Shown: one piece after another, positions 1 through 58,978 of the stretch
Layout: each line of letters starts with the position of its first letter
How positions within the stretch are numbered: the first letter of the stretch is position 1
The notes under the pieces: model-generated
The model's input: the letters and a program-made list of their open reading frames with translations, nothing else
Told to the model about the DNA's origin: nothing
The model's database searches: none
Made by a program: the position numbers and the translations under genes
Assembly: GCA_945877405.1 (NCBI GenBank)
Contig: CAMCSA010000010.1
Span: 1 to 58,978, forward strand
From: an uncultured Erysipelotrichaceae bacterium
Lineage (GTDB): Bacteria; Bacillota_I; Bacilli_A; Erysipelotrichales; Erysipelotrichaceae
DNA length: 58,978 nt
Reading direction: 5' to 3'

Positions 1-50
1 TATGCCTGTGATTCATGTATCATCAAATCTGCTACTGCATATATTCATAC

Positions 51-1481
51 TTATACCATCATATACGGAAACGGATCCGTCTTTCTTTTCAGAATGATCT
101 CAAGAGCCTTTATGATGATTTCATGATCTCCTCCTTCATGAAGACCTGAAACCGCTACAGTATATTTCCACTTTCCGTTGATCCGGATCGGAAATGCACC
201 ACCAGATGAACAGTACGTTTCATTGAATACAGGTTGACGCCCTGCTGTTACAGCTGTGACATAGGCATACAGACTGCTGTGACCACAGGCAATCGCACTG
301 TTACGCTTTCCATTCATATATTTCAGATTGGATTCTGTTTTGCTATCCTGTAATACCCGGATGATTTCCACCTGTCTTTCTTCATCAAAAACAGTGACGG
401 CTATATTCCGATCATATTCCTTCTGCAGATCCACAATCGTTTTGACCAGTGTCCATGCATCGCTGTAATCAAAGGATGCATACTGCAGTACCTCTTCCTG
501 TTTTTCAAGCAGTGCTGCCGCCTTTTCATCATAGCTGTAGCCTTTTCTGATGGTATCCAGGATATGGGCGCAGTTTTTGGATACAGATAATGGTACGACA
601 TCACTTTCTGTTTTACCTTGTCTAATCAGCTGGACAAAGTGATGAATCTGACCATAGAAATCATCAACGACATATGGCTTTTCCATCACATAACGATGCT
701 CATTATGAGATGTCACTTCTGTTTTTACAGGCCGATGCAGGTCATATACCGTAATGCTTCCTTTCGATCCATGAATCACTGCCTTCTTTTCCTTTTTCCG
801 ATCAAAGGCGCACTCCAGTTTGACTTGGCATCCATCCGCTTCAAGAACTGCATCCGTATACAGATCAACCCCGTCTTTCACAACAGCTCTCAATGAAACC
901 AGCTTCAAATCATGTGGTGCATAGTCTTCTATCCATCCGGCATTGTAGATGCCTTCATCCAGAAGTGCTCCTCCACCAATCGGATTCAGATAATACAGAT
1001 CAGTCCTCGAAAGATCTGCCAAAGAACACAAACTTGTTTCAATGCCGGTAATCGTTCCGATTGTACCATTCTGTATTGTTTTATGAATTTCATCATACAA
1101 TGGGACAAACCTTGTCTTCAGTGCTTCCATGCACAACACACCAGTCTGTCTGGATACCGCTATGACCTCATCAGTTTCTTCTTCACTCAGACATAACGGC
1201 TTTTCACATAATACAGGCTTTCCGGCTTTCAGGCATCGAATGATCCATTCCTTGTGATAGGCATGGGGTACAGAAATATACACTGCATCCACATCCGGAT
1301 CATTTACGATATGATCAAAACCTGCATATGCCTTTACATTTCCATACTGATGTGCAAAGGCATCCGCTTTATCCTGTGTACGACAGCTGATCGCATAAAG
1401 CTGGCTGTTCTGTTCATTCTGCAGTGCTGCGACAAATCGATGTGCAATCCGTCCGGCACCGATAATTCCCCATCTGATCAT
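51..1481 (-). CDS. Gfo/Idh/MocA oxidoreductase fused to a C-terminal UPF0303/HbpS-like domain
   Basis: Predicted cytoplasmic NAD(P)-dependent sugar or inositol-type dehydrogenase of 476 residues. The N-terminus carries the nucleotide-binding motif GIIGAGRIA (residues 5-13) and the family signature CEKPLCLS near residue 100. A second domain starts near residue 335 and matches the UPF0303/HbpS-GlcG type (NGKRNSAIACGHSSLYA, then SGGAFPIRINGKW and VSGLHEGGDHE). Such domains are normally separate proteins of about 160 residues, so the fusion is unusual. The start at 1481 is chosen because AAAGGAGG lies just before it; an upstream in-frame extension has no such site. It lies 29 bp after the RpiR regulator on the same strand, so the two are probably one operon. 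The substrate is unknown. Confidence 0.8.
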   Translation of the reverse strand: MIRWGIIGAGRIAHRFVAALQNEQNSQLYAISCRTQDKADAFAHQYGNVKAYAGFDHIVNDPDVDAVYISVPHAYHKEWIIRCLKAGKPVLCEKPLCLSEEETDEVIAVSRQTGVLCMEALKTRFVPLYDEIHKTIQNGTIGTITGIETSLCSLADLSRTDLYYLNPIGGGALLDEGIYNAGWIEDYAPHDLKLVSLRAVVKDGVDLYTDAVLEADGCQVKLECAFDRKKEKKAVIHGSKGSITVYDLHRPVKTEVTSHNEHRYVMEKPYVVDDFYGQIHHFVQLIRQGKTESDVVPLSVSKNCAHILDTIRKGYSYDEKAAALLEKQEEVLQYASFDYSDAWTLVKTIVDLQKEYDRNIAVTVFDEERQVEIIRVLQDSKTESNLKYMNGKRNSAIACGHSSLYAYVTAVTAGRQPVFNETYCSSGGAFPIRINGKWKYTVAVSGLHEGGDHEIIIKALEIILKRKTDPFPYMMV

Positions 1482-1510
1482 GGTCCGCCTCCTTTTGTAA
1501 AAAAACATCC

Positions 1511-2338
1511 TTATCGTTTGCTTTCATAATAAGGATGTTTCTCAATATATTCTTCGTATGCCAATGTGATGATATTCGCCGTTAAAAGAAATTTTAATGG
1601 ATGGTCTTCAAAGTGCATGTTGTTAGGAATATATATGATACGATTGAACATCGCATCCTCTTTGAGATCCAGATTTCCGGTAATCATCCAGATCTTTGGA
1701 ATCTTCATGACATTTCTGTTTTCTCTGTTGACAAAGATACGATCGAAGAACTGACCTGAATTGGAGAAAATGATAAACAGGTCATCTTCATTTGCATGCA
1801 GTATTGCTTCTGTCTGCAGTGAATAGATTGCCGGAGCAAGAATGACCTTACCTGCCAGGCACAATTCTTCCTGCAGTTGTAATGCTGGCAGATATGCCTG
1901 CATACTGCCCATGACATAAACCTTGGAATGGGTTGCGATATCTCTTGCAAGCTCATGGACCTTGCTGTAATCCATGGTACGATGCAGTTCTGTTACAACC
2001 TGAGAGATTTCAAGAAGGTATTCCTCACTGTTACCACGTCGACGTGGATTCATCAGAATATCATGCCAGTGATCACTGGAACGGTTCAGTTCATCCATCA
2101 GTTCATTATAATCTTCATAACCGATTTTCCGACAGAATCTGGAAATCGTGGATTTGGATACCATACAGGCATCTGCCAGATTCTGAATACTGATTCCTCG
2201 AATCACACTCAGATAACGTAAGATATGAAAAGCAATAATATAATCTACCGAATCAGGTGCCTCATGGTTGATCTGTTCTAATAAAATAAATACCAGTCTG
2301 TTCATAATCTTATTTTCATTTCTATTCACTCTGCACAT
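1511..2338 (-). CDS. MurR/RpiR family transcriptional regulator
   Basis: A 275-residue sugar-phosphate-sensing repressor: an N-terminal RpiR helix-turn-helix (QNLADACMVSKSTISRFCRK) followed by a SIS domain (from about residue 110; VYVMGSMQAY and FIIFSNSGQFF), which in this family binds a phosphosugar. The family usually controls the adjacent sugar gene, here the Gfo/Idh fusion downstream. The start at 2338 is preceded by AAAAGG with 8 bases of spacing; a later ATG at 2305 is possible. Oddly, an intrinsic terminator ends only 23 bases upstream of 2338, leaving little room for a promoter. Confidence 0.85.
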   Translation of the reverse strand: MCRVNRNENKIMNRLVFILLEQINHEAPDSVDYIIAFHILRYLSVIRGISIQNLADACMVSKSTISRFCRKIGYEDYNELMDELNRSSDHWHDILMNPRRRGNSEEYLLEISQVVTELHRTMDYSKVHELARDIATHSKVYVMGSMQAYLPALQLQEELCLAGKVILAPAIYSLQTEAILHANEDDLFIIFSNSGQFFDRIFVNRENRNVMKIPKIWMITGNLDLKEDAMFNRIIYIPNNMHFEDHPLKFLLTANIITLAYEEYIEKHPYYESKR

Positions 2339-2360
2339 ATTGTAAACCTTTTCCATCAAT

Positions 2361-2385
2361 AAAAAAAGGCCGTTATGAAACGGTC
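2361..2385 (-). terminator. Intrinsic terminator between CDF gene and rpiR-like gene
   Basis: On the minus strand ACCGTT-TCAT-AACGG forms a compact hairpin followed by seven T. It lies 106 bp after the CDF stop and directly before the regulator's start. Confidence 0.7.
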
Positions 2386-2406
2386 TCACTGAAAAAGGAA
2401 GAATTG

Positions 2407-2424
2407 TGCAGTATTATCACTGCA
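2407..2424. promoter_or_regulatory. Inverted repeat upstream of RpiR-type gene
   Basis: TGCAGT-ATTATC-ACTGCA is a perfect 6-bp inverted repeat in the gap before the regulator. It may be an autoregulatory operator; this rests only on position and symmetry. Confidence 0.3.
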
Positions 2425-2490
2425 ATATCATTATGAACTGTTATTTGAAAGTTTTATGAAATTTCCAATTTTGGGAATCCGGTATGATAT

Positions 2491-3375
2491 TTACTCATTC
2501 GGGTTGACATGTACCATGATATGTTTTACTTCCGGAAATGTCTGTTCAATCGTATCATGAACCCTCTCTGCAGTTTCATGTGCCTGTTTTAATGTGGCAT
2601 TTCCATCTGCTCTGATTTCCACATCAACATATATTCTGTTTCCGAATATTCTTGTCCGCAGCAGATCAATGCCCATCACATCCTGAACCTCACTGACACA
2701 TTCATGAATTTTCTTCTCTGTTTCCTCATCACAGGAATGATCCACCATCTTGTCCACGGCATCCTTGAAAATATCCGCTGCAGCCTTGGCAATAAAGAAG
2801 AAGATAACAAAACTGGCAACCGAATCCATCACTGGATACCCCATCCTGGCACCGACTATTCCGATCAGAGCACCAATGGATGAAAAGGCATCCGAGCGAT
2901 GATGCCATGCATCCGCCATGAGTGCACTGGAGTGAATCTGTCGGGCATAATGTCTTGTATACCAGTACATAGCTTCTTTGGAAACAATGGAAATCACAGC
3001 AGCCGCAAGTGCCAGCATACCAGGAACCTGCAGATCTGCATAGTCACCTGAGATGATGTTTCCAAGGGCAGTATATCCGATGCCAAGACCTGTCATGAAC
3101 AGCACCATGGAAAGAACGATGGCAGCTACACACTCCATCCTTTCGTGTCCATATGGATGTTCCTGATCCGGAACACGGGAAGAAAGATGTACACCAATCA
3201 TGACGACAAATGTACTGAATACATCAGATGCGGAATGAATGGCATCTGATATCATCGCAGAAGAATGGGCAATCAAACCAGCCGCAAGTTTCATAAGTGA
3301 TAATGCCAGATTACCGGCAATGGTCACAACAGAGACTCTGTTGGCGACCTTCTGAAAAGTGTCTGTTTCTCTCAT
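2491..3375 (-). CDS. Cation diffusion facilitator (CDF) metal transporter
   Basis: A 294-residue inner-membrane divalent-metal/proton antiporter. Six hydrophobic segments are followed by a cytoplasmic ferredoxin-like domain (from about residue 205, ending HIMVHVNPNE). Both intramembrane metal-site signatures are visible as DxxHxxxD: SDAIHSASD in TM2 and ADAWHHRSD in TM5. The start at 3375 has AGGAGG seven bases upstream; a 20-codon upstream extension overlaps the leader and was discarded. The leader contains a probable NiCo aptamer and terminator, which points to Co/Ni (or related metal) export controlled by transcription attenuation. Confidence 0.92.
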   Translation of the reverse strand: MRETDTFQKVANRVSVVTIAGNLALSLMKLAAGLIAHSSAMISDAIHSASDVFSTFVVMIGVHLSSRVPDQEHPYGHERMECVAAIVLSMVLFMTGLGIGYTALGNIISGDYADLQVPGMLALAAAVISIVSKEAMYWYTRHYARQIHSSALMADAWHHRSDAFSSIGALIGIVGARMGYPVMDSVASFVIFFFIAKAAADIFKDAVDKMVDHSCDEETEKKIHECVSEVQDVMGIDLLRTRIFGNRIYVDVEIRADGNATLKQAHETAERVHDTIEQTFPEVKHIMVHVNPNE

Positions 3376-3425
3376 AAGTCCTCCTGAGCAGTATTTCCAG
3401 GCATTCTGCATGTGCTGAGGAGATG

Positions 3426-3471
3426 AAAAAAACATCCATGTTCAGCATACGCATTACTGTCACATGGATGT
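3426..3471 (-). terminator. Leader terminator (expression platform) before the CDF gene
   Basis: Minus-strand ACATCCATGT and ACATGGATGT form a perfect 10-bp stem with a 20-nt loop and a T7 tail, inside the 5' leader about 50 nt before the CDF start. Its 5' arm overlaps the 3' arm of the last aptamer helix, so the two folds exclude each other. Confidence 0.85.
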
Positions 3472-3531
3472 GATAATCCACTGTCACCAGGTGACCCGAC
3501 CTCATGATATAAAACCACAGTCTGTTCAGAT
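3454..3531 (-). promoter_or_regulatory. Candidate NiCo (czcD) riboswitch aptamer
   Basis: Read on the minus strand, the leader runs CUGAACAGAC, a hairpin GUGGU/AUCAU, GGUCGGGUCACC, a hairpin GUCAC/GUGAC, a stem UGGAU/AUCCA and finally GUGACAGUA. The order and conserved pieces (CUGA-CAG-C, CGGG and terminal GACAG) match what I remember of the NiCo riboswitch, a four-way junction found before CDF genes in Bacillota. The last helix competes with the downstream terminator, as expected for a metal-induced ON switch. The outer P1 helix is short here. Identification is by eye. Confidence 0.65.
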
Positions 3532-3606
3532 TGTACCGTATTCGCAGTGCAAAGAGATGACAATATTAACGCATGTCAGTCAGATATTAGTCAAGCGTAA
3601 CATCAG

Positions 3607-4299
3607 TTACAGATATCTGTCCTCCCATGCATGCAACAGTTCAACTTCCTTTTTCAGATGGATCCAGTGATGTGCGCCTTCTGCAAAATCGAGGGTACAC
3701 GGGTTATCATGAACAAACCGCTGTACAGTCTCATATGGAATCATTTCATCCTGTTCCGGATACAGAATATGTGTGTTTTCAGATAAAGCATGAACTGAAT
3801 GCTGTCTTGCATACATCAGATAGTCCCATGAAAGCACAGTTCCATCTTCACAGATGATTTCCTTTTTCTCTTTCAGCAGATCTTCATCCACACCATGCAT
3901 CTGCATGAGGCCTTCAATCATTATATTCATATCCAATAACGGTGAAGAATACAGACAACACGCAAACTGTTCCTTTTCATAGGCACATAAGGAAAACCAT
4001 ACACCGATGCTGACAGCCCTGATACTGATGTTATTCCAATGTTCTTTCACATAAGCAAGTACATCTTTTCGCTCAGGTTCAACATCCCATGGTACAAATC
4101 TGGCGTCATCTTTTCTTCCTCCATGCTGTGGGAAATCAATGGAAATCACCTGATATCCTTTCACACATGCGCGTTCAGCAAATTTCAGAGCCTCCTCCTT
4201 ATTGCCACCTTGCCCATGCAGATAAAGATATACACGATCACTTTGATCCCCATATACTACGGTCGGAATCTTTCCGATCTCAAATTGCGTCTGTCTCAT
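3607..4299 (-). CDS. Alpha/beta hydrolase (BAAT/dienelactone hydrolase-like)
   Basis: A 230-residue soluble serine hydrolase. LYLHGQGGNKEE forms the oxyanion-hole loop, RAVSIGVWFS holds the nucleophile serine (S-x-G, lacking the usual first glycine), YPEQDEMIPYE supplies the acidic residue and EGAHHWIH the histidine. Substrate is not predictable. The start at 4299 has a very strong AAAGGAGG, only a few bases after the T-run of the upstream gene's terminator, so expression probably depends on read-through or on the hairpin. The protein lacks a signal peptide. Confidence 0.8.
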   Translation of the reverse strand: MRQTQFEIGKIPTVVYGDQSDRVYLYLHGQGGNKEEALKFAERACVKGYQVISIDFPQHGGRKDDARFVPWDVEPERKDVLAYVKEHWNNISIRAVSIGVWFSLCAYEKEQFACCLYSSPLLDMNIMIEGLMQMHGVDEDLLKEKKEIICEDGTVLSWDYLMYARQHSVHALSENTHILYPEQDEMIPYETVQRFVHDNPCTLDFAEGAHHWIHLKKEVELLHAWEDRYL

Positions 4300-4314
4300 A
4301 TTGTCCTCCTTTAC

Positions 4315-4339
4315 AAAAAAAGGGAACCGTGAGGCTCCC
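4315..4339 (-). terminator. Intrinsic terminator after the DUF349 gene
   Basis: Minus-strand GGGAGCC-TCAC-GGTTCCC with T7. The hairpin begins 7 bp after the DUF349 stop and its T-run abuts the ribosome binding site of the next gene. Confidence 0.85.
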
Positions 4340-4346
4340 AATCGTA

Positions 4347-5705
4347 TCAACCGTTGATTCTTGCTTCGTCAGATTCGATTTCTGCTTCCAGAGAATCGAT
4401 TTCTCTCAGACGATTACGGTATTCGATTTCAGCATCTTCCTTCATTGTAGGATTTGCTGCAATCTTGATTCTGTATTCAGCATCTTCCAGCTTTCTCTTT
4501 AAAGAGTCCAGCTGCTTCTTCTTGCCTTCCAGTTCAGAAGAGATTCTGGAGATTGCAAAGTTCTTCTTTACCTGCCAGAAGGATTCCTTAACTTCATTGA
4601 ATTCATCCCACAGAGCATTGTTGTGTTCACGACCGGAATAACCGAGTTTCTTCCATTCTCTGTCGAGTTCCTTCATACGTTCTGTTGCAGCCTTGCCATA
4701 ATCCTTCTTATCAGCAATCTGTCTTGCTTCTTCAATCAGAGCCTTCTTAGCTTCAATGGATGTATTCCATTCGTTCTTTCTCTGTGCAAAGAATGCATCT
4801 CTCTGCTTGCGGAAACCACTGCGTACCTGGTTGAATTCCTTCCAGAGTGCATCATCAGTTTCACGATCAGCTCTTCCGGATCCCTTCCATTCTTCAAACA
4901 GTGCATCCATCTTAGCGCCTGCTTCCTTGTAGCTCTTGACATTTTCAGCAAGTTCTCTTGCACGCGCAATGATGTCTTCCTTCTTTTCCTTAGCTGTCTG
5001 CTGAGCTTCTGCTCTGCCTGCATTGTATGCCTGCTGCTTTGCACGCAGTTCCTTTTCTACACTGTTGAGAACAGACTTGTATTTTCTGTCTGCTTCACTT
5101 CCTGCAGAACCAAGGGACAGCAGTTCTTCACGCAGTTCTCTGACCTGATTCCGTGCATCACGGAAATTACCTGCATTTCTGAGTTCTTCAGCCTTGGCAA
5201 CAATTTCTTCTTTCTTGGCAGCGATTGCCTTACGCTGTTCCAGTCTTGGTGCAAATTCAGCTGTTGCAGAATCAAAACGTTCTTTCAGTTCAGTTTCCTT
5301 TGCTGTATTGAAACATGGAAGCTTATCCCATTCTTCCTTCAAACCGGCAAGAACTTCTTCATCACCATCCACGCCTTTGGATGCTTCTTCCATCTTACGG
5401 CACAGTTCACGCTTTTCCTCAATGGAATTTCTCAGCACGTTCAGTGCATCTTCCTTATATTCAGTGCCATACTCAATCTGTCCGCCTTCTTCAGCAGAAT
5501 GTTCCCAGACAAACATTGTATAGTCGCCATTCACTTCAATGCCAAACCAGCGTCCATGCCCATCAGCTACACCTTCTCTTGGTTCGACAGGATTTCCATT
5601 TTCATCTTTCGCGCCATAGAAAATTTCTACTGTCTTACCATCGAAAGTCTTCTGTGTTCTGAGCTTTTCTTTTGCAAATCTGTCATTAAATTCAGGTTTC
5701 TTCAT
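4347..5705 (-). CDS. DUF349 coiled-coil protein
   Basis: A 452-residue soluble, highly charged protein. After about 100 residues with a small globular segment (GRWFGIEVNGDYTMFVWEH) come repeated helical DUF349 units, recognisable from W-K/L-E-F patterns such as DALWKEFNQVRSGFRKQRDAFF and ALWDEFNEVKESFW, and then a coiled-coil tail. The molecular role of DUF349 proteins is not established. The start at 5705 is preceded by GGGG with seven bases of spacing; an earlier in-frame ATG two codons upstream is less well placed. The very long open frame on the opposite strand is a shadow caused by codon bias. Confidence 0.8.
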   Translation of the reverse strand: MKKPEFNDRFAKEKLRTQKTFDGKTVEIFYGAKDENGNPVEPREGVADGHGRWFGIEVNGDYTMFVWEHSAEEGGQIEYGTEYKEDALNVLRNSIEEKRELCRKMEEASKGVDGDEEVLAGLKEEWDKLPCFNTAKETELKERFDSATAEFAPRLEQRKAIAAKKEEIVAKAEELRNAGNFRDARNQVRELREELLSLGSAGSEADRKYKSVLNSVEKELRAKQQAYNAGRAEAQQTAKEKKEDIIARARELAENVKSYKEAGAKMDALFEEWKGSGRADRETDDALWKEFNQVRSGFRKQRDAFFAQRKNEWNTSIEAKKALIEEARQIADKKDYGKAATERMKELDREWKKLGYSGREHNNALWDEFNEVKESFWQVKKNFAISRISSELEGKKKQLDSLKRKLEDAEYRIKIAANPTMKEDAEIEYRNRLREIDSLEAEIESDEARING

Positions 5706-5844
5706 ATCCATACCCCACAAATCAAATCTCTAGTATATATTCTACTACAGATTCTCTGCATTTTATCAGGAAATTACGCTTACAACAATCTTTTCTTGAT
5801 CGGAATTGAAAAATACTTTCAATCATCTGTTTTTCAGGAGAAAT

Positions 5845-5876
5845 AAAAAGTGTACGAAACAAGCCGTTCCATACAC
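5845..5876 (-). terminator. Intrinsic terminator after the ABC transporter gene
   Basis: Minus-strand GTGTA/TACAC plus inner GGAAC/GTTTC stem followed by five T, starting about 10 bp after the stop codon. Confidence 0.7.
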
Positions 5877-5885
5877 CCGAATTCT

Positions 5886-8800
5886 TTATTCTGTGCGCAA
5901 TGCCTTGACCGGATCACTTTTTGCAGCCTTCCTGGAAGGGATAATTCCACCGATCATTGTCAGGATGATACTTAAGATGATCAGTATAACGGCACCCTGT
6001 ACAGGCAGCACTGCACTGACATCATTATTGCCTGCTAATGTATGAATCAATGCATTGCCTGGAATCAGCAGAAGCAGTGTCACACCGATTCCGATCAGCC
6101 CTGCCAGCAGACCTGTAATGAATGTTTCGGCATTGAAAACATTGGATACATTTCTTTTTGAAGCACCGATGGCACGCAGTACGCCGATTTCCTTCTGTCT
6201 TTCCAGTACGCTGATATAGGTGATGATACCGATCATGATCGAGGATACAACAAGGGAAATCGCCACGAAGGCAATCAGAACATAACTGATTGTATTGATG
6301 ATGTCTGTCACAGATGACATCAGTGTTGCCACTGTATCCACATACAGAATCACACGATCTTCTTCCCCTTTTGCTTCAACCATATCATTGTAGCTGTCGA
6401 TGATGTTTTTAACTTCTGTTTTGGCATCAAAATCAATCGGATAGATGACAATGGAAGATGGATCAGAAAGATCTGTATAACCGAAGGAAGACAGATTATC
6501 TTCATACGAAGTGGATGTGGCACTCATCATGGAGACCATCGCATTGGACAGCTGGCTCATATCCATGTTCATAGAGAAGGCATCCTTTAAAGCATCTGCG
6601 TTAAAGGAGAAACCGTTGCGCATGCCATTGCTCATCATGGAGACAAGGCTTTTCTGTAAGGAAGAAGTCAGTGTTGCCATGCTGGAGGATACAACTGAGC
6701 CAAGTTGCGTGGAAGCATTATTCATGATGCGGTTCATCACACTATCCAGATCAAGCATTCTGGAAAGATCATCCGTGATGACTTTCACTGCCGATTCACT
6801 TTCCAGATATGCATTGAACTGAGTTTCAATCACTTCCGTATTCACCTGTCCATACACTGCTGCATAGTCAGCATTCAGCGCATCCACAACAGTCTGTACA
6901 TCCTGTTGTGTAAAGGTGATATCCAAAGATGACAGCCAGGAAGTCATGATTGCCATTGCCTGCTCACTCTGCATATATGCCTGCATTCCACCAGTCGGAT
7001 CAGATGGATCAAAATAGGAAGAATGACTGTAATCATTCATCAGATCACTCTGCAGCTGCTGTAAGGAAGCCTGCACTTCAGAGCTGCTCATTTTTCCTGC
7101 AAGTATCTCATTGATCTTATTCTGCAGAATCTGCTGTGGTCTTTGACTTTCCAGATAATTCTTCATGTTTGTCATCTGTGATGCCAGTTCTGCATTGTTT
7201 CTGACAAAGTCATCCGCAACATCTTTCGCAAGTGTTTCAAAATCAATCTTTGTTACATCAATACTGACACCTTCCAGCAGTTTTTCCATATCAATGGAAG
7301 AAAGATTCATACCGGATAAATCCAAAGAGGATGCATCAAAGACGAAAGCACCTGGATCAATTGAGAATGCATTTGAAATGGCATCGGTATTGACAGTAAA
7401 CAGATCTTCCAGTAAGAAGCTTTCATTCTCTTTTTTGCCAAAGGCTTCACCTGTTAATACATTGATATCCGGATTTGCAATCTGTGCTTTGACAACTTCA
7501 CTTTCAGCAGCATTTCGAACCGTTGTTTCAACCAGATCATGACTGTAGGCAATACCGTTTGTCAGCACACCAGTCACAGATGGATCAGATGGCTGCACGA
7601 CGCCGACAATCTTCAAAAGTTTTGCCTGACTTACAAGGTTTTCCATATAAGCTTCATCTTCCCGCATGTCCGTATAGACATTCAGGTTTTCATCCTTGAC
7701 ATAACAGTCACCTGCATTGACAAGCTTCAGCTCAATTCCGATGAAATCATCATATCTGTATGTACCTGTTTCCGTTTCCACTTCTTCGGAGGATGAAGAG
7801 GATACGTTTCTGATCAGTGCTTCAAACTCGGAATAATCCTTCATTCCAAGAGAGTATAGAACCATATCTGTTACTCTTCCACTGTCAGATAATACGATGA
7901 CAGCCTCATTTTCATTTTCCGGCCATCTGCCCGTTTTCACATCATAGCTGTCTTTATACAGGGAATCCTGTGCTGGCAATGATGAGAATACGGAAGTGGT
8001 AAACATGGAGGAATAGATCGAGTTTGTCGGCATCAGACCTGAGCTTTGCAGCATCGTATTCGGATTGACCTGATGAATTTTTTCCTGTTCATCCACCATG
8101 TATATCAGTGGTTCCACACTGTACTTGTATTCCACTGCACGCACATATTCCTCAATTCCGGAGTCCCCTGTATCCAGGTATTCCTTAAAGGATGCCAGGT
8201 CATTTTCCGTAATGGTTGACATCATGGATGAAATGACACTGCTCTCTCTGACTTCACCTTCCTTTTCATCCACCATGGAAGCATGTCCTTCCATCATGGA
8301 TGTCATGTTCATGGCATTGCCTGTAATTTCAAGAGGATATTCCGATAAGGCATTTTCCTCTGTCTGATGAATATATGTGTTAACACCATTACTGAGAGAT
8401 AAAATCGCCGCAATACCGATGATACCAATTGACCCAGCGAAAGACACAAGCAGTGTTCTTGCCTTTTTAGTCAGCAGGTTATGAAACGAAAGCGACAGAG
8501 CTGTCAGAAATGACATGGATGACTTTCCCATGTTTTCGTGTCTGGCTGGTACATCCGTATCCTTGACTTCATATGGATCCGTGTCATTCAGTATCTTTCC
8601 ATCTTTTACGGATACAATTCTTGTTGCATACTGATAAGCAAGTTCCGGATTATGAGTCACCATGACAACAAGCCTGTCCCTGGCAACTTCCTTAAGCAGA
8701 TCCATGACCTGAATGCTTGTTTCCGAGTCCAGTGCTCCAGTCGGCTCATCTGCCAGAAGGATATCCGGATCATTGACAAGTGCACGTGCCAGAGCAACCC

Positions 8801-9245
8801 TCTGCATCTGTCCACCGGACATCTGGTTTGGTTTCTTATGTGCCTGCTCCTTTAAGCCGACAGCTTCCAGCGCCTGCAACGCACGCTGTTTTCTTTCATT
8901 TCTGCTGATACCGGAAATGGTAAGCGCCAGCTCCACATTAGCCAGTACTGTCTGATGAGGAATCAGGTTATAGGACTGAAAGACAAAACCGATCGTATGA
9001 TTACGATAGGAATCCCAGTCTGCATCTTTGTATTTCTTTGTTGAAATACCATTGATGATCAGATCTCCAGAATCATATCGATCCAGACCACCGATGATAT
9101 TCAGCAATGTTGTCTTACCCGAACCCGATGGTCCAAGGATCGCCACGAATTCATTATCACGCAGATTCAGGGAAACACCATCCAGCGCTTTCTGAACAAG
9201 ATCTCCTGTTCTGTATTCTTTTCTGATCTCTTTTATCTGTAACAT
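5886..9245 (-). CDS. ABC transporter, fused ATPase and FtsX/MacB-type permease
   Basis: A 1119-residue single-chain exporter half. Residues 1-230 are an ATPase with Walker A GPSGSGKTT (about 38), signature MSGGQMQRVALARAL, Walker B ILLADEPTGALD and H-loop VTHNPE. A transmembrane segment follows near residue 270 (LLVSFAGSIGIIGIAAILSL). About 600 extracytoplasmic residues rich in helices come next, then three C-terminal membrane segments with the FtsX signature (ERQKEIGVLRAIGASKRNV). This MacB-like layout exports peptides or lipids or acts as a mechanotransmitter, and the large extracellular domain suggests peptide handling. The start at 9245 follows GGGAG. No sensor kinase pair is adjacent. 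Confidence 0.9.
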   Translation of the reverse strand: MLQIKEIRKEYRTGDLVQKALDGVSLNLRDNEFVAILGPSGSGKTTLLNIIGGLDRYDSGDLIINGISTKKYKDADWDSYRNHTIGFVFQSYNLIPHQTVLANVELALTISGISRNERKQRALQALEAVGLKEQAHKKPNQMSGGQMQRVALARALVNDPDILLADEPTGALDSETSIQVMDLLKEVARDRLVVMVTHNPELAYQYATRIVSVKDGKILNDTDPYEVKDTDVPARHENMGKSSMSFLTALSLSFHNLLTKKARTLLVSFAGSIGIIGIAAILSLSNGVNTYIHQTEENALSEYPLEITGNAMNMTSMMEGHASMVDEKEGEVRESSVISSMMSTITENDLASFKEYLDTGDSGIEEYVRAVEYKYSVEPLIYMVDEQEKIHQVNPNTMLQSSGLMPTNSIYSSMFTTSVFSSLPAQDSLYKDSYDVKTGRWPENENEAVIVLSDSGRVTDMVLYSLGMKDYSEFEALIRNVSSSSSEEVETETGTYRYDDFIGIELKLVNAGDCYVKDENLNVYTDMREDEAYMENLVSQAKLLKIVGVVQPSDPSVTGVLTNGIAYSHDLVETTVRNAAESEVVKAQIANPDINVLTGEAFGKKENESFLLEDLFTVNTDAISNAFSIDPGAFVFDASSLDLSGMNLSSIDMEKLLEGVSIDVTKIDFETLAKDVADDFVRNNAELASQMTNMKNYLESQRPQQILQNKINEILAGKMSSSEVQASLQQLQSDLMNDYSHSSYFDPSDPTGGMQAYMQSEQAMAIMTSWLSSLDITFTQQDVQTVVDALNADYAAVYGQVNTEVIETQFNAYLESESAVKVITDDLSRMLDLDSVMNRIMNNASTQLGSVVSSSMATLTSSLQKSLVSMMSNGMRNGFSFNADALKDAFSMNMDMSQLSNAMVSMMSATSTSYEDNLSSFGYTDLSDPSSIVIYPIDFDAKTEVKNIIDSYNDMVEAKGEEDRVILYVDTVATLMSSVTDIINTISYVLIAFVAISLVVSSIMIGIITYISVLERQKEIGVLRAIGASKRNVSNVFNAETFITGLLAGLIGIGVTLLLLIPGNALIHTLAGNNDVSAVLPVQGAVILIILSIILTMIGGIIPSRKAAKSDPVKALRTE

Positions 9246-9342
9246 AATTGCATTTCTCCCTGATTGTGTCAAAATAGTAAAGTAATTTCATTCACATGTC
9301 CATTGACAAACTTTCAAAAATGAATACACAGGAGAAACACTT

Positions 9343-10167
9343 ATGAAAAACATACATGTATTTACAGCAGATGTTGACCGTACATTGCGTGGAACCGGGG
9401 CAGGTATCCCAGGTCCACTGACCTTATCCGCCTTTGAAAAACTTCATCAGAAAGGATGGCTGATCGGGATTGAGTCCGGTCGACCATTGTGGCAGGAAAT
9501 GGAAGATCATTACAAACAATGGAATCTTTCTTTCCAGTTTGATTTTATCATCGGCCTTAATGGCGGAGAGCTGATGGATCACCTGAATCACACTGTAGAA
9601 CGATATAACATGCTTTCCCCGCAAGATATCCGAAAGATTGTCGAAGCTGTAATCCCGTTTGGAGCAAATCCATTCATGTATCGGGATGGGTACATGTTTG
9701 CTTTACATACTGACGAAGGAACAGAAGCTTCTGCCTTACGTCATAACTCAAAAGTGGAGTTTGCACAGCAGTTGTCTGATATGTGGGAAATGAAAACATC
9801 CAAAATCCTTGTCAGAATTGATACACTGGATGATCCGGATGGCTTTGTATCCTATTGCCAGTCCCATCTGACAAGTGAAACTGTAACATGTTTCAAAACA
9901 ACACCATTCATGTTTGAATTCCAGTCTCCATTCAATTCAAAAGGAACCGCATTACATCGTTTCTGCACAAATCACAACATCACACCAGAGGAAGTCATCG
10001 CCTTTGGTGATTCCGAAAATGATATCCCAATGATGGAATATGCAGGAACATGTGTAGCAGTGGACAATGCCATGGATGAAGTCAAAGCAGTTGCTGATGC
10101 AATCTGTCCATCTGTTGATGATGATGGTGTTGGAAAATACCTGTACGAAACATTCCTGCAACAGTAA
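9343..10167 (+). CDS. Cof-type HAD-IIB phosphatase
   Basis: A 274-residue cytoplasmic hydrolase with the HAD nucleophile motif DVDRT at residues 10-14 and the C-terminal motif FGDSENDIPMMEYAG (Mg-binding acidic residues). The middle is a IIB-type cap. Such enzymes dephosphorylate sugar phosphates, PLP or FMN; the substrate cannot be read from sequence. It is transcribed convergently with the aldolase gene and shares a bidirectional terminator with it. A paralogue lies at 20611-21444. AGGAG precedes the start. Confidence 0.85.
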   Translation: MKNIHVFTADVDRTLRGTGAGIPGPLTLSAFEKLHQKGWLIGIESGRPLWQEMEDHYKQWNLSFQFDFIIGLNGGELMDHLNHTVERYNMLSPQDIRKIVEAVIPFGANPFMYRDGYMFALHTDEGTEASALRHNSKVEFAQQLSDMWEMKTSKILVRIDTLDDPDGFVSYCQSHLTSETVTCFKTTPFMFEFQSPFNSKGTALHRFCTNHNITPEEVIAFGDSENDIPMMEYAGTCVAVDNAMDEVKAVADAICPSVDDDGVGKYLYETFLQQ

Positions 10168-10171
10168 AAAC

Positions 10172-10204
10172 AATGGCCATACATCCCGTATGACCATTTT
10201 CTTT
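10172..10204. terminator. Bidirectional terminator
   Basis: AATGG-C-CATAC-ATCCC-GTATG-A-CCATT stem with T-rich sequence on both sides, between the convergent HAD and aldolase genes. Confidence 0.8.
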
Positions 10205-10883
10205 ATTTCAGATAATCTTTCATCGTTTTTTCTGCACCACCGATTTTTGCAAAATCCGTGCAGAAATCACATACCGCCTGATCAATGGCTGCATTTTTGA
10301 CAAAGCCATCAATGACATCCGGTGCAGCTGTAGCAGAACCTACGCCATAGGCACACAGTTCCTTGACCTGCTGACTGTTTTTAAAGGATGCCGCAAGTAC
10401 CATGCAGTCCATGTTGTTGCGTGTCAGGATATCATGGATTTCCTTTGTGACAGCAATGCCATCATAGCCCATGTTATCAATACGGTTGACATAAGGTGCC
10501 ACATAGGATGCACCAGCCTTAGCAGCAAGATATGCCTGCATTGGTGTATAGACAACCGTACCGCATGTTGTAATACCCATTTCCTTCAGCTTGCGGATTG
10601 CCTTGAACCCTTCTGGGATGGAAGGAATCTTGACAATGGTTTCCTTTCCATATGCTTGTGTGATCGCAACCGCATCTTCAATCATACCCTGTGCGTCCAA
10701 TGGTACTGCCTGGACAAACAGCGGATCGTTACCGATGATGGAACGGATTTCACTCAGAACTTCCTTTGGATCCCTTCCTGATTTATACAGGATGGATGGA
10801 TTTGTTGTAACCCCATCAACCGGGTACAGATCATATAATCTTCTGATCTGTTCTGTATTGGCATCATCAATGAATAATTTCAT
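10203..10883 (-). CDS. Transaldolase-family fructose-6-phosphate aldolase-like (FSA/TalC type)
   Basis: A 226-residue class I aldolase. MKLFIDDANTEQI and DGVTTNPSIL are the N-terminal signature; the Schiff-base lysine is in ETIVKIPSIPEG (about residue 84); GTVVYTPMQAYLAAKAGA and PYVNRID complete the barrel motifs. Family members cleave fructose 6-phosphate or 1-deoxy ketose phosphates to glyceraldehyde 3-phosphate plus dihydroxyacetone or hydroxyacetone. It is 23 bp behind the glycyl-radical enzyme gene, the same pairing as ybiW and fsaA in E. coli, so it probably acts on that enzyme's product. AAAGGAG precedes the start. Confidence 0.88.
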   Translation of the reverse strand: MKLFIDDANTEQIRRLYDLYPVDGVTTNPSILYKSGRDPKEVLSEIRSIIGNDPLFVQAVPLDAQGMIEDAVAITQAYGKETIVKIPSIPEGFKAIRKLKEMGITTCGTVVYTPMQAYLAAKAGASYVAPYVNRIDNMGYDGIAVTKEIHDILTRNNMDCMVLAASFKNSQQVKELCAYGVGSATAAPDVIDGFVKNAAIDQAVCDFCTDFAKIGGAEKTMKDYLK

Positions 10884-10906
10884 ATGTATTCTGTTTCTCC
10901 TTTTTC

Positions 10907-13321
10907 TTACAGGCTCTGCTCTGTTCTGCCGATGATATCGTCCTGTGTCTTTCTGGACAGGACATTGAAGAAAGCACTGTAGCCTGCAACTCTGACAATC
11001 AGATCCTTGTGGTTTTCCGGATGAAGCTGCGCATCAATCAGTGTTTCTCTGGATACGATGTTGTACTGCACATGGTAACCATGCAGACGATTGAAAAAAG
11101 CACGGATCAGCATTTCAAGCTTTGCCTTGTTTTCATCTGTGGATAACATCTGCGGTGTCATCTTCTGATTCAGCAGTACGCCTCCTGTAATCTTTTCTGT
11201 CGGCAGCTTGGATACGGATTTAAATACTGCTGTAGGACCATGCTTGTCACAGTTATGTGCTGGTGAGCATCCTTCCGCCAGTGGCTCAAATGCCTTTCTG
11301 CCATCTGGGGTGGCTTTTGTTCCCATACCCTGACCGACATTGGCAGAGATGGAAGAAGTTCCACCATAACGGATACCACCGATCGGTCCTCTGCCAAATC
11401 TTGTATTCGGATACTTTGTGATTTCATCCAGATACGGTTCATATGCCTTTACAACAAGCTGATCGACGCTGTCATCATCATTGCCGTATTTCGGTGCATC
11501 TTCAATCAGCATCTTCTGAATCTTCTGATTTTCATATGATGTAAAATCATCGAGGATGGCATCCCATAACTGCTGTGGTGTGATCTTTTTTTCATCATAG
11601 ACAAGCTTTTTAATCGCTGCCAAAGAATCTGCCATGTTGGCAATACCAACCTGTAAGCCTGAAATGAAGTCATAGACAGCACCACCTTCCTTGATGGACT
11701 TACCACGAGCCAGACAGTCATCTGTCAAAGTGGAGCATAGAATATCCGGTACATCCCTTTCACTTGCCTTGTCAATCGCGTTTTCAACGATGACACTGTA
11801 TCGTGTCATTTCACGCAGGCTTTCTTCCCATGCTTCCATCAGCTGATCATAACTGCTCATTTCCGTAAACATACCATGGCCTTTGACAAACCGTTTCCCG
11901 CTTGTCAGATCCACACCATCATTCATCACACATAATAACAGGCGTGGAAAATTGATATAGGACATACCTGTACAACGGTAGCCCCACTTGCCAGGAACTG
12001 CCGTTTCCACACATCCGATTGCACTGTAGTTGTAGGCATCTTCCTTTTTTACACCCCAGTTGATGAAGGATGGAATGATGACTTCATCATTATTGAAGGC
12101 AGGCATACCAAAGCCAAGCTTCATGACTTCAATACACTCATCAAAAAACTGCTGATTCAGGTTTGCATGATATCTGACTGTCAGGTTAGGCTGTGTCAGA
12201 CGAGTCTGGGCAACAGAGCGCAGTACAAGCCAGCTGAGTGGATTGACCGCATCCTTTCCGTCTGTTGTCTGACCTCCGATTGTCACATTCTGATACATTG
12301 GAGATCCGGCTGAAGAAAGTGTATGCGCCTGAGATCTGACCTTGTTGATGGTCAGTGTCTTAATCCACAGGTTTGTCAACATCTCCAATGCTTCCTCTTC
12401 CGTGATTCTTCCTTCATCCATGTCTTTTCTGAAGTATGGATACATGTACTGATCAAATCTGCCATAGCTTAAGGAATGACCATTAGATTCAATCTGTAGA
12501 ATCAGCTGAATGAACCAGACAGACTGAACTGCTTCATGAAATGTGGATGCAGGTTCATACGGAACTCTTGCGCACACCTCACTGATTTCAAGCAGCTCTG
12601 CACGTCTTGTTTCGTCTATTTCCTTTTCCGCCATCTGCTTTGCCAGTGCACTGTAACGGAGTGCATATGTATGTACGGCATCAATGACAGTCAATACAGA
12701 CTTATAGAATACATTCTTATCAATGTTTTCCGGTATTGTGAAGTCAAGCTGACCCTGCAGCTGACGTGCTCTTTCTTCAAATCCTTTCAATCCGTATTTC
12801 AGAAGTTTTTCATAGTTGACCGCAAGGTGCGCATCTCCAGCATTCAGTTTACCTTCCATACCGAATACACCGGTTTCCATGAAAACACTGACCTCATCTG
12901 GAAGCAAAGCCTCTCCTCTTGCACGAAGGTTGTTGTTTTCCCAATATGGAGCGATATCCCGTAACTGTTTCTTTGTTTCTTCTGTAATGTAGAACACATC
13001 ACCATCTCTTTTTTCAAACAGATCGAGTTCATTCAGAACAAATTCCATTGTATATTCCGGAAAGATCGGCGCATTGCAGTTTTTTGTTGCCTGATTACCG
13101 ACGATCAGAGTGTCATCTTCAATATAGATGGACATCTTTTCCAGAATGTTTTTCAGCATCAGTGCACGTACCATGTAACGTGGCTGATTCTGGCTTGAGC
13201 GATAACTTTCCGTTGCGAGTACTGCACGCTGAGCATCAATATAAGGTTTTTCGTCGAGCACCTGCTGTCTGAAGTGCTGCATTCTTTCTGTCAGTCTGCC
13301 GAAGTGAGCTGTGTTTTCCAT
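10907..13321 (-). CDS. Glycyl-radical enzyme, PFL2/YbiW-like
   Basis: An 804-residue oxygen-sensitive radical enzyme. The active-site cysteine lies in YSAIGCVETAVPGKWG near residue 440, and the glycyl radical loop is RVAGYSAFF near residue 781. GCVE with a following Thr-Ala resembles the glycerol-dehydratase-like/PFL2 clade rather than true pyruvate formate-lyase, which has adjacent Cys-Cys. The activase is encoded divergently and an FSA-type aldolase lies downstream. I recall that YbiW-type enzymes have been reported to open 1,5-anhydroglucitol 6-phosphate to 1-deoxyfructose 6-phosphate, and the aldolase pairing fits this, but the substrate here is inference. AAAGGGAAG precedes the start. 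Confidence 0.9.
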   Translation of the reverse strand: MENTAHFGRLTERMQHFRQQVLDEKPYIDAQRAVLATESYRSSQNQPRYMVRALMLKNILEKMSIYIEDDTLIVGNQATKNCNAPIFPEYTMEFVLNELDLFEKRDGDVFYITEETKKQLRDIAPYWENNNLRARGEALLPDEVSVFMETGVFGMEGKLNAGDAHLAVNYEKLLKYGLKGFEERARQLQGQLDFTIPENIDKNVFYKSVLTVIDAVHTYALRYSALAKQMAEKEIDETRRAELLEISEVCARVPYEPASTFHEAVQSVWFIQLILQIESNGHSLSYGRFDQYMYPYFRKDMDEGRITEEEALEMLTNLWIKTLTINKVRSQAHTLSSAGSPMYQNVTIGGQTTDGKDAVNPLSWLVLRSVAQTRLTQPNLTVRYHANLNQQFFDECIEVMKLGFGMPAFNNDEVIIPSFINWGVKKEDAYNYSAIGCVETAVPGKWGYRCTGMSYINFPRLLLCVMNDGVDLTSGKRFVKGHGMFTEMSSYDQLMEAWEESLREMTRYSVIVENAIDKASERDVPDILCSTLTDDCLARGKSIKEGGAVYDFISGLQVGIANMADSLAAIKKLVYDEKKITPQQLWDAILDDFTSYENQKIQKMLIEDAPKYGNDDDSVDQLVVKAYEPYLDEITKYPNTRFGRGPIGGIRYGGTSSISANVGQGMGTKATPDGRKAFEPLAEGCSPAHNCDKHGPTAVFKSVSKLPTEKITGGVLLNQKMTPQMLSTDENKAKLEMLIRAFFNRLHGYHVQYNIVSRETLIDAQLHPENHKDLIVRVAGYSAFFNVLSRKTQDDIIGRTEQSL

Positions 13322-13366
13322 ATCTTCCCTTTCATTCGTAACTGTTATTAGTTCTTTTTATATTTC

Positions 13367-13420
13367 AAATGTAACTCAAAATTTATTTTGTGTCAATTAT
13401 TATCGATTTGAATTACATTT
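13367..13420. promoter_or_regulatory. Divergent control region: GRE promoter and flanking inverted repeat
   Basis: On the minus strand TTGACA (13396-13391) and TACATT (13373-13368) are 17 bp apart, a good sigma-A promoter for the radical enzyme. The arms AAATGTAACTCAAA (13367-13380) and TTTGAATTACATTT (13407-13420) form an inverted repeat with one mismatch, flanking the promoter. A separate direct repeat, TTTCATTCGTAA, occurs at 13330-13341 and 13425-13436. Either could be the site of the DeoR regulator encoded downstream. Confidence 0.55.
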
Positions 13421-13446
13421 ATAGTTTCATTCGTAAGTATTTACTG

Positions 13447-13474
13447 TTGTAAACGAACATAAACATGTTATAAT
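13447..13474 (+). promoter_or_regulatory. Promoter of the activase-deoR operon
   Basis: TTGTAA and TATAAT with a 16-bp spacer, about 20 bp before the activase start. The TTTCATTCGTAA repeat ends 10 bp upstream of the -35 box. Confidence 0.6.
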
Positions 13475-13493
13475 CAGCCTGGAAGTGAAGGTA

Positions 13494-14414
13494 ATGCAGA
13501 TGAGAAAAGCAGATCGAACAAAAACAGGCACCGTATTCAACATTCAGAAATTCTCCGTCAATGACGGTCCAGGGATCCGTACTGTCGTATTTTTCAAGGG
13601 GTGTCCATTACACTGTAAATGGTGTGCCAACCCGGAAAGCCAGCTGCCAAAGGTACAGCTGTTCCATGATGTGAAAAAATGCATCCATTGCATGCACTGC
13701 ATGGAAGTATGCCCAAAGCATGCCATTACATATAAGAATAACCGAATTCATGTCAATCACAGTTTATGTGATGCATGTGGTGCATGTATCAAAGACTGTC
13801 CAGGTTCTGCCTTAAGTAAAGAAGGCTATGAAACAACAGTTGAAAAAGTCATTCAGGAAGTCATGCAGGACGAAGTCTTCTATGAGGAAAGTGGTGGCGG
13901 CATCACGCTATCTGGAGGAGAGCTGTTCATGCAGTGGCAGTTTGCAGAAGAAATCCTGCTTGCTGCCAAAGAAGAAGGACTGCATACATGTTGTGAAACA
14001 ACAGGATTTGTCAAAGAAGAGATCTTTGAAAGAGTGATTGAGCTTGTGGATCACGTTTTCTTTGATGTCAAACATTACAATAACCTCAAACACAAAGAAG
14101 GTACCGGGGTTGAACAGACACTGATTCTATCCAACCTCAAAAAAGCAGTATCCATGGGTAAAACCGTATTACCAAGAATCCCTGTCATTCCAGGATTCAA
14201 TGACTCCAATGAAGATGCAGCAGGATTTGCACAGGTACTCAAAGATGCCGGTGCTACCCGTGTACAGCTGTTGCCATTCCATCAGTTTGGCGAAAACAAA
14301 TATGATCTGCTGGACCAGCCATATGCCTACCATGATACAACCGCCCTGCACAGGGAAGATCTTGAAGAATACAGAAACATCCTAGTACAGGCTGGTATTG
14401 ATGCATTTTTCTGA
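13494..14414 (+). CDS. Glycyl-radical enzyme activating enzyme (radical SAM)
   Basis: A 306-residue radical-SAM protein that installs the glycyl radical on the divergently encoded enzyme. GCPLHCKWC gives the CxxxCxxC ligand set for the SAM-binding 4Fe-4S cluster. A ferredoxin-like insert with two clusters follows (CIHCMHCMEVCPKH and CDACGACIKDCPG), as in PflC/YbiY-type activases. SGGE (TLSGGELFMQW) is the SAM amino-group motif. Start is uncertain: ATG at 13494 and 13500 both have purine-rich sites about 8 bases upstream, and a GTG at 13485 is less likely. The DeoR gene follows after 8 bp. Confidence 0.92.
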   Translation: MQMRKADRTKTGTVFNIQKFSVNDGPGIRTVVFFKGCPLHCKWCANPESQLPKVQLFHDVKKCIHCMHCMEVCPKHAITYKNNRIHVNHSLCDACGACIKDCPGSALSKEGYETTVEKVIQEVMQDEVFYEESGGGITLSGGELFMQWQFAEEILLAAKEEGLHTCCETTGFVKEEIFERVIELVDHVFFDVKHYNNLKHKEGTGVEQTLILSNLKKAVSMGKTVLPRIPVIPGFNDSNEDAAGFAQVLKDAGATRVQLLPFHQFGENKYDLLDQPYAYHDTTALHREDLEEYRNILVQAGIDAFF

Positions 14415-14422
14415 GGCAATAT

Positions 14423-15166
14423 ATGAACGAAAGAACGAATCACATTCTGGAAATCCTGACAGACGAAAAGACAGCGGAAGTCACTTCTTTAGCACAACGC
14501 CTTCAGGTATCTCAGGTTACGATCCGTAAGGATCTTGATTTCCTGGAAAACAAAGGGCTCATCCATCGTGAACACGGCTATGCACGACTGTCCAATCCTG
14601 ATAATATGAATGGCAGACTTGCCTACCACTATGAAGCAAAAAAGGAAATCGCACAATCTGCAGCTCAGCTTGTACAGGACGGGGATACGATCATGATTGA
14701 AAGCGGCAGCTGCTGCGCAATTCTGGCAGATACACTTGCTACACAGAAAAAGAATCTGACCATCATCACTAACAGCGCCTTTATCGCATCCTATATCTCC
14801 TCTTCGGATACCCACGTCATTCTGCTTGGGGGAGATTATCAGAAGGATTCGCAGGTTAACGTAGGCCCGCTTATCAGATTATGTGCCGAAAACTGGTGCG
14901 TATCCCGTTTCTTCATCGGTGCAGACGGTTATTCTTCCCGCTTCGGTTTTTCCAATGCCGATCCATTACGTGCCCAGGCAGTTCGTGATATGGCATTACA
15001 GGCACAGCACGTCATTGTATTAACTGAAAGCAGCAAGTTTACTTCCCCTGCCCGTAATCCTCTGAATCTGAAAAACGGTATTTCCACCGTTATTACAGAT
15101 AAAAACATCCCATCCTCCTGCAAAGAAGAGTTGAAAAACAAGGGCATCACACTGATTGAGTGCTGA
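14423..15166 (+). CDS. DeoR/GlpR-family transcriptional regulator
   Basis: A 247-residue sugar-phosphate-responsive repressor. Residues 1-56 form the DeoR winged helix (ILEILTDEKTAEVTSLAQRL, then VSQVTIRKDLDFLENKGLI). The C-terminal DeoR sensor domain has the motif IESGSCCAILAD near residue 92 and a late FIGADGYSSRFGF. It is co-transcribed with the activase and probably represses both arms of the divergent radical-enzyme locus; the inverted and direct repeats at 13330-13436 are candidate sites. Confidence 0.88.
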   Translation: MNERTNHILEILTDEKTAEVTSLAQRLQVSQVTIRKDLDFLENKGLIHREHGYARLSNPDNMNGRLAYHYEAKKEIAQSAAQLVQDGDTIMIESGSCCAILADTLATQKKNLTIITNSAFIASYISSSDTHVILLGGDYQKDSQVNVGPLIRLCAENWCVSRFFIGADGYSSRFGFSNADPLRAQAVRDMALQAQHVIVLTESSKFTSPARNPLNLKNGISTVITDKNIPSSCKEELKNKGITLIEC

Positions 15167-15210
15167 TGCCTTTTTACATGAAAAAGGCATCTTCCAAAAA
15201 GAAGATACCC
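15165..15210. terminator. Convergent terminator region
   Basis: GATGCCTTTTT-ACATG-AAAAAGGCATC is a perfect 11-bp stem starting at the deoR stop codon. On the minus strand a second hairpin (ATCTTC/GAAGAT) leads into CCTTTTT and can end the DAHP synthase transcript. Confidence 0.7.
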
Positions 15211-15214
15211 TGCA

Positions 15215-16243
15215 CTAACATAATTCAGCCAGTGTATAAATCAGCTGTTCACTCTTTTCCCAGCCAAGGCATGGGTCTGTAATGGATTTACCATAAACAG
15301 TTCCGTCTGTCGATTGGCATCCATCAACTAAATAGCTCTCTACCATCAGTCCTTTGACAAGACTTCTGATTTCCTGTGATTCTTTTCTGGAATGCATGAC
15401 ATCGCAGGCAATACGGATCTGCTGTTCATACTGCTTACCGGAATTGGAATGATTGCAGTCAACAATACAGGATGGATTCTGCAGTCCGCTGTTTTCATAC
15501 AGATGATACAGTTCCATCAGATCTTCGTAGTGGTAATTGGCATGGGCATGATTGAACTTATCCACATAGCCACGCAGAATCGCATGTGCAAGCGGATTCC
15601 CGTCCGTTTCCACTTCCCATCCACGATATACGAACTTCTGAGCTGCCTGAGCAGCGGTAATGGCATTCATCATAACAGAAAGATCACCACCTGTCGGGTT
15701 TTTCATACCCGCAGGAATGCCGATGCCGGAAGCTGTAATACGATGTTGCTGATCTTCCACGCTTCGTGCACCTACCGCAACATAGCTTAAAAGATCAGAA
15801 AGATATGCATGGTTTTCCGGATACAGCATTTCTTCTGCGCATGTAAAACCTGTTTTTGTCACAACATCCGCATGCAGTTTCCGGATTGCAATGATGCCGG
15901 CAAGCATGTCTTCTTTCTGATGTGGATCCGGCTGATGCAGCATACCTTTATAGCCTGTACCCTTTGTGCGTGGCTTATTTGTATAGACACGTGGAATCAT
16001 GAAGATTCTGTCCTTTACCTTTTCCTGTACCACAGCAAGTTTTTCCATATATTCCAGAACTGCATCTTCTCGATCTGCACTGCATGGACCGATGATCAGA
16101 ATCAGTCGATCATCTTTTCCTGTAAAGATATCTTCGATTTCCTGATCCCGCTTCGCCTTGGTTCTGCGAATCTCTTCATTCAGTGGAAATGCCGCCTTCA
16201 GCTCTTCCGGTGTTGGAAGCTCCTGTATATGTCTCATTTTCAT
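15215..16243 (-). CDS. 3-deoxy-7-phosphoheptulonate (DAHP) synthase, AroF/G/H type
   Basis: A 342-residue type I-alpha DAHP synthase, joining PEP and erythrose 4-phosphate as the first step of the shikimate pathway. Seen motifs are LILIIGPCSADRE, IPRVYTNKPRTKGTGYKG, GARSVEDQQHR, GNPLAHAILRG and CIVDCNHSNSGKQ (metal-ligand His). The start at 16243 has GGAG eight bases upstream; an ATG two codons earlier would be too close to it. Stands alone without other aro genes. A feedback-inhibitor type cannot be assigned by eye. Confidence 0.93.
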   Translation of the reverse strand: MKMRHIQELPTPEELKAAFPLNEEIRRTKAKRDQEIEDIFTGKDDRLILIIGPCSADREDAVLEYMEKLAVVQEKVKDRIFMIPRVYTNKPRTKGTGYKGMLHQPDPHQKEDMLAGIIAIRKLHADVVTKTGFTCAEEMLYPENHAYLSDLLSYVAVGARSVEDQQHRITASGIGIPAGMKNPTGGDLSVMMNAITAAQAAQKFVYRGWEVETDGNPLAHAILRGYVDKFNHAHANYHYEDLMELYHLYENSGLQNPSCIVDCNHSNSGKQYEQQIRIACDVMHSRKESQEIRSLVKGLMVESYLVDGCQSTDGTVYGKSITDPCLGWEKSEQLIYTLAELC

Positions 16244-16309
16244 ATTCATTTCTCCGTCATGAAAATAAACTATCATATTTCTGAAAGCATTTCAAAAGAA
16301 ATACTTGTG

Positions 16310-16340
16310 AAAAAAGAGAAGATTTTAGCAACCTTCTCTT
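16310..16340 (-). terminator. Intrinsic terminator after glgB
   Basis: Minus-strand AGAGAAG/CTTCTCT 7-bp stem with an 11-nt loop and six T, right after the glgB stop. Confidence 0.85.
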
Positions 16341-16346
16341 CCTATA

Positions 16347-18392
16347 TTACTTTGCAGTCTTTGTTTTCTTTTTGGCTGTTTTCTTTGCAGGCTTTTCTGC
16401 CTTTTCAGCCTTGACTGGCTTTTCTGCCTTTGGCTTTGGTTTTGTATAGTTGAAACGGAATACAGCTACACCATAAGCCGGGAGCGGATATTCGATGTAC
16501 TGTGGCTTTCCATCGCATTCGCCCTTTTTCGCAGCAAATACCTTCTTATTGTCCTTGTCTGTTGGAACTTCACCATGTTCATCCAGAATAAGTGTGTAGT
16601 TTGTCTTGCATGGTACACCCATTCTGAAGTCGTCTCTTGCTACTGGTGTGAAGTTGATAACAAACATCAGTGCATTCTTACCGGTTGCATCCTTTCTGAC
16701 AAAGGAGAAGATGGAACGGTCAGCATCATCAACAAGCAGCCATTCAAAACCTTCCCATGTATCATCGAGTGCATATAATGCAGGATACTTTCTGTACATG
16801 TGGAGCAGATCTTTGACATAGTTGTGCAGATCCTTATGAGATGGCTGTTCCAGTTCATTCCAGCTCAGTTCAGTTGCTTCACTCCATTCATGTTCCTGAC
16901 CGAAGTCCTGACCCATGAACAGCAGCTTCTTACCGGCATGGCCCATCATGAAGGCATAACCTGCCTTGAGGTTGGCAAACTTGTCATCACCAAGGCCTGG
17001 CATCTTATTGAGCATGGAGCACTTGAGATGTACGACTTCATCGTGGGAAAGAACAAGAATGAACTTTTCAGAATATGCGTAGGACATACCGAATGTCATC
17101 TTGTTGTGGTTGAACTTACGGAAATATGGATCCAGCTTCATATAATCCAGGAAGTCATGCATCCATCCCATATTCCACTTGTATGTAAAGCCAAGACCAT
17201 CATTTTCAGGTGCTTCTGTAATCTTCGGCCATGCTGTGGATTCTTCTGCAACGATGAATGTTCCGTCTTTTCTTCCACGGATCAGAGAATTCAGATGCTT
17301 GAAGAATTCCATTGCATCCAGGTTGCCATTGCCGCCATATTTATTGGCAACCCACTGTCCATCCTTACGTCCATAGTCCAGATACAGCATGGATGCAACC
17401 GCATCTACACGTAATCCATCAATATGGAATTCATCAAACCAGTACAGTGCATTACTGATCAAGAAGTTGCGTACTTCATTTTTGGAATAGTCGAAGATCT
17501 TTGTTCCCCAGTCCGGATGTTCCCCAAGTCTGGAGTCAGCATATTCATAGGTTGGTGTGCCATCAAACAATGCCAGACCATGACCATCACGTGGGAAATG
17601 TGCAGGTACCCAGTCAAGGATGACACCAATGCCTGCATCATGCATCTTTTCCACAAAATACTGGAAGTCTGCAGGAGAGCCATAACGGCTTGTCGGCGCA
17701 TAGTAACCTGTGACCTGATAACCCCATGAACCATCAAACGGATGTTCTGCAATACCCATCAGTTCCACATGTGTATAGCCCATCTCTGTACAGTAAGCAA
17801 CAAGTTCATCCGCATATTCACGGTAGTTCTTGAATCCGTCTTTTGTATCCGGATTCTTTCTCCATGAACCAAGATGCACTTCATAAATGGACATCGGGCT
17901 TTCAAACGTATTTGCTTCAGCTCGTGCCTTGAGCCACTTTGCATCTTTCCACTGATGTTCTGTAATGGATGCTGTTTTTGAAGCATTACCCGGTCTTAAT
18001 TCACTGGAGAATGCATATGGATCAGCCTTGAACAGTTGACGTCCGTCTGGTGTATGGATGACATACTTGTACAGTTCGCCATATCCCATACCCTCCACAA
18101 ATCCTTCAAAGATTCCGGAAGTGCCCTGTGGTACAAGTTCATTGACTTCCGGGTTCCAGTTTGTGGATTCACTGGCAACAGTAACTCTTGCCGCATGAGG
18201 TGCCCATACCGCAAAGTGCATGCCTTCCTTTCCATCAACCTGTGCCTTATGAGCACCCATCTTCTGATAAATTTTGTAGTTTCTGCCTTCACCGAAAAGA
18301 TAACGGTCATATTCTGTCAAAAAAACAGGATCCTTCTCAGGTGCAACTGCCACCTTTGCCTTCTTTTCTGCAGGATTCTTTTTTGCTGGCAT
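16347..18392 (-). CDS. glgB: 1,4-alpha-glucan branching enzyme with basic tails
   Basis: A 681-residue GH13 enzyme that forms alpha-1,6 branches in glycogen. A CBM48-like N-terminal domain is followed by the GH13 barrel with DWVPAHFP, GLRVDAVASML (nucleophile Asp), IVAEESTAWP (acid/base Glu) and LSHDEVVH (transition-state Asp). Odd features are a Lys/Ala-rich N-terminal leader of about 20 residues (MPAKKNPAEKKAKVAVAP) and a C-terminal tail of about 30 residues with repeated KAEKPxK units. These resemble nucleic-acid- or surface-binding tails and are not part of typical GlgB. No glgA, glgC or glgP is nearby. AAGGAG precedes the start. Confidence 0.93.
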   Translation of the reverse strand: MPAKKNPAEKKAKVAVAPEKDPVFLTEYDRYLFGEGRNYKIYQKMGAHKAQVDGKEGMHFAVWAPHAARVTVASESTNWNPEVNELVPQGTSGIFEGFVEGMGYGELYKYVIHTPDGRQLFKADPYAFSSELRPGNASKTASITEHQWKDAKWLKARAEANTFESPMSIYEVHLGSWRKNPDTKDGFKNYREYADELVAYCTEMGYTHVELMGIAEHPFDGSWGYQVTGYYAPTSRYGSPADFQYFVEKMHDAGIGVILDWVPAHFPRDGHGLALFDGTPTYEYADSRLGEHPDWGTKIFDYSKNEVRNFLISNALYWFDEFHIDGLRVDAVASMLYLDYGRKDGQWVANKYGGNGNLDAMEFFKHLNSLIRGRKDGTFIVAEESTAWPKITEAPENDGLGFTYKWNMGWMHDFLDYMKLDPYFRKFNHNKMTFGMSYAYSEKFILVLSHDEVVHLKCSMLNKMPGLGDDKFANLKAGYAFMMGHAGKKLLFMGQDFGQEHEWSEATELSWNELEQPSHKDLHNYVKDLLHMYRKYPALYALDDTWEGFEWLLVDDADRSIFSFVRKDATGKNALMFVINFTPVARDDFRMGVPCKTNYTLILDEHGEVPTDKDNKKVFAAKKGECDGKPQYIEYPLPAYGVAVFRFNYTKPKPKAEKPVKAEKAEKPAKKTAKKKTKTAK

Positions 18393-18430
18393 AATTAGCT
18401 CCTTTATAAAAATTCAATTTCTTTAAATGT

Positions 18431-18436
18431 ATTATA
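18431..18436 (-). promoter_or_regulatory. -10 element for glgB
   Basis: TATAAT on the minus strand about 40 bp before the glgB start. The upstream TTGCAT lies 20 bp away, longer than ideal. Confidence 0.4.
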
Positions 18437-18503
18437 CAACTTTTTCATAAATACCAATGCAAACTTGGTAAAAATTATGTGATAATTGATCATTGCGATC
18501 ACA

Positions 18504-18535
18504 TTGTAAGAAAATACCGTCAGTCATGGTATAAT
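18504..18535 (+). promoter_or_regulatory. Extended -10 promoter for the small ORF-ttcA-like operon
   Basis: TGGTATAAT (extended -10) with TTGTAA 20 bp upstream, ending 30 bp before the first start codon. Confidence 0.5.
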
Positions 18536-18564
18536 CGTTATCGCTATCAGAAAGGAAATCCATT

Positions 18565-18750
18565 ATGGCAGATCGTAACAACATCTATTTATTACTGGAA
18601 GAAATCCACGAACAGGTATTCCCGAACGCTACTGTCGGAGAAGTACTCAAGGAACTTGACAGACTCATCGGTCCGTTTGAAAAACTCAGTGACGGTGAAT
18701 TCGTCACAAGACTTTCCGGTTATCAGAAAAGTCCGTTCCACGTCAAATAA
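18565..18750 (+). CDS. Small protein upstream of TtcA-like gene
   Basis: A 61-residue acidic, probably helical protein (MADRNNIYLLLEEIHEQ; ATVGEVLKELDRL). No family recognised. It has its own AAAGGAA ribosome binding site and promoter, and its stop codon is one base before the start of the TtcA-like gene, so translation is probably coupled. The arrangement suggests a partner or regulator of the thiolase, but nothing in the sequence proves that. Confidence 0.7.
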   Translation: MADRNNIYLLLEEIHEQVFPNATVGEVLKELDRLIGPFEKLSDGEFVTRLSGYQKSPFHVK

Positions 18751-18751
18751 T

Positions 18752-19618
18752 ATGGCAAGACAGTTGACTGACCGCCAATGGATTGAACGTTCCATTGTCA
18801 CAAAATACAGAAAGAAACTTTGGGCACCGTTTTTGACCGCCATCAATCAGTATCAGCTGATCCACCCTGGCGATCACATCGCAGTATGCATTTCCGGCGG
18901 TAAGGATTCCATGTGTATGGCTGCCCTGTTTCAGATTCTCAAGGTGCATTCCGATATCCCGTTTGATGTCACCTATCTCATCATGGATCCAGGCTACAAC
19001 GCAGAAAACAGAAAGAAGATTGAAGAAAATGCAAAGCGTATGGAACTCCCTTATGTTGTGTATGAAACATCAATTTTTGATGTTACCCAATCCCAATGCA
19101 AGAAGGCATGTTATCTTTGTGCACGTATGAGAAGAGGGCATCTGTATGCCAAAGCAAAAGAACTTGGTTGTAATAAGATCGCTTTAGGGCATCATATGAA
19201 CGATGCGATTGAAACAGCGCTGATGTCCATGTTCTATTCCAGTAAGCTGGAAACCATGGCCCCAATCGCAAGAAGCGATAACTTTGAAGGAATGGAAATG
19301 ATCCGCCCGTTATATCGGATCAAGGAAGAAGATATCATCGCATGGGCTAACTACAACCACTTCAGTTTCATCCAGTGCGCATGCCGGTTTACGGAAATGG
19401 CTGAAAATGACATGGCAAGTTCCAAGCGGAAGGAAACAAAGGAGCTGATTGCCCAGCTGAAGAAAACAAATCCGTTAATCGAATCCAATATCTTCAACGC
19501 ATTACATGCTGTGGCGATCAAATGCTTTCCTGGAGTCGTTGTATCCGGTCACCACTATACCATCAACGATTTCTATTCCCATCTGGATGAAGACATTCCA
19601 AATCCATACAGGCAATGA
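18752..19618 (+). CDS. TtcA-like tRNA 2-thiolation/PP-loop ATPase
   Basis: A 288-residue PP-loop adenylating enzyme of the TtcA/TtuA family. VCISGGKDSMCMA is the ATP-binding PP-loop near residue 46. CYLCARMRRG supplies the CxxC pair and IQCACRF a further cysteine pair, consistent with an Fe-S cluster used for sulfur transfer to tRNA. ALGHHMNDAIET is a family motif. A longer open frame begins at 18479 but its first 91 codons overlap the small gene, so the start is placed at 18752. Exact tRNA target is uncertain. Confidence 0.87.
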   Translation: MARQLTDRQWIERSIVTKYRKKLWAPFLTAINQYQLIHPGDHIAVCISGGKDSMCMAALFQILKVHSDIPFDVTYLIMDPGYNAENRKKIEENAKRMELPYVVYETSIFDVTQSQCKKACYLCARMRRGHLYAKAKELGCNKIALGHHMNDAIETALMSMFYSSKLETMAPIARSDNFEGMEMIRPLYRIKEEDIIAWANYNHFSFIQCACRFTEMAENDMASSKRKETKELIAQLKKTNPLIESNIFNALHAVAIKCFPGVVVSGHHYTINDFYSHLDEDIPNPYRQ

Positions 19619-19675
19619 TGACAGTCATTGTCTTTTCTTTTGCGTATCAAAAAAGGATGTCACTCAGGCACCCTT

Positions 19676-20197
19676 TCAGATCTTATGACCGGTTCTTGCC
19701 AGTTCAGATTCGTAATAATACTTTTCAACGATCAGGGCAACATCCTGGATCAGGATATCACCAAACTGTACAGACGAGATGTAAGGCATGCCATCCAGAT
19801 ACCCTTCTTCCTTTCGGATCGGATAAATGGACGGGTCGTTGCATAACCGGACATACATACCCTTTTTCAGCATTTCAATCAAGGATTCCTTTTTGACTGC
19901 CAGGCGTGTTCTCTGCTTTTCGGATAAGGAAGAAAAATCAATGAAGTAGGATTCAGCCGCAGAGATATTGAAGAAGATCTTCCGGTCCGCCTTTGTTTTA
20001 CTGCGGATCTTTTTGAGTGATTCTTCTTTCTTCGAAAGCTTTTTGACATCTTTCAGCTTGCGGGATTCGTAATCTTTCAGAACCTTTCTGATTTCATCTG
20101 TCTGTTTCCGTACATCTTTGTCTAAACTGTTTTTCAAAGCCTCATACTCATCTTTGAGCTGCCAGTATTCCGTATCGGTTGTCAGTCTTTTTCTCAT
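19676..20197 (-). CDS. Hypothetical coiled-coil protein
   Basis: A 173-residue protein of unknown function. The first 80 residues are strongly charged and heptad-like (KDEYEALKNSLDKDV, SRKLKDVKKLSKKEESLKKI). The C-terminal half looks globular (AAESYFIDFSSLSEKQRTR; GMPYISSVQFGDILIQD). AGGAG precedes the ATG at 20197. It is last of three same-strand genes with short gaps, behind another unknown protein and a HAD phosphatase. Confidence 0.7.
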   Translation of the reverse strand: MRKRLTTDTEYWQLKDEYEALKNSLDKDVRKQTDEIRKVLKDYESRKLKDVKKLSKKEESLKKIRSKTKADRKIFFNISAAESYFIDFSSLSEKQRTRLAVKKESLIEMLKKGMYVRLCNDPSIYPIRKEEGYLDGMPYISSVQFGDILIQDVALIVEKYYYESELARTGHKI

Positions 20198-20224
20198 ATT
20201 GTTTACTCCTGAAACCATTGTACA

Positions 20225-20608
20225 TTAATACACAAACTCTGTCTTAAGAAATCTTCCTTCATAGGCATCAGAAATACTCTGCAGATCTTCTGCAGCCTCA
20301 ATATAATCTTCAATAAACGGACGACGCGTCAGCACTTCACACTCTTCTGGTGAAGATGCATTCTGGATTATTCTTTTTGTCCTATAGATGATATGATCCC
20401 CTTCCAGCATGAAATGACTGTTTTCAATACATGGAATATCGAGAAGTTTCTGACTGATTTCACTTTTGTTGTCATCCGTGACTTTCAGATCCGCATACAG
20501 ATCAGCTTTCACATGCCCTTCATAGCCGTTTTCCGTTTCCAGAAGTTCAAATGCATACGGAAAGGAAGCCAGTACACCTTCCGTATGATACAGCACCTTA
20601 TTTGCCAT
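20225..20608 (-). CDS. Hypothetical protein
   Basis: A 127-residue soluble protein with no recognised family. It shows alternating hydrophobic strands (KVLYHTEGVLASFPYAFELLE; GHVKADLYADLKV) and an acidic C-terminus. The start ATG at 20608 lies 2 bp after the HAD gene's stop, with AAGGG upstream, so the two are probably translationally coupled. Confidence 0.65.
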   Translation of the reverse strand: MANKVLYHTEGVLASFPYAFELLETENGYEGHVKADLYADLKVTDDNKSEISQKLLDIPCIENSHFMLEGDHIIYRTKRIIQNASSPEECEVLTRRPFIEDYIEAAEDLQSISDAYEGRFLKTEFVY

Positions 20609-20610
20609 AC

Positions 20611-21444
20611 TCAACCCTTGAAATAATGGTCATACAGCCAATGCCCTACACCATCATGTTCCACATCATATTCTGTGATTGCCTGTGATACAGCCTTTGA
20701 TTCATCCGCACCATTGAGCAGGCATACGCCAAATCCAGCCGCATCCAGCAATCCGATATCATTTTTCTGATCACCAAATGCCATGACATCAGAAAGATCA
20801 ATATCATATTTACGGGCATATTCCTTTAAAGCTACACCCTTATTGACATGTGGATCCTGGAATTCAAATGTATACTGTGGTCCGAAGTGGAAAGTCTGCA
20901 CATAGGACCAGGCATCACTTCTGTTATCTTCAATTACTTTCAGAATGCCTTCCAGCTCTTTTTCCTTGAACTGTACTTCGATCTTGCCTGTTGGGAATTC
21001 AGAAAGATAATCAATATCACCTGTTGTAACATGAGAATGATTTCTCTTCATGGAATCCTTCATGAAATCATCAATTCTCAGACATCTGATTTCTTCATAG
21101 GCATTGACATAAATGATCGCATTGATATCAAAAGGCTTCAGGAATGTGAGAATCTTACGGATTTCTTCACTTGGAAGCAGATAGTATTTTTCCAGTTTAC
21201 CTGTCTTAGCATCATACAGTTCTCCACCATTCATACCAATCGCAAAGTCAAGGTCAAAATCAAGTCCCCACTGCTTTGGAGAATCCAGAACTACATGGTC
21301 AATCGGTCTGCCGGATGCCAGTCCAAACAGCACACCTTCCTCATGGAGACGATTGAGCCCTGCCTTTGTCAGAGGCTGCAGGTTTCCTCCCTTTAATGCA
21401 AGTGTTCCATCAATATCACTTGCCACAACCTTCATTCGTTTCAT
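20611..21444 (-). CDS. Cof-type HAD-IIB phosphatase
   Basis: A 277-residue HAD hydrolase with nucleophile motif ASDIDGTLA near the N-terminus and FGDQKNDIGLLDAAGFG near the C-terminus. It is a paralogue of the gene at 9343 with similar cap length. Phosphosugar or cofactor phosphatase activity is the family expectation; no substrate can be named. AAGGGAAGG precedes the start. It heads a three-gene unit with two unknown proteins. Confidence 0.85.
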   Translation of the reverse strand: MKRMKVVASDIDGTLALKGGNLQPLTKAGLNRLHEEGVLFGLASGRPIDHVVLDSPKQWGLDFDLDFAIGMNGGELYDAKTGKLEKYYLLPSEEIRKILTFLKPFDINAIIYVNAYEEIRCLRIDDFMKDSMKRNHSHVTTGDIDYLSEFPTGKIEVQFKEKELEGILKVIEDNRSDAWSYVQTFHFGPQYTFEFQDPHVNKGVALKEYARKYDIDLSDVMAFGDQKNDIGLLDAAGFGVCLLNGADESKAVSQAITEYDVEHDGVGHWLYDHYFKG

Positions 21445-21537
21445 ATATCCTTCCCTTTCTGTTTTGCACGCTACCAACTATGATATAACATTTCACTCCA
21501 AAAAGCCGCATTGAATCTTTCTTTTCACAAACAGGAA

Positions 21538-21556
21538 CAGGGGCATTACACCCCTG
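21538..21556 (-). terminator. Hairpin after the heptad-repeat gene
   Basis: CAGGGG-TGTAATG-CCCCTG stem just after the stop on the minus strand, followed by a T-rich but interrupted tail (TTCCTGTTTG). Confidence 0.5.
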
Positions 21557-21568
21557 CCATAAACTGTA

Positions 21569-23749
21569 TTATTCTGTGGAAGTACGGAAGAAATATACAG
21601 TATTTACATCCATTTCAGGATTATTACCATCATATTCTCCATACTTCTGATTCATTTCATCAACGCATGTACCAAGCAGTTTCAGCTCATCCATCTGTTC
21701 CCTGGAAGATGAAACTTCTGATTTTAATACATCAAGTCCGTCTTTTATGAAGGTATCCTGTCCTTCATAAAGCTGCTTTGCTCCATCGTTGAGTGAAGCA
21801 AATGCCTCACCTAATGCATCCAGGCCATCCGCCAATGCAGTAAAGGAATTTTTCTGCTGCGCCAGTGCATCCGTTCCATTGACAATCTGATCCATACCAT
21901 CATTCAATGCACTGCCTTTTTCATTCAATAAGGATGCTGCTGACTGAATCTGTCCGATCCCGCTTTCTGATTGTGATACAAGCAGAGACAGACTTTCTGA
22001 AATCTGTACAATACCACCCTGCAGAGCATCCGTTCCAGCAATCAGTCGATCGATTCCATCACACATATCCTTCTGCATGTCGGTATAAGCAGTCAGATCC
22101 AGATTTTCCATCATCTGTTTCATCTGCTTTAAAACCTGTAATCCGGTTGAGATATCCTGTTTCAAAGCAGATACCTGCTGTAATGATCCACTCACCGTTT
22201 CTTCCATACCGGCAAGAACATTCGAAACACTGCTGAGGCTTTGTGATAAAACGTCGAACTTTGTACCAAGAAACTGTGCATTGGCAGAAAGACTCTGTAC
22301 ATTCTGTAATACAGCCGTCTTTGCTTCTCCTTCCGGCAGTGCTGCTGCACTCTGATTTAAAAGAGCAATCGAAGAAGCAAGTGTTGTCATGACAGTCTGT
22401 GCAGTCTGATTTAAAGCATCTGAATCAACAGTCTTTGGCAATGTCACACTGATCTGTCCCAGTGTGTCTGCCATGCTCTGCAGAATCTGTTCATCTTTGT
22501 CAACAAGAGCTGACAATGACTGTAATGCACTCTGAGCTGATTCGATCTGTACAGTCAGTACCTGCATCTGATCAGATGTGGAAACCGACTGTACCTGCTG
22601 TTTCATCTGTGATAGACCATTCTGTACAGCTTTGACTGCTGTCAACAGATCATTGTTGAGTGCATCATCAATCTTCTTTGCTCCCTGTGGTATGGCACTT
22701 AATCCTGCAGTTCCTGCAGATAAGGCAGATACCCCACCTGTGTATTGGCGTAAGGCTGCCTGCAGACGTTTTGCTCCATCATCCAGCTGCGCCACTCCCT
22801 GTGATAAGGATCTGACCTTTGGTGAACCGGCCAGTAATGGGCTGCTTTGATCGATTAATGTCTGCGTTCCTTCCAATAACTGCTGACTGCCGTCTTTAAG
22901 CTGATTTCCGGCATCGCTTAACTGTGCAATTCCATTTACAAGCTCATCGAGCGGGTTTTCCATCGCAAGCAGATCTTCCAGGGAAATGCTTCCTGCAGAT
23001 GCCATCATGAATGACAGTTTTGGAGCATCACTCACATCACAGCTGATGATAATCTCATCTGATGGTAAGGAAACGTCTGCTTCCCCTGCCACATCCGTCT
23101 GCTTCAGCATATCTTTGAATCCAGGTACAGCCATGAATAAGGCAATCTGGCTGGAACCATCACTGATGACATTTCCTTGTGAAACAGTAATATTACGGAT
23201 ATGATCGCGATCCAGCATCACACCACCGACAAGTGGAATCAGAGGATGTACATCCACAGCATTTCCATTGATGTCATATACTTCTGATTGTGTATTTTCA
23301 AACGACAGTCTCAGTTCCAGATGTCCAGTCTTACCAGGCAGTTGTGCCATAGGAATCGTTTCGTGATCTAATGTTGCATGCATTGTTACAGCTACCGGCA
23401 ACTGGCTGTCTGATGTACCCTGATAATACAGATCACTGTCATCACTGTTCCATACACATACTCCATTTTCACATGCATTACTCTCATCTGTATGAATGTC
23501 ATATACATTCTGCAGATCTGTTTTATCATGGAGATCATGGATACCCTGTTCTCCATGGAGCCATGCAGATACTGTTGTACTGATCACATTGCCATCCTGA
23601 TCCAATACTGTATAGACAGTCTGGGTTTTGGTAATCGAGGAAGGATCGGTTGTTTCTTCCGCTTTTACCTCAATTGGAATGGATATCATTGCCACACCGG
23701 CACATAGAACCGATATACCTGTACGATACAGAACATTACTTTTTTTCAT
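21569..23749 (-). CDS. Secreted heptad-repeat protein (YhgE/Pip-type X-L-X-X-G repeats)
   Basis: A 726-residue exported protein. Residues 1-31 form a signal peptide ending near EVKAEE. A beta-rich N-terminal third is followed by a long helical region with L-x-x-G heptads (QLKDGSQQLLEGTQTLID; QLDDGAKRLQAAL; ALQGGIVQISESLS). These repeats are typical of proteins paired with MMPL or YhgE exporters. There is no anchor or C-terminal membrane segment. The gene overlaps the 3' end of the MMPL gene by 14 bp, so the two are translationally coupled and likely form one envelope complex. Confidence 0.85.
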   Translation of the reverse strand: MKKSNVLYRTGISVLCAGVAMISIPIEVKAEETTDPSSITKTQTVYTVLDQDGNVISTTVSAWLHGEQGIHDLHDKTDLQNVYDIHTDESNACENGVCVWNSDDSDLYYQGTSDSQLPVAVTMHATLDHETIPMAQLPGKTGHLELRLSFENTQSEVYDINGNAVDVHPLIPLVGGVMLDRDHIRNITVSQGNVISDGSSQIALFMAVPGFKDMLKQTDVAGEADVSLPSDEIIISCDVSDAPKLSFMMASAGSISLEDLLAMENPLDELVNGIAQLSDAGNQLKDGSQQLLEGTQTLIDQSSPLLAGSPKVRSLSQGVAQLDDGAKRLQAALRQYTGGVSALSAGTAGLSAIPQGAKKIDDALNNDLLTAVKAVQNGLSQMKQQVQSVSTSDQMQVLTVQIESAQSALQSLSALVDKDEQILQSMADTLGQISVTLPKTVDSDALNQTAQTVMTTLASSIALLNQSAAALPEGEAKTAVLQNVQSLSANAQFLGTKFDVLSQSLSSVSNVLAGMEETVSGSLQQVSALKQDISTGLQVLKQMKQMMENLDLTAYTDMQKDMCDGIDRLIAGTDALQGGIVQISESLSLLVSQSESGIGQIQSAASLLNEKGSALNDGMDQIVNGTDALAQQKNSFTALADGLDALGEAFASLNDGAKQLYEGQDTFIKDGLDVLKSEVSSSREQMDELKLLGTCVDEMNQKYGEYDGNNPEMDVNTVYFFRTSTE

Positions 23750-25820
23750 ATGAATTCACCCCTTCTTTCGGCCAGTCTTTCGTTGTTTTTTCAATTGCTT
23801 TATGGAAAACGACAAGCATTGCCGGTAATACAACCAGAATACATACAACAGAAATCAGAGCACCGCGTGCCAGCAGTATGACAAGCGAGCGGATCAGATC
23901 CATCTTTGCGAAAAATGAAACACCAATACATGCCGCAAAGAAGGAAAGACCGCTGGTCATAATGGAAATACTGGAACGTTTCCCTGCTGTCCGCACTGCC
24001 TGATGTACACTGCTGCCTTTGGATAACTCCTCTTTGAATCTTGTCGTCAATAAAATCGCATAATCCACCGTAGCTCCAAGCTGAATCGTTCCGATTACCA
24101 TACCGGCAATAAACGGCAGCGTCGTACCGGTATAGTATGGAAGTCCCATATTGATCGTAATTGCCAGTTCAATACAGGCAACAAGCACAATCGGAATGCA
24201 TACAGAGCGGAATGTGATCGCAATGATCATAAAGATCAGTACAACAGAAAGAATATTTACAACTGCAAAATCTATATTCGTTGTATGAATCAGATCTCTT
24301 GTCATACTTCCTTCCCCACCGATTAGTCCACTTGGATCATATGAATGAATGATCGCATCCATCTGATCAAGCTGGTCATTGATTTGTTCTGTTGCGGAAA
24401 CATAGTCACTGTTGACAATCAGCATTTTCCAGCCACCGTTTTCAAAGATTTCCGATACAGCTTCACTCTTATAGCTGTCTGGAATACCAGGACCGACAAA
24501 TGTTTCATAGCTGATGATGTTATTGATCCCTGGAAGCTGTTCAATCTCCTTTTGCATGGATTGAATCTGTGAAGTTGAAAGATCATCATCTACCAGTACA
24601 AAGTGTGTTGTAGTCATATCAAACTTTTCTTTCAGCTGGCTGGTACCGATGATACTTGCAAAATCCTGAGGCATACCGGAAATCAGATCATAATAGGCAG
24701 ATGCATGAGATTGCCCGTATACAAACGGAATCATGATGATCAAAGAGGCAAGAACAATCTTTCCAGCATGATCAGATACGAATGAAGGAAGTTTCCTTAG
24801 CTGCCTGATCAGTGTCGGATGCTTGTATTTTTCAATTGCCCGATCAAAGAACATCAGCAGACTTGGCAGAATGAAGATCGTTGATAACACACCAAGCACA
24901 ACACCCTTTGCCATGACGATACCGATATCTGCACCAAGTGTCAGCTGCATCACACATAATGCCGCAAATCCGGCAATGGTTGTAATGGAACTGGAAGTAA
25001 TTGATGTAAAGGTAGCCTGAATCGCAAGAGCCATTGCCTGCATCGGCTCATGCTTCTTCTTTTCTTCTTCATAGCGGTGCAGCAGGAAAATGGAATAATC
25101 CATTGTCACAGCAAGCTGCAGTACAACCGCAAGTGCCTTTGTGATATAGCTGATACTTCCTAAAAAGAAATTCGTACCGAAGTTGTATGCAATTGGAAAG
25201 ATCATTCCAATCATGAACACAATCGGAGCAACCGTGCTTTCCAGTCCCAGAAACAGAACAACCATGCATAAGACAACCGCAATTCCTGCATAGATTGGTG
25301 TATCATGTTCCGTCTGATCCTTCGTATCTTCCGAGATCGCCGAAATACCTCCCAGGTAGCAATCTTCATCCGCATATTTTTTGATTTCAGATATTGCCTG
25401 CATTGTTTTCATCGATGAAGTAGGCTCTTCAAAGGTTACAATCATCATTGTACTGTCCCCTTCATACAGCATATTCGAGATCTCATCCGGAATAGCTTGC
25501 TTTGGGATGGAAATATCCAGAACCTCATCCCTCCACATGCATTTTTCAACACCGTCAATCTGACTGATTTCCTCACGGATGGCAGCAGCCTGTGCATCTG
25601 TTTTGTTGTTGCAGACAAGGAAATCAACACTGGAAAGATTGAAATCTTCACCAAGGATCTTCTGTGCCTGCATGGATTCACAATCCTGTGGCAGATAAGA
25701 AAGCAGATCATAGTTGATATCCGTCTTCAGATACCCGTACACAGATGGAATCAGAAGCATCACTGCAGCCGCAAGAATCCGATTTCTGTATCGGACAATC
25801 CACTCTGACAGTTTTTTCAT
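23736..25820 (-). CDS. MMPL-family RND transporter
   Basis: A 694-residue membrane protein with two copies of a one-plus-five transmembrane unit and two extracytoplasmic loops (about residues 35-170 and 375-500), the MMPL/SSD-like RND layout. Motifs such as VTMDYSIFLLHRYEEE and GATVDYAILLTTRFKEE are the paired TM4 signatures carrying the proton-relay Asp-Tyr. Known members export lipids or drugs. Its partner is the heptad-repeat protein; expression is likely repressed by the divergent TetR protein. Confidence 0.9.
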   Translation of the reverse strand: MKKLSEWIVRYRNRILAAAVMLLIPSVYGYLKTDINYDLLSYLPQDCESMQAQKILGEDFNLSSVDFLVCNNKTDAQAAAIREEISQIDGVEKCMWRDEVLDISIPKQAIPDEISNMLYEGDSTMMIVTFEEPTSSMKTMQAISEIKKYADEDCYLGGISAISEDTKDQTEHDTPIYAGIAVVLCMVVLFLGLESTVAPIVFMIGMIFPIAYNFGTNFFLGSISYITKALAVVLQLAVTMDYSIFLLHRYEEEKKKHEPMQAMALAIQATFTSITSSSITTIAGFAALCVMQLTLGADIGIVMAKGVVLGVLSTIFILPSLLMFFDRAIEKYKHPTLIRQLRKLPSFVSDHAGKIVLASLIIMIPFVYGQSHASAYYDLISGMPQDFASIIGTSQLKEKFDMTTTHFVLVDDDLSTSQIQSMQKEIEQLPGINNIISYETFVGPGIPDSYKSEAVSEIFENGGWKMLIVNSDYVSATEQINDQLDQMDAIIHSYDPSGLIGGEGSMTRDLIHTTNIDFAVVNILSVVLIFMIIAITFRSVCIPIVLVACIELAITINMGLPYYTGTTLPFIAGMVIGTIQLGATVDYAILLTTRFKEELSKGSSVHQAVRTAGKRSSISIMTSGLSFFAACIGVSFFAKMDLIRSLVILLARGALISVVCILVVLPAMLVVFHKAIEKTTKDWPKEGVNSYEKK

Positions 25821-25850
25821 TTCATCACCCTTCTTTCAAGTACGGTGAAC

Positions 25851-25880
25851 AGTATATGTCTTTTTATGACTATCAGTCAA
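25851..25880 (-). promoter_or_regulatory. MMPL operon promoter with TetR-type palindrome
   Basis: Minus-strand TTGACT (25880-25875) and TATACT (25856-25851), 18 bp apart. The palindrome TGACT-ATC-AGTCA (25867-25879) covers the -35 box, a classic position for repression by the adjacent TetR protein. Confidence 0.6.
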
Positions 25881-25961
25881 TTATTTGTATTAAAGTTAAC
25901 TATACACATTGAAACAATTGTACAGACAGTCATTTCCATGTTCATTCAGGAATGATTCAGG

Positions 25962-25967
25962 TATAAT
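25962..25967 (+). promoter_or_regulatory. -10 element of tetR-like gene
   Basis: TATAAT ends 8 bp before the start codon. A transcript from here would be leaderless or nearly so, and no ribosome binding site is visible. Confidence 0.4.
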
Positions 25968-25975
25968 GAATACGT

Positions 25976-26578
25976 ATGAAAAAGAAAGTACTGGAAAATA
26001 AAAAACAGAAGGAAGAAAACCTTCTGAAGGCTGCATTCGATCTGTTATCCTGCAAGGATATACAGGATGTATCCGTAGATGAAATCGTCGGAAAAGCAGG
26101 AATTGCCAAAGGAACATTCTACCTGTATTACAAGGACAAATATGCAATTCGGGATGCTTTGATCCAGAAGGAGTCCGCCTCCCTTTTCACCCAGGCATTT
26201 GATCAGCTGCATAAAAACGACATCCGCAGTTTTGAAGACTCTGTTGTCTTTGTGATCAATCATGTTCTGATGCAGTTGGAAAACAAACTTCCGATTCTGC
26301 GATTCATTCAAAGAAATCTTTCCTATGGATTATTGCATTCAAGACTGAAAAAGGCAATGGATGAAGATACCTTTGATATTTTTGATGATTTCAGACAAAG
26401 AGCAGAAGCATCCGGATATCATTACGAAAAACCGGAAGTCATCCTGTACATGGTTGTAGAGCTTGCCGGAAGCACATGTTATAACGCCATCCTGAGTGAT
26501 GACCCGCTCCCGATGGAACAGTACAAACCATATCTGTTCAATGCAATTCGTGCCATATTACGTTCAGGCAGTCAATGA
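25976..26578 (+). CDS. TetR/AcrR-family regulator
   Basis: A 200-residue repressor. The N-terminal helix-turn-helix is clear (VSVDEIVGKAGIAKGTFYLYYKDK, with the family core GTFYxYY, residues 32-50). The C-terminal ligand domain is of the TetR_C type found in MMPL regulators. It faces the MMPL operon across 155 bp containing a TGACT-N3-AGTCA palindrome, so it is the probable repressor. The start has no Shine-Dalgarno; leaderless initiation is likely. Confidence 0.88.
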   Translation: MKKKVLENKKQKEENLLKAAFDLLSCKDIQDVSVDEIVGKAGIAKGTFYLYYKDKYAIRDALIQKESASLFTQAFDQLHKNDIRSFEDSVVFVINHVLMQLENKLPILRFIQRNLSYGLLHSRLKKAMDEDTFDIFDDFRQRAEASGYHYEKPEVILYMVVELAGSTCYNAILSDDPLPMEQYKPYLFNAIRAILRSGSQ

Positions 26579-26588
26579 CTGCCTTTTT
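26566..26588 (+). terminator. Intrinsic terminator overlapping the tetR stop
   Basis: AGGCAGTC-AAT-GACTGCCT followed by T5; the stop codon TGA lies inside the hairpin. Confidence 0.9.
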
Positions 26589-26596
26589 GTATGCAA

Positions 26597-26624
26597 AAAG
26601 ATGGATGCTTTCACACCCATCTTT
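26597..26624 (-). terminator. Terminator after first GH1 gene
   Basis: Minus-strand AAGATGG/CCATCTT stem with T5. It is closely similar to the hairpin after the second GH1 gene. Confidence 0.8.
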
Positions 26625-26630
26625 CTTTGA

Positions 26631-28125
<1,495 letters not shown>

Positions 28126-28171
28126 ACAACTATCTATTATCTCAAGTCAAAAGAATCCCTTATTCATTTTC

Positions 28172-29197
28172 TTATACACCAGGATTCATCTGACGGACAA
28201 TCTTCATAAACTTATACGAACTCATCCCTGACCTGCGAATTGCTTCACTCTTACTGAGAACATGGTCTGTTACAAGCTGGTACAGCGTCTGTACAAGACT
28301 GTAATCCTTCTCCTGCTTTGCCTTTTCCTTTACTTCCTTAGTCTGCTTCAAAGCATTTTCCTTTGCTTCCTTTGCTTCTTTCATCTCCTTCTGTGCCTTT
28401 TCTTTTGCCTTACGTTCTTTTGCGATTTCCTTTTCGTGTTGTTTTCTCAGTTTGGCCTTTTCTTCTTCAAGCCACATTTCCTGTGCTTCATACATATTAC
28501 ATGTCACCTCTTCTTTCTTCTTATTCACTCTGACCCCTACTACCTTATCGATTACTTCCAATGCCTCGCGGGACAGTTTTACCCCTTTCATCTTGTTTGT
28601 CAGTTCCTTGAACTTCTTCACATTATTTCTGTACTTTACAAGTAACAGGATATATTTCAGTTCCGTTCTGCACTTCTCAATCAGTTCATCTTCCATCGTA
28701 TGTGGATCCAGCAAATGCATCTTATAATCCGGGAATGCCCGTATCAGATTTTCATCCTTCAGATCTGTCATATCTTTCAGACTGACTGTTCCTTTCCACT
28801 TCTCATGACATAATGAGAGCACCATTGTCAGTACCGGTTCTGTCTTTGTACACAGAATCTTGTGCTTATCTTTTTCATCATATGTAATCTGGTCATTCTT
28901 ACTCATATTTCTAAGTTGCTTCTCATATCGTCTGATGTCATAATGTGATGATCTGTATGGCATGGTATCATCGTGATAACACTGGAGCTCCAGTCCGGAA
29001 ATAATCTGCTGGCCACTGCCTGCAATCTTTACCTTCCGCAACAGATCTCTCTGTTTTCCTGCTTCGGATGGATCAAGTTCAATGATATCCTTACCCGATA
29101 CAATCGGTTCTCCATGATAATATGCAAGATTGAATACATCTGCATATACTTGTGGATCTTTAAAAAAAGCTTTTGCTGCCTGATCAAATTTACCCAT
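28172..29197 (-). CDS. Rpn-family recombination-promoting nuclease/putative transposase (PD-(D/E)XK)
   Basis: A 341-residue protein of the Rpn/YhgA-like group. The N-terminal nuclease-like region contains ADVFNLAYYHGEPIV, then GLELQCYHDDTMPYRSSHYD in the place of the E-x-Q catalytic strand. A charged coiled coil covers residues 240-300, and the end (LSKSEAIRRSGMSSYKFMKIVRQ) resembles a small helix-turn-helix. AAAGGAG precedes the start. Members are found as selfish or DNA-recombination genes; here it sits between two paralogous glucosidase genes, possibly an insertion into the operon. Confidence 0.75.
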   Translation of the reverse strand: MGKFDQAAKAFFKDPQVYADVFNLAYYHGEPIVSGKDIIELDPSEAGKQRDLLRKVKIAGSGQQIISGLELQCYHDDTMPYRSSHYDIRRYEKQLRNMSKNDQITYDEKDKHKILCTKTEPVLTMVLSLCHEKWKGTVSLKDMTDLKDENLIRAFPDYKMHLLDPHTMEDELIEKCRTELKYILLLVKYRNNVKKFKELTNKMKGVKLSREALEVIDKVVGVRVNKKKEEVTCNMYEAQEMWLEEEKAKLRKQHEKEIAKERKAKEKAQKEMKEAKEAKENALKQTKEVKEKAKQEKDYSLVQTLYQLVTDHVLSKSEAIRRSGMSSYKFMKIVRQMNPGV

Positions 29198-29382
29198 GTA
29201 ATTACTCCTTTTGGTGTCTTGCGATATACCACCTCTAAATATCTAAATACACGGGATTTTTCAAAATGACTCTTTTTTGTCCGGAATCATTGAATTTTTT
29301 CTGATTCTGTACAGAATTCCGGTCTGCACACTTATATGATAGCAAATGGAGTTGCTTTTTTCCTTCGCCAGATAGTACACAT

Positions 29383-29414
29383 AAAAAGATGAATGTTCTA
29401 TGACACCCATCTTT
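29383..29414 (-). terminator. Terminator after second GH1 gene
   Basis: Minus-strand AAAGATG...CATCTTT stem with inner GTGT/ACAT pairing and T5. Confidence 0.8.
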
Positions 29415-29420
29415 ATTTGA

Positions 29421-30938
<1,518 letters not shown>

Positions 30939-30947
30939 TTAATAATA

Positions 30948-30980
30948 ACAGGGTATTACCGTTTGTAAATAATACCCTGT
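30948..30980. terminator. Intercistronic hairpin between EIIC and GH1
   Basis: ACAGGGTATTA/TAATACCCTGT is a perfect 11-bp stem with an 11-nt loop. The minus-strand tail (TATTATT) is only weakly T-rich, suggesting a partial terminator or mRNA-stabilising hairpin. Confidence 0.55.
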
Positions 30981-30991
30981 TTTAAATACGA

Positions 30992-32302
30992 TTACTGCTG
31001 TGCTTCTGCCTGCTTGTTAGCAAGAAGTACGAATGGTGTGTAAATCAGGAAAGAGATGACTACACACAATAACTGTGTAATAACTGCACCGATACTGCCG
31101 CCAGATGCCATGAATGCCATGAGTCCTGGAGGAGTTGTCCATGGTGCGTTAACAACCATGGTTCCACAGAATCCGATGGATGTCATGAAGTAACCGAATG
31201 CAGAAGTTACGATTGGTGCAATCATGAATGGAATACCCATAATCGGGTTCATAACGATCGGGATACCGAATGTGATTGGCTCATTGATGTTGAAGATTCC
31301 ACATGGAATTGCAAGCTTACAGATGGATCTGTAATCATCACGCTTGGAGAACAGTAATACAGCGATGATAAGACCTCCTGTAATACCAGCACCTGTTACT
31401 GTAGAGAAGCAGGACATGAATGGTGTGGAAATGATGTTTGGAATTGCTTCCCCTGCAGCATAAGCAGCTTCATTTTCAGCAAATGCAGCAAGCAGTACAG
31501 GTTCATAGATACCCTTGAGTGTCTGTGTACCATGGATACCGAAGAACCAGAGGATAACAGACAGGAAGATGATCAGCAGGAATCCTGGCAGACCAGTCAT
31601 GACATTCTTGAGAGGTGCCTGGATGAATGTTGTGATTGCCTGGAACAGTGTTAAGCCAAGGAACTGTTCAAATGCAAATCCGATACCTGCTACAATGATC
31701 AGTACAAGTGCACATGGGAACAGGATTTCGAAAGATCTTGCGATGTTTGGTGGAACAGAATCAGGCATGCTGATCTTGAGCTTACCGGAATTTACGATCT
31801 TAACATACAGTGTTGCAGATACGACTGCTACAAGCATGGCGACGAAAAGTCCCTGTGCGTTTGTGTAATTGGAAGCCAGTACGTTGTTGATTGTAACAGC
31901 TTCACCAGATTCAGCAGCAACTGCTGTAGCAGAAGTTACACAAAGAGAAATAAAACAGGATAAAGCAAGAATGGAAACAACCTTGTCCTTGTTGCCATAG
32001 CTTTCAGCTACCTTGGCAGATAACAGAATGACAATACCGATTGCCATCATGTTCATTGTGCCATAGTTGGCAGCTGTAAATAATGGCTTGAACATTCCTA
32101 ACCACGCAAAACCAGGAATGTTTGCCAAAGACATGTATCCAGGAGTTGTATTACATACAACATTGGAAAACAGTGTACAGAAAGAACCGATAATAATCAC
32201 CGGCATCAGATCCGTAAACGCGTCACGGATACAGGACAGCAGACGGTTGTTGCTGACCTTGGATGCAAATGTAAGCATTACATCCATGAATTTCTCGTTC
32301 AT
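30992..32302 (-). CDS. PTS system cellobiose/lactose-family EIIC component
   Basis: A 436-residue inner-membrane sugar permease with about ten hydrophobic segments. The family features are the N-terminal MDVMLTFASKVSNNRLLSCI, the NEPITFGIPIVMNPI signature near residue 335 that carries the conserved Glu, and PWTTPPGLMAFMASGGSIG. It imports and phosphorylates beta-glucosides with EIIA and EIIB partners, which are not in this window. AAGGAG precedes the start. It is transcribed divergently from a LysR regulator and heads the operon with the GH1 genes. Confidence 0.92.
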   Translation of the reverse strand: MNEKFMDVMLTFASKVSNNRLLSCIRDAFTDLMPVIIIGSFCTLFSNVVCNTTPGYMSLANIPGFAWLGMFKPLFTAANYGTMNMMAIGIVILLSAKVAESYGNKDKVVSILALSCFISLCVTSATAVAAESGEAVTINNVLASNYTNAQGLFVAMLVAVVSATLYVKIVNSGKLKISMPDSVPPNIARSFEILFPCALVLIIVAGIGFAFEQFLGLTLFQAITTFIQAPLKNVMTGLPGFLLIIFLSVILWFFGIHGTQTLKGIYEPVLLAAFAENEAAYAAGEAIPNIISTPFMSCFSTVTGAGITGGLIIAVLLFSKRDDYRSICKLAIPCGIFNINEPITFGIPIVMNPIMGIPFMIAPIVTSAFGYFMTSIGFCGTMVVNAPWTTPPGLMAFMASGGSIGAVITQLLCVVISFLIYTPFVLLANKQAEAQQ

Positions 32303-32413
32303 ATTTTTCTTTTCTCCTTTTTATGTACACAGTTTACAACAGGCACTTTTAAATAGAACTATGATATTTTTAATAATAAATATATAATATTTCATATATT
32401 AAAGGAGGACAGT

Positions 32414-33304
32414 ATGGATTTCAGTTCAATCAGTGCATTTGTGGCAGTTGCGCAATATAAGAACATTTCAAGAGCAGCTGCTTCTCTATACCTTTCCCAG
32501 AGTAATCTGTCCGCAAGAATCTCAAAACTGGAGAAGGAAATCGGCTATGAACTGTTTTTCAGACAGCGTGGAAAACATACCGTCGAGCTGACACCCAAGG
32601 GTGAACAGTTCATGGAATATGCAAAGCAGATCAGCAATGCTCTTGTGGAAATCGAAAACCTTGCGATCGAACAGGATCGTCAGTTTCTTTCCGTCGGTGC
32701 TAATGCCGGAACGCATCAGATCACATTGAATGCATTCTATCAGGACTTCATTCAAAGTCATCCCAATATATGCCTTGGCCTGCATACATATCACTCCTCT
32801 GATATCTATAACTACGTCAACAGTGGAAGATTTGAACTGGGAATTGTATCCAATGCCAAAAAGATGCCGGATATCAGTACAACACTGATTTATGAAGAAC
32901 CGCTTTTCATCGTCGCTAATCACGATTCCCCCTATTACAACGGCATCATGCCCGAGCAGCTTCCTGGCAACCAGGAAATCTTCATGGCATATACTCAGGA
33001 ATATATCGCATGGCATGAACAGTACTGGCCAGACCAGCAGTATTTTGCACGACTTTCGGATGCTTTTGATCTGCCGACATTTTTCAACAACAACGCCAGA
33101 TGGGCACTTGTCAACCTTTCCACTGCTGTATACTTTGCCGACAGGTTCAACTGGTCGGTATTCCGCCTTGGAAAAGAAGTACCTAATACAAAATATTATC
33201 TGGTAGAGAAAACAAACAAATACAAATCCAATGCAGCAGACATCTACAAACAGGAACTGTTTGAATTTCTGGCGCATGACATCAATCTGATCTCAAAGGT
33301 GTAA
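32414..33304 (+). CDS. LysR-family transcriptional regulator
   Basis: A 296-residue regulator. The N-terminal winged helix is typical (FVAVAQYKNISRAAASLYLS and SQSNLSARISKLEKEIGYELF, residues 9-53), with a substrate-binding domain of periplasmic-protein fold after residue 90. It faces the EIIC gene, so it probably controls beta-glucoside use. The 111-bp gap is very AT-rich and holds a loose inverted motif, TATGA...TTTCATA (about 32360-32396). AAAGGAGG precedes the start. Confidence 0.9.
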   Translation: MDFSSISAFVAVAQYKNISRAAASLYLSQSNLSARISKLEKEIGYELFFRQRGKHTVELTPKGEQFMEYAKQISNALVEIENLAIEQDRQFLSVGANAGTHQITLNAFYQDFIQSHPNICLGLHTYHSSDIYNYVNSGRFELGIVSNAKKMPDISTTLIYEEPLFIVANHDSPYYNGIMPEQLPGNQEIFMAYTQEYIAWHEQYWPDQQYFARLSDAFDLPTFFNNNARWALVNLSTAVYFADRFNWSVFRLGKEVPNTKYYLVEKTNKYKSNAADIYKQELFEFLAHDINLISKV

Positions 33305-33342
33305 AACAGATGTTATACTGAAAGTACTACAGGAGGAACATG

Positions 33343-33768
33343 ATGAAAAAACGGATCACTTCCATTTTCTGTGTAATGCTGCTGTTGTCAGGTGGCTGCA
33401 GCAGAGCCAATACATCCTCAGTCACGATTAACTATGGCACATCCTCCATCTACTCAAAGGAAGATATGGATAATGCTGTTGAAATCATCAAACAGCAGTT
33501 CAGCCAGTTTGAAGGATGTGATCTGCATTCCCTTTCCTATACAACTGATGAAATCAGTACAGATTCAGATAATATCGCATGGATGAATGAGCTTGAAGAA
33601 GCAAACGACAACAAAGAAGTCTTTACCCAATGCATCGCATTTGACAGCAGTTTCCATTCTCCACTTCATGGTGGTGGGGCATGGAGAGCCAACGAAGAAT
33701 ACACATGGACATGGTGGCTTGCACGCACTGATCATGGTGAGTGGAAACTGATGACATGGGGTTATTGA
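33343..33768 (+). CDS. Small lipoprotein of unknown function
   Basis: A 141-residue exported lipoprotein. A Lys-rich start and hydrophobic stretch end in the lipobox LLSGGC, with Cys near residue 19. The mature part begins with a Ser/Thr-rich linker and has a tryptophan-rich C-terminus (EYTWTWWLARTDHGEWKLMTWGY), resembling small DUF4829-like lipoproteins. Two ATGs overlap; the second (33343) has better spacing from AGGAGG. It lies 38 bp after the LysR gene. Confidence 0.75.
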   Translation: MKKRITSIFCVMLLLSGGCSRANTSSVTINYGTSSIYSKEDMDNAVEIIKQQFSQFEGCDLHSLSYTTDEISTDSDNIAWMNELEEANDNKEVFTQCIAFDSSFHSPLHGGGAWRANEEYTWTWWLARTDHGEWKLMTWGY

Positions 33769-33814
33769 CTGTATCATTCTGAATTCACATCAGCTTGAAT
33801 CACTGATCTGTCTG

Positions 33815-33847
33815 AAAAGGATCTTCATTATAACGAAGATCCTTTTT
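33815..33847. terminator. Bidirectional terminator
   Basis: AAAAGGATCTTC-ATTATAAC-GAAGATCCTTTTT, perfect stem with T-run on both strands, between convergent genes. Confidence 0.9.
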
Positions 33848-33851
33848 ACAG

Positions 33852-35951
33852 TTATGCCTTACCGACTTTCATTTCTTTTTTGTTGCGATACATAGCCTGG
33901 TCAGCACGTGCAAACACTTCTTCTACCTTGACGTCGGCTTCTTTACGGTATTCCGCCATACCAATGGAGAAACTTGCTTCTCCTTTTTCAAGGCTAAGCT
34001 TCTCATAGCAGCCCTTATTCTGTGCGACAAGCTGATCCAGAAGTGCAATTCTGTTTTTGTAATCCTCATCGGTTAATACAACAACAAATTCATCTCCACC
34101 GATTCGATATACCGGACTGTGTGTGAATACATGGCACAGGATACGACTGGCATTTTTGATCAGAATATCTCCTTTATCATGACCATATTCATCATTTGTT
34201 TTCTTGAGATTATTGAGATCAATGATCACAATGGCAAATCCATCTGCCCCGCCTTCATCCATTAATACCTGCAGTTCTTTCTGTTTATCCAGATATCCGG
34301 TACGGTTACCAGTTCTAGTCAGAGCATCTCGGAATGCCTTGATATTCAGATCCAGCGTTTTCTTTTCCATCGTTATAAGTTTTCTATGCATGTAGATGTA
34401 ATACAGGAATAAACCAGACATGCATGCAATGATCGCAATCAATGCCACAATGACATATAAGGAATGCTCCTTGAGATATTCACTGAAGGAAACCACCGTT
34501 TTCTCATACGTGTAATCCATTAAGGATGCACCATTCAGATCTTCCGAACTGGCTGAAATGACTCGGTTTGTGATGTTCAGCAGTTCTGAATTGCCACGTC
34601 GTGTACCAATACCTACTTCGACAACATTCGGAAGTTCCAGCATTGTTAATGACTGCATTTCCTTGTATTTCTTCAGATGGTTGAGTGTACTGGATGCAAT
34701 CAGCATGCTTCCCGCATTTCCATCCAGAATTGCTTTCAGGCAGTCCTGTCTGCTTTCACATTGCAGCATCACGGCATCCGGGAACAGCACCTGTAATGCA
34801 CCAAGCTGAATGGAATTGTTTTTGGAGTAGGCAATAACATCAGTCATCCCTTCTGCGTTTTCCCCATCATACAGCATGACAAACGTTGTCGTATTCAATG
34901 CATCTGAAATCAGAATATCACTTTTTTCCGCAAGCCAGGCATCCTTATACAATGGTCCAAACAGGTCAAGTTTTCCTTCAGCAATATCTGCTGTAAACTG
35001 ATCCAAATCATCATAGACAACTGTTTCCACTGTAATCCCGAATAAGCCCTCGTACCTGTCCACAAGAATGGAACACAAACCAGTCAGTTCTCCATTTTCA
35101 TCCACGTCACAATACGGCAGGTTATCATCCAGATACCCTAAGGTAACCTTGTAGTCATGTTCTTTTAGCCATTCTCTTTCCTTCTGGGAAAGATATGTAT
35201 TGGTTAAGGAAGAGGCTGAAATATATTTGGAATAGGTGACTTCATTGTAGTATGGATCCGCAATCTGTATTTCACGCATTGCCGTATTCAACTCCTCCAG
35301 CAGATCAGGTCTTTTCTGATTGACCCCAAAATAGAAATCACTGCTGCCAACAGATACGATTGGCAGATATTTGCCACTGGAAGCCATATCCGTCATAATC
35401 ATGGCATCCACAACACCAGCCTGCAAATCCGCTGCCATTTCTGATGTAGACGCATAATCAACAATCGTCATGTCCAGATTCTCTTCACTCAGATAATCTT
35501 CCAACAGACCATACTGGTATGTCCCTTTGACTACACCAATACTCTTATCACTCAGGGTGTTCAGATTAAACGGATCAATCTGAGTATTACTGCTCATACA
35601 GTAGATATAGTAGTTTTCCTTGCCCTCTGGAAGAGAACTGTAACTGATATATTGAGCACGATCTTCGCTATAGGAAAGATCTCCCATGATATCGATCTCT
35701 CCGTTTTTCAGCATTTCCAGTAATTCAGAAAAGGAGCCATAAACATATTCATATGTCCATCCAGTAGAATAGGCAATACGCTGCAGGTATTCATAACCAA
35801 AGCCTCTTTTGTATTCCCCATCTCTTCCTTCCTGATAATTCTCAAAGATGGCATAACCTACCCGCACAGGCTCATTTTTACAATAAACCTTCGTTGGAAA
35901 CAGTCCAGCCATCATCAGAAACAGTAATGTACAAATCAGAAATCTGCGCAT
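33852..35951 (-). CDS. Two-SBP3-domain sensor diguanylate cyclase
   Basis: A 699-residue membrane protein that should make cyclic di-GMP. An N-terminal signal segment (LLFLMMAGLFPTKVYC) leads to two extracellular solute-binding family-3 domains (about 28-250 and 260-480: EPVRVGYAIFENYQEG and YKVTLGYLDDNLPYCD are their first strands). A transmembrane segment lies near residue 500 (YVIVALIAIIACMSGLFLYY) and a GGDEF domain follows with intact YRIGGDEFVVV near residue 615. No RxxD inhibitory site precedes GGDEF. The ligand is probably an amino acid or similar small molecule. AAGGTG precedes the start. Confidence 0.9.
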   Translation of the reverse strand: MRRFLICTLLFLMMAGLFPTKVYCKNEPVRVGYAIFENYQEGRDGEYKRGFGYEYLQRIAYSTGWTYEYVYGSFSELLEMLKNGEIDIMGDLSYSEDRAQYISYSSLPEGKENYYIYCMSSNTQIDPFNLNTLSDKSIGVVKGTYQYGLLEDYLSEENLDMTIVDYASTSEMAADLQAGVVDAMIMTDMASSGKYLPIVSVGSSDFYFGVNQKRPDLLEELNTAMREIQIADPYYNEVTYSKYISASSLTNTYLSQKEREWLKEHDYKVTLGYLDDNLPYCDVDENGELTGLCSILVDRYEGLFGITVETVVYDDLDQFTADIAEGKLDLFGPLYKDAWLAEKSDILISDALNTTTFVMLYDGENAEGMTDVIAYSKNNSIQLGALQVLFPDAVMLQCESRQDCLKAILDGNAGSMLIASSTLNHLKKYKEMQSLTMLELPNVVEVGIGTRRGNSELLNITNRVISASSEDLNGASLMDYTYEKTVVSFSEYLKEHSLYVIVALIAIIACMSGLFLYYIYMHRKLITMEKKTLDLNIKAFRDALTRTGNRTGYLDKQKELQVLMDEGGADGFAIVIIDLNNLKKTNDEYGHDKGDILIKNASRILCHVFTHSPVYRIGGDEFVVVLTDEDYKNRIALLDQLVAQNKGCYEKLSLEKGEASFSIGMAEYRKEADVKVEEVFARADQAMYRNKKEMKVGKA

Positions 35952-36365
35952 AGTTCACCTTCAGGAAATAATCAGGCATGCTGTCTGAACTGCTTCATTC
36001 AACAATATGGATTCCTGTATCAGTCACATATACCAATAAAGCAGCAAAGTAAAGAAACCTGATAGTCAGTGGTATTATACAATATCCATATAGATCTTTC
36101 TATGCCAGATAACAGACTTTTTCCTTATATTGATGCCACCAAAACCGTCTTTTGAACAGCCGATGTATCTTACAGTTATACAATTTTATCAAAATGTAAT
36201 GAAACGATTGATCATTCACGAATACATATACAAATGTGATCACATTTCATCACAAATTAATCAATGAGTGTTAACATATAACATGTTTATGCCATTGACA
36301 ATGCAGTACCCGTCAATGATGATGACAGCCAAGAATGCCATCATACATCTTAGAAGGAGATCCAA
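35952..36365. other. Long intergenic region with operator-like repeats
   Basis: 414 bp without a gene between divergent units. It holds a 16-bp perfect palindrome (36232-36247), a CATTGAC/GTCAATG inverted repeat (36293-36317) that overlaps a TTGACA box at 36295, and a clear AAGGAG before the small ribbon-helix-helix gene. No ORF of note is seen. Confidence 0.5.
36232..36247. promoter_or_regulatory. 16-bp palindrome AAATGTGATCACATTT
   Basis: A perfect palindrome with TGTGA/TCACA half-sites like Crp/Fnr-type operators, about 120 bp before the small DNA-binding protein gene. The binding protein is not identified. Confidence 0.5.
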
Positions 36366-36539
36366 ATGTCAAGAACAAAGAAAAAAGAATTCAAGTCCAT
36401 GAATATCCTCATGGATATCCACACAAGAGAAAAGCTGGATGCTTATTGTGAACAGACAGGACTGACAATGACAAAAGCCATTGAACGTATTCTTGATCAG
36501 TACTTCGATGACTACTTTTCTACCCCTGAAAAAAACTGA
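36366..36539 (+). CDS. Small ribbon-helix-helix DNA-binding protein
   Basis: A 57-residue protein, below the length of most gene-calling cut-offs. Translation gives a basic N-terminus (MSRTKKKEFKSMNILMD), then a strand and two helices in the pattern of Arc/MetJ/CopG proteins (MDIHTREKLDAYCEQTGLT, then TKAIERILDQYF). AAGGAGATCCAA precedes the ATG, and a strong terminator follows, so it is a complete single-gene unit. It probably binds one of the symmetric sites in the 414-bp region upstream. No toxin gene is adjacent, so it is more likely a free regulator than an antitoxin. Confidence 0.8.
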   Translation: MSRTKKKEFKSMNILMDIHTREKLDAYCEQTGLTMTKAIERILDQYFDDYFSTPEKN

Positions 36540-36861
36540 TCATTCATGTTCACACGATTACTGATCTGGAGGCAGCAATGCGCCTCCATTTTCTTTTGAC
36601 TTTCATGCATTCAGAGCAGTTCACATCATGGATATCTGTACATCTGGAAACATTTCCTTTCCCATATTTCCTGAGATTCTTCCGGTATTATCACATATTT
36701 GTGTTATCATAATTCTAACAGTACACGTATATAGATATATGCTGAGATCATCTGGCACAACAGTGTGCAACAGGTATGCATCATTGAATGATGAATATTG
36801 ACTTCATTGCCTGTCATATGAATGGTTCTGATCAGATTATTTCAGCTGATTCGAGGAAATT
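36540..36861. other. Intergenic region before the PBP-GGDEF gene
   Basis: 322 bp containing the terminator of the small gene and a short inverted repeat TCATTGAATGATGA near 36780. No consensus promoter or ORF stands out. Confidence 0.4.
36567..36598 (+). terminator. Intrinsic terminator after the RHH gene
   Basis: TGGAGGC-AGCAATGC-GCCTCCA followed by TTTTCTTTT. Confidence 0.9.
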
Positions 36862-39054
36862 ATGCAGAAAAAACAGATAGCTTTACTGGTCGATCAGGCA
36901 GAAAACAATTTCAGCATCGAAATCTGCAGAGGTGCCAAGGCAGCAGCTTTGCAGGAAGATCTTGAGCTGTTCATCCTTTATGGTGGCTATGTTGAAGAAA
37001 CAACAGAAAATTATGAATATCAGAACAACAACGTTTACCCTCTTGCATCAAACGCAGATGGTGTTGTTGTTTCTGTAGCAAGTATCTGTCGATCCACATG
37101 GGGAAAACAGGACCTTGTTGATATGTTTTCTTCGACAGCACTGGTTACACTCAATGATGACTTTGAAAATGTATCAAACATCCGGTATTCACCAGATGAT
37201 GGATTAAGAGATGCTCTTTATTACATGATTCATTTCCTTCATAAAAAGAATCTCATCTTCATTGGTGGACCATTATCCAATAACGGTTCCAATCGAAGAA
37301 TTGAGATCTTTGAAGAAGTCATGAAAGACCATGGTCTGCTCAAAGAAGATCATCAGATATTCCGTGCCAAGCAGAAAAACAGACAGCAGGGACCACTCAT
37401 CAATACATTCCTGGATGAAGCTGGAGAAATTGATGCCATTGTATGTGCCAATGATGAACTTGCCATCTGTACCTATGATGTATTAAAGAAACGGAATCTG
37501 AAAGTAGGACGTGATGTAGCCGTACTTGGATTTGATGATATAGCGGAAGCTTCCAGAATGAGTCCACCATTATCATCCATTAAGGCTCCAGCCTATATGT
37601 TGGGATACCAGGCAGTGCTTATGGCAGCAAAGCAGGCTGATGACCATCAGGTTGTCAAAAAGATCATTCCTTCCTCCTTTGTTGCAAGAGAATCTCTTGG
37701 TTTCTGTGATTCAGCAGAACAGAGACTGCAGTCATCGTTAAATGCGATGTTCAGGAATCATGCATCCTTTTCTGAGTTATGGAATACAATCGAAAATTGC
37801 CTGACAACAAGAACAGAACAGATTATCACTTCCCCTACCTGTCAGAACTTAAGAGCCATTCTGCAGAATATCTACAACCTGGATTTCTCTTTGATCCAGG
37901 ATAAGTGTGCTTTCTCTCCATTGTTTCAGAGCATAACCGATCTGATTGAAGATGAGGATGCACTGTTACTTGGCAGACAGCAGATCTGTTATGTATTACG
38001 CTGCTTTACGGAAAACCTGATTCAGTATCATAACTTTACAGGTAAGGCAGAACAGATGCAGGCAACCTATTTCTGCGACAGATTAAGTCATACATGTATC
38101 CGTGCACTGGACTCTGGTGCATTAGCAAAAGAACAGTATTACAGATCGAGCAATAAGGCACTGAACATTTCCGCTAAACGACTGATGTTATTTGCAACAC
38201 AGAATGAATGCTGCAGGAATATACTGGAAACACTGCGTGATTTCCATGTATCTCATGGCTCATTATTCCTGTTTGACCGTCCACTGCGTAATGTACGCAT
38301 GAATCAATTGAAGGAACAGACAATCCGTTATGCAGGTCAGCTTAACGATAACAAAATCAAACTGTATTCCAACAGAAAGCTTTCCATCAAGGATATCCCT
38401 GCTACAGTAGCTGAATCCAAAGATAACATTACGGCGATACTTTCCATTTACAGCCAGGAAGAGCTGTATGGATATCTTGCCTGTGATCTCAATCAGATCA
38501 CAGAAACAGAGCTTGAGTTCTTACGGATTCATATCGGTACAGCATTACACACATTAAAGCTGATCGAAAGCATTGAACGTCAGTCGGAAACAGATCCGCT
38601 TACATATCTGTATAACCGCAGAGGATTCTATCGTAATGTATATGATTTCCTGGATACAGTAAACCCGAACGAAAAGGCGTGGATCATCTATGCGGATATG
38701 AACAGGCTGAAAGTCATCAATGATGAATATGGACATGATGAAGGAGATATGGCAATTGTAAAAGGAGCTGCCATCTTAAAAGAAGCATTCCCGATCAATT
38801 CCATTATTGCCCGCATGGGTGGTGATGAATTCCTTGTCATTGCAAGATTCCCACAGAGCACAGAAGAATCCGATGTTGAAAAAATCATCGAAGAAAAGAC
38901 AGATGTCATCAACACAAGGATTTCAAGAGCAATCGATGTATCTCTGTCCTGTGGTATCCTCAGAATAGACTCACAGAATCATCGACTCCTGGATGAGATG
39001 ATCAACGATGCTGATACAATCATGTATCAGAAGAAACAGGCACGAAGAATATAG
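36862..39054 (+). CDS. LacI-type ligand-binding domain fused to GGDEF diguanylate cyclase
   Basis: A 730-residue protein with no signal peptide or membrane segment. Residues 1-285 resemble the sugar-binding core of LacI/GalR regulators but lack the helix-turn-helix (KKQIALLVDQAENNFS, DAIVCANDELAICTYDVL, VAVLGFDDIAEASRMSPPLS). A helical middle region and a GAF-like segment (about 420-555) follow, then GGDEF with intact ARMGGDEFLVI (GGDEF at 653-657). No RxxD inhibitory site is present. A cytoplasmic sugar signal controlling c-di-GMP synthesis is the natural inference. Start follows GAGG. Confidence 0.88.
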   Translation: MQKKQIALLVDQAENNFSIEICRGAKAAALQEDLELFILYGGYVEETTENYEYQNNNVYPLASNADGVVVSVASICRSTWGKQDLVDMFSSTALVTLNDDFENVSNIRYSPDDGLRDALYYMIHFLHKKNLIFIGGPLSNNGSNRRIEIFEEVMKDHGLLKEDHQIFRAKQKNRQQGPLINTFLDEAGEIDAIVCANDELAICTYDVLKKRNLKVGRDVAVLGFDDIAEASRMSPPLSSIKAPAYMLGYQAVLMAAKQADDHQVVKKIIPSSFVARESLGFCDSAEQRLQSSLNAMFRNHASFSELWNTIENCLTTRTEQIITSPTCQNLRAILQNIYNLDFSLIQDKCAFSPLFQSITDLIEDEDALLLGRQQICYVLRCFTENLIQYHNFTGKAEQMQATYFCDRLSHTCIRALDSGALAKEQYYRSSNKALNISAKRLMLFATQNECCRNILETLRDFHVSHGSLFLFDRPLRNVRMNQLKEQTIRYAGQLNDNKIKLYSNRKLSIKDIPATVAESKDNITAILSIYSQEELYGYLACDLNQITETELEFLRIHIGTALHTLKLIESIERQSETDPLTYLYNRRGFYRNVYDFLDTVNPNEKAWIIYADMNRLKVINDEYGHDEGDMAIVKGAAILKEAFPINSIIARMGGDEFLVIARFPQSTEESDVEKIIEEKTDVINTRISRAIDVSLSCGILRIDSQNHRLLDEMINDADTIMYQKKQARRI

Positions 39055-39065
39055 CCTAGAACAAA

Positions 39066-39122
39066 AGTCACTTCGTGACTAAAATACAGTAAATTGCAGA
39101 TGCGTTAGTATCTGCTTTTCGT
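39066..39122 (+). terminator. Tandem hairpins after the PBP-GGDEF gene
   Basis: AGTCAC-TTC-GTGACT (39067-39081) and GCAGAT-GCGTTAGT-ATCTGC followed by TTTTCGTT (39096-39122). Confidence 0.65.
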
Positions 39123-39142
39123 TATGTTGTATAATTTGTAAT

Positions 39143-39514
39143 TTGTACATAACAATTGATTGCTACCTTTACTCTGATTACCCATATGAAGGTGCTTATA
39201 CCTGTGATCAGCCAAATTACGATGTTAACAAACCTCGCTTAAAGCAACTGTTCTGGGAAAACTATGAATATGTTCAAGAACTTGAAGCACAAGGTAAAGC
39301 CATACCAATCGTACTTGATACACTTCAACAAGCACTTCTATGTCGTACAGAATATCTTGGTTATGATGCTTTTGAATGCCCAAACTGTGGTAATGAGTAT
39401 GTTGTTTATCATCACTGCCATTGTAAACTATGTCCTTCCTGTGGAGTTAAAACGCAGCGTAAGCTTGCCGTTCAGGCTGATCATATGTGTCTGGATGTAA
39501 AACACAGGCATTAA
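39143..39514 (+). pseudogene. Truncated zinc-finger transposase (N-terminal fragment)
   Basis: The frame encodes about 120 residues ending in a cysteine-rich zinc-binding domain (FECPNCGNEYVVYHHCHCK, then LCPSCGVKTQRKLAVQADHM), like the N-terminal domain of IS91/IS1294-type HUH transposases. Those are usually about 400 residues; the catalytic HUH and tyrosine region is absent. The only start in frame is TTG at 39143 with no ribosome binding site. It is cut off close to the convergent ATPase gene, so it is a remnant. Confidence 0.65.
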
Positions 39515-39555
39515 TGGAAAGAACGATTCCTCTTGTTTCCAATATGACCTGCATA

Positions 39556-40896
39556 TTACAGAAATGGAACCATATAAACAGGAATATAATGAATTCCGTT
39601 TTCCCACTTGTAATCCTTTGTATGGACAACATATCTGTCTTTAATTCGATTGCTGAAAGTATCACAGAATACATCCAGGGATTTGTGATTTCTGTAGTTG
39701 CCGGATTTCACTTCTATCGGACATATCTTATCACCAACGGATATCAGAAAATCAATTTCATACAGATGATTTGAAGATAAACTTGGCATTGTGTAATAAA
39801 ACAGGTTATGCCCTTTGGCTGTCAGCATCTGCGCAACACAGTTTTCATAGATGTAGCTAAGATTTGTATCCAGTTTATCAGAAAGCAGTTTATTATATAT
39901 GACATTTTCCGTGTAATTCTTATCTTTATATACAAGTGTGATAAACAGTCCTGTATCAGAAGTAAACAGTTTATATCTTCCAATGTCCTTCTCTAATGAC
40001 ATCCCGATAGCCGGATTATTTGCGTGATATCCAATATTCACAGTATAGGAGCTCAACATATCCGGAATCAGTTCACGGACTGTTTCTGAACGTATTCCTG
40101 CTCTGGCATTTGATAACACATATCGGGATGTATTGGAACTCAGGCTGGCAGGTATGGAATCAAAGATATCTCCAGCAAGACCGGTACCATCAATTTTGAT
40201 GAAATCCTCTTCATACAGATCAATGATTTCTCTTTTGGTTTCATCCACTGACTGCAGATAATTATGTTCAAGGTATGTTTCTATTGCCTGTGGCATTCCA
40301 CCAATCAACATATACAGTCTGAAAATACGCATCAGATTTCGATGCATTGCATTACCTGCAGGTTTTTTCTTCTGCAGTAATAACCGGATCGTATCCGCAG
40401 TAATATCGTCTCCTATTGCCCACAGGAATTCCTCAAAATCCATAGGATACATGGATATCTTATGTTCTTCACTTGGTATCAGAATATCTCTTGTATTTTT
40501 CCTTATGGATAACAGAGATCCTGTTTCGATGTAGCTGTATCTTCCATCCGCAACAAGATACTTGATTGCCTGTCTTGCCTTTGGAAACAATTGCACTTCA
40601 TCAAAAATAATCACCGACTCATGTTCATATAATCTTGTTCCCGTAAACTGTTGTAACTGCAGAAAGAAGAAATCCAGATCGTATGTGTCATCAAATAGAT
40701 CCATAATTGCTTTACTTGTATGTGCAAAGTCAATCAGGATGTAGGACCTGAATTCACTTTTAGCAAACTCTTCAGCGATAGTAGACTTGCCAACACGCCT
40801 GGCACCTTTGATCAGAAGTGCATATTTATCACTACGGTTTCTTTTCCACTCCATGATTTCGTCATATATTTTGCGTCTGAATACTGTTTTTGCCAT
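39556..40896 (-). CDS. AAA ATPase with DUF4143 domain
   Basis: A 446-residue protein. Walker A is IKGARRVGKSTIAEEFA near residue 33 and Walker B is VIIFDEVQLFPKAR near residue 100. The DUF4143 domain fills the C-terminal half (TGLFITLVYKDKNY; FYYTMPSLSSNHLYEIDFLIS; KICPIEVKSGNYRNHKSL), with D and E-x-K resembling a PD-(D/E)XK nuclease core. These proteins are common solitary accessory genes of unknown role. The leader contains a 33-bp tandem repeat. Confidence 0.85.
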   Translation of the reverse strand: MAKTVFRRKIYDEIMEWKRNRSDKYALLIKGARRVGKSTIAEEFAKSEFRSYILIDFAHTSKAIMDLFDDTYDLDFFFLQLQQFTGTRLYEHESVIIFDEVQLFPKARQAIKYLVADGRYSYIETGSLLSIRKNTRDILIPSEEHKISMYPMDFEEFLWAIGDDITADTIRLLLQKKKPAGNAMHRNLMRIFRLYMLIGGMPQAIETYLEHNYLQSVDETKREIIDLYEEDFIKIDGTGLAGDIFDSIPASLSSNTSRYVLSNARAGIRSETVRELIPDMLSSYTVNIGYHANNPAIGMSLEKDIGRYKLFTSDTGLFITLVYKDKNYTENVIYNKLLSDKLDTNLSYIYENCVAQMLTAKGHNLFYYTMPSLSSNHLYEIDFLISVGDKICPIEVKSGNYRNHKSLDVFCDTFSNRIKDRYVVHTKDYKWENGIHYIPVYMVPFL

Positions 40897-40930
40897 ATTG
40901 ATTTTTACTCTCCACAGAAAGAATAACGCA

Positions 40931-41062
40931 AATCCCTATTCATGTAAACCGGATTTCTACGTAAATCCCCGTTCATATAAATCATTTTTTCACTTGAATC
41001 CCCGTTTATACATCGCCATTTTATACGAAAATCCCCGTTTGTTAATGAATTTCCTGTATTTC
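40931..41062. repeat. Four-unit 33-bp tandem repeat
   Basis: The core AATCCCCGTTYAT recurs at 40931, 40964, 40997 and 41030, an exact 33-bp period. Units diverge in their second half. 33 bp equals 11 codons; on the plus strand the units read NPRSYKSFFHL-like peptides, but no initiation signal supports translation. It lies immediately upstream of the DUF4143 ATPase. Confidence 0.75.
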
Positions 41063-41091
41063 GGGATGTTTATTCATTTGAATTGAAGGAA

Positions 41092-41119
41092 ACGGTACAT
41101 ACCTGAAATCATGTACCGT
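41092..41119. terminator. Hairpin ACGGTACAT/ATGTACCGT
   Basis: A perfect 9-bp stem with a 10-nt loop, followed on the minus strand by TTTCC and on the plus strand by CATTCTTATTCTTT. Confidence 0.5.
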
Positions 41120-41137
41120 CATTCTTATTCTTTCCAT

Positions 41138-41314
41138 TCAATAATGCAATGCAGTTTCTTCACTATGGATTATCCGTAAATCATATACTGAATATTTACT
41201 CATATCTGCAATGGAACATTTCACTTTGTGATCAACACAGCTGTAAGTCACCAATAGCATTGCAGAAATATCATTTTCATCCCAGGATATTCTGAAGGTA
41301 CTGAAACAATTCAT
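41138..41314 (-). CDS. Possible short protein or gene fragment
   Basis: An ATG-started frame of 58 residues (beginning MNCFSTFRISWDENDIS, with LLVTYSCVDHKVKCS in the middle) followed by a hairpin. The composition looks protein-like but there is no ribosome binding site and no family match. It may be the tail of a lost gene. Confidence 0.25.
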   Translation of the reverse strand: MNCFSTFRISWDENDISAMLLVTYSCVDHKVKCSIADMSKYSVYDLRIIHSEETALHY

Positions 41315-41398
41315 GCAAAAGCTACGATCAGCAACAGAAACAGCGGATGATTTACAACGTAATAATTCCAAAGCAGCGTCAGACCAACACCATCGAAA

Positions 41399-41429
41399 GA
41401 AAAACAGCCTTTACATCCATAAAAGCTGT
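41399..41429 (-). terminator. Terminator after the chimeric ORF
   Basis: Minus-strand ACAGC-T-TTTA-TGGATG-TAAA-G-GCTGT followed by T5, directly after the stop. Confidence 0.7.
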
Positions 41430-41430
41430 C

Positions 41431-41856
41431 TTACCAAAATATCTCTATCGTATTGGTGTAATCAGTGTTAGCACGTGCCAGCGCATCCACAGCAACACAT
41501 ACAGTCATGTATGTCATATCATCTTTTCCTTGTACGAATGAAGTGAATTGACTCAATTTCTTCAGCAAAGTATTGTCACCTTTATCATAGATCCCCTGTT
41601 GCTCACTTGCCTTTGTCGCAAGTAAATACATTTTGCCATCATTGGCAGAGATACTGGTATGTGAACCGGTAACGCTTGTATTGGAAACAAACCAGGAAAG
41701 TGTTAATACGATAATCACAGTAATTCCAGTTACCATGATGACTCCAGTTTTAAGAAAAGTAAGGAACATGGTTTTTGCCGCATTCAGATGTGCTTGTGCA
41801 GATTTCCTGTATTCCTCAGCTGTATGTGGCTTACTGTTGTTTTGGAACAGACCCAT
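41431..41856 (-). CDS. Chimeric ORF: surface-protein N-terminus joined to an XRE/GyrI regulator C-terminus
   Basis: A 141-residue frame with a good AGGAGG. Residues 1-95 resemble the start of the surface protein at 54410 (HTAEEYRKSAQAHLNAAKT against KTAEEYRASAEAHKNALIS, a hydrophobic segment, then LSWFVSNTSVTGS). The last 30 residues (DDMTYMTVCVAVDALARAN and onward) match the C-terminus of the regulator pseudogene at 45289 at both DNA and protein level. The product would be a short membrane-anchored stub. It looks like a recombination scar of a lost second copy of the surface operon. Confidence 0.6.
   Translation of the reverse strand: MGLFQNNSKPHTAEEYRKSAQAHLNAAKTMFLTFLKTGVIMVTGITVIIVLTLSWFVSNTSVTGSHTSISANDGKMYLLATKASEQQGIYDKGDNTLLKKLSQFTSFVQGKDDMTYMTVCVAVDALARANTDYTNTIEIFW
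41446..41526. repeat. 80-bp direct repeat, copy A
   Basis: Nearly identical to 45290-45369 (one indel and few substitutions), spanning GTATTGGTGTAATCAG through TATGTCATATCATCTTT. It encodes the shared C-terminal peptide. Confidence 0.85.
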
Positions 41857-42036
41857 GCATTTTCCTCCTTGTAGTTGTGGTGATGGTTTATTCTACCATA
41901 AACTATATATACTTTAATAGCGTATAGTCATGAAATGACGTAAAACTGGTGCATCTTACGCATTAAACCTAAATATCTGGTATGAATGTTCAGTTTTATT
42001 ATCAGTGTATGTTGTTCATCCCCGTATTGATTTCAA

Positions 42037-42068
42037 TCTATACTCATTTTAGAATAATTCTATACTCA
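42037..42068 (+). promoter_or_regulatory. LytTR-type direct repeat operator
   Basis: TCTATACTCA occurs exactly twice, at 42037-42046 and 42059-42068, with a 12-bp spacer (22-bp period), the spacing expected for a LytTR dimer. The second copy contains TATACT that can act as -10; the first covers the -35 position, which has no consensus, suggesting autoactivation. Confidence 0.6.
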
Positions 42069-42096
42069 GACTGTTCCTGAAAGGAGGTCATACGGT

Positions 42097-42900
42097 ATGG
42101 AGTCCAAACACCTTACAATCATTTCCAAAGGAAAGAAAATCATATTGAATACAAGTACAATCCTGTATGTACTGATGGCAGGTAAAACTGCAGAAATACA
42201 TGTATCCGGTGGCAGAGTATATGAAACAAGAATGACACTGGCTGAACTGGAAGATTTACTGGATGAAGGATATCTGAAGATTCATCGTGGATGTATTGTA
42301 TCTGTCATGGCAATCCATGACATTACAGATCGGATTAATCTCATCAACGGGGAATCCTTAAGCTATACCGTAAGAAAAAAGAAACAGATCATGGATCAGT
42401 TTCTTTCCCAGCAGAAATCCATCATTCATCAGTTCAATGTTTCCGATACTCCTGTCACAACAGAAGAATACAGAAAACACTACAGTGGATTTGATAACAT
42501 GCCTTTTGCTTTTACGGATATAGAAATGGTATTCAATGAAGAAAAGCGTGCCACAGACTGGATCTTCCGTTATGCCAACCAGGCTCTGGCAAAACTGGAA
42601 AAACAGCCATTAGAAAAACTGTTAGGGAGTTCCTTTGGAAGCATCTTTTCCAATATGGATGAGAAGTGGTTGCGGGCATATGAAAGAGCTACCTTATACC
42701 AGGAAGTACTGGAAATCATTGATTACAGCCCTGAAATCGATACAACCCTCAAGATTATATGCTTCCCTACCTTCCCAGGACATTGTGGATGCATCCTGTT
42801 TGATATTTCTGAGATTACACTTGTACAAAGCAGTGTCGATGCCCAGAATGCATTACTCAGATATCTGAAGAAATCACGTCATTCATCTGATAACCAATAG
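42097..42900 (+). CDS. LytTR DNA-binding protein with C-terminal PAS-like domain
   Basis: A 267-residue cytoplasmic regulator. Residues 1-105 form a LytTR domain (TSTILYVLMAGKTAEIHV, MTLAELEDLLDEGYLKIHRGCIVSV). The remainder looks like a PAS sensor (FDNMPFAFTDIEMVFNEEKR, WIFRYANQALAKLEKQPLEKL, SSFGSIFSNMDEKW). LytTR before PAS is the reverse of the usual receiver-LytTR order. AAAGGAGG precedes the start. Upstream lies a 10-bp direct repeat that fits LytTR binding. The EAL gene follows after a terminator. Confidence 0.85.
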   Translation: MESKHLTIISKGKKIILNTSTILYVLMAGKTAEIHVSGGRVYETRMTLAELEDLLDEGYLKIHRGCIVSVMAIHDITDRINLINGESLSYTVRKKKQIMDQFLSQQKSIIHQFNVSDTPVTTEEYRKHYSGFDNMPFAFTDIEMVFNEEKRATDWIFRYANQALAKLEKQPLEKLLGSSFGSIFSNMDEKWLRAYERATLYQEVLEIIDYSPEIDTTLKIICFPTFPGHCGCILFDISEITLVQSSVDAQNALLRYLKKSRHSSDNQ

Positions 42901-42928
42901 CCATGGAAATACAATGCATGGCTTTTTT
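42899..42928 (+). terminator. Terminator after LytTR gene
   Basis: AGCCATG...CATGGCT 7-bp stem with T6, overlapping the stop codon. Confidence 0.85.
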
Positions 42929-43072
42929 CTTGTCGTTTGATGCCATATCCATGTTGTTTTATTCCATGTATCCATGATTCAGATCATTCCTTCCTTATAA
43001 TATTAGGATAAGTTACCCCAATGAAAGGAGCGCAGAACAGAAATCCGAATCCCTTCTCTGCATGAATAACCT

Positions 43073-45019
43073 ATGAAAATCCTGTACTTTGACTTATCTG
43101 CAATCCTTGTACTGATCGTCATGATTGCATTGCTGTTTCAGCGAAAAGACCGATCAAACTTAACCAATAAACTGCTGATGATGGTATATTTGAATGTACT
43201 GGCAACAACCATCTTTGATTTATGGTCTGAAGCATATAATATCTGGTTTCTTGCTACAGAAACAGACAGTACATTCCGTTATTTCCTGTATTACGGCTAT
43301 TTCTTCAGCCGTAATCTGACTCCACCATTATTCCAGCTGTATTTATGTTCCTTAACAGATACATGGCATATTCTCAAGAAGAAAAAATGGATGCAGCTGT
43401 TATTCATTGCACCATATGCAATGGTATGTCTGTTATTATGTTCAAACATATTTTTCCATGAGGTATTCTACTTTGATGCAGATCTGATCTACATCAGAGG
43501 TCCGTTATTCTATGGTCTGCATCTATGTGCATTCATGTATTTCCTGTCAGGAATTACCTTTTTGATCCGATTCAGGAAAGTACTTGCTGCAGATAAGCTC
43601 ACAGCATTAATCTGTTTCTATCCATGGAATCTGATTGCTATTTTGATTCAGGCATTTGTTCCTGAATTCCTGGTCGAAATGTTTCTGAATACCATGTCAT
43701 TGCTGCTTATATCCAATATCGTACAAAGACCAGAAGAAGTCATCAATCCGATCATCGGGATTCGAAGCCATATTGCCTATACAGCAGATATGAAGAAATC
43801 ATTCTATCTGAAAAAGCCGGTTCATATACTGATTGCTAAAATCGTCAACTATGAATCATTGCTGACAATATTAGGTAACGATGCATGCAATGGCATGATG
43901 AAACATGTATCTGATCAGATGAAAGATGCCTTGATCAGAAAAAACAATACAGCTGAGCTGTATTATCTGGAAAACGGCATGTTTGCTGCTGTATCAGAAT
44001 CAGAAGACATGCAGTATTACAGAGATGCATCCAGTACATTTGCCAACGCCATCTATGGCTCCTTCCAGTATGGAAAGCTGGAATTAGAAATGGATTCATG
44101 CCTGAGTGTATTCAGGTGCCCACAGGACTTTGACAACTATGACAGCATGATGTCATTCATCCATTCTTTCTATTCCTACCTTCCTTCTGGTGGTAACGTT
44201 ACATTCCTTGAGGATGAAAACGATAACCGGAAGTTCAGCTTCCACTTAAGAAATGAGATTGACCGTATTCTCAGTACAGCCATTGCTGAAAAGAAGTTTG
44301 AGATGTATTATCAGCCGATCTATTCCGTAACAGAAAATAGATTCAAATCTGCTGAAGCATTAATCAGACTTAAAGATGAAAAGTATGGATTCATCTCACC
44401 ACAGTTATTCATTGCTGCAGCAGAAAAGAATGGTACCATTCTTCAGATTGGTGAATATGTACTGGATGAAGTATGCAGATTTATGGCAGAATGCAGTAAA
44501 AACAGATTACCAATTGAATACATAGAACTGAACCTTTCCATGAAACAGTGTGTACAGATGGATCTGAAAGACAAGGTATTATACTACCTGGATAAATATG
44601 ACCTGAAACCTGAACAGATCAATCTGGAAATAACTGAAACAGCAGCAAATACATCCCAGGATGTCGTTGATCATAACATGAGTTCATTATCTGATCATGG
44701 CGTATCCTTCTCTTTAGATGATTTTGGTACCGGTTATTCCAACATCAGCAGAATCATTTCCTTACCATTCCATATCGTAAAAATCGATAAAAGCATGACA
44801 GATAAAGTATTCGATCCTAAAATCAATGCTGTATTGAAATACAACATCCAGTTATTAAAAGAGATTGGTATGGAAATTGTCGTAGAAGGAGTAGAAACAG
44901 AAGATGTACTCAATGCATGTAAAGACATGGGTTGTGACTATATCCAGGGATACTACTTCTCTAAACCATTACCACAACAGCAGTTTGTACAGTTCATCAC
45001 TGCTCATTGTGCATCATAA
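43073..45019 (+). CDS. Membrane cyclic-di-GMP phosphodiesterase (degenerate GGDEF plus EAL)
   Basis: A 648-residue protein. About seven hydrophobic segments occupy residues 1-215. A degenerate GGDEF domain follows (YYLENGMFAAV replaces R-GGDEF), then an EAL domain with intact AEALIRL (E428-A-L), ELNLS, LEITETA, DDFGTGYSN and VEGVET, so c-di-GMP hydrolysis is expected. The -10 TATAAT at 42996 lacks a good -35. It is the likely counterpart of the two diguanylate cyclases at 33852 and 36862. Confidence 0.9.
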   Translation: MKILYFDLSAILVLIVMIALLFQRKDRSNLTNKLLMMVYLNVLATTIFDLWSEAYNIWFLATETDSTFRYFLYYGYFFSRNLTPPLFQLYLCSLTDTWHILKKKKWMQLLFIAPYAMVCLLLCSNIFFHEVFYFDADLIYIRGPLFYGLHLCAFMYFLSGITFLIRFRKVLAADKLTALICFYPWNLIAILIQAFVPEFLVEMFLNTMSLLLISNIVQRPEEVINPIIGIRSHIAYTADMKKSFYLKKPVHILIAKIVNYESLLTILGNDACNGMMKHVSDQMKDALIRKNNTAELYYLENGMFAAVSESEDMQYYRDASSTFANAIYGSFQYGKLELEMDSCLSVFRCPQDFDNYDSMMSFIHSFYSYLPSGGNVTFLEDENDNRKFSFHLRNEIDRILSTAIAEKKFEMYYQPIYSVTENRFKSAEALIRLKDEKYGFISPQLFIAAAEKNGTILQIGEYVLDEVCRFMAECSKNRLPIEYIELNLSMKQCVQMDLKDKVLYYLDKYDLKPEQINLEITETAANTSQDVVDHNMSSLSDHGVSFSLDDFGTGYSNISRIISLPFHIVKIDKSMTDKVFDPKINAVLKYNIQLLKEIGMEIVVEGVETEDVLNACKDMGCDYIQGYYFSKPLPQQQFVQFITAHCAS

Positions 45020-45033
45020 CTCACATCCACTCC

Positions 45034-45061
45034 AGCCAGAGTTTACCAGCTCTGGCTTTTT
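45034..45061 (+). terminator. Terminator after EAL gene
   Basis: AGCCAGAG-TTTACCAG-CTCTGGCT followed by T5. Confidence 0.85.
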
Positions 45062-45288
45062 CATGAGCAGACAGAAGAATGAAGCAACATGCAATTGCAT
45101 GATTGACACTCCAGCGTACGAATGAAAAGCTGACTTATGGTAACCACTGGATATGCAAGTGGAACTGACAATAACAGAATACAGCCCTGTTCCATGAATG
45201 ACTCATCATTGCAGTACGAGATCTTTTCAATGAAACAATCCGTATTTTCACAATGAAGCACTGCTGATCAGTTTCTTCCTGTTTCTGA

Positions 45289-46032
45289 TTATCGTATTGG
45301 TGTAATCAGATTAGCACGTGCCAGCGCATCCACAGCAACACATACAGTGATGTATGTCATATCATCTTTCTGGTATACATACTCAAAGCAGCATACATAT
45401 TCATCACTGAGATTCTGTCTGCATCCATTGGCATTGAAATACTCCATGATCTTCTTATAGGCATTAGGAATATATTCAAATGCTCTTTTAAATGGATTAC
45501 GAATGGTAATGGATGCATATTCTGTTTCTTTCTGACTGGCAATTTCCACACCAGGGCATAATGGTACAAAACCATCTGGAAGGATGTATGCTGATACATA
45601 CCCTCTTAAACCATAACGATTCCGTTGCTCTGCAGATACAAACGGGAAATCCCATCCAATACATGCAGGTTTACCATCTGTAACAGAAAGAAGTCCACTT
45701 CTTTGTGCCCATGCTTCCATATAAACATGTACATCATCTTCTGGATCAGGACTGATGATGACATACCTGCCCATTGTAAAGCCAGATACCTTGGTAACCT
45801 TGACATCTGAATATACATTCATCCTTTCCACAAGAGTCACTCGTATTAGTTCATCTACCTTGCAATGGAATACATCAGCCAGTTCCACTAACTTTGGAAT
45901 TTCAGGATACGCCTGATTCATTTACCACTTGGATATTGTCTGTCTGGATACAGACATCTGATCTGCAAACTCCTCCTGTGTGATCTTATTGATCTTTCGT
46001 AAATACTGGATGTTCTCTCCCAGGTTCATCAT
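45289..46032 (-). pseudogene. XRE-family regulator with GyrI-like domain, broken by a nonsense codon
   Basis: Reading from ATG at 46032 (AGGAAGG upstream) gives an XRE helix-turn-helix (IQYLRKINKITQEEFADQMS, then VSRQTISKW). An in-frame TAA follows at 45924-45922, then the frame continues QAYPEIPKLVELADVFHC and into a GyrI/effector-binding domain (FTMGRYVIISPDPEDDV; FEYVYQKDDMTYITV). The expected codon after TGG is GAA, so one G-to-T change made the stop. An ATG directly after it opens a 210-residue frame lacking the DNA-binding half. The extreme C-terminus differs by a one-base indel from copy A of the repeat. Confidence 0.8.
45290..45369. repeat. 80-bp direct repeat, copy B
   Basis: Partner of 41446-41526; forms the 3' end of the XRE/GyrI pseudogene. 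Confidence 0.85.
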
Positions 46033-46146
46033 GGTTTCCTTCCTCATTTCCTGCATTCATCATACAGATGAATCACATCCATGACCATCAACCAGTTGTA
46101 GCCACTCAGGCAGAACATGCTACCAGTGGTTGCATGCATGTATGCA

Positions 46147-46190
46147 ATAAGGCAACAGAAGCATCCGATACGCCTGCCCTGTTGCCTTAT
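46147..46190 (-). terminator. Long hairpin after lipoprotein gene
   Basis: ATAAGGCAACAG/CTGTTGCCTTAT, perfect 12-bp stem directly after the stop; the T-tail is poor. Confidence 0.5.
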
Positions 46191-46193
46191 CAT

Positions 46194-46607
46194 CTATTCC
46201 ACTGTAATTGTATATCTCTCTCCATTAGAACATTCAACCGATACAACACTTTGATCAACCAGCTCAAACAGCCATACAACTTCAGCTGTCATACCTGGCT
46301 GTACAGATGCATCACATTGGATTGCTCCTTCTGTTTTCTGACCAGTGAATACCATGACTGTAATTTCCTTACCGTGCTGGAATGCCTTTACATCAAAGAC
46401 ATCACATGGCATGCATGTTTCATCACTGTCATTGGTATATTGGAAGAATACCCCGACAAGATCATGGTCATAACCGACCTGTGTACCTTCTATCATTTCA
46501 CCTTTGATATATGAAAGTGTATGTTCAGATACCGGATCAGTTTTACTACACCCGGCTGCCAATAATACAAGCAAACACGTTAATACACATGTTATGATAC
46601 GTTTCAT
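46194..46607 (-). CDS. Small lipoprotein, DUF5067-like
   Basis: A 137-residue exported lipoprotein. The signal (IITCVLTCLLVLLAAGC) ends in a lipobox with Cys near residue 20. The mature part is beta-rich (VGVFFQYTNDSDETCMPCDVF; VQPGMTAEVVWLFELVDQS), like DUF5067 and related immunoglobulin-like lipoprotein domains. Two adjacent ATGs; the second is used because AGGA is very near the first. Confidence 0.75.
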   Translation of the reverse strand: MKRIITCVLTCLLVLLAAGCSKTDPVSEHTLSYIKGEMIEGTQVGYDHDLVGVFFQYTNDSDETCMPCDVFDVKAFQHGKEITVMVFTGQKTEGAIQCDASVQPGMTAEVVWLFELVDQSVVSVECSNGERYTITVE

Positions 46608-46634
46608 CATATCCTGTTTGGTATATATAAATTA

Positions 46635-46816
46635 GCTCATCCAGCTGAGTCAAATCTATATACATCTCCTTTCTCTTCCGGCTTAGTTTCGGCCCGGAAA
46701 CCGAGTAGAATTGAGATTGTGAATGCGTACTTGTATCTCATATTCTTGTAGCTTTGACTACGTGGAGGATTATCTGGCCGCTTCGTTGTATGGAAACTGT
46801 AATTAGTTAGATGAGC
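46635..46816 (+). ncRNA. Candidate IS110 bridge RNA
   Basis: The non-coding left part of the IS110 element can fold into a 182-nt unit closed by GCTCATC (46635-46641) and GATGAGC (46810-46816). Inside are TTCCGG/CCGGAA, GAGAT/ATCTC with a large loop, and GTAG-CTTTGA-CTAC. IS110 elements such as IS621 express a bridge RNA of similar length upstream of the recombinase that guides target and donor choice. The loop sequence TTGTAGCTTTGACTA is matched in inverse orientation at 48442-48456, past the transposase. Boundaries are guesses. Confidence 0.4.
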
Positions 46817-46920
46817 CCTTCTTTTATTGAAGTGAGTTCACATTTCGAACCATATTCTCTGATACTTTTGAAACGGCGGTACTGGTATTCGTCACTTATA
46901 TTTTTGAAAGGAGTGATACC

Positions 46921-48096
46921 ATGATTAACATCGGTATTGATGTCGGTAAATTCAAGCATTGTGCTTCTGTCATAGATGACAAGACCGGCGAGATTCTTAT
47001 AAAGCCTTTTTTCTTCAATAACGATCAGAAAGGCTTTGATCTGTTCTATTCTAAAACCAAACAGTATATTCATATAAAACATTCCGTTGGTATGGAAGAC
47101 ACTGGTCATTATATGATCAATCTTACAAATTTTCTTTTGGATAAAAAGTTCACTGTTAAATTTATCAATCCCAGATCTACTTGTCTCAGACGTAAAGAAC
47201 TTGGCATGTCAGCCAAGAATGATCGCAAAGATTCTATTCTTATTGCAGAAATGCTCAGTGAGAAAAAATCCTGGAGATCTGTAACTCACACAACACAAGA
47301 AACTGATAAGCTTCGTGAAATCACACGTCTGTATTATCAGTTACAGGAACAGCAGAATGAAGATATGAATCGCCTTCAACGTGCTTTGGATATTGTCTTT
47401 CCTGAAGCAAACAAGCTCTCCTGGACACGCTATTCTAAGGCCTATATGCAATTCTTAGCCAAGTATCCTACTGCTGCTTCTATTGCCTCTGAAGACATCC
47501 GCAATCTTCGTAATGCCCTTAAAACTGACGGACGTGGCAGACAATGTAAGCTCACTGCTGAAGATATCAAAGAAGCTGCCAAATGTTCTGTTGGTGAAGA
47601 TAACATTGCGGTTGCACTCGAAGTGCAGTCAATCATAGCTATTATCAACACTCGTAAGCAACAAATCGAAAAGCTGGAAAATAAAATAGAAGAATTCAGC
47701 CTGAAACTAAACTCTCCTATCATTTCCATCCCTGGCATTTCTCACATAACAGGAATGACCATCATTGCGGAGATTGGCGATATTCACGATTTTTCAGACG
47801 CCGCACATCTGATATCTTATGCCGGCATGGAGCCCCTCGTACACCAGTCTGGGAAATACGACGCTGCACATATGCCAATATCCAAACACGGATCTCGGTA
47901 TTTGCGCAAAGCATTGTATCAAGCGGTTTTTACCGTCTGTAAATATTGCTCAACCTTCAATGCTTATTATACCAAGAAACGCAATCAAGGTAAAACACAT
48001 CGTTGTGCACAAGGTCATTGTGTACGCAAGCTGTTACGTGTCATCTACAAGCTTTTAGCGAACAATATTACATTCGATGAAAATCTAGTCAAATAA
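46921..48096 (+). CDS. IS110-family transposase (DEDD recombinase)
   Basis: A 391-residue RuvC-like recombinase. The acidic tetrad is visible as D7 (IGIDVGK), E59 (GMEDTGHY), D101 and D104 (KNDRKDS), spaced as in IS621. The C-terminal Transposase_20 domain carries IPGISHITGMTIIAEIGDI and a conserved serine in VHQSGKY, then SKHGSRYLRKALY. A coiled coil joins the two (about 235-262). AAAGGAG precedes the start. The frame is intact, so the element may be active unless the insertion after the gene destroyed its right end. Confidence 0.95.
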   Translation: MINIGIDVGKFKHCASVIDDKTGEILIKPFFFNNDQKGFDLFYSKTKQYIHIKHSVGMEDTGHYMINLTNFLLDKKFTVKFINPRSTCLRRKELGMSAKNDRKDSILIAEMLSEKKSWRSVTHTTQETDKLREITRLYYQLQEQQNEDMNRLQRALDIVFPEANKLSWTRYSKAYMQFLAKYPTAASIASEDIRNLRNALKTDGRGRQCKLTAEDIKEAAKCSVGEDNIAVALEVQSIIAIINTRKQQIEKLENKIEEFSLKLNSPIISIPGISHITGMTIIAEIGDIHDFSDAAHLISYAGMEPLVHQSGKYDAAHMPISKHGSRYLRKALYQAVFTVCKYCSTFNAYYTKKRNQGKTHRCAQGHCVRKLLRVIYKLLANNITFDENLVK

Positions 48097-48101
48097 TTGA
48101 C

Positions 48102-48410
48102 TATTAGAGTCCGGCGAAAAGGGCCAAATATAGTGCACCAAAAAGAGCCAAAACAAAACATACTTTCTTATCAATGGCGAGCTTATGCCGCGAAAGCCGC
48201 TTGAAAGCTAGGGGCCTCCCTGCTACACTTGTGTGCTCCGGTGTTGCCAAGGGGCTTTATTTTCGCCAGCGGAGCGCTTTTGAGGGTGCAGGGAGGCGGT
48301 ACCTGGCTGTCAAGTGGATCGTGGAATAACGAAGCCATGATAAGCACCGTCATATAATCAATGGCCCAAATCAATGGTCTGAAAATGGCCCTTTTTGCCG
48401 GACTCTAACA
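48102..48410. mobile_element. 309-bp non-autonomous inverted-repeat element (MITE-like)
   Basis: Imperfect terminal inverted repeats of about 25 bp (left TTAGAGTCCGGCGAAAAGGG, right inverse TTAGAGTCCGGCAAAAAGGG) are flanked by the 5-bp direct duplication TTGAC (48097-48101 and 48411-48415). There is no transposase gene. Subterminal repeats of AAAGGGCCA type and a terminal CA at the right recall IS21-family ends. An internal GCCTCCCTGC (48214-48223) pairs with GCAGGGAGGC (48288-48297), giving a strong 84-nt fold. It sits 5 bp after the IS110 transposase stop. Confidence 0.8.
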
Positions 48411-48456
48411 TTGACAAATACTTACAGAATAATCAATCACATAGTCAAAGCTACAA

Positions 48457-48740
48457 CTGTAGTTGTTTTGATAGTACTTTATTCACAATTTCAAAGATCA
48501 GTTTGGGATTCTGCTGGATTTCTTAACATTCCCTAATATCTTTCATTTATCACTTGACTTCCTTATAGTTAAATCCTCAATATTTCTTTCTGTAGTTACC
48601 AAGGCATGTTCCATCTTCTGTTTTCCATGCCATGTTACCATCCATATCTTCCATCCTCCATGATTGTAGTGAAATAGTCTAAATATCTTTCATCTACAAT
48701 TATAGAGGAATCCAGAAGATTAGAAAATCCGCAGGAATAT
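48457..48740. other. Intergenic remnant region
   Basis: No complete gene. A short minus-strand frame near 48580-48680 (WRMEDMDGNMAWKTEDGTC ending in KKY and a stop) looks like the C-terminal end of a lost secreted protein. Confidence 0.25.
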
Positions 48741-49040
48741 TTGGCGCTTACAATCAAGGTAAAGCCACTGTGCCAGCCTTCGGGCTGGCATTATTTTGTC
48801 CAGAGGACTGGTTATTTACCATATACTGACATGAAAGCCATGAGTCGTTGTCTGAATTTTGGTAAGAGCGTCATGGATAACAGCCCGTCCAGCAAAAAAT
48901 GCTGTATGTGCGGAAAGGTGAAAAAAGAACTGAAATTATCCGAGCGGATCTATCGCTGTGACTGTGGAAGTGTCATGGACAGGGACAAAAACGCAGCAAT
49001 CAATATCCGTGAAGAAGCGCGGAGAATGCTGACTGCATAG
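48741..49040 (+). pseudogene. TnpB remnant with internal deletion
   Basis: The second half of this frame is the C-terminus of a TnpB (IS200/IS605 or IS607) protein: DMKAMSRCLNFGKSVMDN, then PSSKKCCMCGKVKKEL and YRCDCGSVMDRDKNAAINI, the four-cysteine zinc ribbon and last RuvC Asp. Normally about 25 residues lie between VMDN and PSS and are missing, and the whole N-terminal three quarters is gone. A hairpin GCCAGCC-TTC-GGGCTGGC followed by ATTATTTT at about 48771 occupies the upstream part, so the first 30 codons are not real coding sequence. Confidence 0.8.
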
Positions 49041-49215
49041 GCAGGAAGCAAAAAAGAAAATACGTCCGTATCCGGACAAAGTAATAAAAATGCCCGTATC
49101 CGGGCAAAAACAATCGCGGGGCACGCGAGGGTAGCCTGCAGATACTTGGCTCATGAGAGCCATTGAACAGGAAGCCCCCACTTCATAATCTTTGATTTAA
49201 GTGGTGGGAGCATGT
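49041..49215 (+). ncRNA. TnpB-associated 3' RNA (omega/reRNA) and element right end
   Basis: Directly after the tnpB stop come two similar hairpins (GTCCGTATCCGGAC and GCCCGTATCCGGGC), a GC-rich segment, and the right-end hairpin CCCACTT...AAGTGGTGGG (49177-49208). This is the typical layout of the guide-like RNA that spans the 3' end of tnpB elements. With tnpB deleted it is probably a fossil. Confidence 0.55.
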
Positions 49216-49370
49216 CACTACAATATGATATATGCCCGTACTACTGAAACGCCGTGGTTTTCTTGCCATATTTTTCACCTCTTCGTATGGTCTTAGAAAT
49301 ACTCCTCTTTGTGTGGTTTCAAACTACCTTGCGTGGTTTAGAGAGTAGCCACAAATAGAACGGTCACCAT

Positions 49371-49411
49371 AAAAAACCAGGGGACGGATGCACCACTGCT
49401 CCGTCCCCTGG
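49371..49411 (-). terminator. Strong terminator after the surface operon
   Basis: CCAGGGGACGGA/TCCGTCCCCTGG, perfect 12-bp stem followed on the minus strand by six T. Confidence 0.92.
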
Positions 49412-49428
49412 GCCGCCCTGGGCCGCGA

Positions 49429-52400
49429 TTATTCTGGCGAAACGCTTATGCTTTGACCAGCAGTAAATGTATTGCCATTCAAGGTTGCAGTATAACCATC
49501 TGATATCGTATCTTCCTTAATAGATATATCCTTTGTGGTAGATACAGTCACAGTATAAGCCGTTGCTTTATCCTCGAATTCAACTGCTTCCTCACCTATC
49601 TGGGGATAGTCTGTATCCACGATCGTTGTCAATCCATTTGCTTCAAGTTGAGGCAAATCAAATGTATTCACCACCGTAGTTTCCTTTGGCAGAATATAAT
49701 GGTAATCCAGTATTCCAGTTCCACCCGCAACCGATGTATCATCATCTGTTGCAGCCTGTTCTACTCCATCAACAGTTACTTTATACGTTCTGTCTTTTAG
49801 TGCCCCATTCTCTGTCGTCTCTGTGATTGTCGTAATCGTGGTTTTTGTAACCTTTGTTGTCGTATTATACTCGATCCTTGTAATCTTCTTCTCCGTAACA
49901 ACAACTGTACTTTTGGGGAAAACTGTCATTGCATTTCCACCAGAATCTTTCAAAGTCAGATCATCACCTTTGTAAACGGCTGTCCCTGCACCTGAGAATG
50001 TAACCGTGTCGTTTTCCCGTTTAATCTCTACTGTCTGATTGTCGTCATTTAAAGCCACAGCCACGGAATTTGTATCGACAATCGGCTTACTATCGGTCGA
50101 AGTGACCACCTGTAACCCCTTTGGATATTCATAAGTATTCGTTGTTGTGGTGGTTACTTCGGTAATCTCCTGACACTGAACCTCCTGTGAATTTGCTGAG
50201 ATATCCAAGTAAATGAGATATGCTCCAATTCTTCCGTCAACTGAACCTAACGCATACTCACCGGCATTTGCAGGCACCTCAAAATAATACAGGGCACCTT
50301 TATAGCCATTCGACGAAGTACCTACACAAGTGCCAAGGTCAGGCTCCATAATCCACTTCAGATCAAAAATCAATTCTGAATCGTCATGGGTCTTACCATC
50401 AGAGCAAATATTGTTTACCGAATCCGCAAAAAGATATGCATAGGTTTCATTTCCCAAATCATAAATCTTACTGATTTGTCTGATTGCAGTAATGTCACCA
50501 TTTTCATCGCGGAATATTTGATGCAAAGAAAAGAATGTATTATTGTTCGTAAAATAGCTGCCCGCAAAGAAATTTATGAAGCCTGCTTCCTTTAAAGTAA
50601 AATCAATACAATCTCTGGGCATCTTAAAGTCATAATAATCTTCATCGTTGATAACAGCATGCGGAATTGTCACAACATTATCAACACTAATTTCCGCATC
50701 CATAAAATGAAGACCATATAAGTATCCGGTCTTACTTGCGTTTAGATGACTATGCAAAATATCTCTGGAATCCTCATACTTTTTCAGTCCCAAGGTAGTG
50801 TAGTCTATTTTTTGACTATACTGCTTACTAAGTGTTGTATTGACAGAGGTATTATTTTTATTATAGTTATCCTTAATGCGGACATACTTACCCCCTGACT
50901 GTGCTGTAATTGTCACAATTTCCAGGTTCGTTCCACCTTGAGCGGAGTACTTTTTATCTGACGCATTATTATTAGAATAATAAAGATGACTAAAGTTAAA
51001 GAAATCAGACGAGACTCGAATATCACCCGAATTCATCAGATAATTTGAGTTGGCCGAATTCGCATAGTTCGAATCCGTATATTGCGCACCACTGATGATA
51101 TAGCCTGTGTTATTGCGTTGAACCCCGTAGCCATCCTTCGTGTCTGCTGCCAGAGGGACAAAAGAATCTGGCGTCAAATAGCTGCTGTCTTCGTTGATAG
51201 TTGTTGTTGTGGTCTGCTCATAAGTGCCATTCTCATTCTCCAATTCAACGGTAGTGGCTGCCTCCATTTTTCCTTCCTGCCGGGATGCAAGCGAGCCATT
51301 AATATATTTTTCTATCACAGCTCTCGTTACATTCTTTGAAGGAGTTAACGACCAAGTACTTCCATTCAAATAAATATAATAGTACGTACGCCAAGACTTA
51401 GTATAACAGTAACCACTACTATCTATATACCATGATGTATTCCCTCCAGTTGAAATGGTAAGACTAGTATTGTCCCAACTCCGGCTCAAATTTAAGTAAT
51501 AAGTTGTCTCATTAGAGACTGTTGACAGGTAGTTATTGCTATACGTCCACAAAGATGCATTTGACTGATCCGTTGTCGTGATGTCCCCATTCTGTACGGA
51601 CAAATAAGAATCACCCGAGGAAATCGTATATTGCTCTGGCTCTGCGTTCCAGCTTTCATTGTCAAACAACAAATAGTAGTTTGTTCCATTGTTCTGACAA
51701 TAGATGCCCTTCTCGTCGATATACCACGTTGTTTCCGTGTTAGCGTCTAATCTATTATTATATCCCAGATAATACGTTGTATTCCCATCTGAATACGATA
51801 TCCTATACCCTGTTCCACTACTGGTAAAGCTCCAATGTGTCGCTTCTGCTTCTGTCTGCGTATTTGTGAAGACACCATTACTACATACCAGGTAATTCGT
51901 TCCGTCTGTAATATAATAATACTTTGTCTGCGGACTTAATGACCATTCTCCTGCATCGCTGCACGCAAGATAGTACTTTATTTCGACAGAATCACAATAA
52001 ATAAAGTTACTAGCCTTACTCCATATCGTATCGGGGGTTTGCGATATAGAAAGATCATTATTATTTCGGTTCAAGTAATACTTCGTATTATCAATATATG
52101 TAAAGATATACCCGTCTTCCGAAGTAATATCCCAGACAGATGAACTCTGGCTGAGTGTTACACCATTTGTTATTCCGCTTCCGTTCGCGGTAAGGTAGTA
52201 AGTTCCGTTTGAAATATAAGTTCCTTCATACGCGACCAGTTTTGTTTGGGTGGTAGTTACCGTTTTAGAATATGGAATCTCTTTTTCACCATACAGCAGT
52301 ACGAACGATTTATCACCAGTCGACCTTTTACTGAATGTCACGCGTCCGGCATTTGTCTCTGAATTGATACTACTATCATCATATGAAATAATATTATTAT

Positions 52401-53493
52401 TCTGCGCAGTGGTAACATTCTCTGTGACAGTCCGGTTGCCATCAATATCAATTACGACAGTTTTTTCCGTGGAATATGTAACTGGTTGTGCCTGATCATA
52501 CATTCCACTGAGTCTTGTATACAAATCCTCCATCGAAATCGATCCGCCCCAGGCATCACCAGAATCTTGATTCTGAAACTTGGATAACTTCACCACGGGC
52601 GCAGCCTGATCCACATAGACCACATCAACCGTATCTTTATATGCCTCCGTACAATACCCAACCAAAGAATAATCCGATAAATTAGATGTATAAGATAATG
52701 CGGTAACTGTACCGTCAATCTTGATGTTTGAGTCAATAACTCCCACATTCTCCACGGTTCCGTTCACATACCCCACAGCAACGCCAATGAGAGAATCACT
52801 TGTCTGTGTCTCTACGGTTAATCCGCTTATATAAAGATTTTGCACCTTATTCGTAATACTGCTATACGTATAGCTTCCGAAAGTCGCATTCGACTCATTT
52901 CCGATTGTAGCTTTATCAAGTGTTCCAACCACACCAAACAGGCCGATGATCTCCACATTTTCGACCTCATTTACATCATCTATTACTAATGTATATGGTA
53001 AATCTTTAATTGAAGTTCCGCTGCCGTTAACCTTATTAGTAACAGTTAGCCCACTAACGCTATGACCACATCCATCAAAATTACCCAAAAATGGATTTAC
53101 TGATGTGCCAATTGGAGGCAATACATAACCAGTCATATCAATATCTGCTGACAGATAAAAATATGTTGTCGGAATCGCAGTCCCTCCCTCTTCCGGTTGA
53201 TTAAAGTAGCCCATATACTGAAGCCACGCCAGATTATAAAACTGCTCTGCAGTCTTGATCTCATATGCACAGCCTTCTTCGCTGACGATATTTCCTTCTT
53301 CGTTATACTTGGCATGTTCAGGACCTGTTCCGTCACCGGATTCAAAATATTTGGTCAGATAGGTAACTGCACCATCAATCTGATTTAAGTTCACTTTATT
53401 CGAATCGTAATACCAGGCAAAAGTTCCTCCAACGAGCAGGATGAGCGCTGTACATACTACTGCAATCATGGTTGTGATTTTTGTTTTTTTCAT
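49429..53493 (-). CDS. Large surface protein with SipW-like signal and tandem trefoil-like units
   Basis: A 1354-residue exported protein, last in a three-gene operon. The N-terminal segment (MIAVVCTALILLVGGTFAWYYDS) resembles SipW-type signals of TasA-like proteins. Next is a GLUG-like beta-solenoid region (NPFLGNFDGCGHSVSGLTV; IGLFGVVGTL; VENVGVIDS). About residues 440-720 hold three tandem units of roughly 90 residues, each with repeated YYL and W positions and ending WSLSP, WNAEP or WSLTP, as in beta-trefoil lectin domains. The C-terminal half is Thr/Val-rich without an LPXTG motif or membrane anchor. AAAGGA precedes ATG 53493. Adhesion or matrix role is inference. Confidence 0.75.
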   Translation of the reverse strand: MKKTKITTMIAVVCTALILLVGGTFAWYYDSNKVNLNQIDGAVTYLTKYFESGDGTGPEHAKYNEEGNIVSEEGCAYEIKTAEQFYNLAWLQYMGYFNQPEEGGTAIPTTYFYLSADIDMTGYVLPPIGTSVNPFLGNFDGCGHSVSGLTVTNKVNGSGTSIKDLPYTLVIDDVNEVENVEIIGLFGVVGTLDKATIGNESNATFGSYTYSSITNKVQNLYISGLTVETQTSDSLIGVAVGYVNGTVENVGVIDSNIKIDGTVTALSYTSNLSDYSLVGYCTEAYKDTVDVVYVDQAAPVVKLSKFQNQDSGDAWGGSISMEDLYTRLSGMYDQAQPVTYSTEKTVVIDIDGNRTVTENVTTAQNNNIISYDDSSINSETNAGRVTFSKRSTGDKSFVLLYGEKEIPYSKTVTTTQTKLVAYEGTYISNGTYYLTANGSGITNGVTLSQSSSVWDITSEDGYIFTYIDNTKYYLNRNNNDLSISQTPDTIWSKASNFIYCDSVEIKYYLACSDAGEWSLSPQTKYYYITDGTNYLVCSNGVFTNTQTEAEATHWSFTSSGTGYRISYSDGNTTYYLGYNNRLDANTETTWYIDEKGIYCQNNGTNYYLLFDNESWNAEPEQYTISSGDSYLSVQNGDITTTDQSNASLWTYSNNYLSTVSNETTYYLNLSRSWDNTSLTISTGGNTSWYIDSSGYCYTKSWRTYYYIYLNGSTWSLTPSKNVTRAVIEKYINGSLASRQEGKMEAATTVELENENGTYEQTTTTTINEDSSYLTPDSFVPLAADTKDGYGVQRNNTGYIISGAQYTDSNYANSANSNYLMNSGDIRVSSDFFNFSHLYYSNNNASDKKYSAQGGTNLEIVTITAQSGGKYVRIKDNYNKNNTSVNTTLSKQYSQKIDYTTLGLKKYEDSRDILHSHLNASKTGYLYGLHFMDAEISVDNVVTIPHAVINDEDYYDFKMPRDCIDFTLKEAGFINFFAGSYFTNNNTFFSLHQIFRDENGDITAIRQISKIYDLGNETYAYLFADSVNNICSDGKTHDDSELIFDLKWIMEPDLGTCVGTSSNGYKGALYYFEVPANAGEYALGSVDGRIGAYLIYLDISANSQEVQCQEITEVTTTTTNTYEYPKGLQVVTSTDSKPIVDTNSVAVALNDDNQTVEIKRENDTVTFSGAGTAVYKGDDLTLKDSGGNAMTVFPKSTVVVTEKKITRIEYNTTTKVTKTTITTITETTENGALKDRTYKVTVDGVEQAATDDDTSVAGGTGILDYHYILPKETTVVNTFDLPQLEANGLTTIVDTDYPQIGEEAVEFEDKATAYTVTVSTTKDISIKEDTISDGYTATLNGNTFTAGQSISVSPE

Positions 53494-53517
53494 GCCCGTC
53501 ATTCCTTTCATTTCATA

Positions 53518-54393
53518 TTACTGTGTTGAGACAGGTGTAACCTGCAACATGCTAAGATCCCCTACAAATGACAGAAGCTGGGTCTGCCCCAACTTTCCTA
53601 CCTTAAAATTTCTTTCATGGTTTTGAAGGTACGCTGCAGTTAGATGTTTCTCGTAATCAATCTCAACATAAACATATAAGATTTCATCCTCTGTCAATTC
53701 ATAACCCGCATCGAGACTCCAGGTAATCTCATTCGTTGTCTTTGTGACTGTGTAGATTTTTCCAGATTTGGTTTGTTCAGCAAATGTATACTGCCCGCCA
53801 ATAGCATCAAAAACGACTTCTGCTTCCTCATAAATTTTCTGTGCGTTTTCCCGCGTACTCTTGTAGTCTTTTAAAGATGGGATAATAGCAAACTTAAACA
53901 CTGCTATATTTGTCAGGTAATTAATGATTTTGTTCTCCTCAATGTGAAGATCAGTGTTTGTTTCCTTTGCCTTAAGACCATACTCATCAGAACAGTATTC
54001 ACTCAGTTCGTCAGTATTTGCTCTTGACAGAGTGAACCTAAGTGCCTGTTTATCATCTACACATGTTCCGCTGACTGGAATTCTCAGGATAACAGCTGTG
54101 TCTGCATTACGCCCAAATACCGAGTCATAAGTTGACAAAGTTACATTTTCCAGTGAATTTAATACTTTATATGTTTTATTGCCGTCACTGGTGCTACGCA
54201 TAAATATGGTATAGTCCCCAAGAATCGCATCACTTTCTTCTTCAGTAATAATTTGATTTTCTTTACCGTCTGTTTTCCTGTTGTTGGAAAACCAGGAATA
54301 CGATCCAATAATAAGAAGAAAACTTGCAAGCAACAACGTAAAAGAAAGCAGCTGTGTTTTCATCCGTTTCGACCATTGATTATTTTTTCGCAT
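53518..54393 (-). CDS. Exported protein with SipW-like signal
   Basis: A 291-residue protein, second gene of the surface operon. Residues 10-33 form a signal or anchor (LLSFTLLLASFLLIIGSYSWF followed by SNNRK), with the S-Y-S-W-F-x-N-N pattern shared by the other two products. The rest is soluble and beta-rich (DYTIFMRSTSDGNKTYKVL; ILYVYVEIDYEKH). No named family; TasA/camelysin-like by signal type only. AAAGGGGG precedes the start. It ends 24 bp before the large protein. Confidence 0.7.
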   Translation of the reverse strand: MRKNNQWSKRMKTQLLSFTLLLASFLLIIGSYSWFSNNRKTDGKENQIITEEESDAILGDYTIFMRSTSDGNKTYKVLNSLENVTLSTYDSVFGRNADTAVILRIPVSGTCVDDKQALRFTLSRANTDELSEYCSDEYGLKAKETNTDLHIEENKIINYLTNIAVFKFAIIPSLKDYKSTRENAQKIYEEAEVVFDAIGGQYTFAEQTKSGKIYTVTKTTNEITWSLDAGYELTEDEILYVYVEIDYEKHLTAAYLQNHERNFKVGKLGQTQLLSFVGDLSMLQVTPVSTQ

Positions 54394-54409
54394 TAAATCG
54401 CCCCCTTTA

Positions 54410-55471
54410 TTACGTTGCGTTTTCTACGCCAACAAGTGAAAATGTTACTGCCACAGGAAAATCAATTCCTGCGGTGATTGTCTTAAGTGCCTGTGCATCA
54501 GTTCCTTCCAGCCAAACATACATATCAAGTACAAGTCCAGTACTATTGGCTGTTCCTAACATTTTTGAATTGTTCTGAGTAGTATATTCATTATCGCTCT
54601 CTGCGATTTTAACTGCTGTAATTTCTTTTATGGTTCCAGAGTCATAATAGGCAGTAATATTCGCTATATCAGCTGCCGCTGTTCCGTTAATCCCTTGATA
54701 TACGTCATCACTAGCATACATACTATTCCCTTTGCCCTCTTCTGCTTCGGGGACATAATATACAAGTACGTTACCTGTAATATGATCAACAATCGCTATT
54801 CTAAGTGCCTTCTTGATCTTATCAGCTTCTGCTTTTCCAGCATCTGTAGTTACGCTATCTGCATAACTCACAGTGATAGGATTATCAGGATTTAAATACA
54901 CATCCAAAGAACCTCTATCTGTATAAACATTAAAAGGTTGTTTATAGTAGGCGGTATGCGATTTATTGAAACTGTCTGTATAGGTCACAGCCATGTCAGC
55001 TTCCATGTCAGCTTCATTCTTACCTGTTACTTCGCCATAACCGGATACAATGGGCCTGGTAGCAATACCATCGCCACCTTCTTCCGAAGGAACAACCTCT
55101 GCTACCCATTCCTTAGCATAATACCACTTCTTACAATCTACTGTCGATATAGGATACAGGCCTTTGCTCTCATTACTGGCACTTCCTGCCACTGAATCAT
55201 AATACTCCTGGGTTGCTCTTGTTCCCAAAGCTATAAAAAGCGAAGGTGTCTGTGTTTCAGAAGTTATAGAACTATTCTGTACTGAAACCTCCTTATTATT
55301 TGCAAGCCATCCCAAAGTTAATGCACCAATTGCTACTAAAGCAACACAAAAAAACATTCCCGTTCGCAAGAATATCTTCCATTGTGATATGAGAGCATTC
55401 TTATGAGCCTCCGCAGACGCTCTATATTCTTCAGCAGTTTTATTAGAATCATTACGGTTAAACACCATCAT
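54410..55471 (-). CDS. Exported protein with cytoplasmic N-terminus and SipW-like segment
   Basis: A 353-residue protein, first gene of the operon. A charged N-terminus (NKTAEEYRASAEAHKNALIS) precedes one hydrophobic segment (MFFCVALVAIGALTLGWLAN) ending in the W-x-x-N-N pattern. The exterior part is beta-rich with repeated S-Y-A-D and Y-Y segments. Residues 1-95 are similar to the chimeric ORF at 41431. The start at 55471 is eight bases after AGGAAG; the longer frame from 55555 has no site. Function unknown. Confidence 0.7.
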   Translation of the reverse strand: MMVFNRNDSNKTAEEYRASAEAHKNALISQWKIFLRTGMFFCVALVAIGALTLGWLANNKEVSVQNSSITSETQTPSLFIALGTRATQEYYDSVAGSASNESKGLYPISTVDCKKWYYAKEWVAEVVPSEEGGDGIATRPIVSGYGEVTGKNEADMEADMAVTYTDSFNKSHTAYYKQPFNVYTDRGSLDVYLNPDNPITVSYADSVTTDAGKAEADKIKKALRIAIVDHITGNVLVYYVPEAEEGKGNSMYASDDVYQGINGTAAADIANITAYYDSGTIKEITAVKIAESDNEYTTQNNSKMLGTANSTGLVLDMYVWLEGTDAQALKTITAGIDFPVAVTFSLVGVENAT

Positions 55472-55585
55472 AATTAACTCTTCCTTTTGGGGGCATTTTC
55501 TCAATTGTAAAATACCTTGTCCTTTGGTAATGTTTATATTTATTCCTGACAGCAAATTTGATTAAAATCACACTTCAATGCGTAA

Positions 55586-55614
55586 ATACTATCAAAAAAT
55601 CCACCAAAAATCAA
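55586..55614 (-). promoter_or_regulatory. Candidate promoter of the surface operon
   Basis: Minus-strand TTGATT and TAGTAT with a 17-bp spacer, about 115 bp before the first start codon. Confidence 0.35.
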
Positions 55615-55754
55615 GAAAACTGCATTATCCATTGTGAGAATCAAATACTTATTATGCATATAATACTACCAACAGGACTCCCCGCATCTCGCAACGATGT
55701 GCCCCAGGTATAGTGTCTTTCTTTCAATTAGCTGTCATCAAAATGACGCCTCCA

Positions 55755-55835
55755 CTTCCCGTCAAATATATAGAGCTGAATTTGTCCATGAAGCAGTGCG
55801 TGCAGACGGATCTGACGGATAAAGTACTCTATATT
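55755..55835 (+). pseudogene. 27-codon fragment of an EAL-domain gene
   Basis: The frame reads LPVKYIELNLSMKQCVQTDL and onward TDKVLY, matching residues of the EAL protein at 43073 (LPIEYIELNLSMKQCVQMDL). The DNA differs at many third positions, so it derives from a different homologue rather than a recent copy. Both sides are unrelated sequence. Confidence 0.75.
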
Positions 55836-55903
55836 TTTCCAGACCACTTCCTCATCAAATTCTTTTTGGAATTTCACGACCTGTCTCTGTGACTCTTCGG
55901 AAC

Positions 55904-56317
55904 CTATTCGTGATAATTCTCGTAATATCCGGCTATCCTGTTTTTTAATCTTTCAAACAATGGATAGTATATTTTCACAATATCTTCAAACTTTTCCATC
56001 GCAAGACTTCCATCATAGTCATGAGCCAATTGATTTCTTACACGAAGCATCTGCATCCACTGATCACTATCAATGATTCTATTCACAAATGCCTGCTGCA
56101 AGGTTTCTCTTGGAGAACCTGTTGCAAAGTCAAGAACTTCCATCTGCTTCACCAGGATATCCTTCATGACCTTCCATGCAATATCAAATGTCAAATTAAA
56201 ATTTAATACGGTTCCTTCTAAAACAAAATCCTTTTTGGGGTCTGCATATCTGCTTTTTTCAAGATTCTTCAAACTTTTGCAAAAAGTATTGTAGCGATTA
56301 ATATATTTGTTTTCCAT
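55904..56317 (-). CDS. HEPN toxin of a type VII HEPN/MNT pair (HepT-like)
   Basis: A 137-residue all-helical HEPN protein of the nucleotidyltransferase-substrate-binding group. The catalytic R-x4-H-x-Y motif is present as RNQLAHDY near residue 98. Family members are RNases neutralised by AMP addition from the partner. GGAGG lies 12 bases before ATG 56317; the longer frame upstream overlaps the partner and is not used. It overlaps the partner's 3' end by 20 bp, a coupled pair. Confidence 0.8.
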   Translation of the reverse strand: MENKYINRYNTFCKSLKNLEKSRYADPKKDFVLEGTVLNFNLTFDIAWKVMKDILVKQMEVLDFATGSPRETLQQAFVNRIIDSDQWMQMLRVRNQLAHDYDGSLAMEKFEDIVKIYYPLFERLKNRIAGYYENYHE

Positions 56318-56579
56318 ATTTTTGTATATCCTCCAATAAATATTCGTTCCGAATACTATCATAGTCAAAAATATCAATTTTGCGAAGCGTGTCAATTTCC
56401 TCCAGATCTTTTTCCAGTTTCAATATATCACCACATCCATACACTACAAAATCAATATCACTGGTCGGCAATGCTGTTCCGGTTGCAAACGAGCCAAACA
56501 AATCCAGTCTTCTGACCCCATTTTTTCTACAAATACGCTCCACTTGTTCAATTAGTTCCCGAATCGGCATTACATTCAT
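56298..56579 (-). CDS. MNT nucleotidyltransferase antitoxin (MntA-like)
   Basis: A 93-residue minimal nucleotidyltransferase. The motif LDLFGSFATGTALPTSDIDF gives G-S and D-x-D, the catalytic signature. The start at 56579 has AAGGAAGGG; a 66-codon upstream extension reads through untranslated sequence. Expected to AMPylate the HEPN toxin encoded downstream. Confidence 0.82.
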   Translation of the reverse strand: MNVMPIRELIEQVERICRKNGVRRLDLFGSFATGTALPTSDIDFVVYGCGDILKLEKDLEEIDTLRKIDIFDYDSIRNEYLLEDIQKYGKQIY

Positions 56580-56918
56580 TTTTTCCCTTCCTTTATTAAG
56601 TAATAACATCCACCGGGGACAGACAAAAAGCCATTTTCTTCGTCCCCTTTGGCTCATTTTCTCTCTATTATATCTGTATTTTATCAAATCCTTGAAAGAA
56701 TGCAATCGTACATACGTATGTGCCTTTGATTTGTCTTCCCCAGTCATCATCATTAACGAGGAGAGCGCAATTGGCACCGATTTTATGAGCTCCAGACGTT
56801 GTAATGATTCTGCTTTCTTTCAAATGTACTTGTTGCCAAAGTCTGCTCTCCTCCTACAGGGCTGTCTGTTGTTGCAGCGTCCTTTCCCCGCCAGGGCAGG
56901 ACATTGGATCTATCCCCT
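56580..56918. other. Region without a recognisable gene
   Basis: About 340 bp with no coding signal, repeat or promoter that I can support. Confidence 0.4.
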
Positions 56919-57510
56919 TCAAAATATAATATGGATACCTTTACTCATAATTTGATCCTCCATTTCTTCACAACTCAAAGATATTTCGTTGCTCTTTAAG
57001 TCATATATCCGGGTTCCCAAAATTTTAATATTACCATTTCCGCCAAACTTTAATACTTCTACCAACGATTCCCTATCTGTGACATATTTTTCTGCATATA
57101 AAATCTGTACCAGCTTTGGTGTGCTGAATATGATAATCTTTTTTCCCTGAAACTGGCGATTCGTTTTCTTAAACAGCCCATCTATCTTTCCTGCTGCTTC
57201 TTTATCATCTGTAATGATGCAAAACTTTCCATCTTCTTCACCTGGAAGCTGCGACAGAATATGTAGACAAATCACAAGCAATTCTTTGCCAAGGTTATCT
57301 CCTGACTCCTTATTGGCCCTTACCGAATAAAAGAATTTATTATATACTCCTCCCTATATTGTCCAGATTCCGTCCCTTCATCACCACATCGTTCAAGGCT
57401 TCATCTTTATCAAGCGTTTTTGCGAAAGTGCTTACAGGGACCTTCATCATCCTCACAGACCAGACCAGGATATTGTTAATGGTAGCATTTGTACTAAAGC
57501 AAATCTCCAT
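56919..57510 (-). pseudogene. Frameshifted protein of unknown family
   Basis: An ATG at 57510 (GGAG upstream, stop-start overlap TAATG with the previous gene) opens MEICFSTNATINNILVWSV through GRNLDNI and then runs into a stop. Removing one G from the GGG at 57352-57354 restores the frame into GGVYNKFFYSVRANKESGDN and on to the end at 56919 (FCIITDDKEAAGKI; KIIIFSTPKLVQIL). The full protein would be about 196 residues. TDDKEA recalls PIN-like nucleases but this is weak. Confidence 0.6.
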
Positions 57511-58161
57511 TACTCCTGTCCAGCAATCACGAACCGTTCCCTGACTTCTTCAATGTATTTTCTTACGTTCTGCCCCCAGCTGTTCTTTTAAAATCTGTAT
57601 TTCTTGTTCGGCATGATTAGCTCTCTCTTCTGCAAAAACGGCTCGCAAGCGCTCTCTTTCGGTGTTCGCCTGTTCTTCTTTCCGTCCCTGTCTGATCAGC
57701 ATTTTTTCCCATTCTATCATTTTCATATAGTTTAACGACACCTCCCTGTGCTGTTTTACTGCATTAACCATCTGATCTATACTTTTCAAGCTGTCATTGA
57801 CGGCGTTTTGTCGTCGTATGTTCCATATAATGCAGTAACTGGCATACTTCTTTCGGCGGGTTTCCCGCTGTTCCTTTTGTGTATCCGTCACATCCTCTCC
57901 CCAAGTGAGTGTGCCATCCTTGTCAACGGTGTAATTGCCAATCCGGTAGGCACAGGTTGGTATCCTCATGTATTCTGCCTTTTCACCCAGGATTTCTCTG
58001 ATTTCCTTTACCAATTCCTTCCGATCTCTTTCCCGAAGGTCAAAGCTGACTGGCTGTTTCTGCTCTATGGCTTGGCAGAATTCCTCGAATCCCATGTGAC
58101 CACTCTGCTTCATCATCTCGCTTGCTGTGTTTAATTCTTCCTTTGTCCAATCTCTGCTCAT
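57510..58161 (-). pseudogene. Frameshifted mobile-element-associated protein
   Basis: Starts at 58161 (GGAGG, spacing 8) with SRDWTKEELNTASEMMKQSG. It continues into a domain common on conjugative elements of Clostridia (DRKELVKEIREILGEK; YRIGNYTVDKDGTLTWGE), then a charged coiled-coil tail. One frame ends at 57550 (AERKKIH), but dropping one A from the AAAA run gives KKYIEEVRERFVIAGQE and a stop at 57512-57510 that overlaps the next start. I read this as a one-base insertion. Function unknown. Confidence 0.5.
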
Positions 58162-58565
58162 CTGCAAATCCTCCATTTCGTTTTGGTAGGTGTATATTCG
58201 CTCTGATGGCAGAGAATAGCAAGTTGATTTCAACACATAATTACCACAAAAAAGTGTGCCACAGACTGTGAATAATTCTATCGGTTCTCGAAGACAAGCA
58301 ATATATCCTTCATGCCCGATCTGTACAGAAAATCCCAACATAAAACCCACCGCCAGTTTACCGCACTCACATAGCGGTCTATTTGAACCCTCACCGCTTT
58401 GGACAGATTCAATTTCTGTATTTCTGTAAACGCCACATAGTCTGTACCTGTTAAACAATCCCTAATAGTGTCATGATACATCCATATAAGTGATGATGCA
58501 GGAATGTTCCTGAATTAACGAGTCTGAAGAAACCTCAGGTTTTCCAGACTTCCTTGGAGGTATGT
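58162..58565. other. Remnant and IS66 left-end region
   Basis: 404 bp. On the minus strand two different frames are open without convincing starts, suggesting a decayed gene. Near 58530-58555 a hairpin AGTCTG...CAGACT precedes the IS66 gene, and TAAGTGATGATG at about 58488 resembles GTAAGTGATGGG at about 58954. Confidence 0.35.
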
Positions 58566-58910
58566 ATGGATAAAATCACACATAAGATGCGTCATGAATA
58601 CTGGGAGCGTATTATTACCCAATGTAACCAGAGTGGTATGCAGAAAAAAGACTGGATGCAAGTGCACAATATCAATCCCAAGACTTTCTATCGATGGCAG
58701 AAAATACTTAGAGATGAGGCTGCCATTACTCTTCTGTCTCCTGAACAAGATAAATTTCTTGAGCTGAAGGTACCAGATCTTCCAGAAATGACCGCACCAT
58801 TTGATGGGTGTTCAGCCATGATCAGAAAAGGAAACGTCAGTATAGAGATTAATGATTCTATTACGGATGAATTTCTATCTCGTATTATCAGGGTGATGGC
58901 TGATGCTTAG
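58566..58910 (+). CDS. IS66-family accessory protein TnpA (Orf1)
   Basis: A 114-residue helix-turn-helix protein (YWERIITQCNQSGMQKKDW, then NINPKTFYRWQKILRDE), the first gene of IS66 elements. GGAGG precedes ATG 58566. The expected tnpB would begin at the overlapping ATG just before the stop (MLREKVGIL) but ends after nine codons, so the element is broken or truncated here. Confidence 0.75.
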   Translation: MDKITHKMRHEYWERIITQCNQSGMQKKDWMQVHNINPKTFYRWQKILRDEAAITLLSPEQDKFLELKVPDLPEMTAPFDGCSAMIRKGNVSIEINDSITDEFLSRIIRVMADA

Positions 58911-58978
58911 AGAAAAGGTTGGCATATTGTAGAAAAGCACTTTATTTCCTAACGTAAGTGATGGGATTAGTCAAAATA
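58911..58978 (+). other. Broken IS66 tnpB start and window end
   Basis: Only the first nine codons of a tnpB-like frame are open; the sequence then diverges, with GTAAGTGATGGG possibly marking another element end. Confidence 0.3.

What the first reader, a model, noticed from the sequence alone, without database searches (positions are those of the whole stretch)
46635..48456. IS110 with candidate bridge RNA and inverse end match
The left non-coding part folds into multiple hairpins of about 182 nt, and a 15-bp segment of it recurs inverted at the right end. IS110 recombinases use such RNAs to choose DNA partners; the catalytic tetrad is intact.
Basis: partly seen in the sequence, partly recalled or inferred. 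Interest (0 to 1): 0.55.

Follow-up and report, generated by a model that had tools for sequence, protein, structure and literature searches.

The report
RNA-guided insertion sequence targeting ribosome-binding sites
This is a small jumping DNA of a known RNA-guided kind whose guide RNA appears to aim it at the ribosome-binding site just in front of host genes, and it seems to bring a spare ribosome-binding site along, which may let it land there without silencing the gene.

Summary
The finding is a real IS110-group insertion sequence, with corrected ends. Comparison of copies puts it at 46620-48572, flanked by cores at 46618-46619 and 48573-48574, with a 308-bp foreign inverted-repeat element (48102-48409) nested after the transposase stop codon. 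The left non-coding end has the anatomy of a bridge RNA: target loop, donor loop, and a promoter formed only at the circle junction. Its right target guide matches the flank of its own insertion in 48 of 50 positions over 10 relatives (permutation p=0.0004). That guide reads Shine-Dalgarno (SD) sequences: 18 of 19 distinct insertions of this clade lie 4-9 nt before a host start codon, with the SD left 1.6 kb away. On the opposite strand the left end carries AGAAAGGAG (a 9-nt complement of the 16S rRNA tail), then a hairpin more stable on that strand in 22 of 22 loci; looped out, SD-to-AUG spacing is 8-13 nt. I infer, without experiment, that the element replaces the SD it displaces. The 15-bp inverted match is real but subterminal: part of a clade-wide inverted motif that makes the right end antisense to the bridge RNA. 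New variant of a known kind.

The parts
46618..46619 (.). left core dinucleotide (TT here; TT or AT in relatives)
   Evidence: boundary of sequence shared by 11 close copies with unrelated flanks
46620..48572 (+). IS110-group element without cores; about 1645 bp once the nested 308 bp are left out
   Evidence: ends from close copies and from multi-copy cousins
46921..48096 (+). IS110 recombinase, 391 aa, DEDD + Ser domains
46622..46627 (+). -10 (TATATA) of the circle-junction promoter
   Evidence: read; 17 bp from the -35 once right end and left end are joined; not tested by expression
48554..48559 (+). -35 (TTGACT) of the circle-junction promoter
   Evidence: read; conserved in relatives
46633..46890 (+). 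predicted bridge RNA (start and end inferred)
   Evidence: conserved left end in 11 copies; start inferred from the junction promoter; RNA not observed
46739..46747 (+). left target guide, by position in the target-binding loop
   Evidence: layout; covaries with flank in cousins (p=5e-5) but not in this clade (p=0.44, n=8; p=0.20, n=14)
46748..46761 (+). apical hairpin of the target-binding loop GTAGCTTTGACTAC
46762..46770 (+). right target guide GTGGAGGAT, which reads a Shine-Dalgarno; ends in core AT
   Evidence: 48 of 50 positions match own flank in 10 relatives, p=0.0004
46804..46812 (+). left donor guide TAGTTAGAT (donor end TAGTTAAAT)
   Evidence: covaries with donor end, 50 of 62, p=5e-5 over 31 elements
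46849..46853 (+). right donor guide ACCAT (pairs with core AT + GGT)
   Evidence: ACC-AT in core-AT elements, ACC-AG in most core-CT elements
46666..46674 (-). AGAAAGGAG: Shine-Dalgarno-like sequence facing the host gene
   Evidence: invariant in this clade; complement of CTCCTTTCT in GGATCACCTCCTTTCT, found in 4 of 4 genomes of the family
46620..46665 (-). bottom-strand hairpin between that sequence and the host start codon
   Evidence: more stable than the top strand in 22 of 22 loci; 207 of 215 pair cells form on the bottom strand, 169 of 215 on the top
46711..46773 (+). left arm of the subterminal inverted repeat (motif TTGAGATTGTGAAT at 46711-46724)
48429..48499 (-). right arm of the subterminal inverted repeat (motif at 48481-48494)
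   Evidence: left arm x right arm duplex z -6.6 against shuffles
48573..48574 (.). right core dinucleotide AT
48575..48580 (-). displaced Shine-Dalgarno of the host gene (TTGAGG)
   Evidence: right flank, matched by the right target guide
46194..46610 (-). host gene whose start codon lies 9 nt from the element's left end (DUF5067 domain)
48102..48409 (.). nested foreign element with 23-bp inverted ends and 6-bp repeat ATTGAC (48096-48101, 48410-48415)
   Evidence: related sequence elsewhere in the genome (16 matches listed, partial ones and itself included; alignment)

Best explanation
An IS110-group element whose left end encodes a bridge RNA. When the element excises as a circle, right and left ends join and create the promoter for that RNA. 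The RNA's donor loop pairs with the element's own ends; its target loop, mainly its right target guide, pairs with a Shine-Dalgarno sequence, so the recombinase inserts the circle between the SD and the start codon of a host gene, with the transposase gene antisense to it. In this clade the left end carries, on the strand of the host gene, a substitute SD (AGAAAGGAG) and a hairpin that, when formed, brings it to 8-13 nt from the host AUG; I infer that this keeps the host gene translatable. Shown by sequence: ends, guide-target and guide-donor covariation, place of insertions, substitute SD, strand-specific hairpin. Inferred: RNA production, recombination, rescue of translation. The inverted right arm probably acts as antisense partner of the bridge RNA's target half (role least certain). 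The confidence given is for the bridge RNA aimed at SD sequences; the rescue of translation is rated apart in the section on the most novel reading.
For: Ends shared by 11 copies with unrelated flanks. Right target guide against own flank: 48 of 50, expected 28.1, p=0.0004 (10 of the 11 close copies; one has no right flank); cousins, one per guide pair, 84 of 110, expected 49.2, p=5e-5. Left target guide in cousins 159 of 198, expected 123.6, p=5e-5. Left donor guide 50 of 62, expected 38.3, p=5e-5; right donor guide switches AT/AG with the core. 18 of 19 distinct insertions of this clade have an ORF start codon within 2-18 nt of the left junction; over all groups 36 of 50 against 1026 of 6000 random positions. 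Only 15 of 116 guide-like sites in the window lie so, so guide match alone does not explain the place. Substitute SD invariant; hairpin favours the bottom strand in 22 of 22 loci, 13 distinct sequences. Spacing 8-13 nt after looping. T4 genes 38 and 25 use such a hairpin (PMC3014915, passage).
Against: The left target guide of this clade does not match its flanks better than permuted ones. The left end is not unusually stable as RNA. The substitute SD is largely open in an 80-nt context (mean 0.72 unpaired) but less so with 130 nt (0.47); its complement also takes part in a bridge-RNA scaffold helix (read), so its conservation has another possible cause. Host transcription must read about 1.6 kb of element or start inside it; no convincing outward promoter was found (11 promoter-like sites against 6.9 expected). 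No RNA, excision or translation data. No empty site was found for this locus (no real homologue in 70 genomes), so the core is assigned by comparison of copies.
Confidence: 0.78

Rival explanations
1. The bottom-strand SD and hairpin are by-products: the sequence is conserved only as the 5' stem-loop and scaffold helix of the bridge RNA on the top strand, and host genes are simply silenced by insertion.
For: The complement CTCCTTTCT can pair with AGAATTGAG in the left end (read); opening of the SD falls to 0.47 in longer context; in the cousins hairpin stability has no strand bias towards the bottom (in one search, 14 elements favour the top strand and 16 the bottom, 8 of these 16 being of the window clade).
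Against: In the window clade the top-strand hairpin is weaker than the bottom-strand one in all loci, mostly by 4-13 kcal/mol; 38 more of 215 pair cells form on the bottom strand than on the top; the ORFs in front of which the element sits are open.
Confidence: 0.4
2. The inverted right arm is a second, bottom-strand guide RNA: it repeats the bridge RNA's 5' half including a target-loop hairpin and has its own variable stretch where the right target guide would lie. Host transcription always enters from this end, so it would be expressed from the host promoter.
For: Same motifs in the same order; variable stretch between conserved blocks in the right arm; hairpin pairs kept as G-U on the bottom strand in L007 and L029 (read).
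Against: Bottom-strand fold is no better than shuffles (mean z -0.34; top strand -0.98); no donor loop seen in it; the left-guide equivalent can close into a small hairpin (read); I saw no flank that its variable stretch matches (by eye).
Confidence: 0.17
3. The inverted right arm is an antisense of the bridge RNA, carried in the 3' part of the transposase mRNA: left and right arms pair (panhandle) and hold the target loop inactive or tie recombinase synthesis to bridge RNA. This is the role I favour within the best explanation.
For: Left x right duplex z -4.4 to -6.6 in 10 of 10 of this clade, -0.6 to -5.2 in 21 cousins; own arms pair better than swapped ones, p=5e-5 (31 elements, also 21 cousins alone). 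Relatedness is not removed by the swap test, and a few right arms were anchored on an earlier TGAAT, which weakens the signal.
Against: A shared protein-binding motif would also give own-better-than-swapped; pairing is imperfect at the guide itself; no RNA data.
Confidence: 0.45
4. Insertions lie before start codons only because insertions elsewhere are lost by selection; there is no aim at SD sequences.
For: Only 13% of guide-like sites lie before a start codon, so something besides the guide shapes the observed places.
Against: The guide itself changes with the flank (GGAGG, AGGAG, GAGGT, AAGGT), 48 of 50.
Confidence: 0.07

Closest known systems
IS621 / ISCro4 bridge-RNA recombinases (IS110 group)
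   Same: DEDD + Ser recombinase, long left end with target and donor loops, promoter at the circle junction, guide includes the core dinucleotide, ATA/TAT next to the donor core (sections 5-7, 12 and passages of PMC11208160; alignment)
   Different: Target is a Shine-Dalgarno; right end is about 160 nt with an inverted copy of part of the bridge RNA's 5' half; left target guide weak in this clade; substitute SD and strand-specific hairpin at the left end
ISEc21 (IS110 family, seekRNA)
   Same: Upstream RNA region, top-strand match 3' of the bottom-strand match (section 12 of PMC11187229)
   Different: Target lies in a transposase gene; nothing about translation signals in the sections read
ISPpu9 with Asr9 and Ssr9 sRNAs
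   Same: IS110-family element with an RNA region downstream of tnp that is partly complementary to the antisense of the upstream one, and control by RNA pairing (abstract and passages of PMC8450116)
   Different: Ssr9 lies on the same strand as tnp (not inverted); target is a REP sequence
T4 genes 38 and 25 translation initiation regions
   Same: Structure between SD and AUG shortens spacing from 22 to 5 and from 27 to 11 nt (passage of PMC3014915)
   Different: Phage genes; here the SD and hairpin belong to an insertion sequence and the AUG to its host

Membership tests
IS110 group (bridge-RNA) | DEDD RuvC-like domain and Ser domain | tested here: met
IS110 group (bridge-RNA) | left end longer than right end, with the RNA region upstream of tnp | tested here: met
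   left 301 nt against about 166 nt without the nested element
IS110 group (bridge-RNA) | target guides match the insertion flanks | tested here: met
   right guide met; left guide met in cousins, not in this clade
IS110 group (bridge-RNA) | donor guides match own ends and core | tested here: met
IS110 group (bridge-RNA) | promoter reconstituted at the circle junction | tested here: met
   by sequence only: TTGACT, 17 bp, TATATA (read)
IS110 group (bridge-RNA) | RNA made and bound by the recombinase; RNA-dependent recombination | not testable with these tools
   needs experiment
IS1111 group | RNA region downstream and right end longer than left end | tested here: not met
IS1111 group | subterminal inverted repeats of 7-17 bp a few bp from the ends | tested here: not met
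   inverted motif lies about 75-115 nt from the ends; only ATA/TAT next to the core (read)
TIGR-Tas | Tas protein family model | tested here: not met
   NCBIfam TIGR_Tas_endo 27.9 bits against a cut-off of 100; no array was looked for

The most novel reading that the evidence does not exclude
A bridge-RNA insertion sequence programmed to cut host genes off from their Shine-Dalgarno and to replace it with its own, held at working distance from the host AUG by a hairpin on the host-gene strand: a translationally silent insertion strategy, comparable in purpose to self-splicing of introns but achieved by a substitute ribosome-binding site. The paired inverted arms would in addition fold the rest of the element out of the read-through mRNA.
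Probability: 0.4. Interest if true: 0.85.

Novelty: new variant of a known kind. Interest (0 to 1): 0.68.

Why it matters
Known bridge-RNA elements in the papers read aim at repeats or at other mobile elements. A clade that aims at ribosome-binding sites has many possible sites per genome and must solve the problem of not silencing the gene behind it. If the substitute-SD model holds, it shows how an RNA-guided element limits its cost, gives a directly testable reporter experiment, and supplies naturally retargeted guides (sister copies whose guide and flank change together) for work on programmable recombinases.

Tried and rejected
Empty site of this locus: the left flank has no real homologue in 70 genomes of the genus, so no empty site; L028's flank has homologues mostly at 65-75% identity, not used. 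Viral contigs: no relative. Terminal-inverted-repeat reading of the 15-bp match: rejected, the arms lie 75-115 nt inside the ends. Right-end RNA on the bottom strand: not supported by folding. Left target guide of this clade reading the spacer or start codon: no better than permuted. Right arm freeing the SD in the read-through mRNA: inconclusive, mean 0.38 alone, 0.53 with own right arm, 0.43 with shuffled arm, two of ten in the wrong direction. Outward promoter in the left end: only chance-level candidates. The index for L046-type elements is shifted by two positions, which understates their match; left as it was. Rows dropped: L006, L007, L008 lack a left flank; L147 could not be parsed; L002, L012, L031, L106, L097 and L113-L116 were left out of some counts as distant, duplicate or partial. 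Literature: searches (listings seen) showed no report of an IS110 element aimed at Shine-Dalgarno sequences or carrying a substitute one; the library lacks most subscription papers and preprints. PMC11780869 was looked at (passages) and is not relevant.

Full report
What was checked. The region holds one IS110 recombinase gene, 46921-48096, above the curated cut-offs of PF01548, PF02371 and NCBIfam transpos_IS110. Its acidic residues and serine align with ISCro4, and IS621 is the next match. The inverted match is real: 28 nt, 86% complementary, with 15 exact bases. Rfam at gathering level has nothing in the element.

Ends. The own genome has one copy; a second match is only 29% identical. Of 272 genomes of the family, 26 have a match at E <= 1e-60. 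Aligning 11 close copies (64-100% protein identity) shows where similarity stops: the left end is GGTATATA at 46620 and the right end is TAGTTAA + core AT at 48573-48574. The given span (46635-48456) therefore misses 15 nt on the left and about 118 nt on the right, and includes a nested element of 308 bp with 23-bp inverted ends and a 6-bp direct repeat, with related sequence elsewhere in the genome. Cousins with several near-identical copies (G014, G174, G235) confirm the end positions by homology and show a CT core, as in IS621 (the IS621 core is recalled).

Bridge RNA anatomy. Joining right and left ends gives TTGACT, 17 bp, TATATA (read). Downstream lie, in the order described for IS621, a left guide, an apical hairpin GTAGCTTTGACTAC, a right guide, then a left donor guide TAGTTAGAT and a right donor guide ACCAT. 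The right guide changes with the flank of its own copy: GGAGG, AGGAG, GAGGT and AAGGT variants each sit at a matching flank; 48 of 50 positions over 10 copies, 28.1 expected, p=0.0004. Cousins: right guide 84 of 110 (49.2 expected), left guide 159 of 198 (123.6 expected), both p=5e-5, one per guide pair, n=22. The flanks are independent genomic sites, so shared descent of the elements does not produce the match. Left donor guide against donor end: 50 of 62, p=5e-5 (31 elements, related ones included); the right donor guide ends in AT where the core is AT and in AG in most elements where it is CT. The left target guide of the window clade does not beat permutation (p=0.44, n=8; p=0.20, n=14).

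Target. The matched flanks are Shine-Dalgarno sequences. Over all groups, 36 of 50 insertions have a start codon of an ORF 2-18 nt from the left junction, reading away, against 1026 of 6000 random positions. A DNA search with the left end found further copies at contig ends; for the window clade 18 of 19 distinct insertions with a left flank lie 4-9 nt before an ATG (one search prints L028 with an earlier TTG; one search gives its ATG at 8). The exception is L029. Guide-like sites lie so in only 15 of 116 cases in the window, so selection or an unrecognised determinant adds to the guide. In this window the host gene is a DUF5067 protein gene, 46610-46194.

Substitute ribosome-binding site. In this clade the SD stays on the right flank, an element's length from the AUG, and the bases left before the AUG hold no good SD (this copy keeps an AGGA close to its ATG). 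On the host-gene strand the left end carries AGAAAGGAG, invariant in the clade and complementary to the 16S tail CTCCTTTCT, whose 16-base context is present in 4 of 4 genomes tested (the own assembly lacks it; that this is the 16S end is recalled). Between it and the AUG is a hairpin: bottom strand more stable than top in 22 of 22 loci, 13 distinct sequences, 207 of 215 pair cells on the bottom strand against 169 of 215 on the top, three pairs with changes on both sides (G-U pairs shared by descent count many times). Looped out, spacing is 8-13 nt (the values of 5 printed for L004 and L028 come from an earlier start codon). T4 genes 38 and 25 work so (PMC3014915). Cousins, which insert inside the SD and keep AGGA or the like next to the AUG, have no such strand bias. 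Against: the SD is less open in longer context (0.72 at 80 nt, 0.47 at 130 nt).

The inverted arms. A model built from left-end motifs alone finds the right-end motif on the minus strand, in 22 hits before any other place in 36 elements. The more distant relatives L113, L114 and L116 (33-39%) gave no hit. Left and right arms pair far better than shuffles in all 10 of this clade (z -4.4 to -6.6) and in many of the 21 cousins (-0.6 to -5.2), and better with their own than with swapped partners (p=5e-5). So the right end is an antisense of the bridge RNA's target half; a second RNA on the bottom strand is not supported by folding but not excluded.

Known systems. IS621 (PMC11208160, sections 5, 6, 7, 12 and passages read), ISEc21 (PMC11187229, sections 12 and 13 and passages), ISPpu9 with Asr9/Ssr9 (PMC8450116, abstract and passages). 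None of what I read describes an SD target or a substitute SD. It belongs to the IS110 group by every feature testable here, except that the left target guide of this clade was not confirmed; the target, the substitute SD and the inverted arm make it a new variant.

Noticed in passing
48741-49040 (+): C-terminal remnant of a TnpB-like RNA-guided nuclease gene (PF07282) to the right of the element
   Followed up: partly
3455-3539 (-): NiCo riboswitch, 60.2 bits against a gathering score of 37
   Followed up: no
48102-48409: Nested inverted-repeat element related to sequence elsewhere in this genome (16 listed matches, partial ones and itself included); no transposase identified for it
   Followed up: partly
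L113 (NZ_OY725734.1, 1563 bp circular): A deposited 'plasmid' of Monoglobus that holds only an IS110 gene; may be an excised IS110 circle sequenced by chance; not verified
   Followed up: partly
L103, L104, L105 (one genome): Sister copies whose right guide differs by one base (TTAGGAA / TTAAGAA) sit at flanks that differ in the same way: natural retargeting or guide capture
   Followed up: no
L014, left flank: The bases left of this cousin equal the element's own left-guide region, as if it had inserted into a copy of its own guide
   Followed up: no
right arm of L005 and L030 (one genome): Two sister copies differ by 10 bases over the compared element; the only difference seen in their right non-coding ends lies in the variable stretch of the right arm
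   Followed up: no

Follow-up and report, generated by a model that had tools for sequence, protein, structure and literature searches.

A three-gene operon of an uncultured Erysipelotrichaceae bacterium as probable surface cargo of a SipW/CoCoPALM-type filament system

Three adjacent genes, here called P1, P2 and P3, encode exported proteins with SipW-type signal segments in a 58,978-nucleotide stretch of DNA from an uncultured Erysipelotrichaceae bacterium (hereafter, the window). The question that arises is which peptidase would process them and what they would build. A sequence-only reading of this DNA had proposed an undescribed matrix or adhesin assembly. The idea of a SipW-dependent matrix or adhesin is well supported by our analysis, but the system to which it points already has a name. 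With a probability of roughly two in three, P1-P3 are the surface cargo of a SipW/CoCoPALM-type filament system whose core is encoded elsewhere in the same genome, on a separate contig, and they would act in filament assembly and adhesion.

The operon and its signal segments

The three-gene minus-strand operon was found as previously read (Table 1), with intergenic gaps of 16 nt (P1/P2) and 6 nt (P2/P3). The start of P1 is most likely the ATG at 55471, which is preceded by an AGGAAG ribosome site, rather than the TTG at 55555. The length of 1354 residues formerly given for P3 holds when counting from its second ATG; from the first, the protein has 1360. The 12-bp terminator said to close the operon is real, with stem arms CCAGGGGACGGA/TCCGTCCCCTGG followed by T6, and was read directly from the sequence; its 11-nt loop exceeds the limit of the scan tool.

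Table 1. Features of the operon and its flanks (positions in the window)
Feature	Position	Strand	Description
P1	54410-55471	-	353 aa, pilin-like subunit
P1 membrane/signal segment	55301-55357	-	hydropathy; motif LGWL
P2	53518-54393	-	291 aa, small exported protein paired with P3
P2 membrane/signal segment	54295-54351	-	motif YSWFSNN
P3	49429-53511	-	1360 aa, very large exported protein with repeats, probable adhesin
P3 SipW-type signal segment	53416-53472	-	motif GGTFAWYYDSN; TIGR04088 over curated cut-off
P3 conserved N-terminal region	52537-53316	-	residues 66-325, GLUG-like; family profile
P3 beta-trefoil modules	51331-52236	-	residues 426-727, three predicted modules; AF2 model
P3 conserved C-terminal domain	49987-51204	-	residues 770-1175; family profile
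Intrinsic terminator	49371-49411	-	12-bp perfect stem, 11-nt loop, T6; from sequence
TnpB tail	48741-49040		3' side of operon
IS110	46921-48096		3' side of operon
Broken second P1-type gene	41431-41856	-	N-terminal ~85 residues, motif LSWF

In each product a single hydrophobic segment near the N-terminus precedes the motif, which reads LGWLANN in P1, YSWFSNN in P2 and FAWYYDSN in P3. The segment of P3 matches the NCBIfam model TIGR04088, 'SipW-dependent-type signal peptide', with 20.6 bits (cut-off 19), and those of P1 and P2 remain below the cut-off despite carrying the motif. In sampled DNA of the same genome, the motif occurs in 10/26 open reading frames with an N-terminal membrane segment, all ten being P1, P2, P3, a broken paralogue of P1 or genes of the SipW locus, and in shuffled sequences its frequency is 3.4% per open reading frame. 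The motif is therefore above chance, and the claim that all three products have a membrane segment with a SipW-type motif stands. That it arose by chance, P1-P3 being ordinary signal-anchored proteins cut by the normal signal peptidase, is hardly credible: the low TIGR04088 scores of P1 and P2 would agree with it, but the motif is present in 3/3 genes here against the 3.4% expected, recurs in homologues across families, and homologous pilin-like genes adjoin SipW genes. Sortase-dependent pili or adhesins were ruled out, since P1-P3 have neither an LPXTG motif nor a C-terminal membrane segment.

A pilin-like subunit and a conserved pair

P1 begins with about 38 cytoplasmic residues, in agreement with the cytoplasmic N-terminus ascribed to the first product, and continues with the membrane segment and a predicted beta-sandwich; a YVWLEGTD sequence is conserved close to its C-terminus. 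A profile built independently from 53 pilin-like proteins linked to CoCoPALM, with no window sequence among them, matched P1 with E=4.6e-25 and its mature part with 1e-17 to 4e-18, the best value among 6000 shuffles being 0.014. Judging from these profile matches, P1 belongs to the pilin-like family found in a CoCoPALM-type locus of its own genome, on contig C8. The AF2 model of P1 is of modest confidence (mean pLDDT 67.5); its top PDB match is the TasA fibre, a weak one (Foldseek E 3.5e-3, Z 6.4), and the archaeal thread ranks second. Sequence-profile searches of the PDB gave nothing useful for P1 or P2, and the TasA/camelysin domain PF12389 has no Pfam match in P1-P3 or elsewhere in the genome. 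The earlier statement that a TasA homologue is absent nearby has to be revised in the sense that P1 itself would be the TasA-like component of the operon, by a weak fold match and with no match to PF12389.

P2 was compared with a profile of 12 proteins encoded immediately upstream of P3 relatives, the window being left out, and matched with E=1.4e-18, or 1.1e-10 for the mature part, whereas 5000 shuffles gave 2e-3 at best. The mature part of P2 had no match to the pilin-like profile. A class-level search with the C-terminal 591 residues of P3 found relatives in 10/394 other genomes of the class, all in other families and with identity of at most 44% over about 506 residues. P2 and P3 form a conserved pair: in all ten, P3 directly follows a P2 homologue, with gaps of -35 to +27 nt. 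Pilin-like genes of the P1 family stand directly upstream of it in only 3/10. Co-occurrence of the three genes in other genomes, a lack of which was to count against the sequence-only reading, thus applies throughout to P2-P3 and in part to P1. Scans of 84,980 genomes for close relatives of P2, and of P1 and its paralogue, found none, and the P3 C-terminal pattern was absent from the viral contigs searched.

P3 is a probable giant adhesin with predicted sugar-binding-type (lectin-like) domains. In the AF2 model its trefoil region resembles fascin and lectins of the ricin type, with Z 9-10; for one module, 96 residues superpose with an rmsd of 2.3 A. Such modules are repeated in variable number among the relatives of P3. 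Foldseek matches of the entire 1200-residue model were uninformative, a clear answer coming from the trefoil region only. Conservation within the P3 family is highest in the C-terminal domain, with identities across families mostly of 36-48%. In the N-terminal region, the A8 profile weakly matches PDB 3n6z, a putative IgA1 protease. Pfam, NCBIfam and PHROGs gave almost no matches for P1-P3. Matches of P3 to the diphtheria toxin repressor (E 0.08-0.7) were judged as chance. In an iterated profile search the N-terminus of P3 fell within the pilin-like family; as the independent profile gave no match, it was not assigned there.

A CoCoPALM-type locus in the same genome and the rival explanations

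The absence of a SipW peptidase gene had been noted, and it holds within the window. The search of the genome that was then suggested found two SipW-type peptidase genes on contig C8, both over the TIGR02228 cut-off; their best SipW equivalog match has an E of 6e-28, yet it is below the cut-off of that model. SipW1 and SipW2 lie on either side of a pair encoding an McrB-like NxD GTPase and a DUF2357 protein, in a locus that also contains EAL, PilZ, six pilin-like genes and a c-di-GMP-I riboswitch. The GTPase is of AAA type, with Walker A, the NxD motif GTANNDD (GTxNxDD-type in 26/29 surveyed relatives) and a membrane segment at residues 61-79; a simple heptad test found no coiled coil in it. 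Its partner matches PF09823 (E=2e-12), and in it a crude heptad score picks out stretches resembling coiled coils within residues 346-605. This locus fits the published outline of CoCoPALM, which was named in 2024 in about one paragraph, with its product unexplored (Bell et al., eLife 2024, PMC11090510). The available part of that account mentions pilus assembly factors only and no cargo (PMC11090510). A relative of the GTPase is encoded in about a third of the class genomes sampled (135/395), and the pilin-like family was found in 22/28 GTPase loci. Since the SipW genes lie in a CoCoPALM-like locus and P1 is probably TasA-like, we consider the operon, which is on a different contig from this core, as cargo and not as a stand-alone new system.

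We propose that P1, P2 and P3 would be exported by Sec and tethered by their N-terminal segments, and that either SipW1 or SipW2, both archaeal-type peptidases encoded on contig C8, would cut before the tryptophan motif, as motif and co-occurrence suggest. Freed P1 may then join the subunits encoded on C8 by donor-strand exchange in a TasA-like manner, going by its family membership and the weak fold match. P2 may be the adaptor or anchor of P3, and P3 would display its three lectin-like beta-trefoil modules at the filament tip or in the matrix. The membrane-anchored GTPase, together with its DUF2357 partner, would power the assembly or gate it. In relatives, a c-di-GMP-I riboswitch precedes 9/12 P2-P3 pairs, whose expression would follow c-di-GMP through it.

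The role of the GTPase is where a rather unlikely alternative departs from this scheme: SipW-dependent matrix proteins that polymerise spontaneously without any McrBC-like GTPase. P2 would then act as chaperone or starter in the manner of TapA, and P3 would cross-link the matrix instead of being a tip adhesin. The fold match of P1 to TasA agrees with it, and TasA and BsaA fibres form with SipW, no dedicated ATPase being reported (PMC9674648, PMC7395162); the pair also does not adjoin the GTPase in most of 12 loci. However, the CoCoPALM GTPase is encoded in 10/10 P3-positive genomes against 134/394 in the background (p=1.6e-5, in a test that counts related genomes as independent, the ten coming from ~6 genera), and so is a SipW-type peptidase, nine by TIGR02228 and the tenth adjoining its GTPase. 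Moreover, in one relative (L101) the pair lies within the core, between the pilin-like genes and SipW1, and in L108/L169 it adjoins the core locus.

It is less probable still, in our opinion, that the operon is non-functional or an orphan, left over among insertion elements from a horizontally acquired surface locus. Remains of IS110 and TnpB do flank it, on the 3' side only and not on both as the term flanks had implied. A broken P1-type copy (E=2e-11, 36% identity in a search with P1) runs into 59 nt of the GyrI-like gene next to it, a repeat at 98%. The family to which the genome belongs has neither a P2 relative nor a P3 C-terminal relative. Before P1 in the window neither the c-di-GMP-I riboswitch nor any other Rfam RNA was found, and the only confident c-di-GMP-I riboswitch of the genome is that of C8. 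Against a leftover, the three reading frames, the ribosome site and the terminator are all intact, and the genome has the complete SipW/GTPase core.

The operon was probably acquired horizontally, as its distribution suggests; the argument from base composition was dropped because the neighbouring DNA at 35-47 kb is equally AT-rich.

Relation to known systems

The locus on C8 shares with CoCoPALM the NxD McrB-like GTPase with its membrane segment, the DUF2357 partner and proteins of the signal peptidase family, whereas P1-P3 lie apart from the core, and neither the P2-P3 pair nor riboswitch control is mentioned in the available part of that account (PMC11090510). SipW-type signals, archaeal-type signal peptidases and the predicted TasA-like beta-sandwich of P1 recall TasA/TapA/SipW of Bacillus subtilis. 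In contrast to it, P1-P3 lack PF12389, follow another gene order and include the giant P3, and GTPase, EAL, PilZ and riboswitch belong to the system. In Clostridium perfringens, the sipW-bsaABCRSD operon also encodes a SipW-dependent secreted protein that forms pellicle fibres, together with further secreted proteins; compared by description only, it differs in its two-component control and in the size of BsaA (~23 kDa), and the available part of the description does not mention GTPase/DUF2357 (PMC7395162). The archaeal thread (Saci_0406) and the Pyrobaculum bundling pili, which rank second and lower among the folds matched by P1, are likewise made of donor-strand subunits, that of the thread being released by a type-I signal peptidase. 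They are archaeal, however, and a giant lectin-type adhesin and an McrBC-like GTPase are not mentioned in the parts of their descriptions at hand.

Tentatively, and at odds clearly below even, CoCoPALM might be a GTP-driven, membrane-anchored assembler of TasA-like donor-strand pili in Gram-positive bacteria, with P2-P3 as an exchangeable, mobile and normally c-di-GMP-switched tip cassette that can be served in trans. The finding provides candidate products for CoCoPALM, as TasA-like pilins and an adaptor/giant-adhesin pair, nearly invisible to Pfam and NCBIfam models, may be what these systems build and carry. It would also tie surface structures under c-di-GMP control to an enzyme family that is known from DNA restriction, and concrete genes are now at hand for asking whether an McrB-like GTPase assembles filaments.

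The operon and its export signals

The three-gene operon of the sequence-only reading is confirmed: the ORFs for P1 (353 aa), P2 (291 aa) and P3 (1360 aa) lie close together, only 16 and 6 nt apart, and the operon ends in a perfect 12-bp hairpin followed by six T. The shared SipW-like signals that it proposed were also borne out: each product carries one membrane segment in its N-terminal part, and W-aromatic-type residues come after it; the P3 signal scores higher than the curated threshold of NCBIfam's SipW-signal model. Shuffling gave a chance rate for the motif of 3.4% per ORF, and in sampled DNA of the same genome, where 26 ORFs encode an N-terminal membrane segment, it was confined to the SipW-related ones. 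No Pfam family describes P1, P2 or P3.

Positions of the features discussed (window coordinates unless marked otherwise)
Feature	Position	Strand	Remark
P1 gene	ATG 55471, stop 54410	-	ORF reading
P2 gene	54393-53518	-	ORF reading
P3 gene	53511-49429	-	ORF reading
P3 N-terminal region	residues 66-325, after signal		conserved, GLUG-like; weak match to IgA1-protease structure
P3 trefoils	residues 426-727		three beta-trefoil modules, predicted structure
P3 block	residues 770-1175		best conserved; no fold identified
Nucleotidyltransferase and HI0074/HepT-like substrate-binding pair	55904-56777	-	directly upstream of operon
TnpB C-terminal fragment and transposase-like remains	48741-49300		just past operon terminator
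IS110	46921-48096		complete
GyrI-like gene	45289-45921	-
EAL protein	43073-45019		c-di-GMP enzyme
LytTR regulator	42097-42900		beside c-di-GMP enzymes
Broken P1-type gene	41431-41856	-
GGDEF proteins	33852-35951, 36862-39054		sensor domains
NiCo riboswitch RF02683	3455-3539	-	60 bits
Proteins near other CoCoPALM loci	L183:16918-19392, L168:18809-20000		share P3 N-terminal region only

A probable pilin-like substrate and the core locus on C8

No SipW peptidase is encoded nearby, as the sequence-only reading stated, but a whole-genome search found two archaeal-type (SipW-type) signal peptidases, both on another contig, C8. There, four pilin-like genes with SipW-type signals are followed by SipW1, an AAA-family GTPase, a DUF2357 protein and SipW2, and then by an EAL protein, a PilZ protein, the membrane protein M384, a c-di-GMP-I riboswitch and two further pilin-like genes. 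The GTPase carries a membrane segment (residues 61-79) and two sequence motifs, Walker A and the shortened GTANNDD. This gene set agrees with the outline given for CoCoPALM systems, which were named in 2024 by authors who left their further study for later (PMC11090510). At three GTPase-DUF2357 loci (L180, L185, L187) SipW was not detected nearby; proteins of ~2500 aa adjoin the first two, L187 has additional GTPase copies, and these are possibly variants of the system with different cargo.

A pilin-like profile of 53 proteins from CoCoPALM-type and P2-P3 loci, window sequences left out, matched P1 with E=4.6e-25 (mature part alone ~1e-17; best of 6000 shuffles, 0.014). The family is found at 22 of 28 GTPase loci, and its members in this genome are P1 and six C8 genes, M384 and the P3 signal giving partial matches only. 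By sequence, P1 is a pilin-like member of the substrate family of the CoCoPALM-type system. Its AF2 model (mean pLDDT 67.5) shows a long helix and then a beta-sandwich, and against the whole PDB the TasA fibre came first and the archaeal thread filament second; at E 3.5e-3 and Z 6.4 these are weak matches, and the fold similarity is supportive, short of proof. A second aligner also listed bundling pili and chaperone-usher pilins, and weight is gained from the fact that several of the top matches are donor-strand pilus subunits.

The P2-P3 pair and its origin

The C-terminal 591 residues of P3 have relatives in 10 of 394 other genomes of the class, from at least five families, with up to 44% identity across most of that length; the 272 other genomes of its own family gave no such relative, only weak N-terminal (GLUG-like) matches. 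Co-occurrence elsewhere, to which the sequence-only reading had looked, was found for P2 and P3: in 10/10 P3-positive genomes a P2 homologue of 247-337 residues is encoded directly 5' of P3, nearly always with a SipW-type signal, at a gap of -35 to +27 nt. Window P2 matches the profile of these upstream proteins at 1.4e-18 (mature part 1.1e-10; best of 5000 shuffles, 2e-3), and the pairing of P2 with P3 is conserved. All ten genomes encode the GTPase, vs 134/394 overall (hypergeometric 1.6e-5, the genomes not being independent); nine have SipW by TIGR02228 and the tenth a SipW-like gene in its own core locus. The pair adjoins the SipW/GTPase/DUF2357 core in G496 (L108/L169) and lies inside it in G572 (L101), in the order EAL, M384-like, two pilin-like genes, riboswitch, P2, P3, SipW, GTPase, DUF2357, SipW.

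Taken singly, the predicted trefoil modules of P3 match lectins of the ricin type (Z about 9.4; 2.3 A over 96 residues), and the number of modules differs among relatives. Variable module number is frequent in adhesins. P3 has in its sequence neither a sortase signal nor a C-terminal anchor. The tabulated proteins sharing its N-terminal region suggest that this is a module common to different large cargo proteins.

We favour a probable horizontal gain of the operon with later rearrangement, because relatives of P2 and of the P3 C-terminus are absent from its own family and present in others, SipW is absent from the six genomes of its genus that the survey lists, and insertion-element remains on the 3' side accompany a broken P1 copy. 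Acquisition had also been read from base composition, which adds nothing to the case. The broken copy is fused to 59 nt that match the GyrI-like gene 3.8 kb away at 98% identity, and the junction is a recombination scar. The nucleotidyltransferase and HI0074/HepT-like pair directly upstream of the operon resembles type VII toxin-antitoxin modules, with scores below the cut-offs for such a pair.

Control, proposed assembly and standing

A c-di-GMP-I riboswitch precedes 9 of 12 P2-P3 pairs in relatives (L101, L102 twice, L103, L104, L105, L106, L107, L110), mostly immediately upstream (about 220 nt at L110), and none lies upstream of those at L108, L109 and L111; core operons are also preceded by riboswitches. 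The C8 riboswitch is the sole confident one of this class in the genome, and none was found upstream of the window operon. Three c-di-GMP enzymes cluster in the window (33852-45019).

The signals, the in-genome peptidases, the family membership of P1 and P2, the pairing of P2 with P3, the genomic link with the GTPase and the riboswitches of relatives are direct observations, on which we base a proposed mechanism. P1, P2 and P3 would be exported by Sec and cleaved by SipW; P1-type pilins may polymerise by donor strand, with P2 as a putative adaptor, P3 as a candidate adhesin and the GTPase as a possible assembly motor or gate. The main rival is that SipW-dependent fibres form here without a GTPase motor, because the TasA and BsaA fibres, as described in the cited sources, require none (PMC9674648, PMC7395162); the presence of the GTPase in all ten P3-positive genomes speaks against this rival.

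That P1-P3 are a cargo operon of the recently named, uncharacterised CoCoPALM-type system is well supported. The sequence-only reading had allowed for an undescribed assembly; the operon is not of a wholly new kind, and what is new here are the protein families and their functional context.
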